From Alphaproteobacteria bacterium (GTDB lineage: Bacteria; Pseudomonadota; Alphaproteobacteria; DSM-16000; Inquilinaceae): a stretch of DNA of 52,012 nucleotides. Numbering within the stretch: the stretch's first letter is position 1; the number at the start of each line of letters is the position of its first letter. The translations under genes were made by a program, and so were the position numbers. The notes under the pieces were generated by a model. That model worked only from the letters and a program-made list of their open reading frames with translations, did no database searches and was not told the origin of the DNA. Location: assembly GCA_028281265.1 (NCBI GenBank), contig JANQKE010000097.1, forward strand, positions 1-52,012, in the 5' to 3' direction. This document shows, one piece after another, positions 1-52,012 of the stretch.

Positions 1-601
1 TGCGGGCGAGCTGCGCGTCGCTGAGACCGGCTTCGGCCAGCCGCTCCTTGCGCGTCGTATGGGTCCGCCGGCTGCCCAGCGCGGCGACGTAGAAGGCCTG
101 GCCGTCCAATGTGACGGTCAGGGCCGGGTCGTCGAGCTTGGGGTCGTGGGTCAGGCAGACCACCGCCGTTCGCCGATCGGGGGCCAGGGCCTGCATCGCC
201 TCGTCCGGCCAGTCCCGGGACAGGCTGATGTCGGGAAACCGGTCGGCGCTGGCGAAGCTGCCGCGCGGGTCGACCACGGTGACGTCATAGCCGGTCAGGG
301 CGGCCATCCGGGACAGCGGTTGGGCGATATGGACGGCCCCGACGATGATCAGCCGCAGCGGCGGATTGAACACCTGGATGAAGATCTCGCGATCCTCCAG
401 GCCCACCGTCCGGCCCTTGTCGGCCCGCAGGGCGCCGTCGATCTCGGCCGCCAGGGGCGTGGTCACCGCGATGTCGGAGCCGATGGCGGCCCGGCCGTCG
501 ACCCAAAGGGTCTGCTCACCCGTCACCAGATCGGTCAGCAGTGCCGCCGGCCGTTTGGCCGCCCGCGCCGCGACCAGCGCGTCCAGGAACGTCTGCCTCA
601 T
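1..601 (-). CDS. XdhC/CoxI family protein, Rossmann C-terminal part (partial)
   Basis: This gene reads leftward and is cut by the window edge after about 200 codons. Its start ATG (601-599) overlaps the stop of the preceding gene as ATGA, which implies translational coupling. Around residues 84-94 it shows a dinucleotide-fold glycine motif, LIIVGAVHIAQPL, followed by VTVVDPRGSFASADRF and later AALGSRRTHTTRKERL, all typical of the XdhC_C Rossmann domain. In this family the full protein helps insert or sulfurate the molybdenum cofactor of xanthine dehydrogenase and CO dehydrogenase-type enzymes in the cytoplasm. That role is family knowledge; the position directly behind coxE supports it. The N-terminal XdhC domain is encoded separately by the upstream gene. 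Confidence 0.88.
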   Translation of the reverse strand, partial: MRQTFLDALVAARAAKRPAALLTDLVTGEQTLWVDGRAAIGSDIAVTTPLAAEIDGALRADKGRTVGLEDREIFIQVFNPPLRLIIVGAVHIAQPLSRMAALTGYDVTVVDPRGSFASADRFPDISLSRDWPDEAMQALAPDRRTAVVCLTHDPKLDDPALTVTLDGQAFYVAALGSRRTHTTRKERLAEAGLSDAQLAR

Positions 602-921
602 CGTACCGCCTCGACGAACACCTTGACCGTCCCGCCGCAGGCCAGCCCGACGTCCCACGCTTGCTCGTTGGTCACCCCGAACGTGAGCAGCTTGGGCGGT
701 GCCCCGTCCATCATCTCCCGCGCTTCGCGGATTACCGCCCCTTCGATGCAGCCGCCGGAGACCGAGCCGACCATCCGTCCGGTATCGTCGACCGCCAACT
801 GGCTGCCGACCGGCCGAGGGGAGGAGCCCCAGGTGCTGACGACGGTGGCAAGCCCCACCTGCCGGCCCTCGTCCAGCCAGGCCTTGGCGGTTTCCAGGAC
901 AGTTTCGGCCGCGATCGACAT
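598..921 (-). CDS. XdhC/CoxI N-terminal domain protein, 107 aa
   Basis: The protein consists only of the short XdhC N-terminal domain. Its motif run includes GLATVVSTWGSSPRPVGSQ (about residues 23-41) and VGSVSGGCIEGAV (51-63), and a cysteine lies in GLACGGTVKVFVE near the C terminus. In many relatives this domain is fused to the Rossmann domain; here the two are separate genes sharing 4 bases. It probably works with its partner as a chaperone that loads or sulfurates the Mo-cofactor of the CoxSLM enzyme. It follows coxE by 35 bases, on the same strand. The start ATG at 921 is preceded by a GGGAGGATCC-like stretch that can serve as ribosome binding site. Confidence 0.88.
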   Translation of the reverse strand: MSIAAETVLETAKAWLDEGRQVGLATVVSTWGSSPRPVGSQLAVDDTGRMVGSVSGGCIEGAVIREAREMMDGAPPKLLTFGVTNEQAWDVGLACGGTVKVFVEAVR

Positions 922-956
922 CGGTGGGATCCTCCCTTGCCTTGGTACGTTCGGGG

Positions 957-2213
957 TCAGGCGGCCATCGCCCGCCAGCGTTTGAGGCTCGGATCGGTAC
1001 GGTGGCCCTCGACCGCCAGCACCGCAACCAGATCCTCCAGGCTGGCGATCGTATGGGCGCCGCGGAAATCGTCCGCGTGGCGGATCAGGATCCGCGCTCC
1101 GCTGGATTTGGGCGCATAGCCGTCCCAGCGCAACAACGGGTTCAACCAGATCAACCGCCGGCAGCTCTTCGCCAGCCGCTCGACCTCCGGCGCCAAGCTC
1201 TCGCCCGCGTCGCGGTCCAGGCCGTCGGTGATCAGCAGGACCGCAGCCCCTTGTCCCAGCACCCGCCGTGACCAGCGGCGGTTGAAGGCCGCCAGCGCCT
1301 TGCCGATCCGGGTCCCGCCGGACCAGTCCTCCACCGCCTCACCGACCTTGGCCAGGGCCTCGTCGACGTCCCTGTGCCGGAGTTGGCGGGTGATGTTGGT
1401 CAGCCGCGTGCCGGACACGAAGCTGTGCACCCGATCGCGGTCCGTGGTGATGGCGTGCAGAAAATGCAGCAGCATCCGGCTGTATTGCGCCATCGAGCCG
1501 GAGATGTCGCACAGCACCACCAGGGGCGGCGCGCGGTGGCCGCGGTCGCGCCGGGCGATATCGATGCCGTGACCGCCGGCCCGCAGACTCCGACGCAACG
1601 TGGCGCGCATATCGATCGATCGGCCATGCGGGGCAGGGGACTGCCGCCGGGTTCTCAGATCCGGGATCGGCAGGCGCAGCCCGGCGATGACCCGTTTGGC
1701 CCGCTCCAGCTCTTCGGCGGTCATCTGTTCGAAATCAATGTGTTGAAGCTGTTCTTTCTCCGAGAAGGTGAGGGAGGCATCGATCTGCACTTCCGGCGGC
1801 TCGGTCTCCTCATCCTGACCGCCATGGGCCGGCGTGCGGTCCTTGACCAGGGCTTCGGCCAGCCGCCGGCTGATTTCCCGGCCCGGATCTCCCGACGGGC
1901 CGGTGTCGATCGTCGGCAGCAGGAGCGACATCACCCGCTCCAGAAGCTGCGGATTGCGCCAGAAGATGTGGAAGGCCTGATCGAACACCTCCCGCTGATC
2001 GTGCCGGGTGATCAGGGCGGCGTGCAGGGCCCAGTAGACCTGGGTCCGATCGGCGAGGTCGATCGCCTCCACCGCCTCCAGGGCGCGCAAGGTGTGCCCG
2101 GGGCCGAGATGCAGCCCCGCCGCCCGCAACGTGCGACAGAACTGCATGACGTTGTAGGCGAGTTGGCCGCTGGGCGGCCGATCGGGGGGCGGGGGCGCTG
2201 CCGTATCGGGCAT
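957..2213 (-). CDS. coxE: CoxE-like VWA domain protein
   Basis: The 418-residue protein has a C-terminal von Willebrand A domain with an intact metal-ion-dependent adhesion site: DISGS at residues 236-240, the threonine of SGGTRIG near 301, and LLITDGLDRD near 327-336. The N-terminal half is helical with a charged, acidic linker around residues 130-160. Proteins of this family pair with a MoxR-type AAA+ ATPase (CoxD) and, in CO dehydrogenase systems, act in late maturation of the active site; that role is family knowledge. Here coxD lies 14 bases upstream on the same strand, as expected for the pair. The XdhC genes follow. Confidence 0.92.
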   Translation of the reverse strand: MPDTAAPPPPDRPPSGQLAYNVMQFCRTLRAAGLHLGPGHTLRALEAVEAIDLADRTQVYWALHAALITRHDQREVFDQAFHIFWRNPQLLERVMSLLLPTIDTGPSGDPGREISRRLAEALVKDRTPAHGGQDEETEPPEVQIDASLTFSEKEQLQHIDFEQMTAEELERAKRVIAGLRLPIPDLRTRRQSPAPHGRSIDMRATLRRSLRAGGHGIDIARRDRGHRAPPLVVLCDISGSMAQYSRMLLHFLHAITTDRDRVHSFVSGTRLTNITRQLRHRDVDEALAKVGEAVEDWSGGTRIGKALAAFNRRWSRRVLGQGAAVLLITDGLDRDAGESLAPEVERLAKSCRRLIWLNPLLRWDGYAPKSSGARILIRHADDFRGAHTIASLEDLVAVLAVEGHRTDPSLKRWRAMAA

Positions 2214-2227
2214 GGCGAGGCGACCGG

Positions 2228-3166
2228 TCAGCCCCCGGCCCGGGCGACTTGGGCGGCCCGTTCGGCATTGACCTCGGCCAGCAGGCGACTGGCCTCGCTG
2301 CCCTGGATCCTCTCGATATCGTCCTGGTACTTCAACAGCGTGCCCAGCGTGTCGTTGATCACCGACGGGTCGAGTTCAAGCGCGTCGAGCTGGATCAGCG
2401 CTTGCGTCCAGTCGAGGGTCTCGGCCACGCCGGGCGCCTTGAACAGGTCGGAGGCGCGCAGTCGGTGCACGAAGCCGACGATCTGTTCGCTCAAGGCCGC
2501 CGGGGTGCCGGGAGCCTTCAGTGCGATGATCTGCCGTTCACGTGCCGCCGACGGATAGTCGACCCAATGGTAGAAGCAGCGCCGCTTGAGCGCGTCGTGG
2601 ATCTCCCGCGTGCGGTTGGAGGTCAGGATGACGATCGGCGGTTCGGCCGCGGCAATGGTGCCGAGTTCGGGGATCGTCACCTGGAAGTCGCTCAGCACTT
2701 CCAGCAGGAACGCCTCGAACGGCTCGTCGGTCCGGTCGAGTTCGTCGATCAGCAGCACCTTCGGCCCGGCCGGATCCGCCTCGAGCGCCCGTAAGAGCGG
2801 CCGGCGGATCAGGAACCGCTCATCGAAGATGTCTTCGGCCAGGCGCGACCGATCCGTACTACCGGCCTCGGCCAGCCGAATCTCCATCATCTGGCGCTGG
2901 TAGTTCCATTCGTAGACCGCGCTGGCGACGTCCAGCCCCTCATAGCATTGCAGCCGGACGAGCTGCCGACCCAGGGCCCTGGACAGCACCTTGGCGATCT
3001 CGGTCTTGCCGACCCCGGCCTCGCCTTCGAGAAACAGCGGCCGGCCGAGCTTGAGAGCCAGGAACAGGGCGGTTGCCAGCGAACGGTCGGCGACATAGTC
3101 GGCCTGGACCAAGAGGGCCGAGGTCGCGTCGACATCCGCGGGCAGGGGGATCGGGTCGGTGGTCAT
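2228..3166 (-). CDS. coxD: CoxD-like MoxR family AAA+ ATPase
   Basis: The 312-residue ATPase has Walker A GEAGVGKT (48-55), Walker B VLLIDE (137-142) and a sensor-1 segment ILTSN (about 180-184). The start ATG at 3166 (protein MTTDPIPLPADV) is chosen because AGGA lies seven bases upstream; the longer frame would need a TTG at 3202. MoxR ATPases remodel partner proteins with the help of a VWA protein, here CoxE just downstream. In carboxidotrophs CoxD is needed to build the sulfur-copper-molybdenum site, but because the large subunit here is form II, the exact maturation step is unknown. It lies 50 bases after the second cyclase gene. Confidence 0.92.
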   Translation of the reverse strand: MTTDPIPLPADVDATSALLVQADYVADRSLATALFLALKLGRPLFLEGEAGVGKTEIAKVLSRALGRQLVRLQCYEGLDVASAVYEWNYQRQMMEIRLAEAGSTDRSRLAEDIFDERFLIRRPLLRALEADPAGPKVLLIDELDRTDEPFEAFLLEVLSDFQVTIPELGTIAAAEPPIVILTSNRTREIHDALKRRCFYHWVDYPSAARERQIIALKAPGTPAALSEQIVGFVHRLRASDLFKAPGVAETLDWTQALIQLDALELDPSVINDTLGTLLKYQDDIERIQGSEASRLLAEVNAERAAQVARAGG

Positions 3167-3216
3167 GGCGCTATCCTGAACGGGGACCGGCGGGCGGGAC
3201 AAGAGGGCGAGAAGCG

Positions 3217-4416
3217 TCAGGCCGCGTCCGGGGCCGGTGCCGCAGCCGTCAAGGCGGGGGCGTAGACGGTCTGTTCGCCCACGCCCTTGAGGGCATGGCG
3301 GCCGAGATCGAGCACCGGCGTGTCCGGCATCAAGGCAACGAAATCGGCCGACAGCAGCACCGGTTGGCCGAGGGGGCGGCAGAGCCCTTCGATCCGGGCG
3401 ACCCGGTTGACGGTCGGCCCCATCACCGTGAAGTCCTGCCGGCCGAAGGCCCCGATATTGCCCAGGAACACGTCGCCGACATGCAAAGACATGCCGGCCG
3501 AAACGGACGGGGCCTCATTGCCGCTCTGCCCTCGGTTGAAGGCGGTCAGTCGCGCCTGGACGGCCTGCGCCGCCGCCAGCGCGCGGGCGGCCACGGCGGA
3601 GGGGGGCTCGTCGGCCCCCGTCGGGAAGAACGCCAACAGGCCGTCGCCCATGAATTTGAGCACGTCACCGCCGTGATCGAGGATCGCCCCGACGAGTGCC
3701 CGGAAATAGCCCTGCACGAGATCCCGCAGACGCGCGCGCGGCAGCGTCTCCATATGGGTGGAGAAGTCCCGCATATCGGCCATCAGCACCACCGCGTGGA
3801 CGACGTCGCCGGCGCCAAGCTTGATCTGGCCGCCCAGGATGCGCCGCCGCGCTTCGCGCCCGACATAGACATCGAGCAGATCCTCGATCGTGGTGCGGCC
3901 GAGATGGACCTCGATGACCGAGGCCAGCGCCGGCAGGGTTGCCGCCACCAGGGCCAGATGGCGATCCTGGAACCCGCCCGGATCCCGCGTGCTGACGCTG
4001 ATGCAGGACACCACCTTGCGTTCGAGCGGGATCGGGGTGAGCCAGTACTCCGTCGCGCCCGATGCCGCGAGGTCGTCGAACAGGGGCCAGCGCGCCCGCT
4101 GCGTCGGGTCGCCCGGTCTTCCGCGAAACGGCTGTCTGGTCTTGTGCACCTGGCTGATCGGACTCCGGTGGTACTGGTCGGAGTCGGCCAGATCGAAGCT
4201 GACGGGGACGAAATCGACCGTTTTTGCGTCCGTGCGCCAGACGGTTGCCGCGCCGAACGCTTCAGGATGCAGCTTGGGCAGATGGAAGGTCGCCCGCCAC
4301 AGCGGCACGCCGGCCGCCATCAGGCGCCGGCAATAGCCGTCGCACAGGGCGGCGACGTCCGGGACCGTCCGTCCGTCCGTCAACAGCCAGGCGATCAGAT
4401 CCGCTGGATCAGCCAT
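3217..4416 (-). CDS. class III adenylate/guanylate cyclase, second of a tandem pair
   Basis: The 399-residue protein has an unassigned N-terminal sensor-like region (1-190) and a class III cyclase catalytic domain (about 205-380). Visible catalytic residues are the metal aspartates in LMADMRDF (D214) and KFMGDG (D258), the purine-contacting lysine K254, and the Asn/Arg pair in GPTVNRVARIE. The usual second purine-selecting aspartate is a threonine (FTVMG), as in many bacterial cyclases, so product choice (cAMP or cGMP) is not settled. The start at 4416 (MADPADLIAW) overlaps the upstream paralogue by 8 bases and aligns with its start. It probably makes a cyclic nucleotide second messenger in the cytoplasm. 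Its place between coxM and coxD is unusual. Confidence 0.9.
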   Translation of the reverse strand: MADPADLIAWLLTDGRTVPDVAALCDGYCRRLMAAGVPLWRATFHLPKLHPEAFGAATVWRTDAKTVDFVPVSFDLADSDQYHRSPISQVHKTRQPFRGRPGDPTQRARWPLFDDLAASGATEYWLTPIPLERKVVSCISVSTRDPGGFQDRHLALVAATLPALASVIEVHLGRTTIEDLLDVYVGREARRRILGGQIKLGAGDVVHAVVLMADMRDFSTHMETLPRARLRDLVQGYFRALVGAILDHGGDVLKFMGDGLLAFFPTGADEPPSAVAARALAAAQAVQARLTAFNRGQSGNEAPSVSAGMSLHVGDVFLGNIGAFGRQDFTVMGPTVNRVARIEGLCRPLGQPVLLSADFVALMPDTPVLDLGRHALKGVGEQTVYAPALTAAAPAPDAA

Positions 4417-5614
4417 TGCCCAGCACGCGTTCGTCGAAACGCGGTGCGAATACGGCATGGTCGCCGGCGATGCCGCGCAAGCGGTGCACGCCCAGACGGT
4501 CGAGCCGCACCGGACAGGCCTGGGCGAACTCGGTCGTCGTCAGGATCCGCTGCCGGAGCGTCCGGCACAGCCGCTCGATCCGGGCTGCGCGGTTCACGGC
4601 CGAGCCGATGACCGTGTAGCCATATCGGCCCGCACCACCGAGATTGCCGTACAGGACCTGGCCGACATGCAGGGAAACGCCGGCGTCGATCGGCCCGTCT
4701 CCCCGGGCCTGGCGGTCGAGATTGAGGGCATCGATGGCCACGAACCCCTCGTGGCTGGCGATCAGCGCCCGTGCGGCCGCGTCCTCCGCCGCATCGGCCG
4801 TCGCCTCCTCCGCCACGAAGATCGCCAGCAGGCCGTCGCCCATGAAGCTCAGCACCTCACCGCCTTGGTCGTGCACCGCCCTGACCAGGCAGGTGAAGAA
4901 CGCGTTGAGGGTATCGTGCACCGCTTCCGCCGGCACGCGTTCGGTCAAACCGGCAAAGTCGCGCATGTCGGCGAACAGGATGACCGCTTCGATCCGTTCA
5001 CGGTTGTCCGCCGTGAACCCGCCCGACAGGATCTTCGCCCCGGTGGCGGGGCCAACATAGGTATCGAGGAGGGCCGTCGACGTCGCCCAGCCGGTGAACA
5101 GGTCGGCCACCGCCCCGATGGCGGGCACCACGCGATCGATGATCCTCTCGTGGTCGGACGAGAAGCCGCCGGGTGCCTTGGTCGCGAACGACACGTTGTT
5201 GGCACCCAGGATGCCGGGAGTGAGACCGGGAAAGGGCAGCAGCCAGTAGTCCGTGCCGCCTTCGGCCGCCCATTCGGCGACGATCGGGAAGCCCCGATCA
5301 CCCGTCTGCCCGACGGTCACCCGCACGGCCTGGCCGGTCGTATCGAGGACGGCCAGCGGGCTGTCGAGATAGGCGCCGCTGTCCAGCACCTCCCGGCCCA
5401 CCCGGTAGCTCTCGACGCCGTCCCGATCGGCCCGCCAGATCCACATCGCTCCGGCGAGATCGGGGTGCAGGATCTCCGACCCCAGGGTCATCCGGTCGAC
5501 CGGCAGCCCGACCGCTCTGAGCCGCTGCGCGAGAGTCGCGAGGAAACCGCCCGTATCGGGCAGGTTGCGACCCTCCCGCAGGATCCAGTCGATCACGGTT
5601 TCAAGCGGGGACAT
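4409..5614 (-). CDS. class III adenylate/guanylate cyclase homologue, first of a tandem pair, purine-site Lys replaced
   Basis: The 401-residue paralogue of the next gene has the same layout: N-terminal region to about residue 195, then a class III cyclase domain with metal aspartates D216 (LFADMRDF) and D260 (FMGDG) and the Asn/Arg pair in GSAVNRAARIE. The purine-binding lysine expected before FMGDG is a serine (S256, GGEVLSFMGDG), and the second selecting residue is threonine, so activity or substrate may differ from the neighbour. Start ATG 5614 is preferred over 5644 because MSPLETVIDWIL then aligns with MADPADLIAWLL of the paralogue. It lies 230 bases after coxM; the gap contains repeat R2. 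Confidence 0.88.
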   Translation of the reverse strand: MSPLETVIDWILREGRNLPDTGGFLATLAQRLRAVGLPVDRMTLGSEILHPDLAGAMWIWRADRDGVESYRVGREVLDSGAYLDSPLAVLDTTGQAVRVTVGQTGDRGFPIVAEWAAEGGTDYWLLPFPGLTPGILGANNVSFATKAPGGFSSDHERIIDRVVPAIGAVADLFTGWATSTALLDTYVGPATGAKILSGGFTADNRERIEAVILFADMRDFAGLTERVPAEAVHDTLNAFFTCLVRAVHDQGGEVLSFMGDGLLAIFVAEEATADAAEDAAARALIASHEGFVAIDALNLDRQARGDGPIDAGVSLHVGQVLYGNLGGAGRYGYTVIGSAVNRAARIERLCRTLRQRILTTTEFAQACPVRLDRLGVHRLRGIAGDHAVFAPRFDERVLGNG

Positions 5615-5653
5615 CCGGGATACGACCCGTGGCGGCGTCAGCATACAATATCG

Positions 5654-5740
5654 ACTTGCGCTGAAGTGAACTCATCTCAAATCGTCTTGCGTTCAAGCGT
5701 CCCGTGGGGCTTTGCCTCGCACAAGCCCGGACGCGGTCAC
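5654..5740 (+). repeat. dispersed repeat R2, copy a
   Basis: The segment begins CTTGCGCTGAAGTGA and runs to CCCGGACGCGGTCAC. It is clearly related, with mismatches, to 32247-32330 (same strand) and to the reverse complement of 31624-31714. Shared blocks are TTGCGCTGA, GGCGTCCCG/AGCGTCCCG and CTCGCACAAGC. It fills much of the 230-base gap between coxM and the first cyclase gene. Function is unknown. Confidence 0.7.
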
Positions 5741-5844
5741 GCTTGCCCAGGAACGATGGGGTTTGCTCCGTGCGCCTGGGCGTAGGAAGGGGAGGGACGA
5801 TGAAGCCCTCCCCGCACTCACTATAGGAGCCGATCGGTGGGGTG

Positions 5845-6645
<801 letters not shown>

Positions 6646-6680
6646 CCTGTGGTCTTCCTTCGAATAGGCTCAACCGGCGG

Positions 6681-9053
<2,373 letters not shown>

Positions 9054-9127
9054 GGGGCAGATCCCTCCCTGTTCTGGGGATGGCGGACGGGGGCGGTTGG
9101 TTCCGCCTTATGCCGCCGAGCCGAAGA

Positions 9128-9616
<489 letters not shown>

Positions 9617-9731
9617 GACCTCCCTCCAGCAAGCAGCGCGGTGTTCGGGTTCCGGATCTGGATGCCCGCGCCCGTTTGTGATTGATTTAGGGCGGAAACC
9701 GTCAGTGGTCCCGTAAGCCCTTCTTTTCGCA

Positions 9732-9760
9732 AGCGTATGGGGGCGGGCCAGCCCGGTCAA
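9732..9760 (-). promoter_or_regulatory. candidate promoter for coxSLM
   Basis: On the minus strand, TTGACC (9760-9755) and TACGCT (9737-9732) are 17 bases apart, about 115 bases before coxS. The -35 is a close match to TTGACA; the -10 is weak. An overlapping 6-bp dyad, AGCCCG/CGGGCT (9750-9767), could be an operator or chance. Confidence 0.3.
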
Positions 9761-9825
9761 GCGGGCTTGCGCCTACCCCCTTTGTCGCAGCCTGGACCGG
9801 CCGCCCCCTCCGCAGGGGCTGCCGG

Positions 9826-10563
9826 TCAACTGAACAGCAGCACCAGGATCAGCACCAGCGCCACCGCGCCGACGATCCAGGCGACCATCGGCACGCTCGG
9901 CCGGCGCTCCGGCTCCGGTTCCTCCGGGGCCGTCGGGGCGGGCGAGGGCTCGGCGGGTGCGGCCGGGGCTGCCGTCTCGGCTGCGGTCGGTGCCGGAGGC
10001 TCGACCGCAGCGCCGGCGACAGGGGCGGGTTCCGCGACGGCCGCGGGCGCGGGCGCCCCGTCCTGCGGTACGGCTTCGACTGCCGCCTCGGTCGGTGGGG
10101 CGGCTTCGGCCGGCGCCTCGCCATACTGGGCCGCCCGTTCTGAGAAGTTCCGGAAGAACTCCTCGGCCATCTTCTTGGCCGTACTGTCGATCAGCCGGGA
10201 GCCGAGCTGGGCGAGCTTGCCGCCCACATTGGCGTGGACCTCGTAGGTCAACACGGTCTCGTCACCGTCTTCCTCAAGCCGGACCTTGGCCCCACCCTTG
10301 GCGAAGCCGGCGGCTCCGCCCTTGCCTTCTCCGGTGATGGTGTAGCTCTCCGGCGGGTTGAGGTCGGACAGGAAGACATCGCCGTTGAATCTGGCCTTCA
10401 CGGGTCCGACCTTCGCGGTGATCTTGGCGGTCAACTCGATGTCCGAGACCCGGATGACTTCCTCGCAGCCGGGAAGGCTCGCTTGCAGCACCTCCGGATC
10501 GTTGAGCGCGGCGTAGACGACCTCCCGCTTGGCGGGGATGCGGTGGCTGCCGGACATATCCAT
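9826..10563 (-). CDS. coxG: CoxG-like SRPBCC protein with C-terminal membrane anchor
   Basis: The 245-residue protein starts MDMSGSHRIPAKREVVY and contains one SRPBCC/CoxG domain (about 1-145), with typical segments LPGCEEV and GGKLAQLGSRLIDSTAKKMA. A long Ala/Pro/Glu-rich linker follows, then a single C-terminal transmembrane helix (MVAWIVGAVALVLILVLLFS). CoxG proteins recruit CO dehydrogenase-type enzymes to the membrane and have been linked to quinone handling; the visible anchor fits that. GGGAG lies nine bases before the chosen ATG at 10563. It precedes coxS by 209 bases and follows the TRAP permease gene, with palindrome P4 between. Confidence 0.92.
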   Translation of the reverse strand: MDMSGSHRIPAKREVVYAALNDPEVLQASLPGCEEVIRVSDIELTAKITAKVGPVKARFNGDVFLSDLNPPESYTITGEGKGGAAGFAKGGAKVRLEEDGDETVLTYEVHANVGGKLAQLGSRLIDSTAKKMAEEFFRNFSERAAQYGEAPAEAAPPTEAAVEAVPQDGAPAPAAVAEPAPVAGAAVEPPAPTAAETAAPAAPAEPSPAPTAPEEPEPERRPSVPMVAWIVGAVALVLILVLLFS

Positions 10564-10600
10564 GACGATGGTCTCCCTGTCTGATTTCCATGGGCGCATA

Positions 10601-10651
10601 GATCCTCTTTCCGGGTTTCGAACGGCTCACTCGAAACCCGGAAAGAGGATC
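10601..10651. repeat. palindrome P4 (21-bp perfect inverted repeat)
   Basis: A perfect 21-bp stem pairs 10601-10621 (begins GATCCTCTTTCCGGG) with 10631-10651, leaving a 9-base loop. It is preceded by TA (10599-10600) and its ends read GA...TC, like the other TA-flanked palindromes of this window. A degenerate second copy sits at 32385-32432. It lies between the TRAP permease stop and coxG, so it may form an intercistronic hairpin; there is no T-run for a classical terminator. Confidence 0.85.
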
Positions 10652-10674
10652 GCTTCCAACCGGCGCAGGCTGCC

Positions 10675-12894
10675 CTAGGCCTCGGTCGGTGCCGGCTGTG
10701 CGGCGGCTCTTGCCATGCGGACATTGATGACCATGAAACCGATCAGCGCCAAGGCCCCGATGATATGCACGATGATCGAATTCGGCCATAGCAAGGCCAA
10801 TCCGATCGCCGCCAGGACCGGCCGCAGCCACATCGGAACGGGCGCCTCGGCGTGGCCCTCCAGGGCTGCCACCAAGGCGTAGATGCCCAGCAAGGCGAAG
10901 ACGAAGATCTCCAGGGCCACCAGCGGGTCGCCGGACAGAAACGGCGTGTAGGCGAACAGCAGGGGCACGATGTAGAGCGTCTTGGCCACCTTCCAGGCCA
11001 CGAACCCGGTCGCCATCGGCTTGGTCTTGGCGATGGCGGCGGCGGCGAAGGCCGTCAGGCAGACCGGTGGGGTGACGTTGGAATCCTGGCTCAGCCAGAA
11101 GATGATCATGTGCGCGGACAGCAATGCGGTGACCAGCACGCCGGCCGGGAGCATCTCTTCCCGGTAGCGGCCGGCCATGGCCTGGACCTCCGGGATGTCC
11201 AGCAGGGCGACCAGGAGCTGTGCCTGCTCGGCCGTCAGGGCCGCGCCCGCGGTCACGGCGGCGACCAGGTCTTCGGCCATGGCGGGATCGACGCTCAGGC
11301 CCGCATTGGCGGCGAACCCGACCAACACGTCCGGGGTGAACAGCATGAACACCGGCAGGATCGACGCCGGCACCCCGGTTTCCATGAAGGCGGTCAGGAT
11401 CTCGCCCTGCAGGATGAGGTCGCGCAAGGCCGGTGCCGCCAGAGTGGCCAGCACGATATAGGCGGCCGTCACCGGCAGCCCCATGCCCAGCACCAGGGAG
11501 GCGACCGCGATCAGCACGATCGCCCAGATCAGGTTGCCGCCGGCCCATTCGGTGATCATCAGGGAGATCGTGTTGCCCACGCCGGTCGACGCCATCACCA
11601 TCACGATCAGCCCGACCGCAACCAGCAGGATCGCCGTCATGACCATGTTCTGGCAGCCCAGGACCAGTGCCTCGACGATTTCCTTCGGTCCCATCCGGTT
11701 CGGCGTCAGCCAGCTCGCGACGATCACCGACAGGATGGCGAACCCGGCCGCATAGGTCGGGGTGAAGTCCATCATCAACAGGCCGATCAGCACGACGATC
11801 GGCAGCAAGAAGGCGACCCCGCCGGTCTTGAGCACCTGCCAGGCGCTCGGCGCGTCCTGGTCCTGGGGCTGCAGCTTCTCCCGCTTGGCGACGATCCGCA
11901 CGTTGAAGGCGATCCCGGCGAAGTACAGCAGGGCCGGGAGCAGGGCGACCGCCACGATGTCGAAATAGGGGATCTCAGTATAGTTCGCCATGACGAACGC
12001 GCCCGCCCCCATGATCGGCGGCATCAGCTGTCCGCCGGTCGACGCGGTCGCCTCCACCCCGGCGGCGAAGCGCGGCGGGAAGCCGGACTTCTTCATCAGC
12101 GGGATGGTGATCACCCCCGTCGACACCGTGTTGGCGACGGCCGAGCCCGAGATCGTGCCGGTCAGGGCCGACGACATGACGGCGACGAAGCCGGCGCCGC
12201 CGGTCAGCTTGCCGGCGATCGCCCGGGCGATGTTGATGATGAAGTCCCCGGCCCCGGACTTCACCAGGAACGCGCCGAACAGGATGAACATGAACACGAA
12301 GGTCGAGGAGATGCTGGCGATCGTGCCGAACAGGCCCTCTTCGCCATAGACCGCGCGCATCAGCACGATCTCGTAGGACAGGCCCGGAAAGCCCATCGAC
12401 CCGGGGATGAACTGCCCGAACCACAGGATGTAGCCCAGCGCGATCGCAACCAGCATGACGATGATGACGCTCGCCGCCCGCCGGGCGAACTCCATCGCCG
12501 CGATCACCAGGACCGTGCAGGCGACATAGTCCCAGACCGAGGTGAAGGACTGGTTGGAGACCTCGCGTTCGCGCGCCAGGATGTAGACGACCGCCGCCAG
12601 GACGACGAGGCCCAGCGCGACGTCGATCGCCAGCATCAGCCGGCGGCCGCGTTCGGTCTTCAGGCCGGTGACGGTCGGGTAGATGAGCGCGCACATGAAC
12701 GCGAACACGCCGAAATGCAGGCTGTTGCGCATCAACTCCGAGACCGGGTCGAAGGAGTTGACGTAGATGTGCGCCAGGGCGGTCACGACGGCGATGACGG
12801 TGAAGACCAGGCCCAGACCGCCGGTCAGCGGTCGCAGCTTGGCCGATGCATCGAACTCGACATCGCTGTCGACGGCGGTGGTCCGGTCGCTCAT
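10675..12894 (-). CDS. TRAP transporter permease, fused 4TM/12TM type
   Basis: The 739-residue inner membrane protein combines a DctQ-like four-helix N-terminal part with a DctM-like large permease, the arrangement typical of TRAP-TAXI systems. Segments seen include GGQLMPPIMGAGAFVMANYT, GTISGSAVANTVSTG and many hydrophobic helices. It uses an ion gradient to import a substrate delivered by the periplasmic TAXI receptor encoded 218 bases upstream. TRAP-TAXI systems usually carry organic acids; the substrate here is unknown. Start ATG 12894 (MSDRTTAVDSDVEF) has no strong ribosome binding site. It ends in TAG within CTAG, 24 bases before palindrome P4. Confidence 0.94.
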   Translation of the reverse strand: MSDRTTAVDSDVEFDASAKLRPLTGGLGLVFTVIAVVTALAHIYVNSFDPVSELMRNSLHFGVFAFMCALIYPTVTGLKTERGRRLMLAIDVALGLVVLAAVVYILAREREVSNQSFTSVWDYVACTVLVIAAMEFARRAASVIIVMLVAIALGYILWFGQFIPGSMGFPGLSYEIVLMRAVYGEEGLFGTIASISSTFVFMFILFGAFLVKSGAGDFIINIARAIAGKLTGGAGFVAVMSSALTGTISGSAVANTVSTGVITIPLMKKSGFPPRFAAGVEATASTGGQLMPPIMGAGAFVMANYTEIPYFDIVAVALLPALLYFAGIAFNVRIVAKREKLQPQDQDAPSAWQVLKTGGVAFLLPIVVLIGLLMMDFTPTYAAGFAILSVIVASWLTPNRMGPKEIVEALVLGCQNMVMTAILLVAVGLIVMVMASTGVGNTISLMITEWAGGNLIWAIVLIAVASLVLGMGLPVTAAYIVLATLAAPALRDLILQGEILTAFMETGVPASILPVFMLFTPDVLVGFAANAGLSVDPAMAEDLVAAVTAGAALTAEQAQLLVALLDIPEVQAMAGRYREEMLPAGVLVTALLSAHMIIFWLSQDSNVTPPVCLTAFAAAAIAKTKPMATGFVAWKVAKTLYIVPLLFAYTPFLSGDPLVALEIFVFALLGIYALVAALEGHAEAPVPMWLRPVLAAIGLALLWPNSIIVHIIGALALIGFMVINVRMARAAAQPAPTEA

Positions 12895-13112
12895 GGATAG
12901 GTGTCACTGCTTGGGCGACGGGCACCGCACCGCATCGCGATCCTGTGGCGTCGCAATCGAGTCGGATCGCCGGACCATGCGTTCCGAAGAGCGCCTGTCC
13001 GCGAACCTCGTTGTGAAAGGTCAGACGGGCGACCCCGCCATGGTCGTGCCATGACGGGAGCCGCCCGTCCGTCAACCGGTCCGATCGCCGGGACCGAGCC
13101 CGGCCGGCGGGA

Positions 13113-14141
13113 TCACATCGGCGGCATCAACCGCTCCGGAATATCGATGCCGACTTCCTGATAGTACTGCACCGCACCCGGATGCAGCGGCACCGGCAAC
13201 CCGTTCAGCGCGGAGTCGAGCGCCATGAACTCGGTCGCCGGGTGGATCGCGTTCAGGAACGGCAGGTTCTCGAACATCGTCTTGGTCAGCAGATACACAT
13301 CCTCGGTCGGGACGTCGTCGTCGACCGCCAGGAAGTTGGGCTGGCCGATGGTCGTGACGTCTTCATCCTGGCCGCTATAGGTGCCGGCTTCGATGAGGAA
13401 CGGCACCCACAGGGAATCGAACGGACCGTTGGCGGCTTCGATCTGCTCGTCGGTGAAGCCGAGCAGGGTGATCTCGTCCCCGACCGCGGCCGTCAGCCGG
13501 GTGTAGGCGCCGACCGGCGGACCGGCGGCCGGGTTGATGGCGTCGAGCTGGTTGTTCTGGAATGCCTCGGCAGAAGGGGTGTACCCCATGAATTCGACGT
13601 TGAAATGCGCTTCGGGATCCTCGATGCCGAGACCGGCCAGGATGTGCCGGTTCGACCCCTCGGTGCCGGAGTTCCGGGCGCCGATGGCAAAGCCGATCCC
13701 TTCCTGGGCCAGCAGGTCGGCGATCGTACCGGTTTCCACCAGATCGGAGCGGATGGCGAAGTGCTCGACATTCGGCCACAGCGCGGTGATCGACCGGAGG
13801 TTGGACTGTACGCCGTCCTCGGCCAGCGGGCCGGTACCGGATGCCGCATACGCCCCCCACAGGCCCTGGACGATGGCGAAGTCGACCTGATCCTCGCGCA
13901 GCAGCTTGATGTTCTCGCCCGAACCGGCCGAGTTGATCGCCGACATCGCCATGCCGTGCCGCGGCTGGATCCGCACCGAGGTCAACGTGGCGATCGCGAC
14001 CCCGACCGGGTAGTAAGTCCCCCCGGTCCCGGCGGTCGACAGCAGATAGCTGCTGTTCTGGGCGTGAGCATCGCTGCCGGCGATGCCGGCAGCCCCGGCA
14101 ATCGCGACCGTGCCGGCCATAAGAAGCGCTTTGAGCTTCAT
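13113..14141 (-). CDS. TAXI family TRAP transporter solute receptor
   Basis: The 342-residue periplasmic receptor begins with a signal peptide (MKLKALLMAGTVAIAGAAG, likely cleaved after AHA27) followed by the TAXI N-terminal pattern LSTAGTGGTYYPVGVAIA. Later segments ALWPNVEHFAIRSDL and GARNSGTEGSNRHILAGLG are also typical of the family. It binds an organic anion-type ligand and delivers it to the fused permease downstream. Start ATG 14141 is supported by GGGGAAGG six bases upstream and by the signal peptide; the longer frame to 14285 has none. It is probably the first gene of the whole minus-strand cluster and a candidate promoter lies 116 bases upstream. Confidence 0.94.
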   Translation of the reverse strand: MKLKALLMAGTVAIAGAAGIAGSDAHAQNSSYLLSTAGTGGTYYPVGVAIATLTSVRIQPRHGMAMSAINSAGSGENIKLLREDQVDFAIVQGLWGAYAASGTGPLAEDGVQSNLRSITALWPNVEHFAIRSDLVETGTIADLLAQEGIGFAIGARNSGTEGSNRHILAGLGIEDPEAHFNVEFMGYTPSAEAFQNNQLDAINPAAGPPVGAYTRLTAAVGDEITLLGFTDEQIEAANGPFDSLWVPFLIEAGTYSGQDEDVTTIGQPNFLAVDDDVPTEDVYLLTKTMFENLPFLNAIHPATEFMALDSALNGLPVPLHPGAVQYYQEVGIDIPERLMPPM

Positions 14142-14256
14142 GAACCTTCCCCTTTGTTGTTCGATCCGGCCACCGTCCCTCCGGCCGTGACCGCTCGCTA
14201 CCGATGATCGTCCGGCGACCGGCAGACCAAGCCCGCCCCGGCGACAACCGGGCGCG

Positions 14257-14285
14257 ACTATGCGATAGACGGGCATGGCTGCCAA
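14257..14285 (-). promoter_or_regulatory. candidate promoter for the TAXI-TRAP-cox cluster
   Basis: On the minus strand TTGGCA (14285-14280) and CATAGT (14262-14257) are 17 bases apart, about 116 bases before the TAXI receptor ATG. The -35 matches TTGACA at five of six positions and the -10 matches TATAAT at four. Confidence 0.4.
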
Positions 14286-14328
14286 GCGGAAGGACGATCC
14301 CGGCGCCGTTGGGGGATCGGCAAAGCCC

Positions 14329-14357
14329 TTGGATCAATAGGGGTTTGTCTGCATAGT
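14329..14357 (+). promoter_or_regulatory. candidate promoter for the antiporter gene
   Basis: TTGGAT (14329-14334) and CATAGT (14352-14357) are 17 bases apart, upstream of the antiporter. The -10 is identical to that of the divergent promoter candidate; the -35 is weak. Confidence 0.28.
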
Positions 14358-14493
14358 CGGGCCGCGTCCCCCGGTTCCGGGCTGCATACTTTCGACCGCG
14401 GCGCGCTTGTTTCGGCCGATGTCAGTACTGGCAATCCGCATGGCGATTCCCGCACCCGTCTTATCGAGACGACATCACCGGCAGGCGGCTGCG

Positions 14494-16092
14494 ATGGGGC
14501 TGCCCGGGGCGATGGGCGAGCGGTCACGCCGCCGGCCGGCCCGGGTTTGGACGGCCGTTCTGATGGTGGCGATCACGGTAGGCTGGATGGCGCTGGGCGC
14601 GCCCTCCGGAGCCTTGGCCGCGACCGGCGGTGGACATGACGCGCTCGTTGCCCAGACCGGTGGGACCCCGTCCGCCGCCGGCGCCGACGGGCATGGCGGC
14701 GATGCCGGAGCGGATGGCGATCACGGCGGAGGCCATGCCGGGCCCCCGCATCTCGACGGTGCCGGGCTGGGCCTTGTCTGGGTCATCCCGTTTGCGGGCA
14801 TCCTGCTGTCGATCGCCCTGTTTCCATTGGTCTTGCCCCGGTTCTGGCACCACAATTTCGGCAAGATCGCTGCGTTCTGGGCGCTGTCGTTCCTGATACC
14901 GTTCACGATCGTCGAGGGCTGGCGCCTGGCGTTGTCCGAGCTCCTGCATGTCATGCTGCTCGAATACGTTCCGTTCATCATCCTGCTGGGGGCGCTGTTC
15001 ACCGTGGCCGGCGGCGTGCGCGTCACCGGGAGCCTGCGGGGCACCCCGGCGGCCAACACCGCGATCCTGGCGATCGGCACCTTCATCGCCAGTTGGATGG
15101 GTACGACCGGCGCTGCGATGCTGCTGATCCGGCCTTTGCTTCAAGCCAACCAGCAGCGCAAATACAAGGTGCACTCGGTTATCTTCTTTATCTTCTTGGT
15201 TGCCAATATCGGGGGTTCCTTAACCCCGCTGGGCGACCCGCCGCTGTTTCTGGGCTTCCTGAAGGGGATCAGCTTCTTCTGGCCGACGACGCATCTGCTG
15301 TTACCGATGCTGTTCATGGCGTCGTGTCTGTTGGTACTCTATTTCGTGGTCGACACCGCACTCTATCAGCGGGAAGGCGGCTTACCCAGTCCCGCCCCGG
15401 CGAGCGTCACCAAGCTGGGGGTGGAGGGATCGATCAACCTGCTTCTGCTGATCGGCGTGGTGGGGGCGGTCTTGTTGAGCGGCTTCTGGCAGCCCGGGAT
15501 CAGCGTGACGATCTTCTATGTGGAGGTCGAGGTGCAGAACCTCGCCCGGGATGCGCTGTTGGTGCTGATCGCGCTGGCATCGCTCCATCTGACCGACACC
15601 GAGAGCCGCAAGGGCAACGGCTTCACCTGGTTCCCGATTCTGGAGGTGGCCAAGCTGTTCGCCGCGATCTTCCTGACCATCATCCCGGTGATCGCCATCC
15701 TGCGGGCCGGAACCGACGGTGTCCTGGGACCGGTGGTGGTGGCGGTGACCGATCCCGTGACCGGCGCGCCGAACGACCCGGTGTATTTCTGGCTGACCGG
15801 GATCCTGTCCAGCTTCCTGGACAACGCACCGACCTACCTGGTCTTCTTCAACACCGCCGGTGGCGATCCCGCTGCACTGATGGGGCCGATGGCCGGCACG
15901 CTGCTCGCCATCTCCGCCGGTGCCGTGTTCATGGGCGCGAATACCTATATCGGCAACGCTCCGAACTTCATGGTCCGTGCGATTGCCGAGGAGCGGGGCG
16001 TGCCGATGCCCAGCTTCTTCGGCTACATGCTGTGGTCCGGCTTGATCCTGCTCCCGCTGTTCGGGATCGTAACGCTGCTGTTCTTGGTCTAG
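14494..16092 (+). CDS. sodium:proton antiporter, CitMHS-like
   Basis: With the start placed at ATG 14494 (AGGCGG upstream) the protein has 532 residues; 14512 is an equally possible start. A signal-like hydrophobic segment (about 19-43) precedes a His/Asp/Gly-rich stretch with H48, H67, H77, H81 and H86, then a multi-helix ion-transporter domain. Characteristic conserved loops are NIGGSLTPLGDPPLFLGFLK and FLDNAPTYLVFFN, found in the putative citrate/sodium:proton antiporter family (CitMHS_2-like). It probably exchanges Na+ for H+ or moves a carboxylate across the inner membrane. The TAG stop (16090-16092) is the left junction of palindrome P3. Confidence 0.85.
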   Translation: MGLPGAMGERSRRRPARVWTAVLMVAITVGWMALGAPSGALAATGGGHDALVAQTGGTPSAAGADGHGGDAGADGDHGGGHAGPPHLDGAGLGLVWVIPFAGILLSIALFPLVLPRFWHHNFGKIAAFWALSFLIPFTIVEGWRLALSELLHVMLLEYVPFIILLGALFTVAGGVRVTGSLRGTPAANTAILAIGTFIASWMGTTGAAMLLIRPLLQANQQRKYKVHSVIFFIFLVANIGGSLTPLGDPPLFLGFLKGISFFWPTTHLLLPMLFMASCLLVLYFVVDTALYQREGGLPSPAPASVTKLGVEGSINLLLLIGVVGAVLLSGFWQPGISVTIFYVEVEVQNLARDALLVLIALASLHLTDTESRKGNGFTWFPILEVAKLFAAIFLTIIPVIAILRAGTDGVLGPVVVAVTDPVTGAPNDPVYFWLTGILSSFLDNAPTYLVFFNTAGGDPAALMGPMAGTLLAISAGAVFMGANTYIGNAPNFMVRAIAEERGVPMPSFFGYMLWSGLILLPLFGIVTLLFLV

Positions 16093-16266
16093 AGCGTTTT
16101 CAGGGAATGCCGGGCCCATCCACCCGGCCCTTCGGGTTGGCGTGTGCCGGCCGGCCGCTTCGTTGCGCCGCTGGCCCGATGGCACCGCATCGCGCGGCGC
16201 GACGCGCCTCCACGGATCGATCCGGCACACGCCAACAGATCGACCCGGCATTCCCTGAAAACGCTC
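16092..16266. repeat. P3, 175-bp MITE-like palindromic element
   Basis: Perfect 23-bp terminal inverted repeats pair 16092-16114 (begins GAGCGTTTTCAGGGAATG) with 16244-16266. The element is flanked by TA on both sides (16090-16091 and 16267-16268), which looks like a target duplication. Nested inside are 14-bp arms (16137-16150 with 16222-16235) and 7-bp arms (16165-16171 with 16194-16200), so the whole element folds into one long hairpin. It has no reading frame of its own. Its first G completes the antiporter TAG stop codon. Confidence 0.88.
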
Positions 16267-16268
16267 TA

Positions 16269-16368
16269 GATCAACCTGCGTTCGGATGGACTCATCTGAA
16301 CGCCGGTAAGGTGATCGACTTCAAAGAGGGAGAGCATCTTGTCGGTGTCCGTTCGGACCCAGGACGCT
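16269..16368 (-). repeat. R1 composite repeat, copy A (P2 then degenerate P1)
   Basis: P2 occupies 16269-16316 (GATCAACCTGCGTTCGGATG, loop GACT, returning to GTGATC) and a degenerate P1 in reverse orientation occupies about 16332-16368. It abuts P3 with a shared TA (16267-16268). Orientation is opposite to copies B, E and F. Confidence 0.8.
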
Positions 16369-16417
16369 GTGGACGGGACAGTGCACCAGATTGTCGCCGG
16401 CCGGACAGGGGCAGTTT

Positions 16418-16466
16418 CCAGGCGTTCGAAAGGTCAAGGGTGACCCTTGGCCTTTCGGACGCCTGG
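16418..16466. repeat. imperfect 24-bp inverted repeat P7
   Basis: Arms 16418-16441 (CCAGGCGTTCGAAAGG...) and 16443-16466 pair at 22 of 24 positions around a one-base spacer. It lies between R1 copy A and inverted repeat R4 in a stretch made almost wholly of palindromes. Confidence 0.8.
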
Positions 16467-16495
16467 AGAAGATCGGCCCTCAAGAACGTCAGGTA

Positions 16496-16571
16496 GGCTG
16501 GGGAGAGCGCAGCGAAACCCAGCACGGCGCCCGCCCGGACCAGGTTGGGTTTCGCTGCGCTCTCCCCAGCC
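16496..16571. repeat. perfect 26-bp inverted repeat R4
   Basis: Arms 16496-16521 (begins GGCTGGGGAGAGCGCAGCG) and 16546-16571 pair perfectly around a 24-base loop; TA precedes the left arm. The sequence resembles short repeats with GCGCAGCG cores that recur in many bacterial genomes, but family membership cannot be tested here. It sits 41 bases beyond the stop codon of the small membrane protein gene. Confidence 0.85.
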
Positions 16572-16611
16572 TTGTCTCTTGGAGATGGGGTGTGGTGGTG
16601 AGGCTGGACGC

Positions 16612-16782
16612 TCAGCCCAAGCCCGCGAACAGCGCCGCGATGTGCTCGAAATTGTAGAACAGCGCGATCAGGATCACCGGTACCCCGATCACCGGCGTGC
16701 GCAGGATGGTCGCGATCATCGAGAACAGGATGATGACCGGAAAGCCGAGGATACTGAAGACCCTGGAAACGGCGGTGGCCAT
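16612..16782 (-). CDS. small hydrophobic membrane protein, 56 aa
   Basis: This short gene encodes MATAVSRVFSILGFPVIILF... ending in FEHIAALFAGLG. It shows two hydrophobic segments (about 9-27 and 31-44) split by a TPVIG turn, so two inner-membrane helices are likely. GGAGG lies ten bases before the ATG, and codon use is high-GC like the neighbours, which supports a real gene. I do not recognise the family. The 5' leader has a 7-bp hairpin (GGGTGAA 16817-16823 with TTCACCC 16836-16842). It is convergent with the antiporter, separated from it by the palindrome block. Confidence 0.65.
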   Translation of the reverse strand: MATAVSRVFSILGFPVIILFSMIATILRTPVIGVPVILIALFYNFEHIAALFAGLG

Positions 16783-17192
16783 GGGAAACGTGCCTCCGAG
16801 ACAGACGGGCAGAGGAGGGTGAAAGCCGCGTTCTCTTCACCCCAACGTCGGTCATGAGGCGTGCAGTCATCGTGCCATTAACTAAAACTCTCGACATTCC
16901 GCTGGCCGATCAACGCCAAACCGTCTGCTTCTCTCCGGATGGATGTATCCTTTCGGATAGTTCGATCTCAGCCTGTGGTCGCCCTGCGTCGCATTCTGCA
17001 AGGCGACTTGCAGTTTGCGGTGAGGCCGAGCGTCTTGCTCCACGATCGTCGCGGGCACGGGCGGTCAACCAGGGCCGAGCGACGATCCGCCGTCGCGCCG
17101 CGTCGACCGGTGCTCCGCCTTAAGCCCGCGTTCACCAAACCCGTGGAATTGTGAGATCTGTTGCCGCCTCTTGCACGGGGAACTGTCCGCCG
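16783..17192. other. intergenic stretch with no supported gene
   Basis: Apart from the leader hairpin of the small membrane protein gene, I see no supported feature in these 410 bases. An open frame at 16939-17154 on the plus strand has no clear ribosome binding site and no recognisable motif. The part around 16880-16895 is locally AT-richer and could hold a promoter for either neighbour. Confidence 0.4.
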
Positions 17193-17612
17193 ATGTCCAC
17201 CGCCGCGATCGTCCAATCCAAAGCGCTGGAAGCGTTGCGCCAGTCCGGCGGGCAGCGCGGCCCGGCGCAGCGGCTGCTGCTTCAGTGGGCCGGGCAGGAC
17301 CGGGCGTTGCTGGCTGCCCTGGCCGCGCCCTACCTCGCCGGACTGGCGGCCCGGGCGATCGACCGTGCCGCTGTGCGAGGGCGCACGGCACAGCCGTCGC
17401 AACGCGCGTTGCCGGCCGATGCCTTCGACCGGCTGGTCGGCGCGCTGGGGGAGCGGATCGGCACCAGCGAGGAGCCCAGCGGAATGGCCGCGCTAATCAG
17501 TCCGCCGCAGCGCCGGCAGGCCGGCGAGGGGCACGCCAGGACGTTGCGCGCCCTGGCCAAGGCCCATGCCGCCCGCCGCTTCGACCCACCGGTCGGAGGC
17601 GGTGGTCCCTGA
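17193..17612 (+). CDS. hypothetical protein, 139 aa
   Basis: The protein (MSTAAIVQSKALEALRQSGG...) is Ala/Leu/Arg-rich, without a signal peptide or transmembrane segment, and is probably a small helical cytoplasmic protein. Start ATG 17193 is preferred to the GTG/ATT-like extensions upstream because GGGGA lies about ten bases before it. It ends with a Gly-rich tail (PPVGGGGP). No family or motif is recognised. It is convergent with the HD hydrolase gene, with R1 copy B filling the space between them. Confidence 0.55.
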   Translation: MSTAAIVQSKALEALRQSGGQRGPAQRLLLQWAGQDRALLAALAAPYLAGLAARAIDRAAVRGRTAQPSQRALPADAFDRLVGALGERIGTSEEPSGMAALISPPQRRQAGEGHARTLRALAKAHAARRFDPPVGGGGP

Positions 17613-17622
17613 AACCGTTCTA

Positions 17623-17723
17623 GAGCATCCTGCGCCCGAACGGACGCAGATGAGATGCTCTAACTCTTTAAACTAGATCAACTTACCTGCGGTCAGATGA
17701 GTCCATCTGACCGCAGGTTGATC
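17623..17723 (+). repeat. R1 composite repeat, copy B (P1 then P2)
   Basis: P1 (17623-17660) is flanked by TA on both sides and P2 (17676-17723) likewise; the spacer is about 13 bases. P2 arms pair CTGCGGTCAGATG with CATCTGACCGCAG around the loop AGTC. The right end forms the TAG stop codon (17725-17723) of the HD hydrolase gene on the minus strand. Confidence 0.88.
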
Positions 17724-18310
17724 TAGCGACTGGCCATCTCCGCCATCAGAGAGCCGAACCGGTCGAGATACTCCGTCGTGGCTTCGGCCGGCGGCAAGGC
17801 GACCAGACGGCCGGGATAGCGGGCCTTGCGCCGATATCCCAGCACCTTGCGCGCCTCGGTGACGGTGAAGCCGGCCAGATCCACCGCCTCGGAAAACGCC
17901 GCCACCCTGTCCGCTCTCTTGATCGCCGCCCTGATCTCGGGCGGCAGATGGGCCGGCAGGCCGAAGCGGACGTGGATCGCCGCTTCCAGCGCGGCTTCGA
18001 CCCCTTTGTAGCGGTCGCCGATTGCGGCTTTGAACGGGGAGATCATGTCCCCGATCACGTATTCGGGCGCATCGTGAAGCAGGGCCGCCAGACGCCATTG
18101 AGGAGGACAGTCCGGTACGTCCAGGCAGAGCAGTTCTTCCACGACCACGCAGTGCTGAGCCACCGAGAACGCGTAGTCGCCGCCGGTCTGGCCGTTCCAG
18201 CGTGCCACCCGGGCGAGGCCATGGGCGATGTCGCCGATCTCGACATCGACCGGCGAGGGGTCGAGCAGGTTCAGCCGGCGGCCGCTGAGCATGCGTTGCC
18301 AGGCGCGCAT
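17723..18310 (-). CDS. HD domain hydrolase (YfbR-like phosphohydrolase)
   Basis: The 195-residue protein has an HD-domain metal site: H53 in AQHCVVVEE, H79-D80 in AALLHDAPEYVIGD and D134 in KRADRVAAF. Such proteins hydrolyse nucleotides or other phosphoesters with a divalent metal; the closest known type is 5'-deoxynucleotidase YfbR, but the substrate is not proven. Start ATG 18310 (MRAWQRMLSGRRL) is chosen because GGGAG lies 12 bases upstream; ATG 18322 is possible. The stop TAG is the P2 junction of R1 copy B. It is divergent from the FGGY kinase gene, with 219 bases between. Confidence 0.85.
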   Translation of the reverse strand: MRAWQRMLSGRRLNLLDPSPVDVEIGDIAHGLARVARWNGQTGGDYAFSVAQHCVVVEELLCLDVPDCPPQWRLAALLHDAPEYVIGDMISPFKAAIGDRYKGVEAALEAAIHVRFGLPAHLPPEIRAAIKRADRVAAFSEAVDLAGFTVTEARKVLGYRRKARYPGRLVALPPAEATTEYLDRFGSLMAEMASR

Positions 18311-18529
18311 GATGCCGGGCATCTCCCATGAGGATCCGATACGGTGGTCGAACCTTGTGGTATCCGTTTGGCCGGTCCGACGAAACACGACCGGGTGCAA
18401 CGGTGCCGGTATCGGGTCGCAATGACCGCTTGCCCAGGCCTGCGGGCTTGACCCATTGTTGACGGCAACCGAGCGTGGCCCGCCCCAAAAGAGGCCGCAG
18501 CGAAACGGCGAGGGAGGAGGAGCGTTCGG

Positions 18530-20032
18530 GTGACCGGAGGACCGTACGTCATCGGCGTCGACGGCGGGACCGAGAGCCTGCGGGCCGCGGTGTTCGACCT
18601 GGCCGGATCGCCGCTGGCAAGCGTCGCCACCCCCTATCCGACCCGGTTCCCGGCACCGGGCCGGGCCGAACAGGATCCGCGGGAGTGGTGGACGGCGCTG
18701 GTCGCCTCGGTCCGCGGCGCCGTCGCCCAGGCCGCGGTGCCGGCCGGTGCGATCAAGGGTATCTGCCTCGATACGACCTGCTGTTCGGTCGTCGCCCTGG
18801 ATGCGGCGGGGGAGCCGCTGCGCCCGTCGCTGATCTGGATGGACGTCCGCGCCCATGCCGAGGCGGAGCGACTGCTGGCCACCGGGGCGCCGGCCCTGGC
18901 CGTCAACGGCGGCGGCACGGGACCGGTCTCGGCGGAATGGATGGTGCCGAAGGCACTGTGGCTCAAGATCCACGAACCCCGGGTCTACGCCGCGGCGGCG
19001 ACGATCTGCGAGTATCAGGACTATCTGAACTTGAAGCTCACCGGCCGGCGGGTCGCCAGCATCAACAATGTGGCGGTGCGCTGGCATCGCGGCGGGCCGG
19101 ACAATGCCGTGCCGACCCCGATGCTGGAAGCACTCGGGCTCGACGACCTGCTCGGCAAATGGCCGTCCGAAGTGGTGCCGCTGGGCGTGCCGATCGACGG
19201 GCTGACGCCGTCCGCGGCAGCGGCGCTGGGCCTGCCCGTCGGTCTGCCGGTCGCCCAAGGCGGGGCCGATGCGTTCATCGGCATGATCGGCGTGGGTGCG
19301 GTACGGCCGGGGCGGATGGCGTTCGTCACCGGCTCATCGCATCTGCATCTCGGGCTCAGCGAGACGGCGTTTCACGGCACCGGTATCTGGGGTACCTACG
19401 CCAACGCCCTGGTGCCCGGCCTGCATGTGGTCGAAGGCGGGCAGACCTCCACCGGATCGGTGGTGGCGTGGCTCAAGCGGCTTGTCGCCCCGGATGTCGA
19501 CTACGCGACACTGACCGCCGAGGCGGCGGCGCTGCCGCCCGGGGCCGACGGGCTCGTGGTTCAGGAGCATTTCCAGGGCAATCGCACCCCGCATACCGAT
19601 CCGTTGTCGCGCGGGGCTTTCGTCGGGCTGACCCTGGCGCACGAGCGCGGCCACCTGTTCCGCGCGGTGCTCGAATCGATCGCCTTCGGCACCGAGTTGA
19701 TCCTGGAGGGGTTTCGCAGCCACGGCTTCGAGCCGGACGAGGTGGTCGTCTGCGGCGGTGCGACCCGGTCGGATCTGTGGCTGCAGATCCATGCCGATGT
19801 TGCCGGGGTGCCGCTGATCGTCACCCAGGTGCCGGAAGCGCCGCTGCTGGGCAGTGCGGTGCTCGCCAGCGTCGGCGCCGGCCTGGATCCGGATATCCCG
19901 TCGGCCGCCGACCGCATGGTCCGGGTCGACCGCCGGATAGAGCCCGACCGGGAACGCCATGACGCGTACCGGGCGATCTACCGCCGCTACAAGGCGCTGT
20001 ATCCCGCGCTGAAAGGCGCGCTTAACGGCTAG
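18530..20032 (+). CDS. FGGY-family carbohydrate kinase
   Basis: The 500-residue ATP-dependent sugar kinase has the N-terminal phosphate loop GVDGGTESLRA, the presumed catalytic base D247 in GGADAFIG, and the adenosine-binding CGGATRSDLW (408-417). Start is GTG 18530 with GGAGGAGG about ten bases upstream. The substrate is probably a ketose or polyol such as ribulose, xylulose or fuculose; the sequence alone does not decide. It opens the plus-strand sugar island and is followed by the FucU-type mutarotase gene. Its TAG stop is the left junction of P2 in R1 copy C. Confidence 0.9.
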   Translation: MTGGPYVIGVDGGTESLRAAVFDLAGSPLASVATPYPTRFPAPGRAEQDPREWWTALVASVRGAVAQAAVPAGAIKGICLDTTCCSVVALDAAGEPLRPSLIWMDVRAHAEAERLLATGAPALAVNGGGTGPVSAEWMVPKALWLKIHEPRVYAAAATICEYQDYLNLKLTGRRVASINNVAVRWHRGGPDNAVPTPMLEALGLDDLLGKWPSEVVPLGVPIDGLTPSAAAALGLPVGLPVAQGGADAFIGMIGVGAVRPGRMAFVTGSSHLHLGLSETAFHGTGIWGTYANALVPGLHVVEGGQTSTGSVVAWLKRLVAPDVDYATLTAEAAALPPGADGLVVQEHFQGNRTPHTDPLSRGAFVGLTLAHERGHLFRAVLESIAFGTELILEGFRSHGFEPDEVVVCGGATRSDLWLQIHADVAGVPLIVTQVPEAPLLGSAVLASVGAGLDPDIPSAADRMVRVDRRIEPDRERHDAYRAIYRRYKALYPALKGALNG

Positions 20033-20132
20033 ATCAACCTACCTACGTTCAGAAGGACTCATCTGAATGCAGGTAAGTTGATCTATTTCAAAGAGTTAGA
20101 GCATCCTGCTTCCGTTCGGACGCAGGACGCTC
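20032..20132 (-). repeat. R1 composite repeat, copy C (P2 then P1)
   Basis: P2 occupies 20032-20083 and is bounded by TA at 20030-20031 and 20084-20085. P1 in reverse orientation occupies 20099-20132, with TA on its left (20097-20098) and a degenerate CA on its right. The element sits between the FGGY kinase and fucU and supplies the G of the kinase stop codon TAG. Confidence 0.88.
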
Positions 20133-20145
20133 CAGGCGGCCGGGC

Positions 20146-20220
20146 CGCACAGAACCTCGATACCGTGCCACGCACAGAACCTCGATACCGTGCCACGCAC
20201 AGAACCTCGATACCGTGCCA
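20146..20220 (+). repeat. three exact tandem copies of a 25-bp unit upstream of fucU
   Basis: The units are 20146-20170, 20171-20195 and 20196-20220, each starting CGCACAGAACCTCGATACCG and ending TGCCA, with no spacer. The array ends 15 bases before the fucU ATG, just before its ribosome binding site, so it lies in the leader. Possible roles are repeated operator sites or a phase-variable spacer; neither is shown. Each unit has only a weak dyad (CAC...GTG). Confidence 0.95.
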
Positions 20221-20235
20221 AGAGGATCGACCATC

Positions 20236-20697
20236 ATGTTGAAATCGCTGGATCCACTGTTGACCGCTGACCTGTTGTACGTGCTCCGCGCGATGGGGCA
20301 CGGCGATGACCTTGTCCTGGCCGACGGCAACTTCCCCTCGGCATCGGTGGCGGCCCGGACGGTCAGCGGCACCCATATCCATCTGGCCGGCGCCGACATC
20401 GTCCAGGCGGCCCAGGCGATCCTGTCGGTCTACCCGCTCGACACCTTCGTCGAGCCGGCGGCACACCGGATGCAGGTCGTCGGCGAGCCGGACACGATCC
20501 CGCCGGTCCAGCAAGACGTGCAGCGGGTCGTCGACGCGGCCGAAGGGCGCAGTCGGGCCATGGGCAGCATCGAGCGCATGGCGTTCTACGAGCACGCCAA
20601 GCGGGCCTATGCCGTGGTTTCCACCACCGAGCGCCGCGGCTATGGCTGTTTCATCTTCAAGAAGGGCATCATCCTGCCCGACGGGTCGGCGGCGTGA
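20236..20697 (+). CDS. fucU: RbsD/FucU family sugar mutarotase
   Basis: The 153-residue protein matches the RbsD/FucU family, with MGHGDDLVLADGNFPSAS near residues 20-37 and the C-terminal YAVVSTTERRGYGCFIFKKG. These enzymes speed conversion between anomers of L-fucose or D-ribose after import, supplying the form used by the kinase or isomerase. The pattern HGDDLVLADGNFP and the linked aldolase favour the FucU side. Start ATG 20236 is preferred over GTG 20215 because AAGAGGA lies about ten bases upstream and MLKSLDPLLT is typical. A triple 25-bp repeat precedes it; the ribokinase gene follows after 40 bases. Confidence 0.92.
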   Translation: MLKSLDPLLTADLLYVLRAMGHGDDLVLADGNFPSASVAARTVSGTHIHLAGADIVQAAQAILSVYPLDTFVEPAAHRMQVVGEPDTIPPVQQDVQRVVDAAEGRSRAMGSIERMAFYEHAKRAYAVVSTTERRGYGCFIFKKGIILPDGSAA

Positions 20698-20737
20698 TCG
20701 TACCGGCTTCACCAGCGTGCTGTTGGGAGTGACAGGG

Positions 20738-21664
20738 ATGGCCCGCGTCGTCTTCTTGGGTGTGTATGTCACGGACCTGGCCTTCTGGTCCGATCGGTTG
20801 CCGCGGATCGGCGAGACCGTCGTCGGCCAGGACTTCAGGATGGGGCCGGGGGGCAAGGGCTCGAACCAGGCCGTCGCCGCCGCCCGCGCCGGGGCCGCGG
20901 TAACCCTGCTCACCAAGCTCGGCACCGACACGTTCGGCGACGTGGCCACCCATGTCTATCAGATGGAAGGCATCGACCACCGCCACATCATCCGCACCGA
21001 CGATGAGACCACCGGGGCCGCCTTCATCATGGTGCACCCGGATACCGGGGAGAACGCCATCATCGTCTCCACCGGATCCGGCGGGGCGATCACGGTGGCG
21101 GAGGTGGACGGCTGGGCCGAGGCCATTGCCCAAGCAGACTTGTTCGTCACCAACCTTGAGGTCCCGGTGCCCGCCGTCTTGCGCGGTTTGGAGCTGGCCC
21201 GGTCGGCCGGTGTGCCCACCGTCCTCAACCCCGCGCCGGCGGTGGCCCTGCCCGAGGCGATCTATCCGCTGGTCGACCATTTCACCCCCAACGAAACCGA
21301 GGCCGAGGCCCTGTCCGGCCTGCCGGTCGGCCATGAGGTCGAGGCGGTCGCCGCGGCCCGGCTGTTCCGCGACCGGGGGATCGGCCACGCCTTGCTGACG
21401 TTGGGTGAGGCGGGGGCGCTGCTCGTGGGACCGGACGACGAGCCGGTGCTGATCCCGCCGGTTTCGGCCGGCAAGGTCATCGACACCACCGGCGCCGGCG
21501 ATGCGTTTACCGGCGCCTATGCGGTGGGCTTGTCGGAAGGGCTGGCCGCGGCTGCGGCCGCCCGGTTCGCCTGTGCGGCGGCCGGGATCAGCGTGACCCG
21601 GGTCGGCACCGCGCCGTCGACCGCCAACCGGGCGGAGATCGACCGGCTGCTCGGGCGGGGCTGA
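20738..21664 (+). CDS. ribokinase-like PfkB family sugar kinase
   Basis: The 308-residue kinase has both PfkB signatures: GPGGKGSNQAVAAARAG near the N terminus and DTTGAGDAFTGAYA with catalytic base D255. The GGKGSNQA pattern is that of ribokinase. It phosphorylates a pentose or related sugar with ATP in the cytoplasm. Start ATG 20738 has GGGAG eight bases upstream; the much longer open frame to its left overlaps fucU in another frame and is not used. It precedes the ABC transporter genes on the same strand. Confidence 0.9.
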   Translation: MARVVFLGVYVTDLAFWSDRLPRIGETVVGQDFRMGPGGKGSNQAVAAARAGAAVTLLTKLGTDTFGDVATHVYQMEGIDHRHIIRTDDETTGAAFIMVHPDTGENAIIVSTGSGGAITVAEVDGWAEAIAQADLFVTNLEVPVPAVLRGLELARSAGVPTVLNPAPAVALPEAIYPLVDHFTPNETEAEALSGLPVGHEVEAVAAARLFRDRGIGHALLTLGEAGALLVGPDDEPVLIPPVSAGKVIDTTGAGDAFTGAYAVGLSEGLAAAAAARFACAAAGISVTRVGTAPSTANRAEIDRLLGRG

Positions 21665-21806
21665 CCCCGCTTCGCAGCCCGAGATTCGAGCGGTCGCGAC
21701 AGATGCTTGCGCCGCCGCGACCCACACCGTACTGTTTGGAATAACAACGAGTTCAAACGAGTTGGCACCAACCAGGGCCGACCAGCTTCAGGAGGTGAAC
21801 GGACAC

Positions 21807-22676
21807 GTGCGCGATCCGTTCAAATACATCTTCATCTGGCCGGCGTTCCTGGTCGTCCTGATGGTCGGCCTGTTCCCGCTGATCTACTCGCTGACGGTCA
21901 GCTTCATGAGCATGCGGCTGGTGCCGCCGCGGCCGCCCCGTTTCGTCGGGTTGGAGAATTACGTCGATCTGTTGGCGTCCGACCGGTTCTGGGACACCAT
22001 CGGCACGACCCTGTTCGTGGTGATCGTCTCGGTCACCATCCAGTACGTCGTCGGCTTTGCCGTAGCGCTGGCCCTACACGCCAAGGTGCCGGGCGAGCGG
22101 CTGTTCCGGGTGGTCTTCCTGTTCCCGATGCTGATGGCGCCGATCGCGGTCGCCCTGGTCGGGCGGATGCTGTTCCACTCGACGGTCGGTCCGGTGAACC
22201 ACTTCTTTACGTTTCTGGGCTTCCCGAACCTGCCGTTTCTGACCGATGCCGACTGGGCGATCGCCACCATCATCGCGGTCGAGGTCTGGCAATGGACTCC
22301 GTTCGTGATCCTGCTGATGCTGGCGGGGCTGCAGAGTCTGCCCCAGGACGTCTACGAGGCCGCAGATCTGGAGAACGCTTCGGCCTGGCAGAAGTTCTGG
22401 GGGATCACCTTCCCGATGCTGCTGCCGGTGTCCGCCGCGGTGGTGTTCATCCGCATCATCGAGGCGTTCAAGATCATGGACACCGTGTTCGTCCTGACCG
22501 GGGGCGGGCCGGGAACGTCGACCGAGACATTGACCCTGTTCGCCTATCAGGAGGGCTTCAAGAAGTTCAATCTCGGCTACACGTCGGCGCTGAGCTTCCT
22601 GTTCCTGCTGACGGTGATCCTGTTCGGCATCGTCTATCTGGTGCTGATCCGTCCGCAGGTGGAGAAGCGGATATGA
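21807..22676 (+). CDS. sugar ABC transporter permease 1 (MalF/UgpA-like)
   Basis: The 289-residue inner membrane protein has six hydrophobic segments and the EAA-type cytoplasmic loop EAADLENASAWQKFWGITFP that contacts the ATPase. GTG 21807 is taken as start because AGGAGG lies 11 bases upstream; this yields MRDPFKYIFIWPAFL, a normal permease start. The stop overlaps the next gene as ATGA, so both permeases are translated together. It forms the membrane channel of the importer with permease 2. Confidence 0.92.
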   Translation: MRDPFKYIFIWPAFLVVLMVGLFPLIYSLTVSFMSMRLVPPRPPRFVGLENYVDLLASDRFWDTIGTTLFVVIVSVTIQYVVGFAVALALHAKVPGERLFRVVFLFPMLMAPIAVALVGRMLFHSTVGPVNHFFTFLGFPNLPFLTDADWAIATIIAVEVWQWTPFVILLMLAGLQSLPQDVYEAADLENASAWQKFWGITFPMLLPVSAAVVFIRIIEAFKIMDTVFVLTGGGPGTSTETLTLFAYQEGFKKFNLGYTSALSFLFLLTVILFGIVYLVLIRPQVEKRI

Positions 22677-23683
22677 GCATCCGGCGTCCGATCGTCTTCT
22701 TCCTGTGCCTGTTCTGGGCGTTGATCACCCTGTTTCCGCTCTATTGGACGGTGATCACCGCGTTCAAGCCGCCGCCGGCGGTCAACCGCGGGCCGACCTA
22801 CCTGCCGTTCATCGATTTCCAGCCCACCCTGCAGGCCTGGATCGACGCTTTCTCCGGCATCCGCGGGGACTTCTGGCAGCCCCTGTGGAACTCGACCGTG
22901 ATCGGCATCTCCGCCACGGTGCTGTCGGTGGCGCTCGGCTCGATGGCGGCCTACGCGCTGGCCCGGTACGAGTTCCGGGTCAAGCTGGGGGCGGGGCTGG
23001 TGTTCTTCGGCCTCGCCCTGGGCGGCTACCTCCTGTTCCACTACCCGCTGGAGTTCAGCCGCGCCCAGGCGATGGGCCTGGCCTTCCTGGTGGCGCTGCC
23101 GAGCTGTCTGATCGCCAACCGGTTGCCGCTGCCGGGCCCGATCCTGGGCAACAAGGACGTGCTGTTCTGGTTCGTCTCCCAGCGGGCGTTCCCGCCGATC
23201 GTCACGGCGTTCTCCCTGTATCTGATGTATTCCGAGATCGGGCGGGAGGGCTTGCGGCTGCTCGACACCTATCTCGGGATGGTGCTCTGCTACACCGCGT
23301 TCTCGATCCCGATCGTGGTCTGGCTGATGCGGGACTTCTTCGCCGCCCTGCCGGTCGAGGTGGAGGAGGCCGCCCTTGTCGACGATGTCCCGCGCTGGCG
23401 GATCTTCATCGAGATCGTGTGCCCGATGGCGGCGCCGGGGCTGATCGCGACCTCGCTGATCACCTTGGCGTTCGTCTGGAACGAGTTTCTGTTCGCGCTG
23501 CTGCTGACGACCTCGCGATGGCAGACGCTGCCGATTCTCTTGTCGGGACAGAACAGCTATCGCGGCGACGAGTGGTGGGCGATCTCGGTGGCGGCGTTGT
23601 TCGCCATCATCCCGATGATGGTGGTGGCCATGGTCCTGGCCCGCCTCATGCGCTCCGGGCTGACGATCGGAGGGATCCGGTGA
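22673..23683 (+). CDS. sugar ABC transporter permease 2 (MalG/UgpE-like) with an internal insertion
   Basis: The 336-residue permease has the second-permease EAA loop EEAALVDDVPRWRIFIEIV and a C terminus typical of MalG-type proteins. It is longer than the usual 270-290 residues: about 57 extra residues (roughly 103-159) lie between ARYEFR and NKDVLFWFVSQRAFPP. The insert contains two hydrophobic stretches (about 105-124 and 133-151), so two additional helices are likely. The start ATG overlaps the previous stop by four bases. Confidence 0.92.
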   Translation: MSIRRPIVFFLCLFWALITLFPLYWTVITAFKPPPAVNRGPTYLPFIDFQPTLQAWIDAFSGIRGDFWQPLWNSTVIGISATVLSVALGSMAAYALARYEFRVKLGAGLVFFGLALGGYLLFHYPLEFSRAQAMGLAFLVALPSCLIANRLPLPGPILGNKDVLFWFVSQRAFPPIVTAFSLYLMYSEIGREGLRLLDTYLGMVLCYTAFSIPIVVWLMRDFFAALPVEVEEAALVDDVPRWRIFIEIVCPMAAPGLIATSLITLAFVWNEFLFALLLTTSRWQTLPILLSGQNSYRGDEWWAISVAALFAIIPMMVVAMVLARLMRSGLTIGGIR

Positions 23684-23732
23684 CCGGCCCCGGCGACAAT
23701 AACCAAGGACCAACAGCAAGGGAGTGAAGCTC

Positions 23733-25187
23733 GTGCGTAGAGTATTCCTGGCGACCGCCTCCGCGGCGGCCCTGACCTTGGCGGCCGGTACTGCCGGCGC
23801 CCAGTGCGATCCGGATTTCAGCGGCGTGACCGTGACGGTCGGTTCGCAGACCGGTCCGTTCATCGCGTCGGCGATGCAGATGGCCGGCGAAACCTGGGCC
23901 GAGCAGACCTGCGGCGAGGTCGATGTGGTCGAGTTCCCGTTCGGGGAGCTTTATCCCAAATACCTCACCGCCATGCTGCAGAACGAGGCGACCTTCGACG
24001 TCATCACCTTCGCCCCGGCCTGGACCCCGGACTTCGCGCCGTACCTGTCGGAAATGCCGGCGGAGATCCGCCAGACCGAGGCCTGGCAGGACATCGCCCC
24101 GGTCTACCGCGACCGGCTGATGGTGTGGGACGGCGTGCACAAGTCGCAGACCATCGACGGTGACCTGCACACGCTGAGCTACCGCACCGATCTGTTCAGC
24201 GATCCCGCCGAAATGGCCGCCTTCGAGGCCGAGTACGGTTATCCGTTGGCCGCTCCGGAAAGCTGGGACCAGTACTACGACATCGCCGCGTTCTTCACCC
24301 GGCCCGATGACGGGCTGTGGGGCACGGCGGAAGCCTTCCGCCGCGGCGGCCAGCAGTTCTGGTTCTTCTTCACCCACGCCGCCAGCTACACCAACCATCC
24401 GGATGCCCCGGGCTGCATGTTCTTCCATCCGGAGACCATGGAAGCCCAGATCAACAATCCGGGCTGGCTGCGGGCGCTGGAAGACTATATCCGGTCGGTC
24501 GAATACTCCCCGCCGGGTGCGCTCAACTTCTCGTCCGGCGACATCCGTACCGCTTTCGCCGGCGGCCAGGTGGCGATGAACTTCGATTGGGGCGACACCG
24601 GGACGATCTCGGTCGACCCGGCGCAGTCGACCGTGGCAGGCCATGTCGGCTCGGCGCTGACCCCTGGTTCAGATCAGATCTACAACTGTCTGACCGGGGA
24701 GTGGAGCCAGTACGACTCGGTCATCCGCTCGCCCTTCATGGCGTTCGGTGGCTGGCAGGCGGCCGTGCCGGAGGCCTCCGACGATCTCCAGGCGGCGTGG
24801 CACTTCATCGAATGGGCGTCGAACCCCGAGAACTCGCTGCAGGCGGCGATCACCGGCGGGTCGGGCGTGAACCCGTACCGGTTCAGCCATTTCGAGACCA
24901 TCGACGTCTGGCTGGGCAATTTCAGCCAGGTCGAGGCGGAAGCCTATCTCGGTGCCCAGCGCGGCAGCCTCGAAGCCCCGAACATCACGCTGGACATGCG
25001 GTTGCCGGGCTATTTCTCGTACACCGAGATCCTGGAGATCGAGCTGTCCCGTGCGTTGGCCGGTGATGTCGAGCCGCAAGACGCCCTGGACGCCATCGCC
25101 GAAGGCTGGGATGAGCTGACCGACGAGTTCGGCCGCGACGCGCAACTCGCCGCCTACCGGGCCTCCATGGGCCTGCCGCCGATGTAG
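23733..25187 (+). CDS. extracellular sugar-binding protein of the ABC importer
   Basis: The 484-residue periplasmic protein has a signal peptide (MRRVFLATASAAALTLAAG, likely cleaved after AGA23) and the two-lobe family 1 solute-binding fold, with landmarks AMLQNEATFDVITF and AFAGGQVAMNFDWGD. It captures the sugar for the permeases encoded just upstream. GTG 23733 is favoured over GTG 23724 because AAGGGAG lies eight bases upstream. A strong stem-loop follows the stop codon and could protect the abundant receptor mRNA from decay. Confidence 0.92.
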   Translation: MRRVFLATASAAALTLAAGTAGAQCDPDFSGVTVTVGSQTGPFIASAMQMAGETWAEQTCGEVDVVEFPFGELYPKYLTAMLQNEATFDVITFAPAWTPDFAPYLSEMPAEIRQTEAWQDIAPVYRDRLMVWDGVHKSQTIDGDLHTLSYRTDLFSDPAEMAAFEAEYGYPLAAPESWDQYYDIAAFFTRPDDGLWGTAEAFRRGGQQFWFFFTHAASYTNHPDAPGCMFFHPETMEAQINNPGWLRALEDYIRSVEYSPPGALNFSSGDIRTAFAGGQVAMNFDWGDTGTISVDPAQSTVAGHVGSALTPGSDQIYNCLTGEWSQYDSVIRSPFMAFGGWQAAVPEASDDLQAAWHFIEWASNPENSLQAAITGGSGVNPYRFSHFETIDVWLGNFSQVEAEAYLGAQRGSLEAPNITLDMRLPGYFSYTEILEIELSRALAGDVEPQDALDAIAEGWDELTDEFGRDAQLAAYRASMGLPPM

Positions 25188-25193
25188 GACCGA

Positions 25194-25225
25194 CCGGACC
25201 GGGGTCTGCCACCCGGCCGGTCCGG
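25194..25225 (+). other. intercistronic stem-loop after the binding-protein gene
   Basis: CCGGACCGG (25194-25202) pairs perfectly with CCGGTCCGG (25217-25225) around a 14-base loop, seven bases after the stop codon. A second, weaker hairpin (25246-25252 with 25261-25267) follows. There is no T-run, so a role in mRNA stability is more likely than termination. Confidence 0.6.
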
Positions 25226-25305
25226 GCCGAACCTTCGCCATCCGGCCGACCGATACCGGCCGGTCGGGTGGCGCTCCATTCCGAACCTATCGTTGCGAGC
25301 CAACC

Positions 25306-26394
25306 ATGGCGGGTGTCAGCCTCACCAATATCTCCAAGGCCTACGGCGATGTCACCGTGATCGACGGGCTCGACCTCTCGATCGAGGACAAGGAGTTCGT
25401 CGTGCTGGTCGGCCCGTCGGGCTGCGGCAAGACCACGACCTTACGGATGATCGGCGGCCTGGAGGTCGTCACCGGCGGTACGGTCATGATCGGGGACCGG
25501 GACGTGACGACCTTGCGACCGGGCTTACGCAACTGCTCCATGGTGTTTCAGAACTACGCCCTGTATCCGCATATGTCGGTACGGGACAACATCACCTACG
25601 GCATGAAGGTGCGCGGCGTGGATCGGGCGGAGATGGACCGCCATGTCGCCGATGCGGCCCGCATCCTCGGCTTGGAGCCCTATCTCGACCGGCGCCCCAA
25701 GCATCTTTCCGGCGGTCAGCGCCAGCGCGTGGCGATCGGCAGGGCCATCGTCCGCAACCCGGACGTCTTTCTGTTCGACGAGCCCCTGTCCAATCTCGAC
25801 GCCAAGCTGCGGATCGAGATGCGCACCGAAATCAAGAACCTGCACCGCCGGCTCGAAGCCACCATGGTCTACGTCACCCACGACCAGGTCGAGGCGATGA
25901 CCATGGCCGACCGGGTCGTGGTGATGAACCAGGGGGTGATCGAGCAGGCGGCCGAGCCGATCACGCTCTACGAAACCCCGGCCAACATGTTCGTGGCGGC
26001 GTTCATCGGCGCGCCGAGCATGAATTTCCTCAAGGCCACCGTCGCGGGCGGGGAGGGCGGCTTGGCGGTCGTGCTGTCCGACGGCACCCGGCTGCCGATC
26101 CCGGCGGGCCGGCACGCACGCTTCGGCAAGCTGGACGGCCGGCCGGTGGTCTTCGGGATCCGGCCCGAGCATATGGCCGACGGGGCGCAGGGGCCCGCGG
26201 TGATGCAGGCGATGCCGACCGCGATCGAACCGCTCGGCCCGCACACGCTGGTGGTGGGCCACGCCTCGTCAGGGGAGCCGCTGACCGCCCAGGTCGATGC
26301 GCACACCGCCGCCGCTCCGGATCGGGCGATGCCGATCACTTGCATGATGGAGAAGATGCATCTGTTCGATCCGGATACCGGCCAGGCGCATTGA
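25306..26394 (+). CDS. sugar ABC transporter ATPase (MalK/UgpC-like)
   Basis: The 362-residue ATPase has Walker A GPSGCGKT (36-43), the signature LSGGQ (134-138), Walker B VFLFDE (154-159) and the H-loop VTHDQ. The C-terminal regulatory region includes VVFGIRPEHM, typical of the MalK/UgpC group. It powers uptake through the two permeases. It completes a full importer encoded in the order permease, permease, receptor, ATPase and is followed after 54 bases by the aldo/keto reductase gene. Confidence 0.94.
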   Translation: MAGVSLTNISKAYGDVTVIDGLDLSIEDKEFVVLVGPSGCGKTTTLRMIGGLEVVTGGTVMIGDRDVTTLRPGLRNCSMVFQNYALYPHMSVRDNITYGMKVRGVDRAEMDRHVADAARILGLEPYLDRRPKHLSGGQRQRVAIGRAIVRNPDVFLFDEPLSNLDAKLRIEMRTEIKNLHRRLEATMVYVTHDQVEAMTMADRVVVMNQGVIEQAAEPITLYETPANMFVAAFIGAPSMNFLKATVAGGEGGLAVVLSDGTRLPIPAGRHARFGKLDGRPVVFGIRPEHMADGAQGPAVMQAMPTAIEPLGPHTLVVGHASSGEPLTAQVDAHTAAAPDRAMPITCMMEKMHLFDPDTGQAH

Positions 26395-26448
26395 TCGGGG
26401 GCCGCGCCGGCCCCGTGTCGACCCGGCACTCCGGAGGGAACCCACTCG

Positions 26449-27471
26449 ATGGACGTCACCCGGCGACGAACGCTCGGCCGCACCGGACTGGAGCTCACCC
26501 AGCTCGGCTTCGGCGGGGCGCCGATCGGCAATCTGTTCCGTGCGCTGACCGATGCCGAGGCGCATGCCACCGTCCAGGCGGCCTGGGACGCGGGCGTCCG
26601 GTATTTCGACACCGCCCCGCTATACGGGTTCGGCCTGTCCGAACGGCGGGTCGGGGACGCGCTGCGGGCTTTCCCGCGGGACTCTTACGTGCTGTCGACC
26701 AAGGTGGGCTGCCTCGATCTGCCCGCCGCCCCGGGAGAGTACAGTCATCCCAACTGGAAGGACCCGCTGCCGTTCAAGCCGGTGTACGACTACACCTATG
26801 ACGGCGTGATGCGGTCGTTCGAGGCCAGTCTGAACCGGATCGGCACCTATCGGATCGATCTGCTGTATGTCCACGATATCGATCCGGTGACCCATGGCAG
26901 CCCGGCAACCGCGGACAAGCATGTCGCCGACCTGTTCGAGGGCGGTGGGTACAAGGCCCTGGTCAGCCTGCGCGACCAGAGGGCCATCGCCGGCTTCGGC
27001 GGCGGCCTGAACCTGTGGGAGACGTGTCAGCGGCTCGCCGAGCGGGGCGACTTCGATGCGTTTCTCCTGGCCGGGCGCTACACCCTGCTGGAGCAGGAGG
27101 CCCTGGAGACGTTCCTGCCTTTGTGCCAGTCGCGCACCATCGGCATCGTTCTGGGCGGGCCGTACAACAGCGGCATCCTGGCGACCGGTGCGGTGCCCGG
27201 GGCGACCTGGAACTACGCCCCGGCCCCGCCGGCGATCATGGACAAGGTCGCCCGTATCGAGGACGTGTGCCGGAGCCATGGGGTGACCTTGGCCCAGGCG
27301 GCGCTCAACTTCCCGCTACACCATCCGCAGGTTGCGACCGTGATCCCCGGTGCCGCCACGGCCGATGAGATGATCCGGAACCTGGCGACCGCGGCGGTGG
27401 ACGTCCCGCCCGTTCTGTGGGCGCGGCTCAAGGCCGAAGGCCTGATGCGGGACGATGCCCCCACGCCTTGA
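26449..27471 (+). CDS. aldo/keto reductase, aldose dehydrogenase type
   Basis: The 340-residue enzyme has the full AKR catalytic tetrad: D54 and Y59 in YFDTAPLYGFGLSE, K85 in LSTKVG and H142 in YVHDID. The pattern GFGGAPIGNLF at the N terminus and the loop around residues 86-115 resemble D-threo-aldose 1-dehydrogenase/L-fucose dehydrogenase and pyridoxal dehydrogenase. It probably oxidises an aldose to the lactone with NAD(P)+, which would be an alternative to the kinase-aldolase route. GGAGG lies 12 bases before the ATG. It converges with the second FGGY kinase gene, with only 9 bases between. Confidence 0.88.
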   Translation: MDVTRRRTLGRTGLELTQLGFGGAPIGNLFRALTDAEAHATVQAAWDAGVRYFDTAPLYGFGLSERRVGDALRAFPRDSYVLSTKVGCLDLPAAPGEYSHPNWKDPLPFKPVYDYTYDGVMRSFEASLNRIGTYRIDLLYVHDIDPVTHGSPATADKHVADLFEGGGYKALVSLRDQRAIAGFGGGLNLWETCQRLAERGDFDAFLLAGRYTLLEQEALETFLPLCQSRTIGIVLGGPYNSGILATGAVPGATWNYAPAPPAIMDKVARIEDVCRSHGVTLAQAALNFPLHHPQVATVIPGAATADEMIRNLATAAVDVPPVLWARLKAEGLMRDDAPTP

Positions 27472-27480
27472 AGCGATGGC

Positions 27481-28866
27481 TTAGCCTTCGATCAGCGAGC
27501 GCCAGCGGGCCGCGTAGGCGTCCAGGCCGGGCAGGTCGACCGGTGCGACATCCGTGAGGCTCGGCCTCGGTATCGGCAGATCCGTTTGCCGGTGCCATAG
27601 CAGGGCCGCCCCCAGGGCCGTCCCTTCGGGCTCATCGGATACCCGGACCGGCTGGCCGGGACGCAAGGCCGCCAACAGGGCCGCATAGTGCGGCGTGCGG
27701 ATGAAGCCGCCGTCCAGGACGATCCCGCCGCGGCAGTCCAGCGCGTCGAGCGACCGGGTCGACATCAGCGCGGCATAGAGCACGCCGATCGCCGCGCGCT
27801 GGCCCTCGGTGTCCGGGGCCGCGCCGATCCGCCGTCCCCGGCCGCCGACGCAAGGCACCGGGCCGCCGCTGTCGGTAAACGCGGGCAGGGCCATCGCCCC
27901 GCCGGTGACCGCCCAATGGAGGTCTTGCGGCGTGACCGCGCCCGGGTCGGCCCCGCCGGCCGCCAGCGCGGTCTCCCGGCTGACCATGAACCGGGCGCAG
28001 GCGACCGGATGACCGTCGGCATCGGTGTTGGTGTTGGTGTCCCGCGCAGGCTCGAGCCGGTCCAGCGGGCAAGCCGGGTTGAAGCTGATCAGCCAGGTGC
28101 CGGTGGACATCAAGGTGAAGTCCCCGCCCTCCGGCAGACCCCAGCGATAGCGGAGATAGTTGGCGTTGCTGTCGTGAATGCCGACCAGCACGGGGGTCGA
28201 CGGCGGCAGGCCGGCGCGGGCCGCCACCGATGGCAGCAGCGTGCCGGCAATCGACCAGGCGGGCTGCATCGGGGGTGTCAGGCGATCCCATCCCCGTGCG
28301 ACGGCGAGCGAACTCGGACCCCCCGCCGTCACCGCCCACAGGTGGGTCTGGGCACCCAGCGAGGTGACTTCCCCGACCATCCGGCCGGTCAGCCGCCAGG
28401 TCAGCAGTTGCGGCAGTGTCAGCAGGTGCTGCGCGCGGGCGAACGGTTCCGGGAACGCCTGCGCTTGCCAGAACATCTGCCGCGCCAGCGTCAGCCCGGC
28501 CGGGTTGGTGGGGGCGTAGACCTCCCGGAACGGCGGGGCGATCCCGGCATAGGTCTCGGCGATATCGGCGGGCGGCTCCGCTTCGTAGTCCATCACCGGC
28601 AGCACCAGGGACGATCCGTCGACCAGGCCGGCGGTCGAGCCGTAGCCGCAGGGCACGATCGCCAGGACCTCGTGCGCCGCCACCAGGCCGGTCAAAGCCT
28701 CGACCAGCCAATCGATCACGCCGTCCAGGTCGAGATGGGGGTAGGGACCGTCCCGCCCTGGCCGGTTGGGGGCGGTCCACCGGCCGATCACCCGATGGTC
28801 GAGGGATACCGCCGCCAGCTTCAGGTTGGTCTTGCCGAGATCGATGACGGCGATGCAGGGCGTCAT
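27481..28866 (-). CDS. FGGY-family kinase, fuculokinase/rhamnulokinase type
   Basis: The 461-residue kinase starts MTPCIAVIDLGKTNLKLAAV, with the phosphate loop DLGKTNLK and the catalytic base D232 in GIHDSNANYLRY; a later GGIVLDGGF forms the nucleotide site. The N-terminal pattern is that of L-fuculokinase and L-rhamnulokinase rather than of the first FGGY kinase of this island. It is divergent from the FucA-like aldolase gene, the partner expected to cleave its product. The much longer frame upstream (to 30633) is antisense to the aldolase genes and is rejected. Start ATG is at 28866. Confidence 0.88.
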   Translation of the reverse strand: MTPCIAVIDLGKTNLKLAAVSLDHRVIGRWTAPNRPGRDGPYPHLDLDGVIDWLVEALTGLVAAHEVLAIVPCGYGSTAGLVDGSSLVLPVMDYEAEPPADIAETYAGIAPPFREVYAPTNPAGLTLARQMFWQAQAFPEPFARAQHLLTLPQLLTWRLTGRMVGEVTSLGAQTHLWAVTAGGPSSLAVARGWDRLTPPMQPAWSIAGTLLPSVAARAGLPPSTPVLVGIHDSNANYLRYRWGLPEGGDFTLMSTGTWLISFNPACPLDRLEPARDTNTNTDADGHPVACARFMVSRETALAAGGADPGAVTPQDLHWAVTGGAMALPAFTDSGGPVPCVGGRGRRIGAAPDTEGQRAAIGVLYAALMSTRSLDALDCRGGIVLDGGFIRTPHYAALLAALRPGQPVRVSDEPEGTALGAALLWHRQTDLPIPRPSLTDVAPVDLPGLDAYAARWRSLIEG

Positions 28867-29034
28867 GGTCGGGTGTCCCGGTTCGGCGGATCGGCAGGTG
28901 TCGGATCGGTCCTGCCGCGACGGTCGGCCGGCGGCAACCGCCGATTGCCGGGGCATCGGCCGGCCGCTAGGGTGCGGCGGCCGAATGGACCCGCACATCG
29001 CGCCACACCCGCGACCTGCCCGAGGAAGCACCCG

Positions 29035-29754
29035 ATGAGCCCACCCGACACCATAGCGCTGTGCCGCGCCCTGATCGAGGCGTGCCGGGAAATGAACGCC
29101 CTTGGCATCAACCAGGGTACGTCGGGCAACATCAGCGTTCGGGTGCCGGACAGCGACCGGTTCCTGATCACCCCTTCGGGCATTCCCTATGACCGGATGG
29201 CGGTCGACCAGATCGTCGAAATGGACCTCGAAGGCGGCTATTACGGCGACCTGCTGCCGTCCAGCGAATGGCGGATGCATTACGACATCTATCGGACCCG
29301 GCCCGACGCCGGGGCGGTGGTGCACACCCACGCCAATTATTGCACCGCCCTGTCCTGCCTGCGCCTGGGCATTCCGCCGTTTCACTACATGATCGGGGTG
29401 GGCGGGGGCACCGATATCCGCTGTGCCGACTACGCCACCTTCGGCACCCAGGCGTTGTCGAACAACATGCTGGCGGCCCTGGACGAGCGGAAAGCCTGCC
29501 TGCTCGCCAATCACGGGATGATTTGCCTGCGGGAAAACCTGGACAAGGCCATGTGGCTGGCGGTCGAGGTGGAGACCTTGGCCAAGCAGTACTGGGTCGC
29601 CCGTCAGATCGGCGAACCCGTTCTGCTCGATCAGGATGAGATGGCGGGCGTGCTGGCCCGCTTCGCCACCTATGGCAAGCAGCCGCACGAACTGACCGAC
29701 CGCGACGCGCCGGCAGTGGAAGCGCCGGTACATCGCACTCCGGCCGCAGCTTGA
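29035..29754 (+). CDS. fucA: class II aldolase, L-fuculose-phosphate aldolase type
   Basis: The 239-residue enzyme matches FucA throughout. Zinc ligands H97 and H99 (VVHTHANYC) and H160 (ANHGM) and the catalytic E78 in LPSSEWRMH are all present, as are MNALGINQGTSGNISVR and HYMIGVGGG. FucA cleaves L-fuculose 1-phosphate to DHAP and L-lactaldehyde; it can also act on ribulose 1-phosphate. GAGGA lies eight bases before ATG 29035. The 168-base gap to the divergent kinase gene contains small dyads (e.g. GGCAGG 28893-28898 with CCTGCC 28911-28916) that could be control sites. The transaldolase-like gene follows after nine bases. Confidence 0.92.
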   Translation: MSPPDTIALCRALIEACREMNALGINQGTSGNISVRVPDSDRFLITPSGIPYDRMAVDQIVEMDLEGGYYGDLLPSSEWRMHYDIYRTRPDAGAVVHTHANYCTALSCLRLGIPPFHYMIGVGGGTDIRCADYATFGTQALSNNMLAALDERKACLLANHGMICLRENLDKAMWLAVEVETLAKQYWVARQIGEPVLLDQDEMAGVLARFATYGKQPHELTDRDAPAVEAPVHRTPAAA

Positions 29755-29763
29755 GGAACCTCG

Positions 29764-30624
29764 ATGCCCAATACCCGACTGCCCGGCCTGGGGGAGCCCA
29801 TCGATCCGTTCGACCAGGACGGCTTCGATCTCGACGACGCCATAACGGCCGAGGGTATGGAGGAGCTGATGGACTCCATGCTCGGACCGAACCCGGCTCG
29901 GCTGTTCCTCGATACGGCGGACGCGTCGGCCCTGAAGGGCCTGTTGCCGCTGGGCTGCTTCTTCGGGGTGACCTGCAACCCGACCATCCTTAAGCGCGAC
30001 GGCGTGCCCTGCACCCTCGATGGGCTGACCCGGCTGACCCGGGCCGCGCTGGATGCCGGTGCGGTGGAGGTGCACCTGCAGGCCTGGGGGGGAAGTGCCG
30101 ACAACCTCTTGGCCTGCGCCCGGGCGCTGCTCCAGATCGCCTCGGATGTGGTGATCAAGCTGCCGCTGACCCGGGAGGGTGTGCAGGCCGCCCGGCCCCT
30201 GATCGACCAGGGCACCCCGGTGACCCTGACCGGCGTCTACGCCGTCCACCAGGCGCTGACCGCGGCCAGCCTGGGGGCCGCCTATGTGGCCCCGTATCAC
30301 GGTCGACTGGCCGACCGGGGTGCGGATGCGACGGCGGCGGTCCTGGCGATGCAGAAGATCGTCGATAAGGCGATGACCGGCTGCCGCCTGCTCGTCGCGT
30401 CCTTGCGCGACCCCGATACGATGGCGATGCTCGCGGCCGAGGGCTGCGACACCTTCACCGTCGGCCCGCAGGTGGCCCAGGCGCTGTTCACCGACCCGCA
30501 CACAAGCGAGGCGGCCGAGGCGTTCGAGGCCGACGCGATCGCGGCCGGGGCCGCCCCGGTCTCGCCGGCGCCGAAACCGCGCAGCCGGGGACGTGACCGC
30601 CGCACGCGGGGAGGGCGGCGATGA
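29764..30624 (+). CDS. transaldolase / fructose-6-phosphate aldolase-like protein
   Basis: The 286-residue protein belongs to the small transaldolase family (FSA/TalC type). Signatures are LFLDTAD (47-53), GVTCNPTIL (68-76), the Schiff-base lysine K132 in VVIKLPLTREGV, and YVAPYHGRLADRG. Such enzymes make or split ketoses through dihydroxyacetone or transfer three-carbon units. Compared with the roughly 220-residue core it has an extra N-terminal segment of about 45 residues and an Arg-rich C-terminal tail. The stop overlaps the next start as ATGA. GAGGA lies seven bases before the ATG. Confidence 0.87.
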   Translation: MPNTRLPGLGEPIDPFDQDGFDLDDAITAEGMEELMDSMLGPNPARLFLDTADASALKGLLPLGCFFGVTCNPTILKRDGVPCTLDGLTRLTRAALDAGAVEVHLQAWGGSADNLLACARALLQIASDVVIKLPLTREGVQAARPLIDQGTPVTLTGVYAVHQALTAASLGAAYVAPYHGRLADRGADATAAVLAMQKIVDKAMTGCRLLVASLRDPDTMAMLAAEGCDTFTVGPQVAQALFTDPHTSEAAEAFEADAIAAGAAPVSPAPKPRSRGRDRRTRGGRR

Positions 30625-31568
30625 TCGTCGCATGCGGGGAAGCGCTGATCGACTTCGTCCCCATGACCGCTGCCGATGGCAGCCGGGGGTATCGGCCCTG
30701 CGTCGGCGGGTCGCCCTACAACACCGCCGTCGCCATGGCCCGGTTGGGGGTGGCGACCGGGTTTCTCGCCCGGTTGTCGACCGACTTCTTCGGCCAGATG
30801 CTGCGCGATCATCTCACCGCCAACGGCATCGACATCGGCCTTTCGGCCACCGCCGGCCAGCCGACGACCCTGGGCTTCGTCAGTCTCGACCAGGGCGACG
30901 AGCCGCAGTTCGCCTTCTACTCCAACGGTGCGGCCGACCGGTCCTTGGTCCCCGGCGACCTGCCGGACACCCTGCCCGAGTCGGTCCGCTGCCTGCAGTT
31001 CGGCTCGATCTCACTGATGCAGGAGCCGTCGGCCACGACGCTTGCCGGCTTGATGCGGCGCGAGGCGGGACACCGAGTGATCAGCCTCGACCCGAATGTC
31101 CGTCCCGGGCTGATCCCCGACCGGATCGCCTGGCGGACCCGGCTGGAAGGCTGGGTGGCGCTGGCCGACATCGTCAAGGTCAGCGCCGCCGACCTTGCCT
31201 GGCTCTACCCCGGGGCCGAGCCGCTCGATCGGGCGCGGGCCTGGCTCCGCTCCGGGCCCAAGCTGGTCGCCGTCACCTTCGGGGCCGACCGGTCGGTGGG
31301 CCTGTTCGCCGACCGGTCCGTGGTGGAACCGGCCCAGCGGGTCACGGTGTCCGATGCCGTCGGTGCCGGCGACACGTTCCATGCGGGCCTGTTGGCCAGC
31401 CTGGACCAGGACGGCCTGCTGGCGGCCGGCGGTCTGTCTCGGCTCGATTCGACCAGCGTGGCGCGGGCGCTGCGGCTCGGCGCCCGGGCCGCGGCGATCA
31501 CCGTCACCCGGCCGGGGGCGGACCCCCCCACATGGGAAGAGGTGGTCGCCCGGTTCGGCCCGTTGTGA
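30621..31568 (+). CDS. PfkB family carbohydrate kinase, fructokinase-like
   Basis: The 315-residue kinase starts MIVACGEALIDFVPM, has the first PfkB signature GGSPYNTAVAMARLG and the second SDAVGAGDTFHAG with catalytic D251. The GEALIDF start is typical of fructokinases. It likely phosphorylates a ketose produced in the pathway. Translation is coupled to the transaldolase gene by a four-base overlap. It is the last gene of the plus-strand sugar island; R2 copy b begins 56 bases downstream. Confidence 0.9.
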   Translation: MIVACGEALIDFVPMTAADGSRGYRPCVGGSPYNTAVAMARLGVATGFLARLSTDFFGQMLRDHLTANGIDIGLSATAGQPTTLGFVSLDQGDEPQFAFYSNGAADRSLVPGDLPDTLPESVRCLQFGSISLMQEPSATTLAGLMRREAGHRVISLDPNVRPGLIPDRIAWRTRLEGWVALADIVKVSAADLAWLYPGAEPLDRARAWLRSGPKLVAVTFGADRSVGLFADRSVVEPAQRVTVSDAVGAGDTFHAGLLASLDQDGLLAAGGLSRLDSTSVARALRLGARAAAITVTRPGADPPTWEEVVARFGPL

Positions 31569-31623
31569 GCACCCGGCCGACACCCGTGCCCCGACCGAGT
31601 ACGAGGAGCAAGCCTCGTCGCCA

Positions 31624-31714
31624 TGTGTCAAGTGCGTCCGCGCTTGTGCGAGGCCAGCCCTGCGGGACGCCTGGACGAGAGGACACTTCGAGGTCCGGTC
31701 CCCTCAGCGCAAAC
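31624..31714 (-). repeat. dispersed repeat R2, copy b
   Basis: Read on the minus strand it gives TTTGCGCTGAGGGGACC...GGCGTCCCG...CTCGCACAAGCGCGGACGC, matching copies a (5654-5740) and c (32247-32330). It overlaps the 3' end of the Cys-rich protein gene and supplies its last two or three codons and TGA stop. With copy c it forms an inverted pair around that gene. Confidence 0.72.
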
Positions 31715-32021
31715 CGGTGTCGGGCCGTACCTGTTCGATGACGACCCCGCCCGGGACCAGCACCGGGCGGTCGGCTGATCCGTCGGCGGTCGGCGGCGCG
31801 CAGCGGGGGCGCAAGGCACCGCAGTCCCAGCGCCAGCCCGCCGGCGTGGTGTCCAGCAGGCTCTCCCGGAAGAACCGGCAGGCGCACGCCACACCGGCCT
31901 GGCAGCTCAGTTGGCCCGCCCGCTCGGCCACGCAGCGTGGCGGCTCGGACTGGGCGGGGGCCGGATCGGCCGCAAGCGCGATCGGCAGCAGGATCGCCAG
32001 CGCCGCGACGAGACGTTGCAT
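31704..32021 (-). CDS. small Cys-rich secreted protein, 105 aa
   Basis: The protein has a signal peptide (MQRLVAALAILLPIALAADP, cleavage likely after APA23) and six cysteines in the mature part (C30, C40, C46, C48, C67, C74), enough for three disulfides, so it is probably periplasmic or exported. AAGGGA lies eight bases before the ATG. I do not recognise the family. The last codons and the TGA stop lie inside repeat R2 copy b, so the C terminus may have been altered by repeat insertion. It is convergent with the PfkB kinase gene. Confidence 0.75.
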   Translation of the reverse strand: MQRLVAALAILLPIALAADPAPAQSEPPRCVAERAGQLSCQAGVACACRFFRESLLDTTPAGWRWDCGALRPRCAPPTADGSADRPVLVPGGVVIEQVRPDTGLR

Positions 32022-32246
32022 GCGCGATATCCCTTCGTTCCCGGACCTTCAAGGATGGGCAGTGGCTTCGCCGTCCGTGACGTCTCCAACGCCTGCAGAC
32101 GACCGGCCTCCAGGAACGTTAGGTAGGCGGAGTGGACGACCTGTCAGACCGGCCCGCCGGGGCCGTCGCGTCGGGCGGCACCGTCTTGAAAGACCATAGC
32201 TGGAGCCATCTGTGCCGGAAACGGTGCACATGGCTCCCGACACCCG
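32022..32246. other. intergenic remnant of repeats
   Basis: No gene is supported in this stretch. It contains CCAGGAACGTTAGGTAGGCG (about 32111-32130), which resembles the segment before R4 near 16480-16500, and an imperfect dyad around 32201-32236 with 8-bp outer arms GGAGCCAT/ATGGCTCC. It looks like decayed mobile repeats. Confidence 0.45.
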
Positions 32247-32330
32247 CTTGCGCTGAGGGGACCTCATCGCCCGTCGTCCTCGCGTTCAGGCGTCCCGCGG
32301 TGTCTTTCCTCGCAACAGCTCGTGCGCGCC
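32247..32330 (+). repeat. dispersed repeat R2, copy c
   Basis: It begins GCTTGCGCTGAGGGGACC and contains GGCGTCCCGCGG and CTCGCAACAGC, aligning with copies a and b. Copies b and c face each other across the Cys-rich protein gene. Confidence 0.7.
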
Positions 32331-32332
32331 GG

Positions 32333-32367
32333 CCAAGTCGCGATGAGCCGGGCTCATCGCGACTTGG
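32333..32367. repeat. perfect 17-bp palindrome P5
   Basis: CCAAGTCGCGATGAGCC (32333-32349) pairs with its exact reverse complement at 32351-32367 around one central base. It directly follows R2 copy c. Confidence 0.88.
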
Positions 32368-32384
32368 AACAACGTCTTAGAATC

Positions 32385-32432
32385 GATCCTCTTTCCGTAT
32401 TTCGAGAGAGCCACCCGAAACACCGGACGATC
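32385..32432. repeat. degenerate copy of palindrome P4
   Basis: It starts GATCCTCTTTCCGTATTTCG and ends CGGACGATC, matching P4 (10601-10651) with several changes that break the stem. It abuts R1 copy D through a degenerate TA (CA at 32433-32434). Confidence 0.72.
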
Positions 32433-32434
32433 CA

Positions 32435-32535
32435 GACCAACCTGCGTTCAGATGGACTTATCTGAACGTAGGTAAGGTGATCGACTACAAAGAGTGAGAG
32501 CCTCTTATCGGCGTCCGTTCGGACGCAGGACGCTC
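32435..32535 (-). repeat. R1 composite repeat, copy D (P2 then P1)
   Basis: P2 occupies 32435-32482 and reverse-oriented P1 occupies 32498-32535 (GAGCCTCTTATCGGCG...GACGCTC). The right end of P1 plus TA (32536-32537) forms the TAG stop codon of the NCS2 permease gene on the minus strand. Confidence 0.85.
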
Positions 32536-33827
32536 TAGCCCAGATACCAGAACTTGACGACGAACAGCACGGCCAGGACGACGACCGCGGGTTTGGCCTG
32601 ATCGACGCGCCCGGACAGGAGCTTGATCGCCGCGTAGGTGATGAAGCCGAAGGCGATGCCGTGGGCGATGGAGTAGGTCAGCGGCATGGCGATCGCGGTC
32701 ACCAGGGCCGGGGCGTATTCGGTGGGGTCGTCCCAGTCGATCTCGGCCAGGCCACGGGCCATCAGGCAGGCCACGAACACCAGCGCCGGGGCCGTCGCAT
32801 AGGCCGGGATCGAGCCCGCCAACGGCGACAGGAACAGGCACAGCAGGAACAGCGCGGCCACCACCACGGCGGTCAAGCCGGTCCTGCCCCCGGCGTTGAT
32901 GCCAGACGCGCTCTCGATATAGCTGGTGGTGGTCGACGTCCCGAAGGCCGAGCCGGCGATCGTCGCGGTACTGTCGGCCACCAGGGCCTGGCGCAGCCGC
33001 GGCAGCCGGCCGTCCTTGTCGAGCAGCCCGCCGCGATGGGCTACCCCGACCAGCGTGCCGGCGGTGTCGAACAGATCGACGAACAGAAACGCGAACACCA
33101 CCGCGATGAGCCCGATGTTCAGGGCCCCGGCGATGTCGAGCTGCAGGAAGGTGGGCATCGGGTCGGGCGGCATCGAAGCGATCCCGCCGAACTCGCTGAC
33201 CCCGAGCACCATCCCGATCAGCGACACGCCCAGGATCGCGATGATCAGCGCGCCCGGGACCCGGAACCAGGTCATCGCCGCCATGGCGACGAAGCCGATG
33301 GTCGCCAGGATCGGGGCCGGCTGGGTCAAATCGCCGATCGTGACCAGCGTTGCCGGGTGGTCGGCGATCAGCCCGGCATTGGCCAGGCCGATGATCGCCA
33401 GGAACAGCCCGATGCCGGCGGAGATCGCCAGCTTGAGCGATTTGGGGATCGCGTTGATGATCTGTTCGCGGATCGGCAGGATCGACAAGATCAGCATGAT
33501 CACGCCCGACAGGAAGACGGCCCCCAGCGCCACCTGCCAAGTGTAGCCCATGCCCAGGACCACGCCGTAGGTGAAGTAGGCGTTCAGACCCATCCCCGGC
33601 GCCAAGGCGATCGGGTAGTTGGCGTACAGGCCCATGATCAGCGTGCCGACGGCCGCGGCCAGGCACGTCGCCACGAACACCGCGCCGAAATCCATGCCGG
33701 TGGAACTGAGGATGGAGGGATTGACGAAGACGATGTACGCCATCGTCAGGAAGGTCGTGAGGCCGGCCATCACCTCCGTCTGAACGGTGGTGCCGTTTTC
33801 CCTCAGCTTGAAGAGCTGTTCGAGCAT
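32535..33827 (-). CDS. NCS2 family permease, AzgA-type purine transporter
   Basis: The 430-residue inner membrane protein matches the AzgA branch of NCS2 permeases: GLTTFLTMAYIVFVNPSIL near the N terminus, ALAPGMGLNAYFTY (75-88), and FDTAGTLVGVAHRGG with TSTTTSYIESASGINAGGRT later. It should import adenine, guanine or hypoxanthine by proton symport. AAGGA lies nine bases before the ATG. The TAG stop is the P1 junction of R1 copy D. It is divergent from proS. Confidence 0.93.
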   Translation of the reverse strand: MLEQLFKLRENGTTVQTEVMAGLTTFLTMAYIVFVNPSILSSTGMDFGAVFVATCLAAAVGTLIMGLYANYPIALAPGMGLNAYFTYGVVLGMGYTWQVALGAVFLSGVIMLILSILPIREQIINAIPKSLKLAISAGIGLFLAIIGLANAGLIADHPATLVTIGDLTQPAPILATIGFVAMAAMTWFRVPGALIIAILGVSLIGMVLGVSEFGGIASMPPDPMPTFLQLDIAGALNIGLIAVVFAFLFVDLFDTAGTLVGVAHRGGLLDKDGRLPRLRQALVADSTATIAGSAFGTSTTTSYIESASGINAGGRTGLTAVVVAALFLLCLFLSPLAGSIPAYATAPALVFVACLMARGLAEIDWDDPTEYAPALVTAIAMPLTYSIAHGIAFGFITYAAIKLLSGRVDQAKPAVVVLAVLFVVKFWYLG

Positions 33828-34103
33828 CCGCGGATTCCTTATCGGTTGCCAATGGAACAGCGCCCCGCCGTCCGGGTCCGGGGACTCGAACCGTCGGTGT
33901 GGCGCTGCTGCAATAATTCAAGTTCCGCACCAAGGGCAATCGGCCAGGTTTCATCAATGCAACGCTCGGTGCTTGATCCTGCTTCCCGCCGCGGCCGCGT
34001 GGACAGGGGACGGCGGCTCGACTAGACCCTGGCCCATCTGTGCGTTTCTCCAGGAACGGCTCCCGCCGGCCCGCCTGTCCTCCACCCAGTCGAACGGCAC
34101 CCG

Positions 34104-35420
34104 ATGCGTCTGTCCTCCTTCTTCCTGCCGACCCTCAAGGAAACCCCGGCCGAAGCGCAGATCGTCTCCCACCGGCTGATGCTGCGGGCGGGCATGATCA
34201 AGCAGACCGCCGCTGGCATCTATGCGTGGCTGCCGCTGGGCTTGCGGGTCTTGCGCAGGATCGAGACCATCGTGCGTGAGGAGCACAACCGGTTCGGGTT
34301 CCAGGAACTGCTGATGCCGACCATCCAGTCGGCCGATCTGTGGCGGGAGAGCGGCCGCTACGACGGCTACGGCAAGGAGATGCTGCGCATCAAGGACCGT
34401 CACGAGCGGGATCTGCTCTATGGCCCGACCAACGAGGAGATGATCACCGACATCTTCCGGACCCATGTGAAGAGCTACCGGCAACTGCCGCTGACGCTCT
34501 ACCATATCCAGTGGAAGTTCCGGGATGAGATCAGGCCGCGGTTCGGTGTGATGCGCGGGCGTGAGTTCCTGATGAAAGATGCTTATAGCTTCGATGTGGA
34601 TTATCTCGATGCAAGAGCGACTTACAATCGCTTCTTTGTCTGCTATCTGAGCACGTTCCGGCGCATGGGCCTGACCCCGATTCCGGTCCGGGCGGAAACC
34701 GGGCCGATCGGAGGCGATCTCTCTCACGAGTTCCACATCCTCGCCGACACCGGGGAAAGCGAGCTGTTCGTCGACCGCAGGTTGCTGGATCTCGATCTGA
34801 CGGGCCGGGCCTTCGCCGACGACGACGAGATCGGTGCCTTCGTCAAGGAGGTCACCGACATCTACGCCGCGGCCGACGAGATGCACCGCGCCGATCAATG
34901 CCCGGTACCGCCCGACGACCTGGTGACCCGCCGTGGCATCGAGGTCGGACACATCTTCCATTTCGGGGCCAAGTACTCCCAGCCGATGGGGGCGCGGATC
35001 ACCGACCCCGAAGGCCATGAGCGGGAGGTGCAGATGGGCAGCTACGGCATCGGGGTGTCGCGCCTGGTCGGCGGGATCATCGAGGCGAGCCATGACGATG
35101 CCGGCATCGTCTGGCCCGGAAGCGTTGCCCCCTTCCAAGTCGGTGTGATCAATCTGAAGGCAGGAGATGCCGCCTGCGACGCGGCGGCCGGCGATTTCTA
35201 CGCCAAGCTCCGGGCTGCCGGTGTCGAAACGCTGTACGACGACACCGATGAGCGGGCGGGGGCGAAGTTCGCCACCATGGACCTGATCGGCCTGCCCTGG
35301 CAGGTGACGGTCGGCCCGCGCGGTGTGAAGGCCGGCACGGTCGAGGTCAAGGACCGTGCCTCCGGGGAGCGGGAGGAGCTGAGCATCGACGCGGCCCTGG
35401 CCAAGCTGACCGCAGCGTGA
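34104..35420 (+). CDS. proS: prolyl-tRNA synthetase, short alphaproteobacterial type
   Basis: The 438-residue class II synthetase charges tRNA-Pro. It shows motif 2-like [21 protein letters not shown], motif 3-like [16 protein letters not shown], the TNEEM loop (near 109-113) and the C-terminal anticodon-binding domain. The editing insertion found in the roughly 570-residue bacterial form is absent, as is usual in Alphaproteobacteria. Codons for [20 protein letters not shown] (about 34574-34633) are clearly less GC-rich than the rest (tat, gat, aga, act). The lolC gene follows after 58 bases. Confidence 0.96.
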
Positions 35421-35478
35421 GGCCGATGGCGTCCGGCTGCCACACTCTGACCATCGAAGCAGGCTAGCGCGTCCGGTC

Positions 35479-36723
35479 ATGTTCAACGCCTTCGAACGCA
35501 CCGTTGCCTTCCGCTACCTGCGCGCGCGCCGGCAGGAAGGGTTCGTCTCCGTTATCGCAGGCTTCTCGCTGGTCGGGATCGCCTTGGGGGTCGCCACGCT
35601 CATCATCGTCATGGCGGTGATGAACGGTTTCCGCATCGAACTGGTCAACCGTGTCCTGGGGTTGAACGGCCACCTCAACGTCTATGGCGTCGCCGGTTCG
35701 CTGGGCGGCTACACCGAGTTGATCGAGGAGATCGAAGCCATCCCGATCGTCCGCGGGGTCACCCCGGTGATCGAGGAACAGGCATTGGTGACCCGGCGGG
35801 GCAGGGCCACCGGCGTGGCCGTGCGCGGGGTCGATCCGGCGGCCTGGATGGCCCGACCGGCGGTGGCGGAGAATCTGCGCCTCGCCCGCGATGTTGGATT
35901 CGAAGGCGACGACGTGATCGCGATCGGTCGGCAGTTGGCCAGCCGGCTGGGGGTGGTCATCGGCGACGAGCTCACCCTGATCGCTCCCCAGGCCAACATC
36001 ACCGCGTTCGGGTCCATGCCGCGGGCGCGGGCCTTCACGGTCGCGGCGACCTTCGATGTCGGGATGTTCGAATACGACAGCGGCTTCGTCTACATGCCGC
36101 TGGAGGCCGCCCAGATCTTCTACCGGATGGCGGACCGGGTGACCGGCCTGGAGATTTTCGTCGACGATCCCGACGACCTGCAGCCGGCCTATGACGCGCT
36201 CGATCCGGTGGTCGGCGACCGCGGGCGCCTGTGGGACTGGCAGCGGGCCAATGCCAGCTATTTCAACGCGCTCGCGGTCGAGCGCAACGTGATGTTCCTG
36301 ATCCTGACGCTGATCATCCTGGTGGCGGCCTTCAACATCATCACCGGGATGGCGATGCTGGTGAAGGACAAGGGGCGGGATGTCGGCATCCTGCGCACGA
36401 TGGGCGCGACCAGCGGGGCGATCATGCGCATCTTCTTCCTCACCGGCGCTGCGATCGGGATCACCGGAACGATGGTCGGCTGGGTCGTGGGCGTGGTATT
36501 CTGTGCCAATATCGAAGCGATCCGCCAGTGGCTGCAGACTCTGACCGGAGCGGTGCTGTTCGACCCGGAGCTGTACTTCCTGTCCCAATTGCCGGCGGAG
36601 ATGCGGGCCGAAGAGGTGGTCGCCGTGCTGGCGATGGCCCTTGTGATCTGCTTCGTTTCCGCGATCCTGCCGGCGTGGCGGGCCGCCCGGCTCGATCCGG
36701 TCGAAGCGCTGCGCTATGAGTGA
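35479..36723 (+). CDS. lolC: lipoprotein-releasing ABC permease LolC/E
   Basis: The 414-residue inner membrane protein has an N-terminal helix ([20 protein letters not shown]), a large periplasmic domain and three C-terminal helices, the MacB/LolCE layout. With LolD it extracts mature lipoproteins from the inner membrane and hands them to LolA. A single LolC/E-type permease gene next to lolD is usual in Alphaproteobacteria and suggests a homodimer. The stop overlaps the lolD start by eight bases. Confidence 0.95.
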
Positions 36724-37429
36724 GGGCACGGTCCGCCTCGCGCTGTCCGGCGTGACGCGGCGCTTCACGCAAGCCGGGGAAACGCTCGATGTGCTGCGCG
36801 GGGTCGACCTCGCGCTCGAAGCCGGTGAGATGGTGGCCCTCGTGGGACCGTCGGGGGCGGGGAAGTCGACCCTGCTGCAGTTGTGCGGCTTGCTGGAGAG
36901 GCCGACCGACGGCCGAATCCTGATCGACGGCACCGACGCGGCCCGGTTGAATGACCGCACCCGGACCCGTTTGCGGCGGACCGAGATCGGCTTCGTCTAC
37001 CAGTTCCACCATCTGTTGCCGGAGTTCAGCGCGCTCGAGAACCTGGTCATCCCGCAGTTGATCGCCGGCCGGAAGCGGCGGGATGCGGTCGATCGGGCAC
37101 GGGACCTGCTGGAGATGGTCGGACTGACCGACCGGACCAGGCACCGTCCGGCCCGGCTGTCCGGTGGCGAACAACAGCGGGTCGCCATCGCCCGGGCCCT
37201 GGCCAATCGCCCGGGCCTGCTGCTGGCCGACGAGCCGACCGGCAATCTCGATCCGCATACGGCCGACGGGGTTTTCGCGCTTCTGCGGCAGCTCGTCCAC
37301 GGCGCCGGCCTCGCGGCTCTGGTCGCCACCCACAATTTCGAGCTGGCCCGGCGGATGGACCGGGTGGTCGAGTTGCACGACGGCACCGTGCGCCCCTGGT
37401 CGTTGGCGCGTCCGGCAGTAGCCGAATAG
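36716..37429 (+). CDS. lolD: lipoprotein-releasing ABC ATPase LolD
   Basis: The 237-residue ATPase has Walker [10 protein letters not shown] (44-52), signature LSGGE (148-152) and Walker B LLLADE (168-173), with the LolD-type [18 protein letters not shown] segment. It drives lipoprotein release by the LolC/E permease. It overlaps the end of lolC by eight bases. R1 copy E and then dnaE follow. Confidence 0.96.
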
Positions 37430-37508
37430 GCCCGGTGCCCCCAGCCGGGTTCGGCCTTGGCCGACTCGGCCGGGTGGGGCCAGACTGTCCGGACTCCATA
37501 CCCCCCTG

Positions 37509-37609
37509 GAGCATCCTACGTCCGAAACGGACACGGATAAGATGCTCTAACTCCTTGAAGTCGATCAACTTATCGACGTTCGGATGATCCCATCTGAACG
37601 AGGTTGATC
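37509..37609 (+). repeat. R1 composite repeat, copy E (P1 then P2)
   Basis: P1 occupies 37509-37547 (TA on the right at 37548-37549) and P2 occupies 37563-37609 (TA on the right at 37610-37611). The arms are partly decayed. It ends 20 bases before the dnaE ATG, so the dnaE leader is practically the repeat itself. Confidence 0.85.
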
Positions 37610-37629
37610 TAGAGCGCCGGGATCCGACG

Positions 37630-40600
37630 ATGACCCTCGCCGATTTCGTGCATCTGCGCGTCCACTCCGCCTATTCCCTCGCCGAGGGGGCGATCAAGAC
37701 CAAGGATCTGATCGGGCTCTGTCGGACCCACGCCATGCCGGCGGTGGCCGTGACCGACACCAACAACGTCTTCGGCGCGCTCGAAGTCGCGCTGGCCGCC
37801 CAGGCGGCCGGTGTCCAGCCCATCATCGGCACGATCCTGCTGGTCGCCCGGCCGGAGATCGAAGACGGCACCGCTGCGATCGGTCGCAGCGGTGCCCGTC
37901 CCGAACCCGATCAGCTGGTCGTCCTGGCGCAGAACGATCAGGGCTACGAGAACCTGATGGTGCTGCTCAGCCGGGCCTATATGGAGACCCCGAACGGGGA
38001 GACTCCCCATGTCTCCTGGGCGTCGCTGGCCGAACGTCACGCCGGCCTGATCGCGTTGACCGGTGGTCCCAAAGGGTCGGTCGGGCGCCTGCTGGCCGAC
38101 GGTCAGACGGCGGCGGCCGAGGCTTGCTTCCGGCGGTTGCGGCAGATCTATCCGGGCCGACTCTATGTCGAACTGCAGCGCCATGGCCTGGCGGTCGAAG
38201 ACCGGATCGAGCCGGGTCTGTTCGATCTGGCGGACGGCCATGACGTGCCGCTGGTCGCGACCAACGACGTCTACTTCGCCGACGAGGACATGTACGCCGC
38301 CCATGACGCGCTGCTGTGCATCGCCGGCGGAGCGTATGTGGGCCAGGACGATCGGCGGCGGGAGACGCCGGACCACAGGTTCCTGTCGGCCGCGGAGATG
38401 CGGGCCCGTTTTGCCGACGTGCCAGAAGCGATCGACAACACGCTGGCGATCGCGCGGCGCTGTCACACCATGCCGCGGAAGCGACAGCCCATCCTGCCGG
38501 CCTTCGATACCGGTGAAGGCCGGGACGAGGCCGCGGAACTCCGGCACCAGGCCCATGAGGGGCTCGATCAGCGCCTCGCGGCTCACGTCTACACGCCGGA
38601 GATGACGCCGGCCGCCCGGGACGAGGCCGCGCGCCGGTACCGGGAGCGGCTCGACTACGAACTCGGCGTCATCGAAAGGATGGGCTTTCCGGGCTACTTC
38701 CTGATCGTGGCCGACTTCATCAAATGGGCCAAGGGCCAAGCCATTCCGGTCGGACCGGGTCGGGGATCCGGTGCGGGTTCGGTGGTGGCGTGGGCGCTGA
38801 CCATCACCGATCTCGACCCCTTGCGGTTCGGCTTGCTGTTCGAGCGGTTCCTGAACCCCGAACGGGTGTCGATGCCGGATTTCGACATCGATTTCTGTCA
38901 GGACCGCCGTGACGAGGTGATCGCCTACGTCCAGGAGAAGTACGGCCACGACAAGGTCGCCCAGATCATCACGTTCGGGAAGCTGCAGGCCCGCGCGGTG
39001 ATGCGGGACGTCGGCCGCGTCCTGCAGATGCCGTACGGCCAGGTCGACCGGCTGTGCAAGCTGGTCCCCAACAACCCGGCCAACCCGGTGACCCTGGCCC
39101 AGGCCATCCGGGACGAGCCCCTCTTGCAGCAGGAGCGGGACAAGGACGAGACCGTCGCCACCCAGATCGACATCGCGCTCAAGCTCGAAGGGCTGTACCG
39201 CCACGCCTCCACCCATGCGGCCGGGGTCGTGATCGGCGACCGGCCGCTGGAGCGGTTGGTCGCCCTGTACCGCGACCCGCGTTCGCCGATGCCGGTGACC
39301 CAGTTCAACATGAAGTACGTCGAGCAAGCCGGGCTGGTGAAGTTCGACTTCCTGGGTCTGAAGACGTTGACGGTGTTGCAGCGGGCGGTCGACCTGATCG
39401 CCGAGCGTGGCGTCCCGATCGATCTTGCGACCATCCCGCTGGACGACCCCAAGACGTTCGAGTTCCTCGGCACCGGTGCGACGACCGGCGTGTTCCAGCT
39501 GGAATCCGCCGGCATGCGGGACACTCTGCGCCAACTCAAGCCGAACCGGTTCGAGGACATCATCGCTCTGGTGGCGCTCTACCGCCCCGGCCCGATGGCC
39601 AACATTCCGACCTATATCGCCGTGAAGACCGGCAAGCAGGACCCCGACTATCTGTACCCCACCCTCCAGCCGATCCTGGAGGAGACCTACGGCATCATGA
39701 TCTATCAGGAGCAGGTGATGCAGGTGGCCCAGGAACTGGCGGGGTACACCTTGGGTCAGGCCGACCTGCTGCGCCGGGCGATGGGCAAGAAGATCAAGGC
39801 CGAGATGAAGGTGCAGAAGTCGCGCTTCATCGACGGGGCGACGGCCCGCGGGGTCGAAGCCGCCACGGCGTCGCGGATCTTCGACCAGGTCGAGAAGTTC
39901 GCCGGCTACGGCTTCAACAAGTCCCACGCCGCGGCGTACGCCCTGGTCGCCTACCAGACCGCGTTCCTGAAGACCAACTACCCGGTCGAGTTCCTGGCCG
40001 CGTCGATGACGCTCGATCTCGGCAACACCGACAAGCTCAACACGTTCAAGCAGGAACTCGATCGTCTCGGCATCCCCCTGCTGCCGCCGGACGTCAACCG
40101 GTCCGGAGCGGAGTTCACCGTGGAACGGGACGAGCATCCGCACGGGGCGATCCGCTACGCGCTGGGGGCCATCAAGGGGGTCGGGGTCGAGGCGATGAAG
40201 GGTGTCGTCGCCGCGCGCCGGGCCGGCCGGCCTTTCAAGGACCTGTTCGATTTCGCCCACCGGGTCGACCCCAGATCGGTCAACAAGCGGATCCTGGAGA
40301 ACCTGGTCCGGGCCGGCGCGTTCGACGGCCTCAACGCCAACCGGGCCCAGACCTTCGCCTCGATCGAGACGGTGTTGCGGTTCGCGCAAGCCGCGGCGGA
40401 TGAGCAGTCCTCCGGTCAGGAGAGCCTGTTCGGCGGCGTGGCGACCCCGCCGCCGACGCCGCGGCTGCCCGAGCGTGAGGACTGGGAACGGATGGAGCGG
40501 TTGTCCGAGGAGCATGCGGCCATCGGTTTCTACCTGTCGGCCCATCCGATCGATCCGAAGCGGACGGCCCGATTGGGCTGCGTCACGTCTTCCGAGATCC

Positions 40601-41106
40601 AGCCTCGGGCCCTGTCCGGGGCGACGTTGCTGAAGCTCGCCGGGATCGTGATGTCCAAGCGGGAGACGAAGACCCGCACCGGCAAGCGGATGGCCTTCGT
40701 CGCCCTGTCGGACACGTCGGGCGGGTTCGAGGTCACGCTTTTCGAGGAGGTGCTGGCGACCTGCCGCGAACTGCTTCAGCCCAAGACCAACCTGCTGATC
40801 GAGGCCGAGGTGCAGCTGCGCGACGGTGACGTGCGGCTGACGGCCCAGCGGGTCAGCGCCCTCGATTCGGCGATCGAGGCCTTGGGCACCTGTCTTCGGG
40901 TGACCGTCGATGATCCGGACGGCGTGTCCGCCATCAAGGAGGTGGTCGACCGGTTTCCGCCGGGGCGCGGTGAGATCCGCCTGCTGGTCGCCCCGTCGCT
41001 GGAGGAGGAGATCGAGATCGATCTCGGCCTCGGTGTCCGCCTGTCGGCCGAGGCGCGGCAGGCGATCAAGAGCCTGCCGGGGGTGGTGGCGATCGGCGAG
41101 CTGTAG
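37630..41106 (+). CDS. dnaE: DNA polymerase III alpha subunit
   Basis: The 1158-residue replicative polymerase has an N-terminal PHP domain (FVHLRVHSAYSLAEG), the polymerase core with GPGRGSGAGSVVAWAL and the catalytic aspartates in PDFDIDF (416-422), the helix-hairpin-helix region near GAIKGVGVEAM, and a clamp-binding peptide QESLFGG around residue 932. A C-terminal OB-fold follows. It is the usual housekeeping DnaE1. The spacing to R1 copy E is only 20 bases, and a weak GGGAT serves as ribosome binding site. Confidence 0.97.
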   Translation: MTLADFVHLRVHSAYSLAEGAIKTKDLIGLCRTHAMPAVAVTDTNNVFGALEVALAAQAAGVQPIIGTILLVARPEIEDGTAAIGRSGARPEPDQLVVLAQNDQGYENLMVLLSRAYMETPNGETPHVSWASLAERHAGLIALTGGPKGSVGRLLADGQTAAAEACFRRLRQIYPGRLYVELQRHGLAVEDRIEPGLFDLADGHDVPLVATNDVYFADEDMYAAHDALLCIAGGAYVGQDDRRRETPDHRFLSAAEMRARFADVPEAIDNTLAIARRCHTMPRKRQPILPAFDTGEGRDEAAELRHQAHEGLDQRLAAHVYTPEMTPAARDEAARRYRERLDYELGVIERMGFPGYFLIVADFIKWAKGQAIPVGPGRGSGAGSVVAWALTITDLDPLRFGLLFERFLNPERVSMPDFDIDFCQDRRDEVIAYVQEKYGHDKVAQIITFGKLQARAVMRDVGRVLQMPYGQVDRLCKLVPNNPANPVTLAQAIRDEPLLQQERDKDETVATQIDIALKLEGLYRHASTHAAGVVIGDRPLERLVALYRDPRSPMPVTQFNMKYVEQAGLVKFDFLGLKTLTVLQRAVDLIAERGVPIDLATIPLDDPKTFEFLGTGATTGVFQLESAGMRDTLRQLKPNRFEDIIALVALYRPGPMANIPTYIAVKTGKQDPDYLYPTLQPILEETYGIMIYQEQVMQVAQELAGYTLGQADLLRRAMGKKIKAEMKVQKSRFIDGATARGVEAATASRIFDQVEKFAGYGFNKSHAAAYALVAYQTAFLKTNYPVEFLAASMTLDLGNTDKLNTFKQELDRLGIPLLPPDVNRSGAEFTVERDEHPHGAIRYALGAIKGVGVEAMKGVVAARRAGRPFKDLFDFAHRVDPRSVNKRILENLVRAGAFDGLNANRAQTFASIETVLRFAQAAADEQSSGQESLFGGVATPPPTPRLPEREDWERMERLSEEHAAIGFYLSAHPIDPKRTARLGCVTSSEIQPRALSGATLLKLAGIVMSKRETKTRTGKRMAFVALSDTSGGFEVTLFEEVLATCRELLQPKTNLLIEAEVQLRDGDVRLTAQRVSALDSAIEALGTCLRVTVDDPDGVSAIKEVVDRFPPGRGEIRLLVAPSLEEEIEIDLGLGVRLSAEARQAIKSLPGVVAIGEL

Positions 41107-41154
41107 ACCGGGATGCCGCCGGCAACGGGGTAGGGCAGCCCTGCACCGATCGGC

Positions 41155-41183
41155 TTGCACGATCCGGCCGGGCGGCGTACACC
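41155..41183 (+). promoter_or_regulatory. candidate promoter for rpsB-tsf
   Basis: TTGCAC (41155-41160) and TACACC (41178-41183) are exactly 17 bases apart in the 239-base gap between dnaE and rpsB. Both boxes are imperfect, so support is weak. Confidence 0.3.
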
Positions 41184-41278
41184 CGCCGCACTGCCGGGCC
41201 GAAACGCCCCGCGGGTTAACTTCACACGCAAGCAGCGCCGGTTCGGGCTCCGCCCACCGGCAATCCCGGTGCCCAGAT

Positions 41279-41296
41279 CCGCCGCAGCCGCGGCGG
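41279..41296 (+). other. stem-loop in the rpsB leader
   Basis: CCGCCGC (41279-41285) pairs with GCGGCGG (41290-41296) around the loop AGCC, 49 bases before the rpsB start. It may belong to a structured leader used for autoregulation by ribosomal protein S2, which is known in other bacteria; no specific motif could be matched. Confidence 0.5.
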
Positions 41297-41345
41297 TCGG
41301 GGTCACGGCTTGCGGAGGACGAACCGGAAGAGGACGACGTCAACG

Positions 41346-42155
41346 ATGGCCGGACCGACGTTCACCATGCGTCAGCTATTGGAAGCTGGCGTCCACTTTG
41401 GTCACCATACCCGCCGCTGGAACCCGAAGATGGCGCCGTACATCTTCGGCGTGCGCAACGGCGTGCACATCATCAATCTCGAACAGACGGTGCCGCTGCT
41501 CTATCGCGGGCTCGAAGCGGTGCGCGAGACCGTCGCCGGCGGCGGCCGGGTGCTGATGGTCGGCACCAAGCGGCAGGCGCAAGACTATGTGCGCGATGCG
41601 GCCAGCCGGTCGGGCCAGTACTTCGTCAACCACCGGTGGCTCGGCGGGATGCTGACCAACTGGAAGACGATCTCGCAGTCGATCAAGCGGCTGAAGGAGA
41701 TGGACGAGTTCCTGGCGAGCCCGGACACCGGCTTGACCAAGAAGGAAACACTGGAACGCACGCGCGAGCGCGACAAGCTCGAACTGTCCTTGGGCGGGAT
41801 CCGCGACATGGGCGGCCTGCCGGACATCCTGTTCGTGATCGACACGAACAAGGAATCCCTGGCGGTTCAGGAGGCGAACAAGCTCGGCATCCCGGTCGTG
41901 GCGATCCTGGACACGAATTCGAACCCCGAAGGGATCACCTTCCCGATCCCCGGCAACGATGACGCGTTGCGCGCCATCTCGCTGTATTGCGATCTGTTCG
42001 CCCAGGCGGTCGGGGCTGGGCTCGAGGCCGAGCTGGGCTCCTCCGGCATCGACTTCGGCGAACTCGAACAGCCCGGCGAGGAGCATCTGCCGGACGATGG
42101 CGGTTCCGAAATCGTCGGCGAGGCCGAGACCGAGCAGCCGGCGGCGGACGCGTAA
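41346..42155 (+). CDS. rpsB: 30S ribosomal protein S2
   Basis: The 269-residue protein begins [20 protein letters not shown] and contains [20 protein letters not shown] and [10 protein letters not shown], all diagnostic for S2. The acidic C-terminal tail ([20 protein letters not shown]) extends beyond the core, as often in Alphaproteobacteria. Start ATG 41346 is chosen over an in-frame upstream codon by this conserved start; AGAGGA lies 12 bases before. It is transcribed with tsf. Confidence 0.97.
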
Positions 42156-42274
42156 GGCCGGCCGATCACCACCGACCGGGCGTCGGTCGTCCGCATCGGC
42201 CGCGGCACGACCAGGATGCGCATCGATTGGGGCAGGGCGCCCGACCGGGGGTGCCTTGGACCGTTGGCTTGAGG

Positions 42275-42306
42275 GGCCCCGGCATGTGCCGAACCGGCAC
42301 GGGGCC
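42275..42306 (+). other. two-tier stem-loop between rpsB and tsf
   Basis: An inner stem GTGCCG/CGGCAC (42286-42291 with 42295-42300, loop AAC) is capped below by an outer stem GGCCCC/GGGGCC (42275-42280 with 42301-42306) with a five-base bulge. It has no T-run, and ends 25 bases before the tsf ATG. It could tune the S2:EF-Ts ratio by partial stop or RNA processing. Confidence 0.55.
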
Positions 42307-42331
42307 GGTACTGTGAAGAGAAGGGCAAACC

Positions 42332-43255
42332 ATGGCTGTCACCGCCACGGCAGTGAAGCAACTGCGCGAGACCACCGGCGCCGGTATGATGGATTGCAAG
42401 AAGGCGCTGACCGAAACCGATGGCGACATGGATGCCGCGATCGACTGGCTGCGCAAGAAGGGCTTGGCGGCGGCCGCCAAGAAGTCCGGCCGCGTGGCGG
42501 CCGAGGGGCTGGTCGCGGTCGCCGGCGACGGGCCCGTGGCCGCCATGGTCGAGGTGAACTCGGAAACCGACTTCGTCTCCCGCAACGACCAGTTCCAGGA
42601 GTTCGTGGCGAGCCTGGCAACGCTGGCGCTGACCAGCGACGGTACCGTCGACGGTCTCAAGGCGATGGACTATCCCGGCACGGGCCGTAGCGTGGCCGAG
42701 GAACTGACCGACAAGATCGCCACCATCGGCGAGAACATGAACATCCGCCGGGTTGCCCGGCTGTCCGTCGATACCGGTACGGTGGCCAGCTACGTCCACT
42801 CGGCCGTCGCGCCCAATCTCGGCAAGATCGGCGTGCTGGTCGCCCTGGCGACGGACGGTGCCGCCGAGGCGGTCGCCGGCATCGGGCGCAGCATCGCCAT
42901 GCATGTCGCCGCGGCCCGGCCGGAGGCGTTGTCCATCGGCGACGTCGATCCGGCCGCCTTGGAGCGGGAACGCGCCGTGCTGTCGGAGCAGGCGCGCGCC
43001 TCGGGCAAGCCGGAGGCCATCATCGACAAGATGGTCGAAGGGCGCTTGCGCAAGTACTACGAAGAGGTGGTGCTGCTCGAACAGCTCTATGTCGTCGACG
43101 GCGACCGCAAGGTGAAGGCTGTCGTGGCCGATGCGGCCCAGGAGGCCGGCGCCCCCGTCGATATCACCACCTTTGCGCGCTTCACTTTGGGGGAAGGGAT
43201 CGAGAAGGAGGAAACCGATCTCGCTGCCGAAGTGGCGGCTGCGCTGTCCAATTGA
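42332..43255 (+). CDS. tsf: translation elongation factor Ts
   Basis: The 307-residue nucleotide exchange factor for EF-Tu has the N-terminal UBA-like region and signature [20 protein letters not shown], followed by [13 protein letters not shown]. Length is normal. GAAGGG lies a few bases before ATG 42332. The gene ends the rpsB-tsf unit; a rho-independent terminator follows 20 bases after the stop codon. Confidence 0.97.
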
Positions 43256-43275
43256 CGACAGATCGTCTAGGTATG

Positions 43276-43317
43276 GGGCGTCGGACGGGTCTCTAACCGG
43301 GCTGCCGACGCCCTTTT
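43276..43317 (+). terminator. rho-independent terminator after tsf
   Basis: GGGCGTCGG (43276-43284) pairs perfectly with CCGACGCCC (43305-43313), and TTTT follows directly (43314-43317). The loop is 20 bases. It separates rpsB-tsf from pyrH. Confidence 0.85.
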
Positions 43318-43444
43318 CATGTCCGTCGTCGCCACCTTACGCAACCGGTCACCTGCGCCCGGAGCGGCACGCCGCCGCGCCGGGCGTTCAGGCCCGGGGA
43401 TCGGGGTGTCGGCGTCGACCCAAGCCATGCTCGAGACCGTGATC

Positions 43445-44185
43445 ATGTCCGCCAGCCCGTCCCCGGTCGCCTCACGCTACAAACGAGTCCTGCTGAAACT
43501 GTCGGGTGAAGCCCTGATGGGGTGTCAGGGCTACGGCGTCGATCCGGCCATGACCGCCCAGGTGGCCGACGAGATCGCGTCGGTCCGCGCCCTCGGCGTT
43601 GACGTCTGCGTCGTCGTCGGCGGCGGCAACATCTTTCGCGGGGTCGTCGGAACGGCGCAAGGCATGGAGCCGGCCACAGCCGACTATATGGGCATGCTCG
43701 CCACGGTGATGAACGCCTTGGCGCTGCAGTCGGCATGCGAGGCCCGCGGCATGCTGACCCGCGTGATGTCGGCGATCTCCATGCAGTCGGTGTGCGAACC
43801 GTACATCCGGCGGCGCGGCATCCGGCACATGGAGAAGGGCCGGGTGGTGATCTTCGCCGCGGGCACCGGCAATCCGTTCTTCACGACCGATACCGCCGCT
43901 GCGTTGCGGGCGTCCGAGATGGATTGCGACGCCATCCTCAAAGGCACCCAGGTCGATGGGGTCTACGACGACGATCCGCAGAAGAACCCCCATGCAAAGC
44001 GGCTCGAAACGCTTACGTTCCACGATGTCCTGGCCCAGGATCTCAAGGTGATGGATCATGCCGCGATCTCGCTTGCGCGGCAGAACCGCATCCCGATCCT
44101 GGTGTTCTCGATCCACGAGCCGGGCGGCTTGGCGGATGTCGTGTCCGGGCGGGGGCGTCACACCATCGTCACGGATGACGCTTGA
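43445..44185 (+). CDS. pyrH: uridylate kinase (UMP kinase)
   Basis: The 246-residue amino-acid-kinase-fold enzyme turns UMP into UDP. It shows [41 protein letters not shown] and [12 protein letters not shown], all diagnostic for PyrH. Start ATG 43445 ([14 protein letters not shown]) is the best in-frame choice, though the ribosome binding site is weak; ATG 43427 is possible. It precedes frr by 74 bases. Confidence 0.95.
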
Positions 44186-44259
44186 ATTTGCCGCGTCAGG
44201 CTGGGACACAGCCTGCGCAGGTCACGGTGATACCGATTTGGAGAGGCGGAGGAGACCCC

Positions 44260-44817
44260 ATGCAGGAATTCGATCTCGATGACATCGAGCGTCGGATGGA
44301 CGGGGCGCTGGAAGCGCTGCGGCATGAGTTTGCCGGGCTGAGGACCGGCCGGGCGTCGCCGAACCTGCTCGATCCGGTCACGGTCGACGCCTATGGCACC
44401 CGGATGCCGCTCAATCAGGTGGGGACCGTCGGTGTGCCGGAACCGCGTCTGCTCACGGTGTCGATCTGGGACAAATCGATGGTCAAGGCCGCCGAGAAGG
44501 CGATCCGCGATGCCGGTTTGGGTCTCAATCCGCAGTCCGACGGAATGCTGATCCGGATCCCGATCCCGGAGTTGAACGAGGAACGCCGGCGCGAGCTGGG
44601 CAAGGTGGCGGGCAAGTATGCCGAACAGGCCCGCATCGCCGTGCGCAACGTACGGCGGGACGGGATGGACGTGCTCAAGAAGCAGGAGAAGGAGGGCGAC
44701 CTCTCCCAGGACGATCACCGCCTGTACGCCGACGAGGTGCAGGCCGTGACCGACAAGCATATCAAGGCGATCGACGATATGCTGTCGGCCAAGGAAACCG
44801 AGATCATGAGAGTCTGA
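44260..44817 (+). CDS. frr: ribosome recycling factor
   Basis: The 185-residue protein has the standard length and family signatures [20 protein letters not shown] and [19 protein letters not shown]. It splits post-termination ribosomes together with EF-G. GGAGGAG lies about seven bases before ATG 44260. The uppS gene follows after 11 bases. Confidence 0.97.
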
Positions 44818-44828
44818 GGAAGGGGCTG

Positions 44829-45575
44829 GTGACCACCTCCCTCCAGCCCAACGGGCCGGTTTCCCCCCATCACGTGGCGATCATCATGGACGGCAATGGC
44901 CGCTGGGCGCAGACCCGCGGTCTGCCGCGGACGATGGGCCATCGCGCCGGCGTCGATGCGGTCCGCCGGACGGTCGAGGCGGCCGGCCATGCCGGTGTGC
45001 GGTATCTGACCCTGTTCGGGTTCTCCACGGAGAACTGGCGCCGGCCGCAAAGGGAAGTGCGTGACCTGCTCGGCCTGATCCGGATCTATCTGCGCGCCGA
45101 GCTGGGCACTCTGATCGACAACCGCATCCGGTTGCGGATCATCGGCAACCGTGATCGCCTGCCGGCATCGTTGGTCCGGGACTTCGATCTCGCCGAACGC
45201 CGGACCGCGGATCTCGACGCCATGACGCTGACGGTCGCCATCGACTATGGAGGGCGCGACGAAATCGTCCGCGCCGTCAAGGCGATCGCCGCGGCGGCCA
45301 GGTCGGGTGCGGTCGAGCCCGAAGCGATCACCGAGGCGACGATCGCCGGACACCTGTTCGCCCCGGATATCCCCGATGTCGATCTGTTGATCCGGACCAG
45401 CGGCGAAGCTCGCCTCAGCAACTTTCTGCTGTGGCGGCTGGCCTATGCGGAGCTTGTGTTCGTCGATACGCTGTGGCCGGATTTCGGGGCGGAGTCGCTG
45501 GACCAGGCGATCGACGCTTACCATGCCCGGGATCGACGGTTTGGAGCGATACCAGTCGGTGCGGCTATCGGCTAA
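44829..45575 (+). CDS. uppS: undecaprenyl diphosphate synthase
   Basis: The 248-residue cis-prenyltransferase makes the lipid carrier for peptidoglycan and O-antigen synthesis. It has the catalytic D21 in HHVAIIMDGNGRWA, the FGFSTENWRRP loop and the C-terminal RTSGEARLSNFLLW. Start is GTG 44829 with GAGGAAGGGG directly upstream. Its end overlaps the cdsA start by about 50 bases if ATG 45523 is used for cdsA. Confidence 0.96.
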   Translation: MTTSLQPNGPVSPHHVAIIMDGNGRWAQTRGLPRTMGHRAGVDAVRRTVEAAGHAGVRYLTLFGFSTENWRRPQREVRDLLGLIRIYLRAELGTLIDNRIRLRIIGNRDRLPASLVRDFDLAERRTADLDAMTLTVAIDYGGRDEIVRAVKAIAAAARSGAVEPEAITEATIAGHLFAPDIPDVDLLIRTSGEARLSNFLLWRLAYAELVFVDTLWPDFGAESLDQAIDAYHARDRRFGAIPVGAAIG

Positions 45576-46392
45576 CTTTGCGACGCGGACGGCGACGGCG
45601 GTCGTTCTGGGCCCGCTGTTCCTGGCGATGGTGATCTGGGGGGGACCTCTGTTCGCCGTCCTGATTGCCGTCTTGGCGGTGATCTGCATCCGCGAATGGG
45701 TGCGCCTGGTCGTCGCCGACCCGACCGTCCTCGCCGCGCCGACATTGCAGCGCGGCGCGCTGTGGCTCTCCTACGCCGCCATCGGGGCGATCGTGGCCGT
45801 CGAGATCCTGATCGGTGAAGGCTGGGCCTTGACCTTGGTCGTGGCGACATGTCTGGGGGTCTGGCTGATCCTGATGGCCTGGAAGGTGGCCCATGCCACC
45901 ACGCTCAGCCTGGGCATCGCCTATGTCGGACTGGGCGCGATGGCGGTCATCTGGCTGCATGGGCAGGTCGACAAGGGACCCCTGCTGGTGGTCTGGCTGA
46001 TGACCGTCGTCTGGGGCGCCGATATCGGCGGCTATGTGGTCGGCAAACTGGTGGGGGGCGCCCGCCTGGCGCCAGCGATCAGCCCGAACAAGACCTGGGC
46101 CGGCGTGGTCGGTGGCATCGTGCTGGCGACCACCGCGGGAGGCCTGGTCGGCTGGGCGATGGGGGCCGACCGATTGGCCCTGGCCTTAGCCCTAGCGGCG
46201 GGCCTGGCCGTCGGATCGCAGCTGGGCGATCTGTTCGAGAGCTTCACCAAGCGCCGCTTCGGTGCCAAGGACAGTGGCGATCTGATTCCCGGTCACGGCG
46301 GTTTGCTGGACCGGGTCGACGGCGTGCTGGCCGCCGCCCCCATTCTGGCGCTGTTTCAGGCAACCCTCGGTGGGGCGCTGGCATGGTGGTAG
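45523..46392 (+). CDS. cdsA: phosphatidate cytidylyltransferase
   Basis: The integral membrane enzyme makes CDP-diacylglycerol for phospholipid synthesis. It has eight or so hydrophobic helices and the family signature near the C terminus, FTKRRFGAKDSGDLIPGHGG followed by LLDRVD. With ATG 45523 it has 289 residues; GTG 45559 (with GGAG upstream) would give 277 and a much shorter overlap with uppS, so the start is uncertain. The stop overlaps the dxr start. Confidence 0.93.
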   Translation: MPGIDGLERYQSVRLSANFATRTATAVVLGPLFLAMVIWGGPLFAVLIAVLAVICIREWVRLVVADPTVLAAPTLQRGALWLSYAAIGAIVAVEILIGEGWALTLVVATCLGVWLILMAWKVAHATTLSLGIAYVGLGAMAVIWLHGQVDKGPLLVVWLMTVVWGADIGGYVVGKLVGGARLAPAISPNKTWAGVVGGIVLATTAGGLVGWAMGADRLALALALAAGLAVGSQLGDLFESFTKRRFGAKDSGDLIPGHGGLLDRVDGVLAAAPILALFQATLGGALAWW

Positions 46393-47609
46393 GGACGACG
46401 ACCGGCCCGGCCGGGCCCATGCCGGAGCGACGGCCGCGCATCACCTCGGACCGCCGCCGGGTCACCGTCCTGGGGGCGACCGGCTCGATCGGCGCCAGCA
46501 CCCTCGACCTGATCGGCCGCCATCCCGATCGCTTCGACGTCGAAGCGCTGACCGCTCATCGGCAGGCCGACCGGCTGGCGGAACTCGCCCTGGCGTTCAA
46601 ACCCCGGTTCGTTGCGATCGCCGATCCCGACCGACTGCCCGAGCTGCGGGCACGCCTATCGGGAACGGGGATTGCCGTTGCCGGCGGAGCGGCCGCCGTC
46701 GTGGAGGCGGCCGACCGTCCCGCGGACTGGGTCATGGCGGCGATCGTCGGCATGGCAGGCCTGGCTCCAACCCTGGCGGCGCTGCGCCGCGGCGCCACGG
46801 TGGCCTTCGCCAGCAAGGAATGCCTGGTGTCGGCCGGGCCGCTGATGCTGACGGTCGCCGAGCAGCACGGCGCCACCCTGCTGCCCGTCGACAGCGAACA
46901 CAACGCCATCTTCCAGGTCCTGCAGGATCAGGCCGTAGACGGGGTCGAGCGGATCGTCCTGACGGCGTCCGGCGGCCCGTTCCGGACATGGTCGCTGGAA
47001 GACATGGCCCGGGCGTCACCGGCCGAGGCGGTCGCACACCCGAACTGGTCCATGGGGGCGAAGATCTCGGTCGACAGTGCGACCATGATGAACAAGGGCC
47101 TGGAGTTGATCGAGGCCGCCTACCTGTTCGATCAGCCCTCGGACCGGATCTCGATCCTGGTGCACCCGCAATCGGTGATCCACTCGATGGTCGCCTATTG
47201 CGACGGTTCGGTCCTGGCGCAGTTGGGCACACCGGACATGCGGACACCGATCGCCTACACCCTGGCCTGGCCCGAACGCATGCCGGCTCCCTCCGAACGG
47301 CTCGATCTCAGTACGATCGGGCGGCTGACCTTCGAAGCCCCGGACCCGGGACGGTTCCCCGCCCTCAGCCTGGCGCGGGCGGCACTGGAGGCCGGAGGAT
47401 CGGCCCCGGCAGTGCTCAACGCCGCCAACGAGGTCGCCGTGGCGGCTTTTCTCGGGCGACGCATCGGGTTTATGGACATCATCGACGTCATCTCTTCGAC
47501 CCAGCAATCCATGGGGACACAGCCCCTGGAAAGTCTCGATCAGGTTACCGACATAGATGCGCGCAGTCGGGCCGTCGCCGACGAGGCCGTATCCGACCGA
47601 CGGCGGTAG
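46383..47609 (+). CDS. dxr: 1-deoxy-D-xylulose 5-phosphate reductoisomerase
   Basis: The 408-residue enzyme of the MEP isoprenoid pathway has the NADPH-binding LGATGSIGAST (30-40), the metal and substrate site PVDSEHNAIFQ and GAKISVDSATMMNKGLE, and LVHPQSVIHSMV. ATG 46383 overlaps the cdsA stop by ten bases; ATG 46419 is an alternative giving 396 residues. It provides precursors for the UppS product made from the same cluster. Confidence 0.96.
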   Translation: MVVGTTTGPAGPMPERRPRITSDRRRVTVLGATGSIGASTLDLIGRHPDRFDVEALTAHRQADRLAELALAFKPRFVAIADPDRLPELRARLSGTGIAVAGGAAAVVEAADRPADWVMAAIVGMAGLAPTLAALRRGATVAFASKECLVSAGPLMLTVAEQHGATLLPVDSEHNAIFQVLQDQAVDGVERIVLTASGGPFRTWSLEDMARASPAEAVAHPNWSMGAKISVDSATMMNKGLELIEAAYLFDQPSDRISILVHPQSVIHSMVAYCDGSVLAQLGTPDMRTPIAYTLAWPERMPAPSERLDLSTIGRLTFEAPDPGRFPALSLARAALEAGGSAPAVLNAANEVAVAAFLGRRIGFMDIIDVISSTQQSMGTQPLESLDQVTDIDARSRAVADEAVSDRRR

Positions 47610-47683
47610 GCACAAACCGCTATCGCCACTTCGTGGCCGACGATATCCTGCCATCTGTCGAACCGAATAACGGTGCCCAATCA

Positions 47684-48811
47684 ATGGATCTCCTGGGCGG
47701 TGCCCTCAATTATCTGATCCCTTTCCTGGTCGTGCTGACGATCCTGGTGTTCGTCCACGAATGGGGTCACTACGCGGTGGCGCGCCGTAACGGCGTGCGG
47801 GTGGAGGTGTTCTCGATCGGCTTCGGGCCGGAACTGTTCGGTTTCAACGACAAGGCGGGGACCCGCTGGAAGTTCTCCCTGATCCCGCTGGGCGGCTACG
47901 TGAAGATGTTCGGTGACGCCGATATGGTGTCCCGCCCTGACGGGTCGACGCGGACGATGACGCCGGGCGAGCGGGACGTCTCGTTCCATCACAAGTCGCT
48001 TGGCCAGCGGTCGGCGATCGTGCTCGCCGGCCCCCTGGCCAATTTCGGGTTCGCCATCGTCGCGCTGACCGTCCTGTTCATGTCGGCGGGGCATCCCTTC
48101 CCGCCGCCGGTCGTCGGCAGCGTCCAACCCGGCAGCGCGGCGGAGATGGCCGGAATCGAAGCGGGCGATCGCTTCATCCGGGTCGACGATCAAAGGGTGC
48201 ATCGCTTCGCCGATCTTTCCTCGATCGTGCGGCGGGCCGAGGGGCGGAGCCTGGAGGTCCTGCTTCAGCGCCCCGGCGAAGGGCGCGTCAGCCTCGCGGT
48301 GCTCCCTCGACTGGAGACGGTGACCTTGTCCGACGGCACCGAGGTGGAGTTGCCTCGACTGGGCGTCGCCGCAGCCACCGAACCGGTCGGGCCGCTGCGC
48401 GCCGCCACCAGTGCGGTGACCGAGACCGTGGCGCTGAGCTGGCTTACGCTGTCGGCGATCGGCGAGATGATCATCGGCGAGCGGGGAACCGAAGATCTCG
48501 GGGGACCGATCCGGATCGCCCAGATTTCCGGCGATGTCGCACAGTTCGGCATCATCGCGTTGATCTGGCTGATGGCGATCCTGTCGATCAATCTGGGTCT
48601 GATCAACCTGATGCCGGTGCCGATGCTCGACGGCGGGCACCTGATGTTCTATGCGCTCGAAGCGGTTCGGGGGCGCCCGCTGGGCGAACGGGCGCAAGAA
48701 TATGGTTTCCGCATCGGCCTGGCATTGGTATTGACGCTGATGGTCTTCGCCACCTGGAACGATCTGGTTCAGCTTGAGGTGGTGTCGTATCTTCGCGACC
48801 TGCTATTCTGA
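47684..48811 (+). CDS. rseP: RseP site-2 intramembrane metalloprotease
   Basis: The 375-residue membrane zinc protease has the active-site HEWGH (25-29), the second metal ligand D316 in NLMPVPMLDGGH, and one PDZ domain (about 143-205). It cleaves membrane-bound regulators such as anti-sigma factors and can clear signal peptide remnants. Gene order dxr-rseP-bamA is conserved in many Proteobacteria. No clear Shine-Dalgarno sequence precedes ATG 47684. Confidence 0.96.
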   Translation: MDLLGGALNYLIPFLVVLTILVFVHEWGHYAVARRNGVRVEVFSIGFGPELFGFNDKAGTRWKFSLIPLGGYVKMFGDADMVSRPDGSTRTMTPGERDVSFHHKSLGQRSAIVLAGPLANFGFAIVALTVLFMSAGHPFPPPVVGSVQPGSAAEMAGIEAGDRFIRVDDQRVHRFADLSSIVRRAEGRSLEVLLQRPGEGRVSLAVLPRLETVTLSDGTEVELPRLGVAAATEPVGPLRAATSAVTETVALSWLTLSAIGEMIIGERGTEDLGGPIRIAQISGDVAQFGIIALIWLMAILSINLGLINLMPVPMLDGGHLMFYALEAVRGRPLGERAQEYGFRIGLALVLTLMVFATWNDLVQLEVVSYLRDLLF

Positions 48812-48844
48812 GGGTCGATTCCCGATCGCGGGTAAGAGGCTCAG

Positions 48845-51172
48845 GTGTCCTTCCGCCAACTGATCGAATACGGCGTTCGTCGTCATGGGCTGCGGCGCAG
48901 CGTTTTGCTCGCCCTGTTCCTGGTTTTTGCTTGGAACACCTCCGTTCAGGCGCAGTTTAGCCTCGGAGGCTCCGGCCAGGTCATCGGCCGGATCGTGATC
49001 GAAGGGACCCAGCGGATCGACCCCGAAACGGTTCGGTCCTATCTGACGGTCTCGCCCGGCGACGTGCTTGACCCCCAGGATCTGGACGACATGCTCAAGG
49101 GCCTGTTCCGGACGGGCCTGTTTGCCGACGTCGTCCTGCGGCAGGACGGTTCGACCCTGGTGGTGACGGTGGTGGAGAACCCCGTCATCAACCGGGTTGC
49201 GTTCGAGGGGAACCTGCGCATCGACAACGAGACGCTGCAGTCCGAGATCCAGCTTCGGCCCCGGGTGGTGTTCACCCGGACCCGGGTGCAGAGCGATGTC
49301 GCCCGACTGATCGAACTCTACCGGCGGAGCGGGCGCTTCGCCGCGACCGTTGAACCGAAGATCATCGAACTCGATCAAAACCGGGTGGATCTGATCTTCG
49401 AGATCAACGAAGGCCCGCTGACCGAAGTCCAGAGGATCAGCTTCGTCGGCAACGAGGCCTTCTCGGACAGCCGTCTGCGCCGGGTGATCCAGACCGAAGA
49501 GTCCCGGTTCTGGCGGCTCCTGAGCACGTCCGACAGCTACGACCCGGACCGGATCGCGTTCGATCGCGAGTTGCTGCGCCGGTTCTACCTGGGGGAAGGC
49601 TATGCCGACTTCCGGGTGGTGTCGGTCGCATCCGAGCTGACGCCCGACCGCGAGGCCTTCTTCATCACCTTCACCCTGGATGAAGGCGAGCGCTATCGGT
49701 TCGGCGAGGTCTCGATCGAGAGCCAGATCCCGGACCTGACGCCGGAGATGCTGTCGGATCTGATCGTGGGCCGTTCGGGCGACTGGTACTCGAACACCTC
49801 GGTCGAGGAGACGATCGGGGCCCTGTCCGAGGCGGCGGCCGACATGCAGTTCGCCTTCGTCGACGTGTCGCCCCGGGTGACGCGCGATCGCCAGGACCGG
49901 TTGATCAACATCACCTACCAGATCGGCGAGGGCCGCCGCGTCTTCGTCGAGCGGATCGACATCAACGGCAACCTGCGCACCGTCGACCGCGTGATCCGCC
50001 GGGAGATGCGCCTGGTCGAAGGTGATCCGTTCAGTGCCAGCCGGTTGCGGGAATCGGAGGCCCGCATCCGCAATCTGGGCTTCTTCAACCGCGTGGAGGT
50101 CACCAACCGGGCAGGAAGCAACCCCGATCAGACCATCGTCGACGTGGCCGTCACGGAACAATCGACCGGAGAGCTGTCGATCGCCGGCGGTGTGTCGTCG
50201 GGCGAAGGCCCGCTCGTCGCGCTGAGCCTGACGGAACGCAATCTGCTCGGGCGCGGACAGCGGCTGTCGTTCACCGCATCCTTCAGCGCCAACACCCAGG
50301 AATTCGACGCGAGCTTCACCGAGCCCTATTTCCTCGACCGCAACATGTCCGCCGGCGTCGATCTGTTCCGGATCACCAGGGACAATCAAGACGAAAGCTC
50401 GTTCGACGAGTTCACGATCGGGTTCGGCCTGCGGCTGGGATATCCGCTGGCGCCGAACCTGCGCCAGGTGGTCAATTACGGTTTGAGCGAACGGACCATC
50501 GAGAACGTGCCGAGCACCGCAAGCCGGTTCATCCGCAGTCAGGAAGGTACGCGCATCACATCGGCGATCGGTCACCGCATCACCTTCGATCGGCTGGACA
50601 ATCGTCTCGATCCGACCGAGGGCTACTTCGTCAGCGCGGGCAACCAGCTCGCCGGTCTCGGCGGGGATGTGCGGTTCGTCGACGCGACGGCCTCGGGCGC
50701 GATCTATTATCCCGTGCTGGACGAGGTCGTGTTCAGCCTGTCCGGCGAAGGCGGGATCATCTTCGGGATCGGCCAGGACGTCGCCATCAACGATCGCTTC
50801 TTCGTCGGCGGCAACGATCTCAGGGGCTTCGAAAGCCGCGGCATCGGACCGCGGGACGGCAACGGCGACGCCCTGGGCGGGAACCAGTTCTTCAGCGGAA
50901 CGGCCGAGATGAGTTTTCCGCTCGGCCTGCCCGAAGAGGCCGGGATCAGCGGTCGCCTGTTCACCGATGTCGGCTACCTGTCGGACATCGACGATGACCC
51001 GCAGGCGGGCGAGGTCATCAACCAGTCCGATTCGGTTCGGGTCGCCGTCGGCCTGGGGATCACCTGGCGGTCGCCGTTCGGACCCATCCTGCTCGATTAC
51101 GCCTTCCCCGTCATGCACGAGGATTTCGACAAGGAGCAGGCGTTCAGCTTCAGCTTCGGAACGCGGTTCTGA
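48845..51172 (+). CDS. bamA: outer membrane protein assembly factor BamA
   Basis: The 775-residue protein has a signal peptide (cleavage likely after VQA36), five POTRA domains (roughly 40-430) and a C-terminal 16-strand barrel ending in FSFSFGTRF, with the terminal Phe signature. It inserts beta-barrel proteins into the outer membrane. Start GTG 48845 has AAGAGG five bases upstream. The TGA stop shares one base with the next start (TGATG). Confidence 0.97.
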   Translation: MSFRQLIEYGVRRHGLRRSVLLALFLVFAWNTSVQAQFSLGGSGQVIGRIVIEGTQRIDPETVRSYLTVSPGDVLDPQDLDDMLKGLFRTGLFADVVLRQDGSTLVVTVVENPVINRVAFEGNLRIDNETLQSEIQLRPRVVFTRTRVQSDVARLIELYRRSGRFAATVEPKIIELDQNRVDLIFEINEGPLTEVQRISFVGNEAFSDSRLRRVIQTEESRFWRLLSTSDSYDPDRIAFDRELLRRFYLGEGYADFRVVSVASELTPDREAFFITFTLDEGERYRFGEVSIESQIPDLTPEMLSDLIVGRSGDWYSNTSVEETIGALSEAAADMQFAFVDVSPRVTRDRQDRLINITYQIGEGRRVFVERIDINGNLRTVDRVIRREMRLVEGDPFSASRLRESEARIRNLGFFNRVEVTNRAGSNPDQTIVDVAVTEQSTGELSIAGGVSSGEGPLVALSLTERNLLGRGQRLSFTASFSANTQEFDASFTEPYFLDRNMSAGVDLFRITRDNQDESSFDEFTIGFGLRLGYPLAPNLRQVVNYGLSERTIENVPSTASRFIRSQEGTRITSAIGHRITFDRLDNRLDPTEGYFVSAGNQLAGLGGDVRFVDATASGAIYYPVLDEVVFSLSGEGGIIFGIGQDVAINDRFFVGGNDLRGFESRGIGPRDGNGDALGGNQFFSGTAEMSFPLGLPEEAGISGRLFTDVGYLSDIDDDPQAGEVINQSDSVRVAVGLGITWRSPFGPILLDYAFPVMHEDFDKEQAFSFSFGTRF

Positions 51173-51918
51173 TGTGCGGTGCGCCGGCGGCACGACGGCG
51201 GTATCGGGCATGGATCACCCCCGCCACGGCGCTGTGTCTGGCCGTCATTCTGGGTCTGCAGCCGAACGTGACAGGGGCTCAGGCGAACGAGGGGGGGGCA
51301 GCCCTGGAGCCGCCGCCGGGTGACGGGCCGGACGCCGGACTTGCGCTTGTCGTCGTCGATTTCGACGGCGTCGTTCAGCGGTCCCAGGCGATGCAGAGCA
51401 TCAACCAGTCGGTCGGCGGCCTGCAGCGCCTGCTCGGCGCGCGGTTCCGCGAAGAGGAGAACCGCCTGCGCCAGCGGGAAGCCGAGTTGACGGAACTGCG
51501 GGGCGTGCTCGATCCCGAGGAGTTCGCGCATCAGCGCCGGGCGTTCGAGGAAGAGATCGTCGAGATCCAGCGAGAGGCGCAGTTGCAGCGCGCCCGCTTG
51601 GATGCGGCCGAAGAAGCGGCCACCGGCCGGGTGCGGGAAGCGCTGATCGGGATCCTGGTGGAGCTGGCCGACCAGCGCAGCGTCCAGGCGGTGCTCGACA
51701 GCAGCACCGTCGTCCTGTTCAGTCCTCGGCTCGACGTTTCGGACGCCGCGAGCGCTCGCCTCGACGAGGTTCTGCCACGGGTCAATCTCGCCTTGCCGAC
51801 CGAGTTGATCGATCTGCTGGGGTTGGGTCGAGCCGCACCGGCTCCGCCGCCGCCGGACCCGGACGCCAATGCGGGTGATTCGGTCCCCCAACCCGGGCAG
51901 CGATCCGTGGAGGACTAG
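51172..51918 (+). CDS. skp: OmpH/Skp family periplasmic chaperone
   Basis: The 248-residue protein has a signal-like N terminus (cleavage near 36-38), the OmpH pattern LALVVVDFDGVVQRSQAMQS, a long helical coiled-coil region (about 80-150) rich in Glu and Arg, and a Pro-rich acidic tail. Skp holds unfolded outer membrane proteins for BamA, encoded directly upstream with a one-base overlap. The TAG stop (51916-51918) is the left junction of P1 in R1 copy F. The expected next gene, lpxD, would lie beyond the window. Confidence 0.9.
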   Translation: MCGAPAARRRYRAWITPATALCLAVILGLQPNVTGAQANEGGAALEPPPGDGPDAGLALVVVDFDGVVQRSQAMQSINQSVGGLQRLLGARFREEENRLRQREAELTELRGVLDPEEFAHQRRAFEEEIVEIQREAQLQRARLDAAEEAATGRVREALIGILVELADQRSVQAVLDSSTVVLFSPRLDVSDAASARLDEVLPRVNLALPTELIDLLGLGRAAPAPPPPDPDANAGDSVPQPGQRSVED

Positions 51919-52012
51919 AGCATCCTGCGTCCTAACGGACGCAGATAAGATGCTCTAAATCTTTGAAATAGATCAACCTGCGTTCAGATGAGTCCATCTG
52001 AACGCAGGTTGA
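51918..52012 (+). repeat. R1 composite repeat, copy F (P1 then P2), cut by window end
   Basis: This is the cleanest copy. P1 (51918-51955) has outer arms GAGCATC/GATGCTC and inner arms CTGCGTCC/GGACGCAG around TAAC, flanked by TA on both sides. P2 starts at 51971 after TA and pairs GATCAACCTGCGTTCAGATG with its exact complement around AGTC; the final TC is beyond the window. Confidence 0.92.

Follow-up and report, generated by a model that had tools for sequence, protein, structure and literature searches.

Three exact 25-bp tandem repeats upstream of an alphaproteobacterial fucU gene, probably a young minisatellite

Introduction

Intergenic minisatellites of bacteria, among them variable-number tandem repeats (VNTRs), include those used in multilocus VNTR typing. 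Some tandem repeats near promoters have been connected with gene expression. In Mycobacterium tuberculosis, promoter tandem repeats are reported to undergo copy-number change at 1e-2 to 1e-3 per chromosome, which may affect expression, with examples upstream of dop and lpdA-glpD2; the dop repeat is described as a 57-bp element upstream of a known transcription start that varies within cultures (PMC12817950). In Mycoplasma hyopneumoniae, tandem and palindromic repeats are described upstream of many transcription units, and expression differences were reported by qPCR (PMC5179023). Here we describe a tandem array in the leader of a fucU/rbsD-type gene, located in a 52,012-nucleotide stretch of alphaproteobacterial DNA (the window), and compare it with these systems.

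Results

The array at positions 20146-20220 consists of the unit CGCACAGAACCTCGATACCGTGCCA three times, exactly and head to tail on the forward strand (20146-20170, 20171-20195 and 20196-20220), as confirmed by a script in which the stretch equalled the unit times three. Tandem Repeats Finder gave the same limits with a period of 25, 3.0 copies, 100% matches and a score of 150, the highest of its seven rows in the window, so that the three exact repeats of the original prediction were recovered by both approaches. Based on base composition, about 1.6e-21 self-matching 50-base runs with periods of 10-200 are expected in the window, and a duplication mechanism is therefore required, although such a mechanism does not imply a function. 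Being a draft in 232 contigs, the genome leaves some room for an assembly artefact. However, the array lies deep inside a 52-kb contig, away from its edges, and its 75 bp are shorter than an ordinary short read. Assemblers, moreover, collapse repeats of such size and do not invent them, as is likewise argued in the account of the M. tuberculosis repeats (PMC12817950), and we regard an artefact as scarcely credible.

The gene order around the array, all on the forward strand and based on Pfam domains, is an FGGY carbohydrate kinase gene (18530-20032; FGGY_N and FGGY_C), a copy of the dispersed element R1 (copy C), the array, the fucU/rbsD-type sugar mutarotase gene (20236-20697, ATG at 20236, 153 aa; RbsD_FucU, E 6.3e-34), a pfkB/ribokinase-type gene (20738-21664; PfkB, E 2.9e-61) and sugar-type ABC transporter genes (21762-26394). 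The latter encode two permeases (BPD_transp_1), a solute-binding protein (SBP_bac_1) and an ATPase (ABC_tran with a MalK-type OB fold). R1 copy C is a separate element at about 20030-20135, its end placed by eye against the other copies, and roughly 10 bp separate it from the array. On the other side the array directly abuts AGAGGA (20221-20226), the likely fucU ribosome-binding site with the core GAGG upstream of the ATG. The array thus occupies untranslated sequence between R1 copy C and this site, in agreement with the predicted position, and in this layout inserting further 25-bp steps does not alter the spacing between that site and the fucU ATG.

Outside the array the unit was not encountered. 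The window's own genome (4.33 Mb) contained no further place with up to 3 mismatches, and the proposed search for single units before other sugar genes thus came back empty. At the same threshold the unit was absent from all others of the 397 genomes scanned (counted by handle), the union of overlapping sets of 96 relatives and 385 genomes of the class; a control with the reversed pattern gave one match, in G353 of the 385-genome scan. A fixed single unit in relatives, the outcome named beforehand as counting against the original prediction, was not seen, as the relatives among these 397 genomes carried no unit at all. The predicted recent expansion fits both the identity of the copies and the confinement of the unit to this genome. 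Viral contigs contained no exact match to the unit, and plasmid and phage collections no match to 20136-20235 at E up to 1; a mobile or phage origin was rejected on these grounds, with the viral contigs covered for exact matches. A search of one open-access library gave no paper joining alphaproteobacteria, tandem repeats and fucU.

We compared the 220-bp leaders of 99 other fucU/rbsD-type loci (80 and 19 from two sets, none dropped), among which at least two pairs were identical (L004/L086 and L005/L085). None contained a unit-like site above shuffle level, the best match, seen in a single leader, covering 16 of 25 bases, and a site conserved across orthologous leaders was not found in these 99 loci. 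Matches of at least 15 bases occurred in 19 of the 99 real leaders versus 10 of the 99 shuffled ones, where the best reached 17. This slight excess is the sole result leaning towards the reading of the units as operators. A check of 400 bp of leader for exact repeats with a period of at least 10 found no comparable array in the 99 loci; only three had an exact tandem repeat, each of 2 x 10-13 bp. In the MAG contig L005 (labelled Inquilinus sp.) the kinase, fucU and pfkB start follow in the same order as in the window, and both R1 and the array are missing by eye and by Tandem Repeats Finder from the kinase-fucU spacer, which is longer than that of the window. This spacer (L005:3230-4000) is about 790 bp long and, judging from a mechanical ORF call, may include a gene on the minus strand.

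The original prediction suggested that a regulator could bind the array cooperatively; each unit would then be a site for a regulator of the sugar operon. The location upstream of fucU would fit such an arrangement, as would a partial dyad, GCAC-N14-GTGC, which is present in every unit and within the window confined to those three places. However, the best dyad of the unit was matched by 128 of 500 shuffled units, on which basis an operator dyad was rejected, and GCAC-N14-GTGC occurred five times in a 400-kb sample. Adjacent copies lie 137 degrees apart round the helix (25-bp period, 10.5-bp helix) and are thus out of phase. The uniqueness of the unit in the genome at 3 mismatches and the 99 leaders at shuffle level also speak against operators, so that two marks of a cooperative operator array, a dyad or phasing beyond chance and presence of the unit at other targets or in orthologous leaders, were looked for and not found. 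As originally noted, no regulator gene was found in the island, which holds for the larger sense-strand ORFs scanned with Pfam in 18530-31568. A consensus scan of 19700-20800 gave no sigma-70-like promoter at which a repressor or activator could act. Cooperative binding therefore received no support, and we consider an operator array very unlikely.

It had also been proposed that a change in repeat number could alter expression. In a phase-variable leader the copy number would change often and thereby affect how fucU and the genes downstream are translated or transcribed. Exact copies are prone to such change, and the M. tuberculosis promoter repeats are described as varying at high frequency (PMC12817950). 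A 25-codon GTG frame (20165-20242) crosses the array and overlaps the fucU start, and since the period is 25 bp a one-unit change would shift its reading frame. However, the overlapping GTG frames through the array have no ribosome-binding site, and a small upstream frame was rejected. The predicted mean unpaired probability of the fucU ribosome-binding site was 0.36-0.40 for one to six copies and 0.15 for zero copies; shuffled arrays gave 0.33 (sd 0.14), a spread that covers the values of the natural array. In this model copy number would thus be irrelevant between one and six copies and the sequence of the array not special, as no effect of copy number on exposure is predicted over that range, and the lower value at zero copies suggests that a spacer after R1 may aid exposure.

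The RNA of the array itself folded no better than shuffles (z +1.0, with 170 of 200 shuffles as stable or more). The R1 hairpins make the whole leader fold strongly (z -3.9), the structure being drawn in R1 and outside the array. No Rfam family was found in the window, and a riboswitch or similar structured leader RNA in the array was rejected. The only terminator-like site in 19700-20800 falls inside fucU. With flat predicted exposure, equal to that of shuffled arrays, and no consensus promoter nearby, tuning of expression by repeat number went unsupported, and a phase-variable leader appears highly improbable.

The dispersed palindromic element R1, which has two hairpins, was found at 72 places in 822 kb of the window's own genome; a search of this genome gave at least 81 match rows, with 40 of 369 candidates scored. 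In the window the copies lie at 16263-16375, 17617-17728, 20030-20135, 32431-32538, 37502-37615 and 51915-52012. Among 17 family genomes R1 was also detected in G003 (25 match rows) and G006 (1 row). Stretches of 16 Rhizobium plasmid records were weakly and partially similar to R1 (76-80% over about 50 bp, E 0.2-0.6), and R1 may resemble the rhizobial RIME-type elements. Several draft contigs start or end in R1 (C4, C21, C69, C110, C124, C149, C153 and C190, as well as that of the window at 51915-52012), so R1 probably breaks the assembly. Two inverted repeats were additionally observed in the window, a perfect 27-bp one with a 24-base loop (16495-16521/16546-16572) and a 37-bp one with 92% identity (16084-16120/16238-16274).

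The start of the array only about 10 bp past R1 copy C raises the question of whether it is part or a by-product of R1, whose hairpins would stall replication and duplicate adjoining DNA. In line with this, 5 of 10 exact arrays had an R1-like place within 200 bp, two of these five overlapping each other, and a 42 bp x 2.2 array in L126 (1423-1514) joins the end of an R1 copy. The latter presumably follows the end of a tRNA gene. Against it, 3 of 14 intergenic arrays were within 200 bp of R1, as were 10% of random intergenic positions, and for a distance of 20 bp the figures were 2 of 14 and 6%, which is no clear excess; nor was such an array present in the flanks of other R1 copies among the matches listed. 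In both surveys the fucU-leader array was placed 1 bp from R1, since the R1 query extended to 20145; its real gap is the roughly 10 bp given above. R1-driven duplication was thus suggestive in the exact-repeat survey and not upheld against the intergenic controls, and we consider it unlikely.

The 822 kb surveyed contained 10 exact arrays with a period of 12-200, of which the fucU-leader array alone has three full exact copies at a period of at least 20. It is therefore at the upper extreme of what this genome contains, which counts against an ordinary minisatellite. Other short exact duplications were present in L122 (23 bp x 2) and L124 (22 bp x 2). In a 1.05-Mb sample including the window, Tandem Repeats Finder detected 14 intergenic and 13 coding arrays (period at least 15, score at least 65). 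This division came from a crude gene finder that misses real genes, in the window pfkB at 20738, so that 14 is an upper estimate and some of these arrays may be coding.

One of them (L183:16034-16198) is an intergenic 34 bp x 4.9 array with 93% identity; 14 bp lie between its end and a solute-binding-protein gene (SBP_bac_5, 513 aa), after which comes a permease gene. A CGGT-TCGG-ACCG-like dyad is present in its unit. The other 16 of the 17 family genomes gave no close ortholog of the downstream gene (E up to 1e-100). The fucU-leader and L183 arrays, two of the strongest intergenic ones sampled, both stop immediately ahead of a ribosome-binding site that belongs to a transporter or sugar operon. 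Chance need not explain this shared position, and this counts against a neutral minisatellite.

Discussion

With adjoining copies and a unit within about 10-100 bp, the array has the make-up of a bacterial minisatellite. In our judgement it is likely a recent one, formed by slippage or unequal exchange, specific to its lineage and probably neutral. This reading is based on the exact adjacent copies, the confinement of the unit to its own genome, the lack of similar arrays in the 99 leaders, L005 without the array, and the presence of other intergenic tandem arrays in the same genome. Slippage during replication or unequal exchange would have duplicated 25 bp of the fucU leader, and the number would then have grown to three, too recently for any copy to differ. 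The array would most likely be neutral or nearly so, and its copy number could in principle differ among strains, as in other bacterial VNTRs. We saw no sign of a regulatory switch, and the array looks like an ordinary repeat from copying slippage. Selection acting in this single lineage is possible.

If the array is ordinary, its value is little more than that of a possible strain-typing marker. If copy number varies and alters expression, the array would act as a phase-variable switch of a sugar catabolic operon in an alphaproteobacterium that does not look pathogenic, and would extend the M. tuberculosis promoter-repeat findings. One could go further and suppose that expansion and contraction of units at the population level set the output of fucU, pfkB and the transporter, as a contingency switch for sugar use with L183 as a second case; we mention this as a speculation to which we give very little credence.

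The M. tuberculosis promoter repeats (PMC12817950) are like the array in being short tandem repeats that directly precede a metabolic gene or operon. However, the dop repeat lies upstream of a known transcription start, whereas no sigma-70-like promoter was recognised at the fucU-leader array, and the likeness is one of layout only. The repeats of M. hyopneumoniae (PMC5179023) resemble it, again in layout only, in having tandem beside palindromic repeats in 5' regions; that organism belongs to a different phylum from the host of our array. Within the same genome, the L183 array is likewise intergenic, ends just before a ribosome-binding site and start codon and has a transporter operon behind it, although its unit is unrelated, it is older (93% identity) and no R1 copy was detected alongside it in that stretch. 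Whereas VNTRs vary between strains, the fucU-leader array is known from one assembly and with three copies only; what it has in common with bacterial minisatellites and VNTRs is exact head-to-tail units of tens of bases, an intergenic location and restriction to a lineage.
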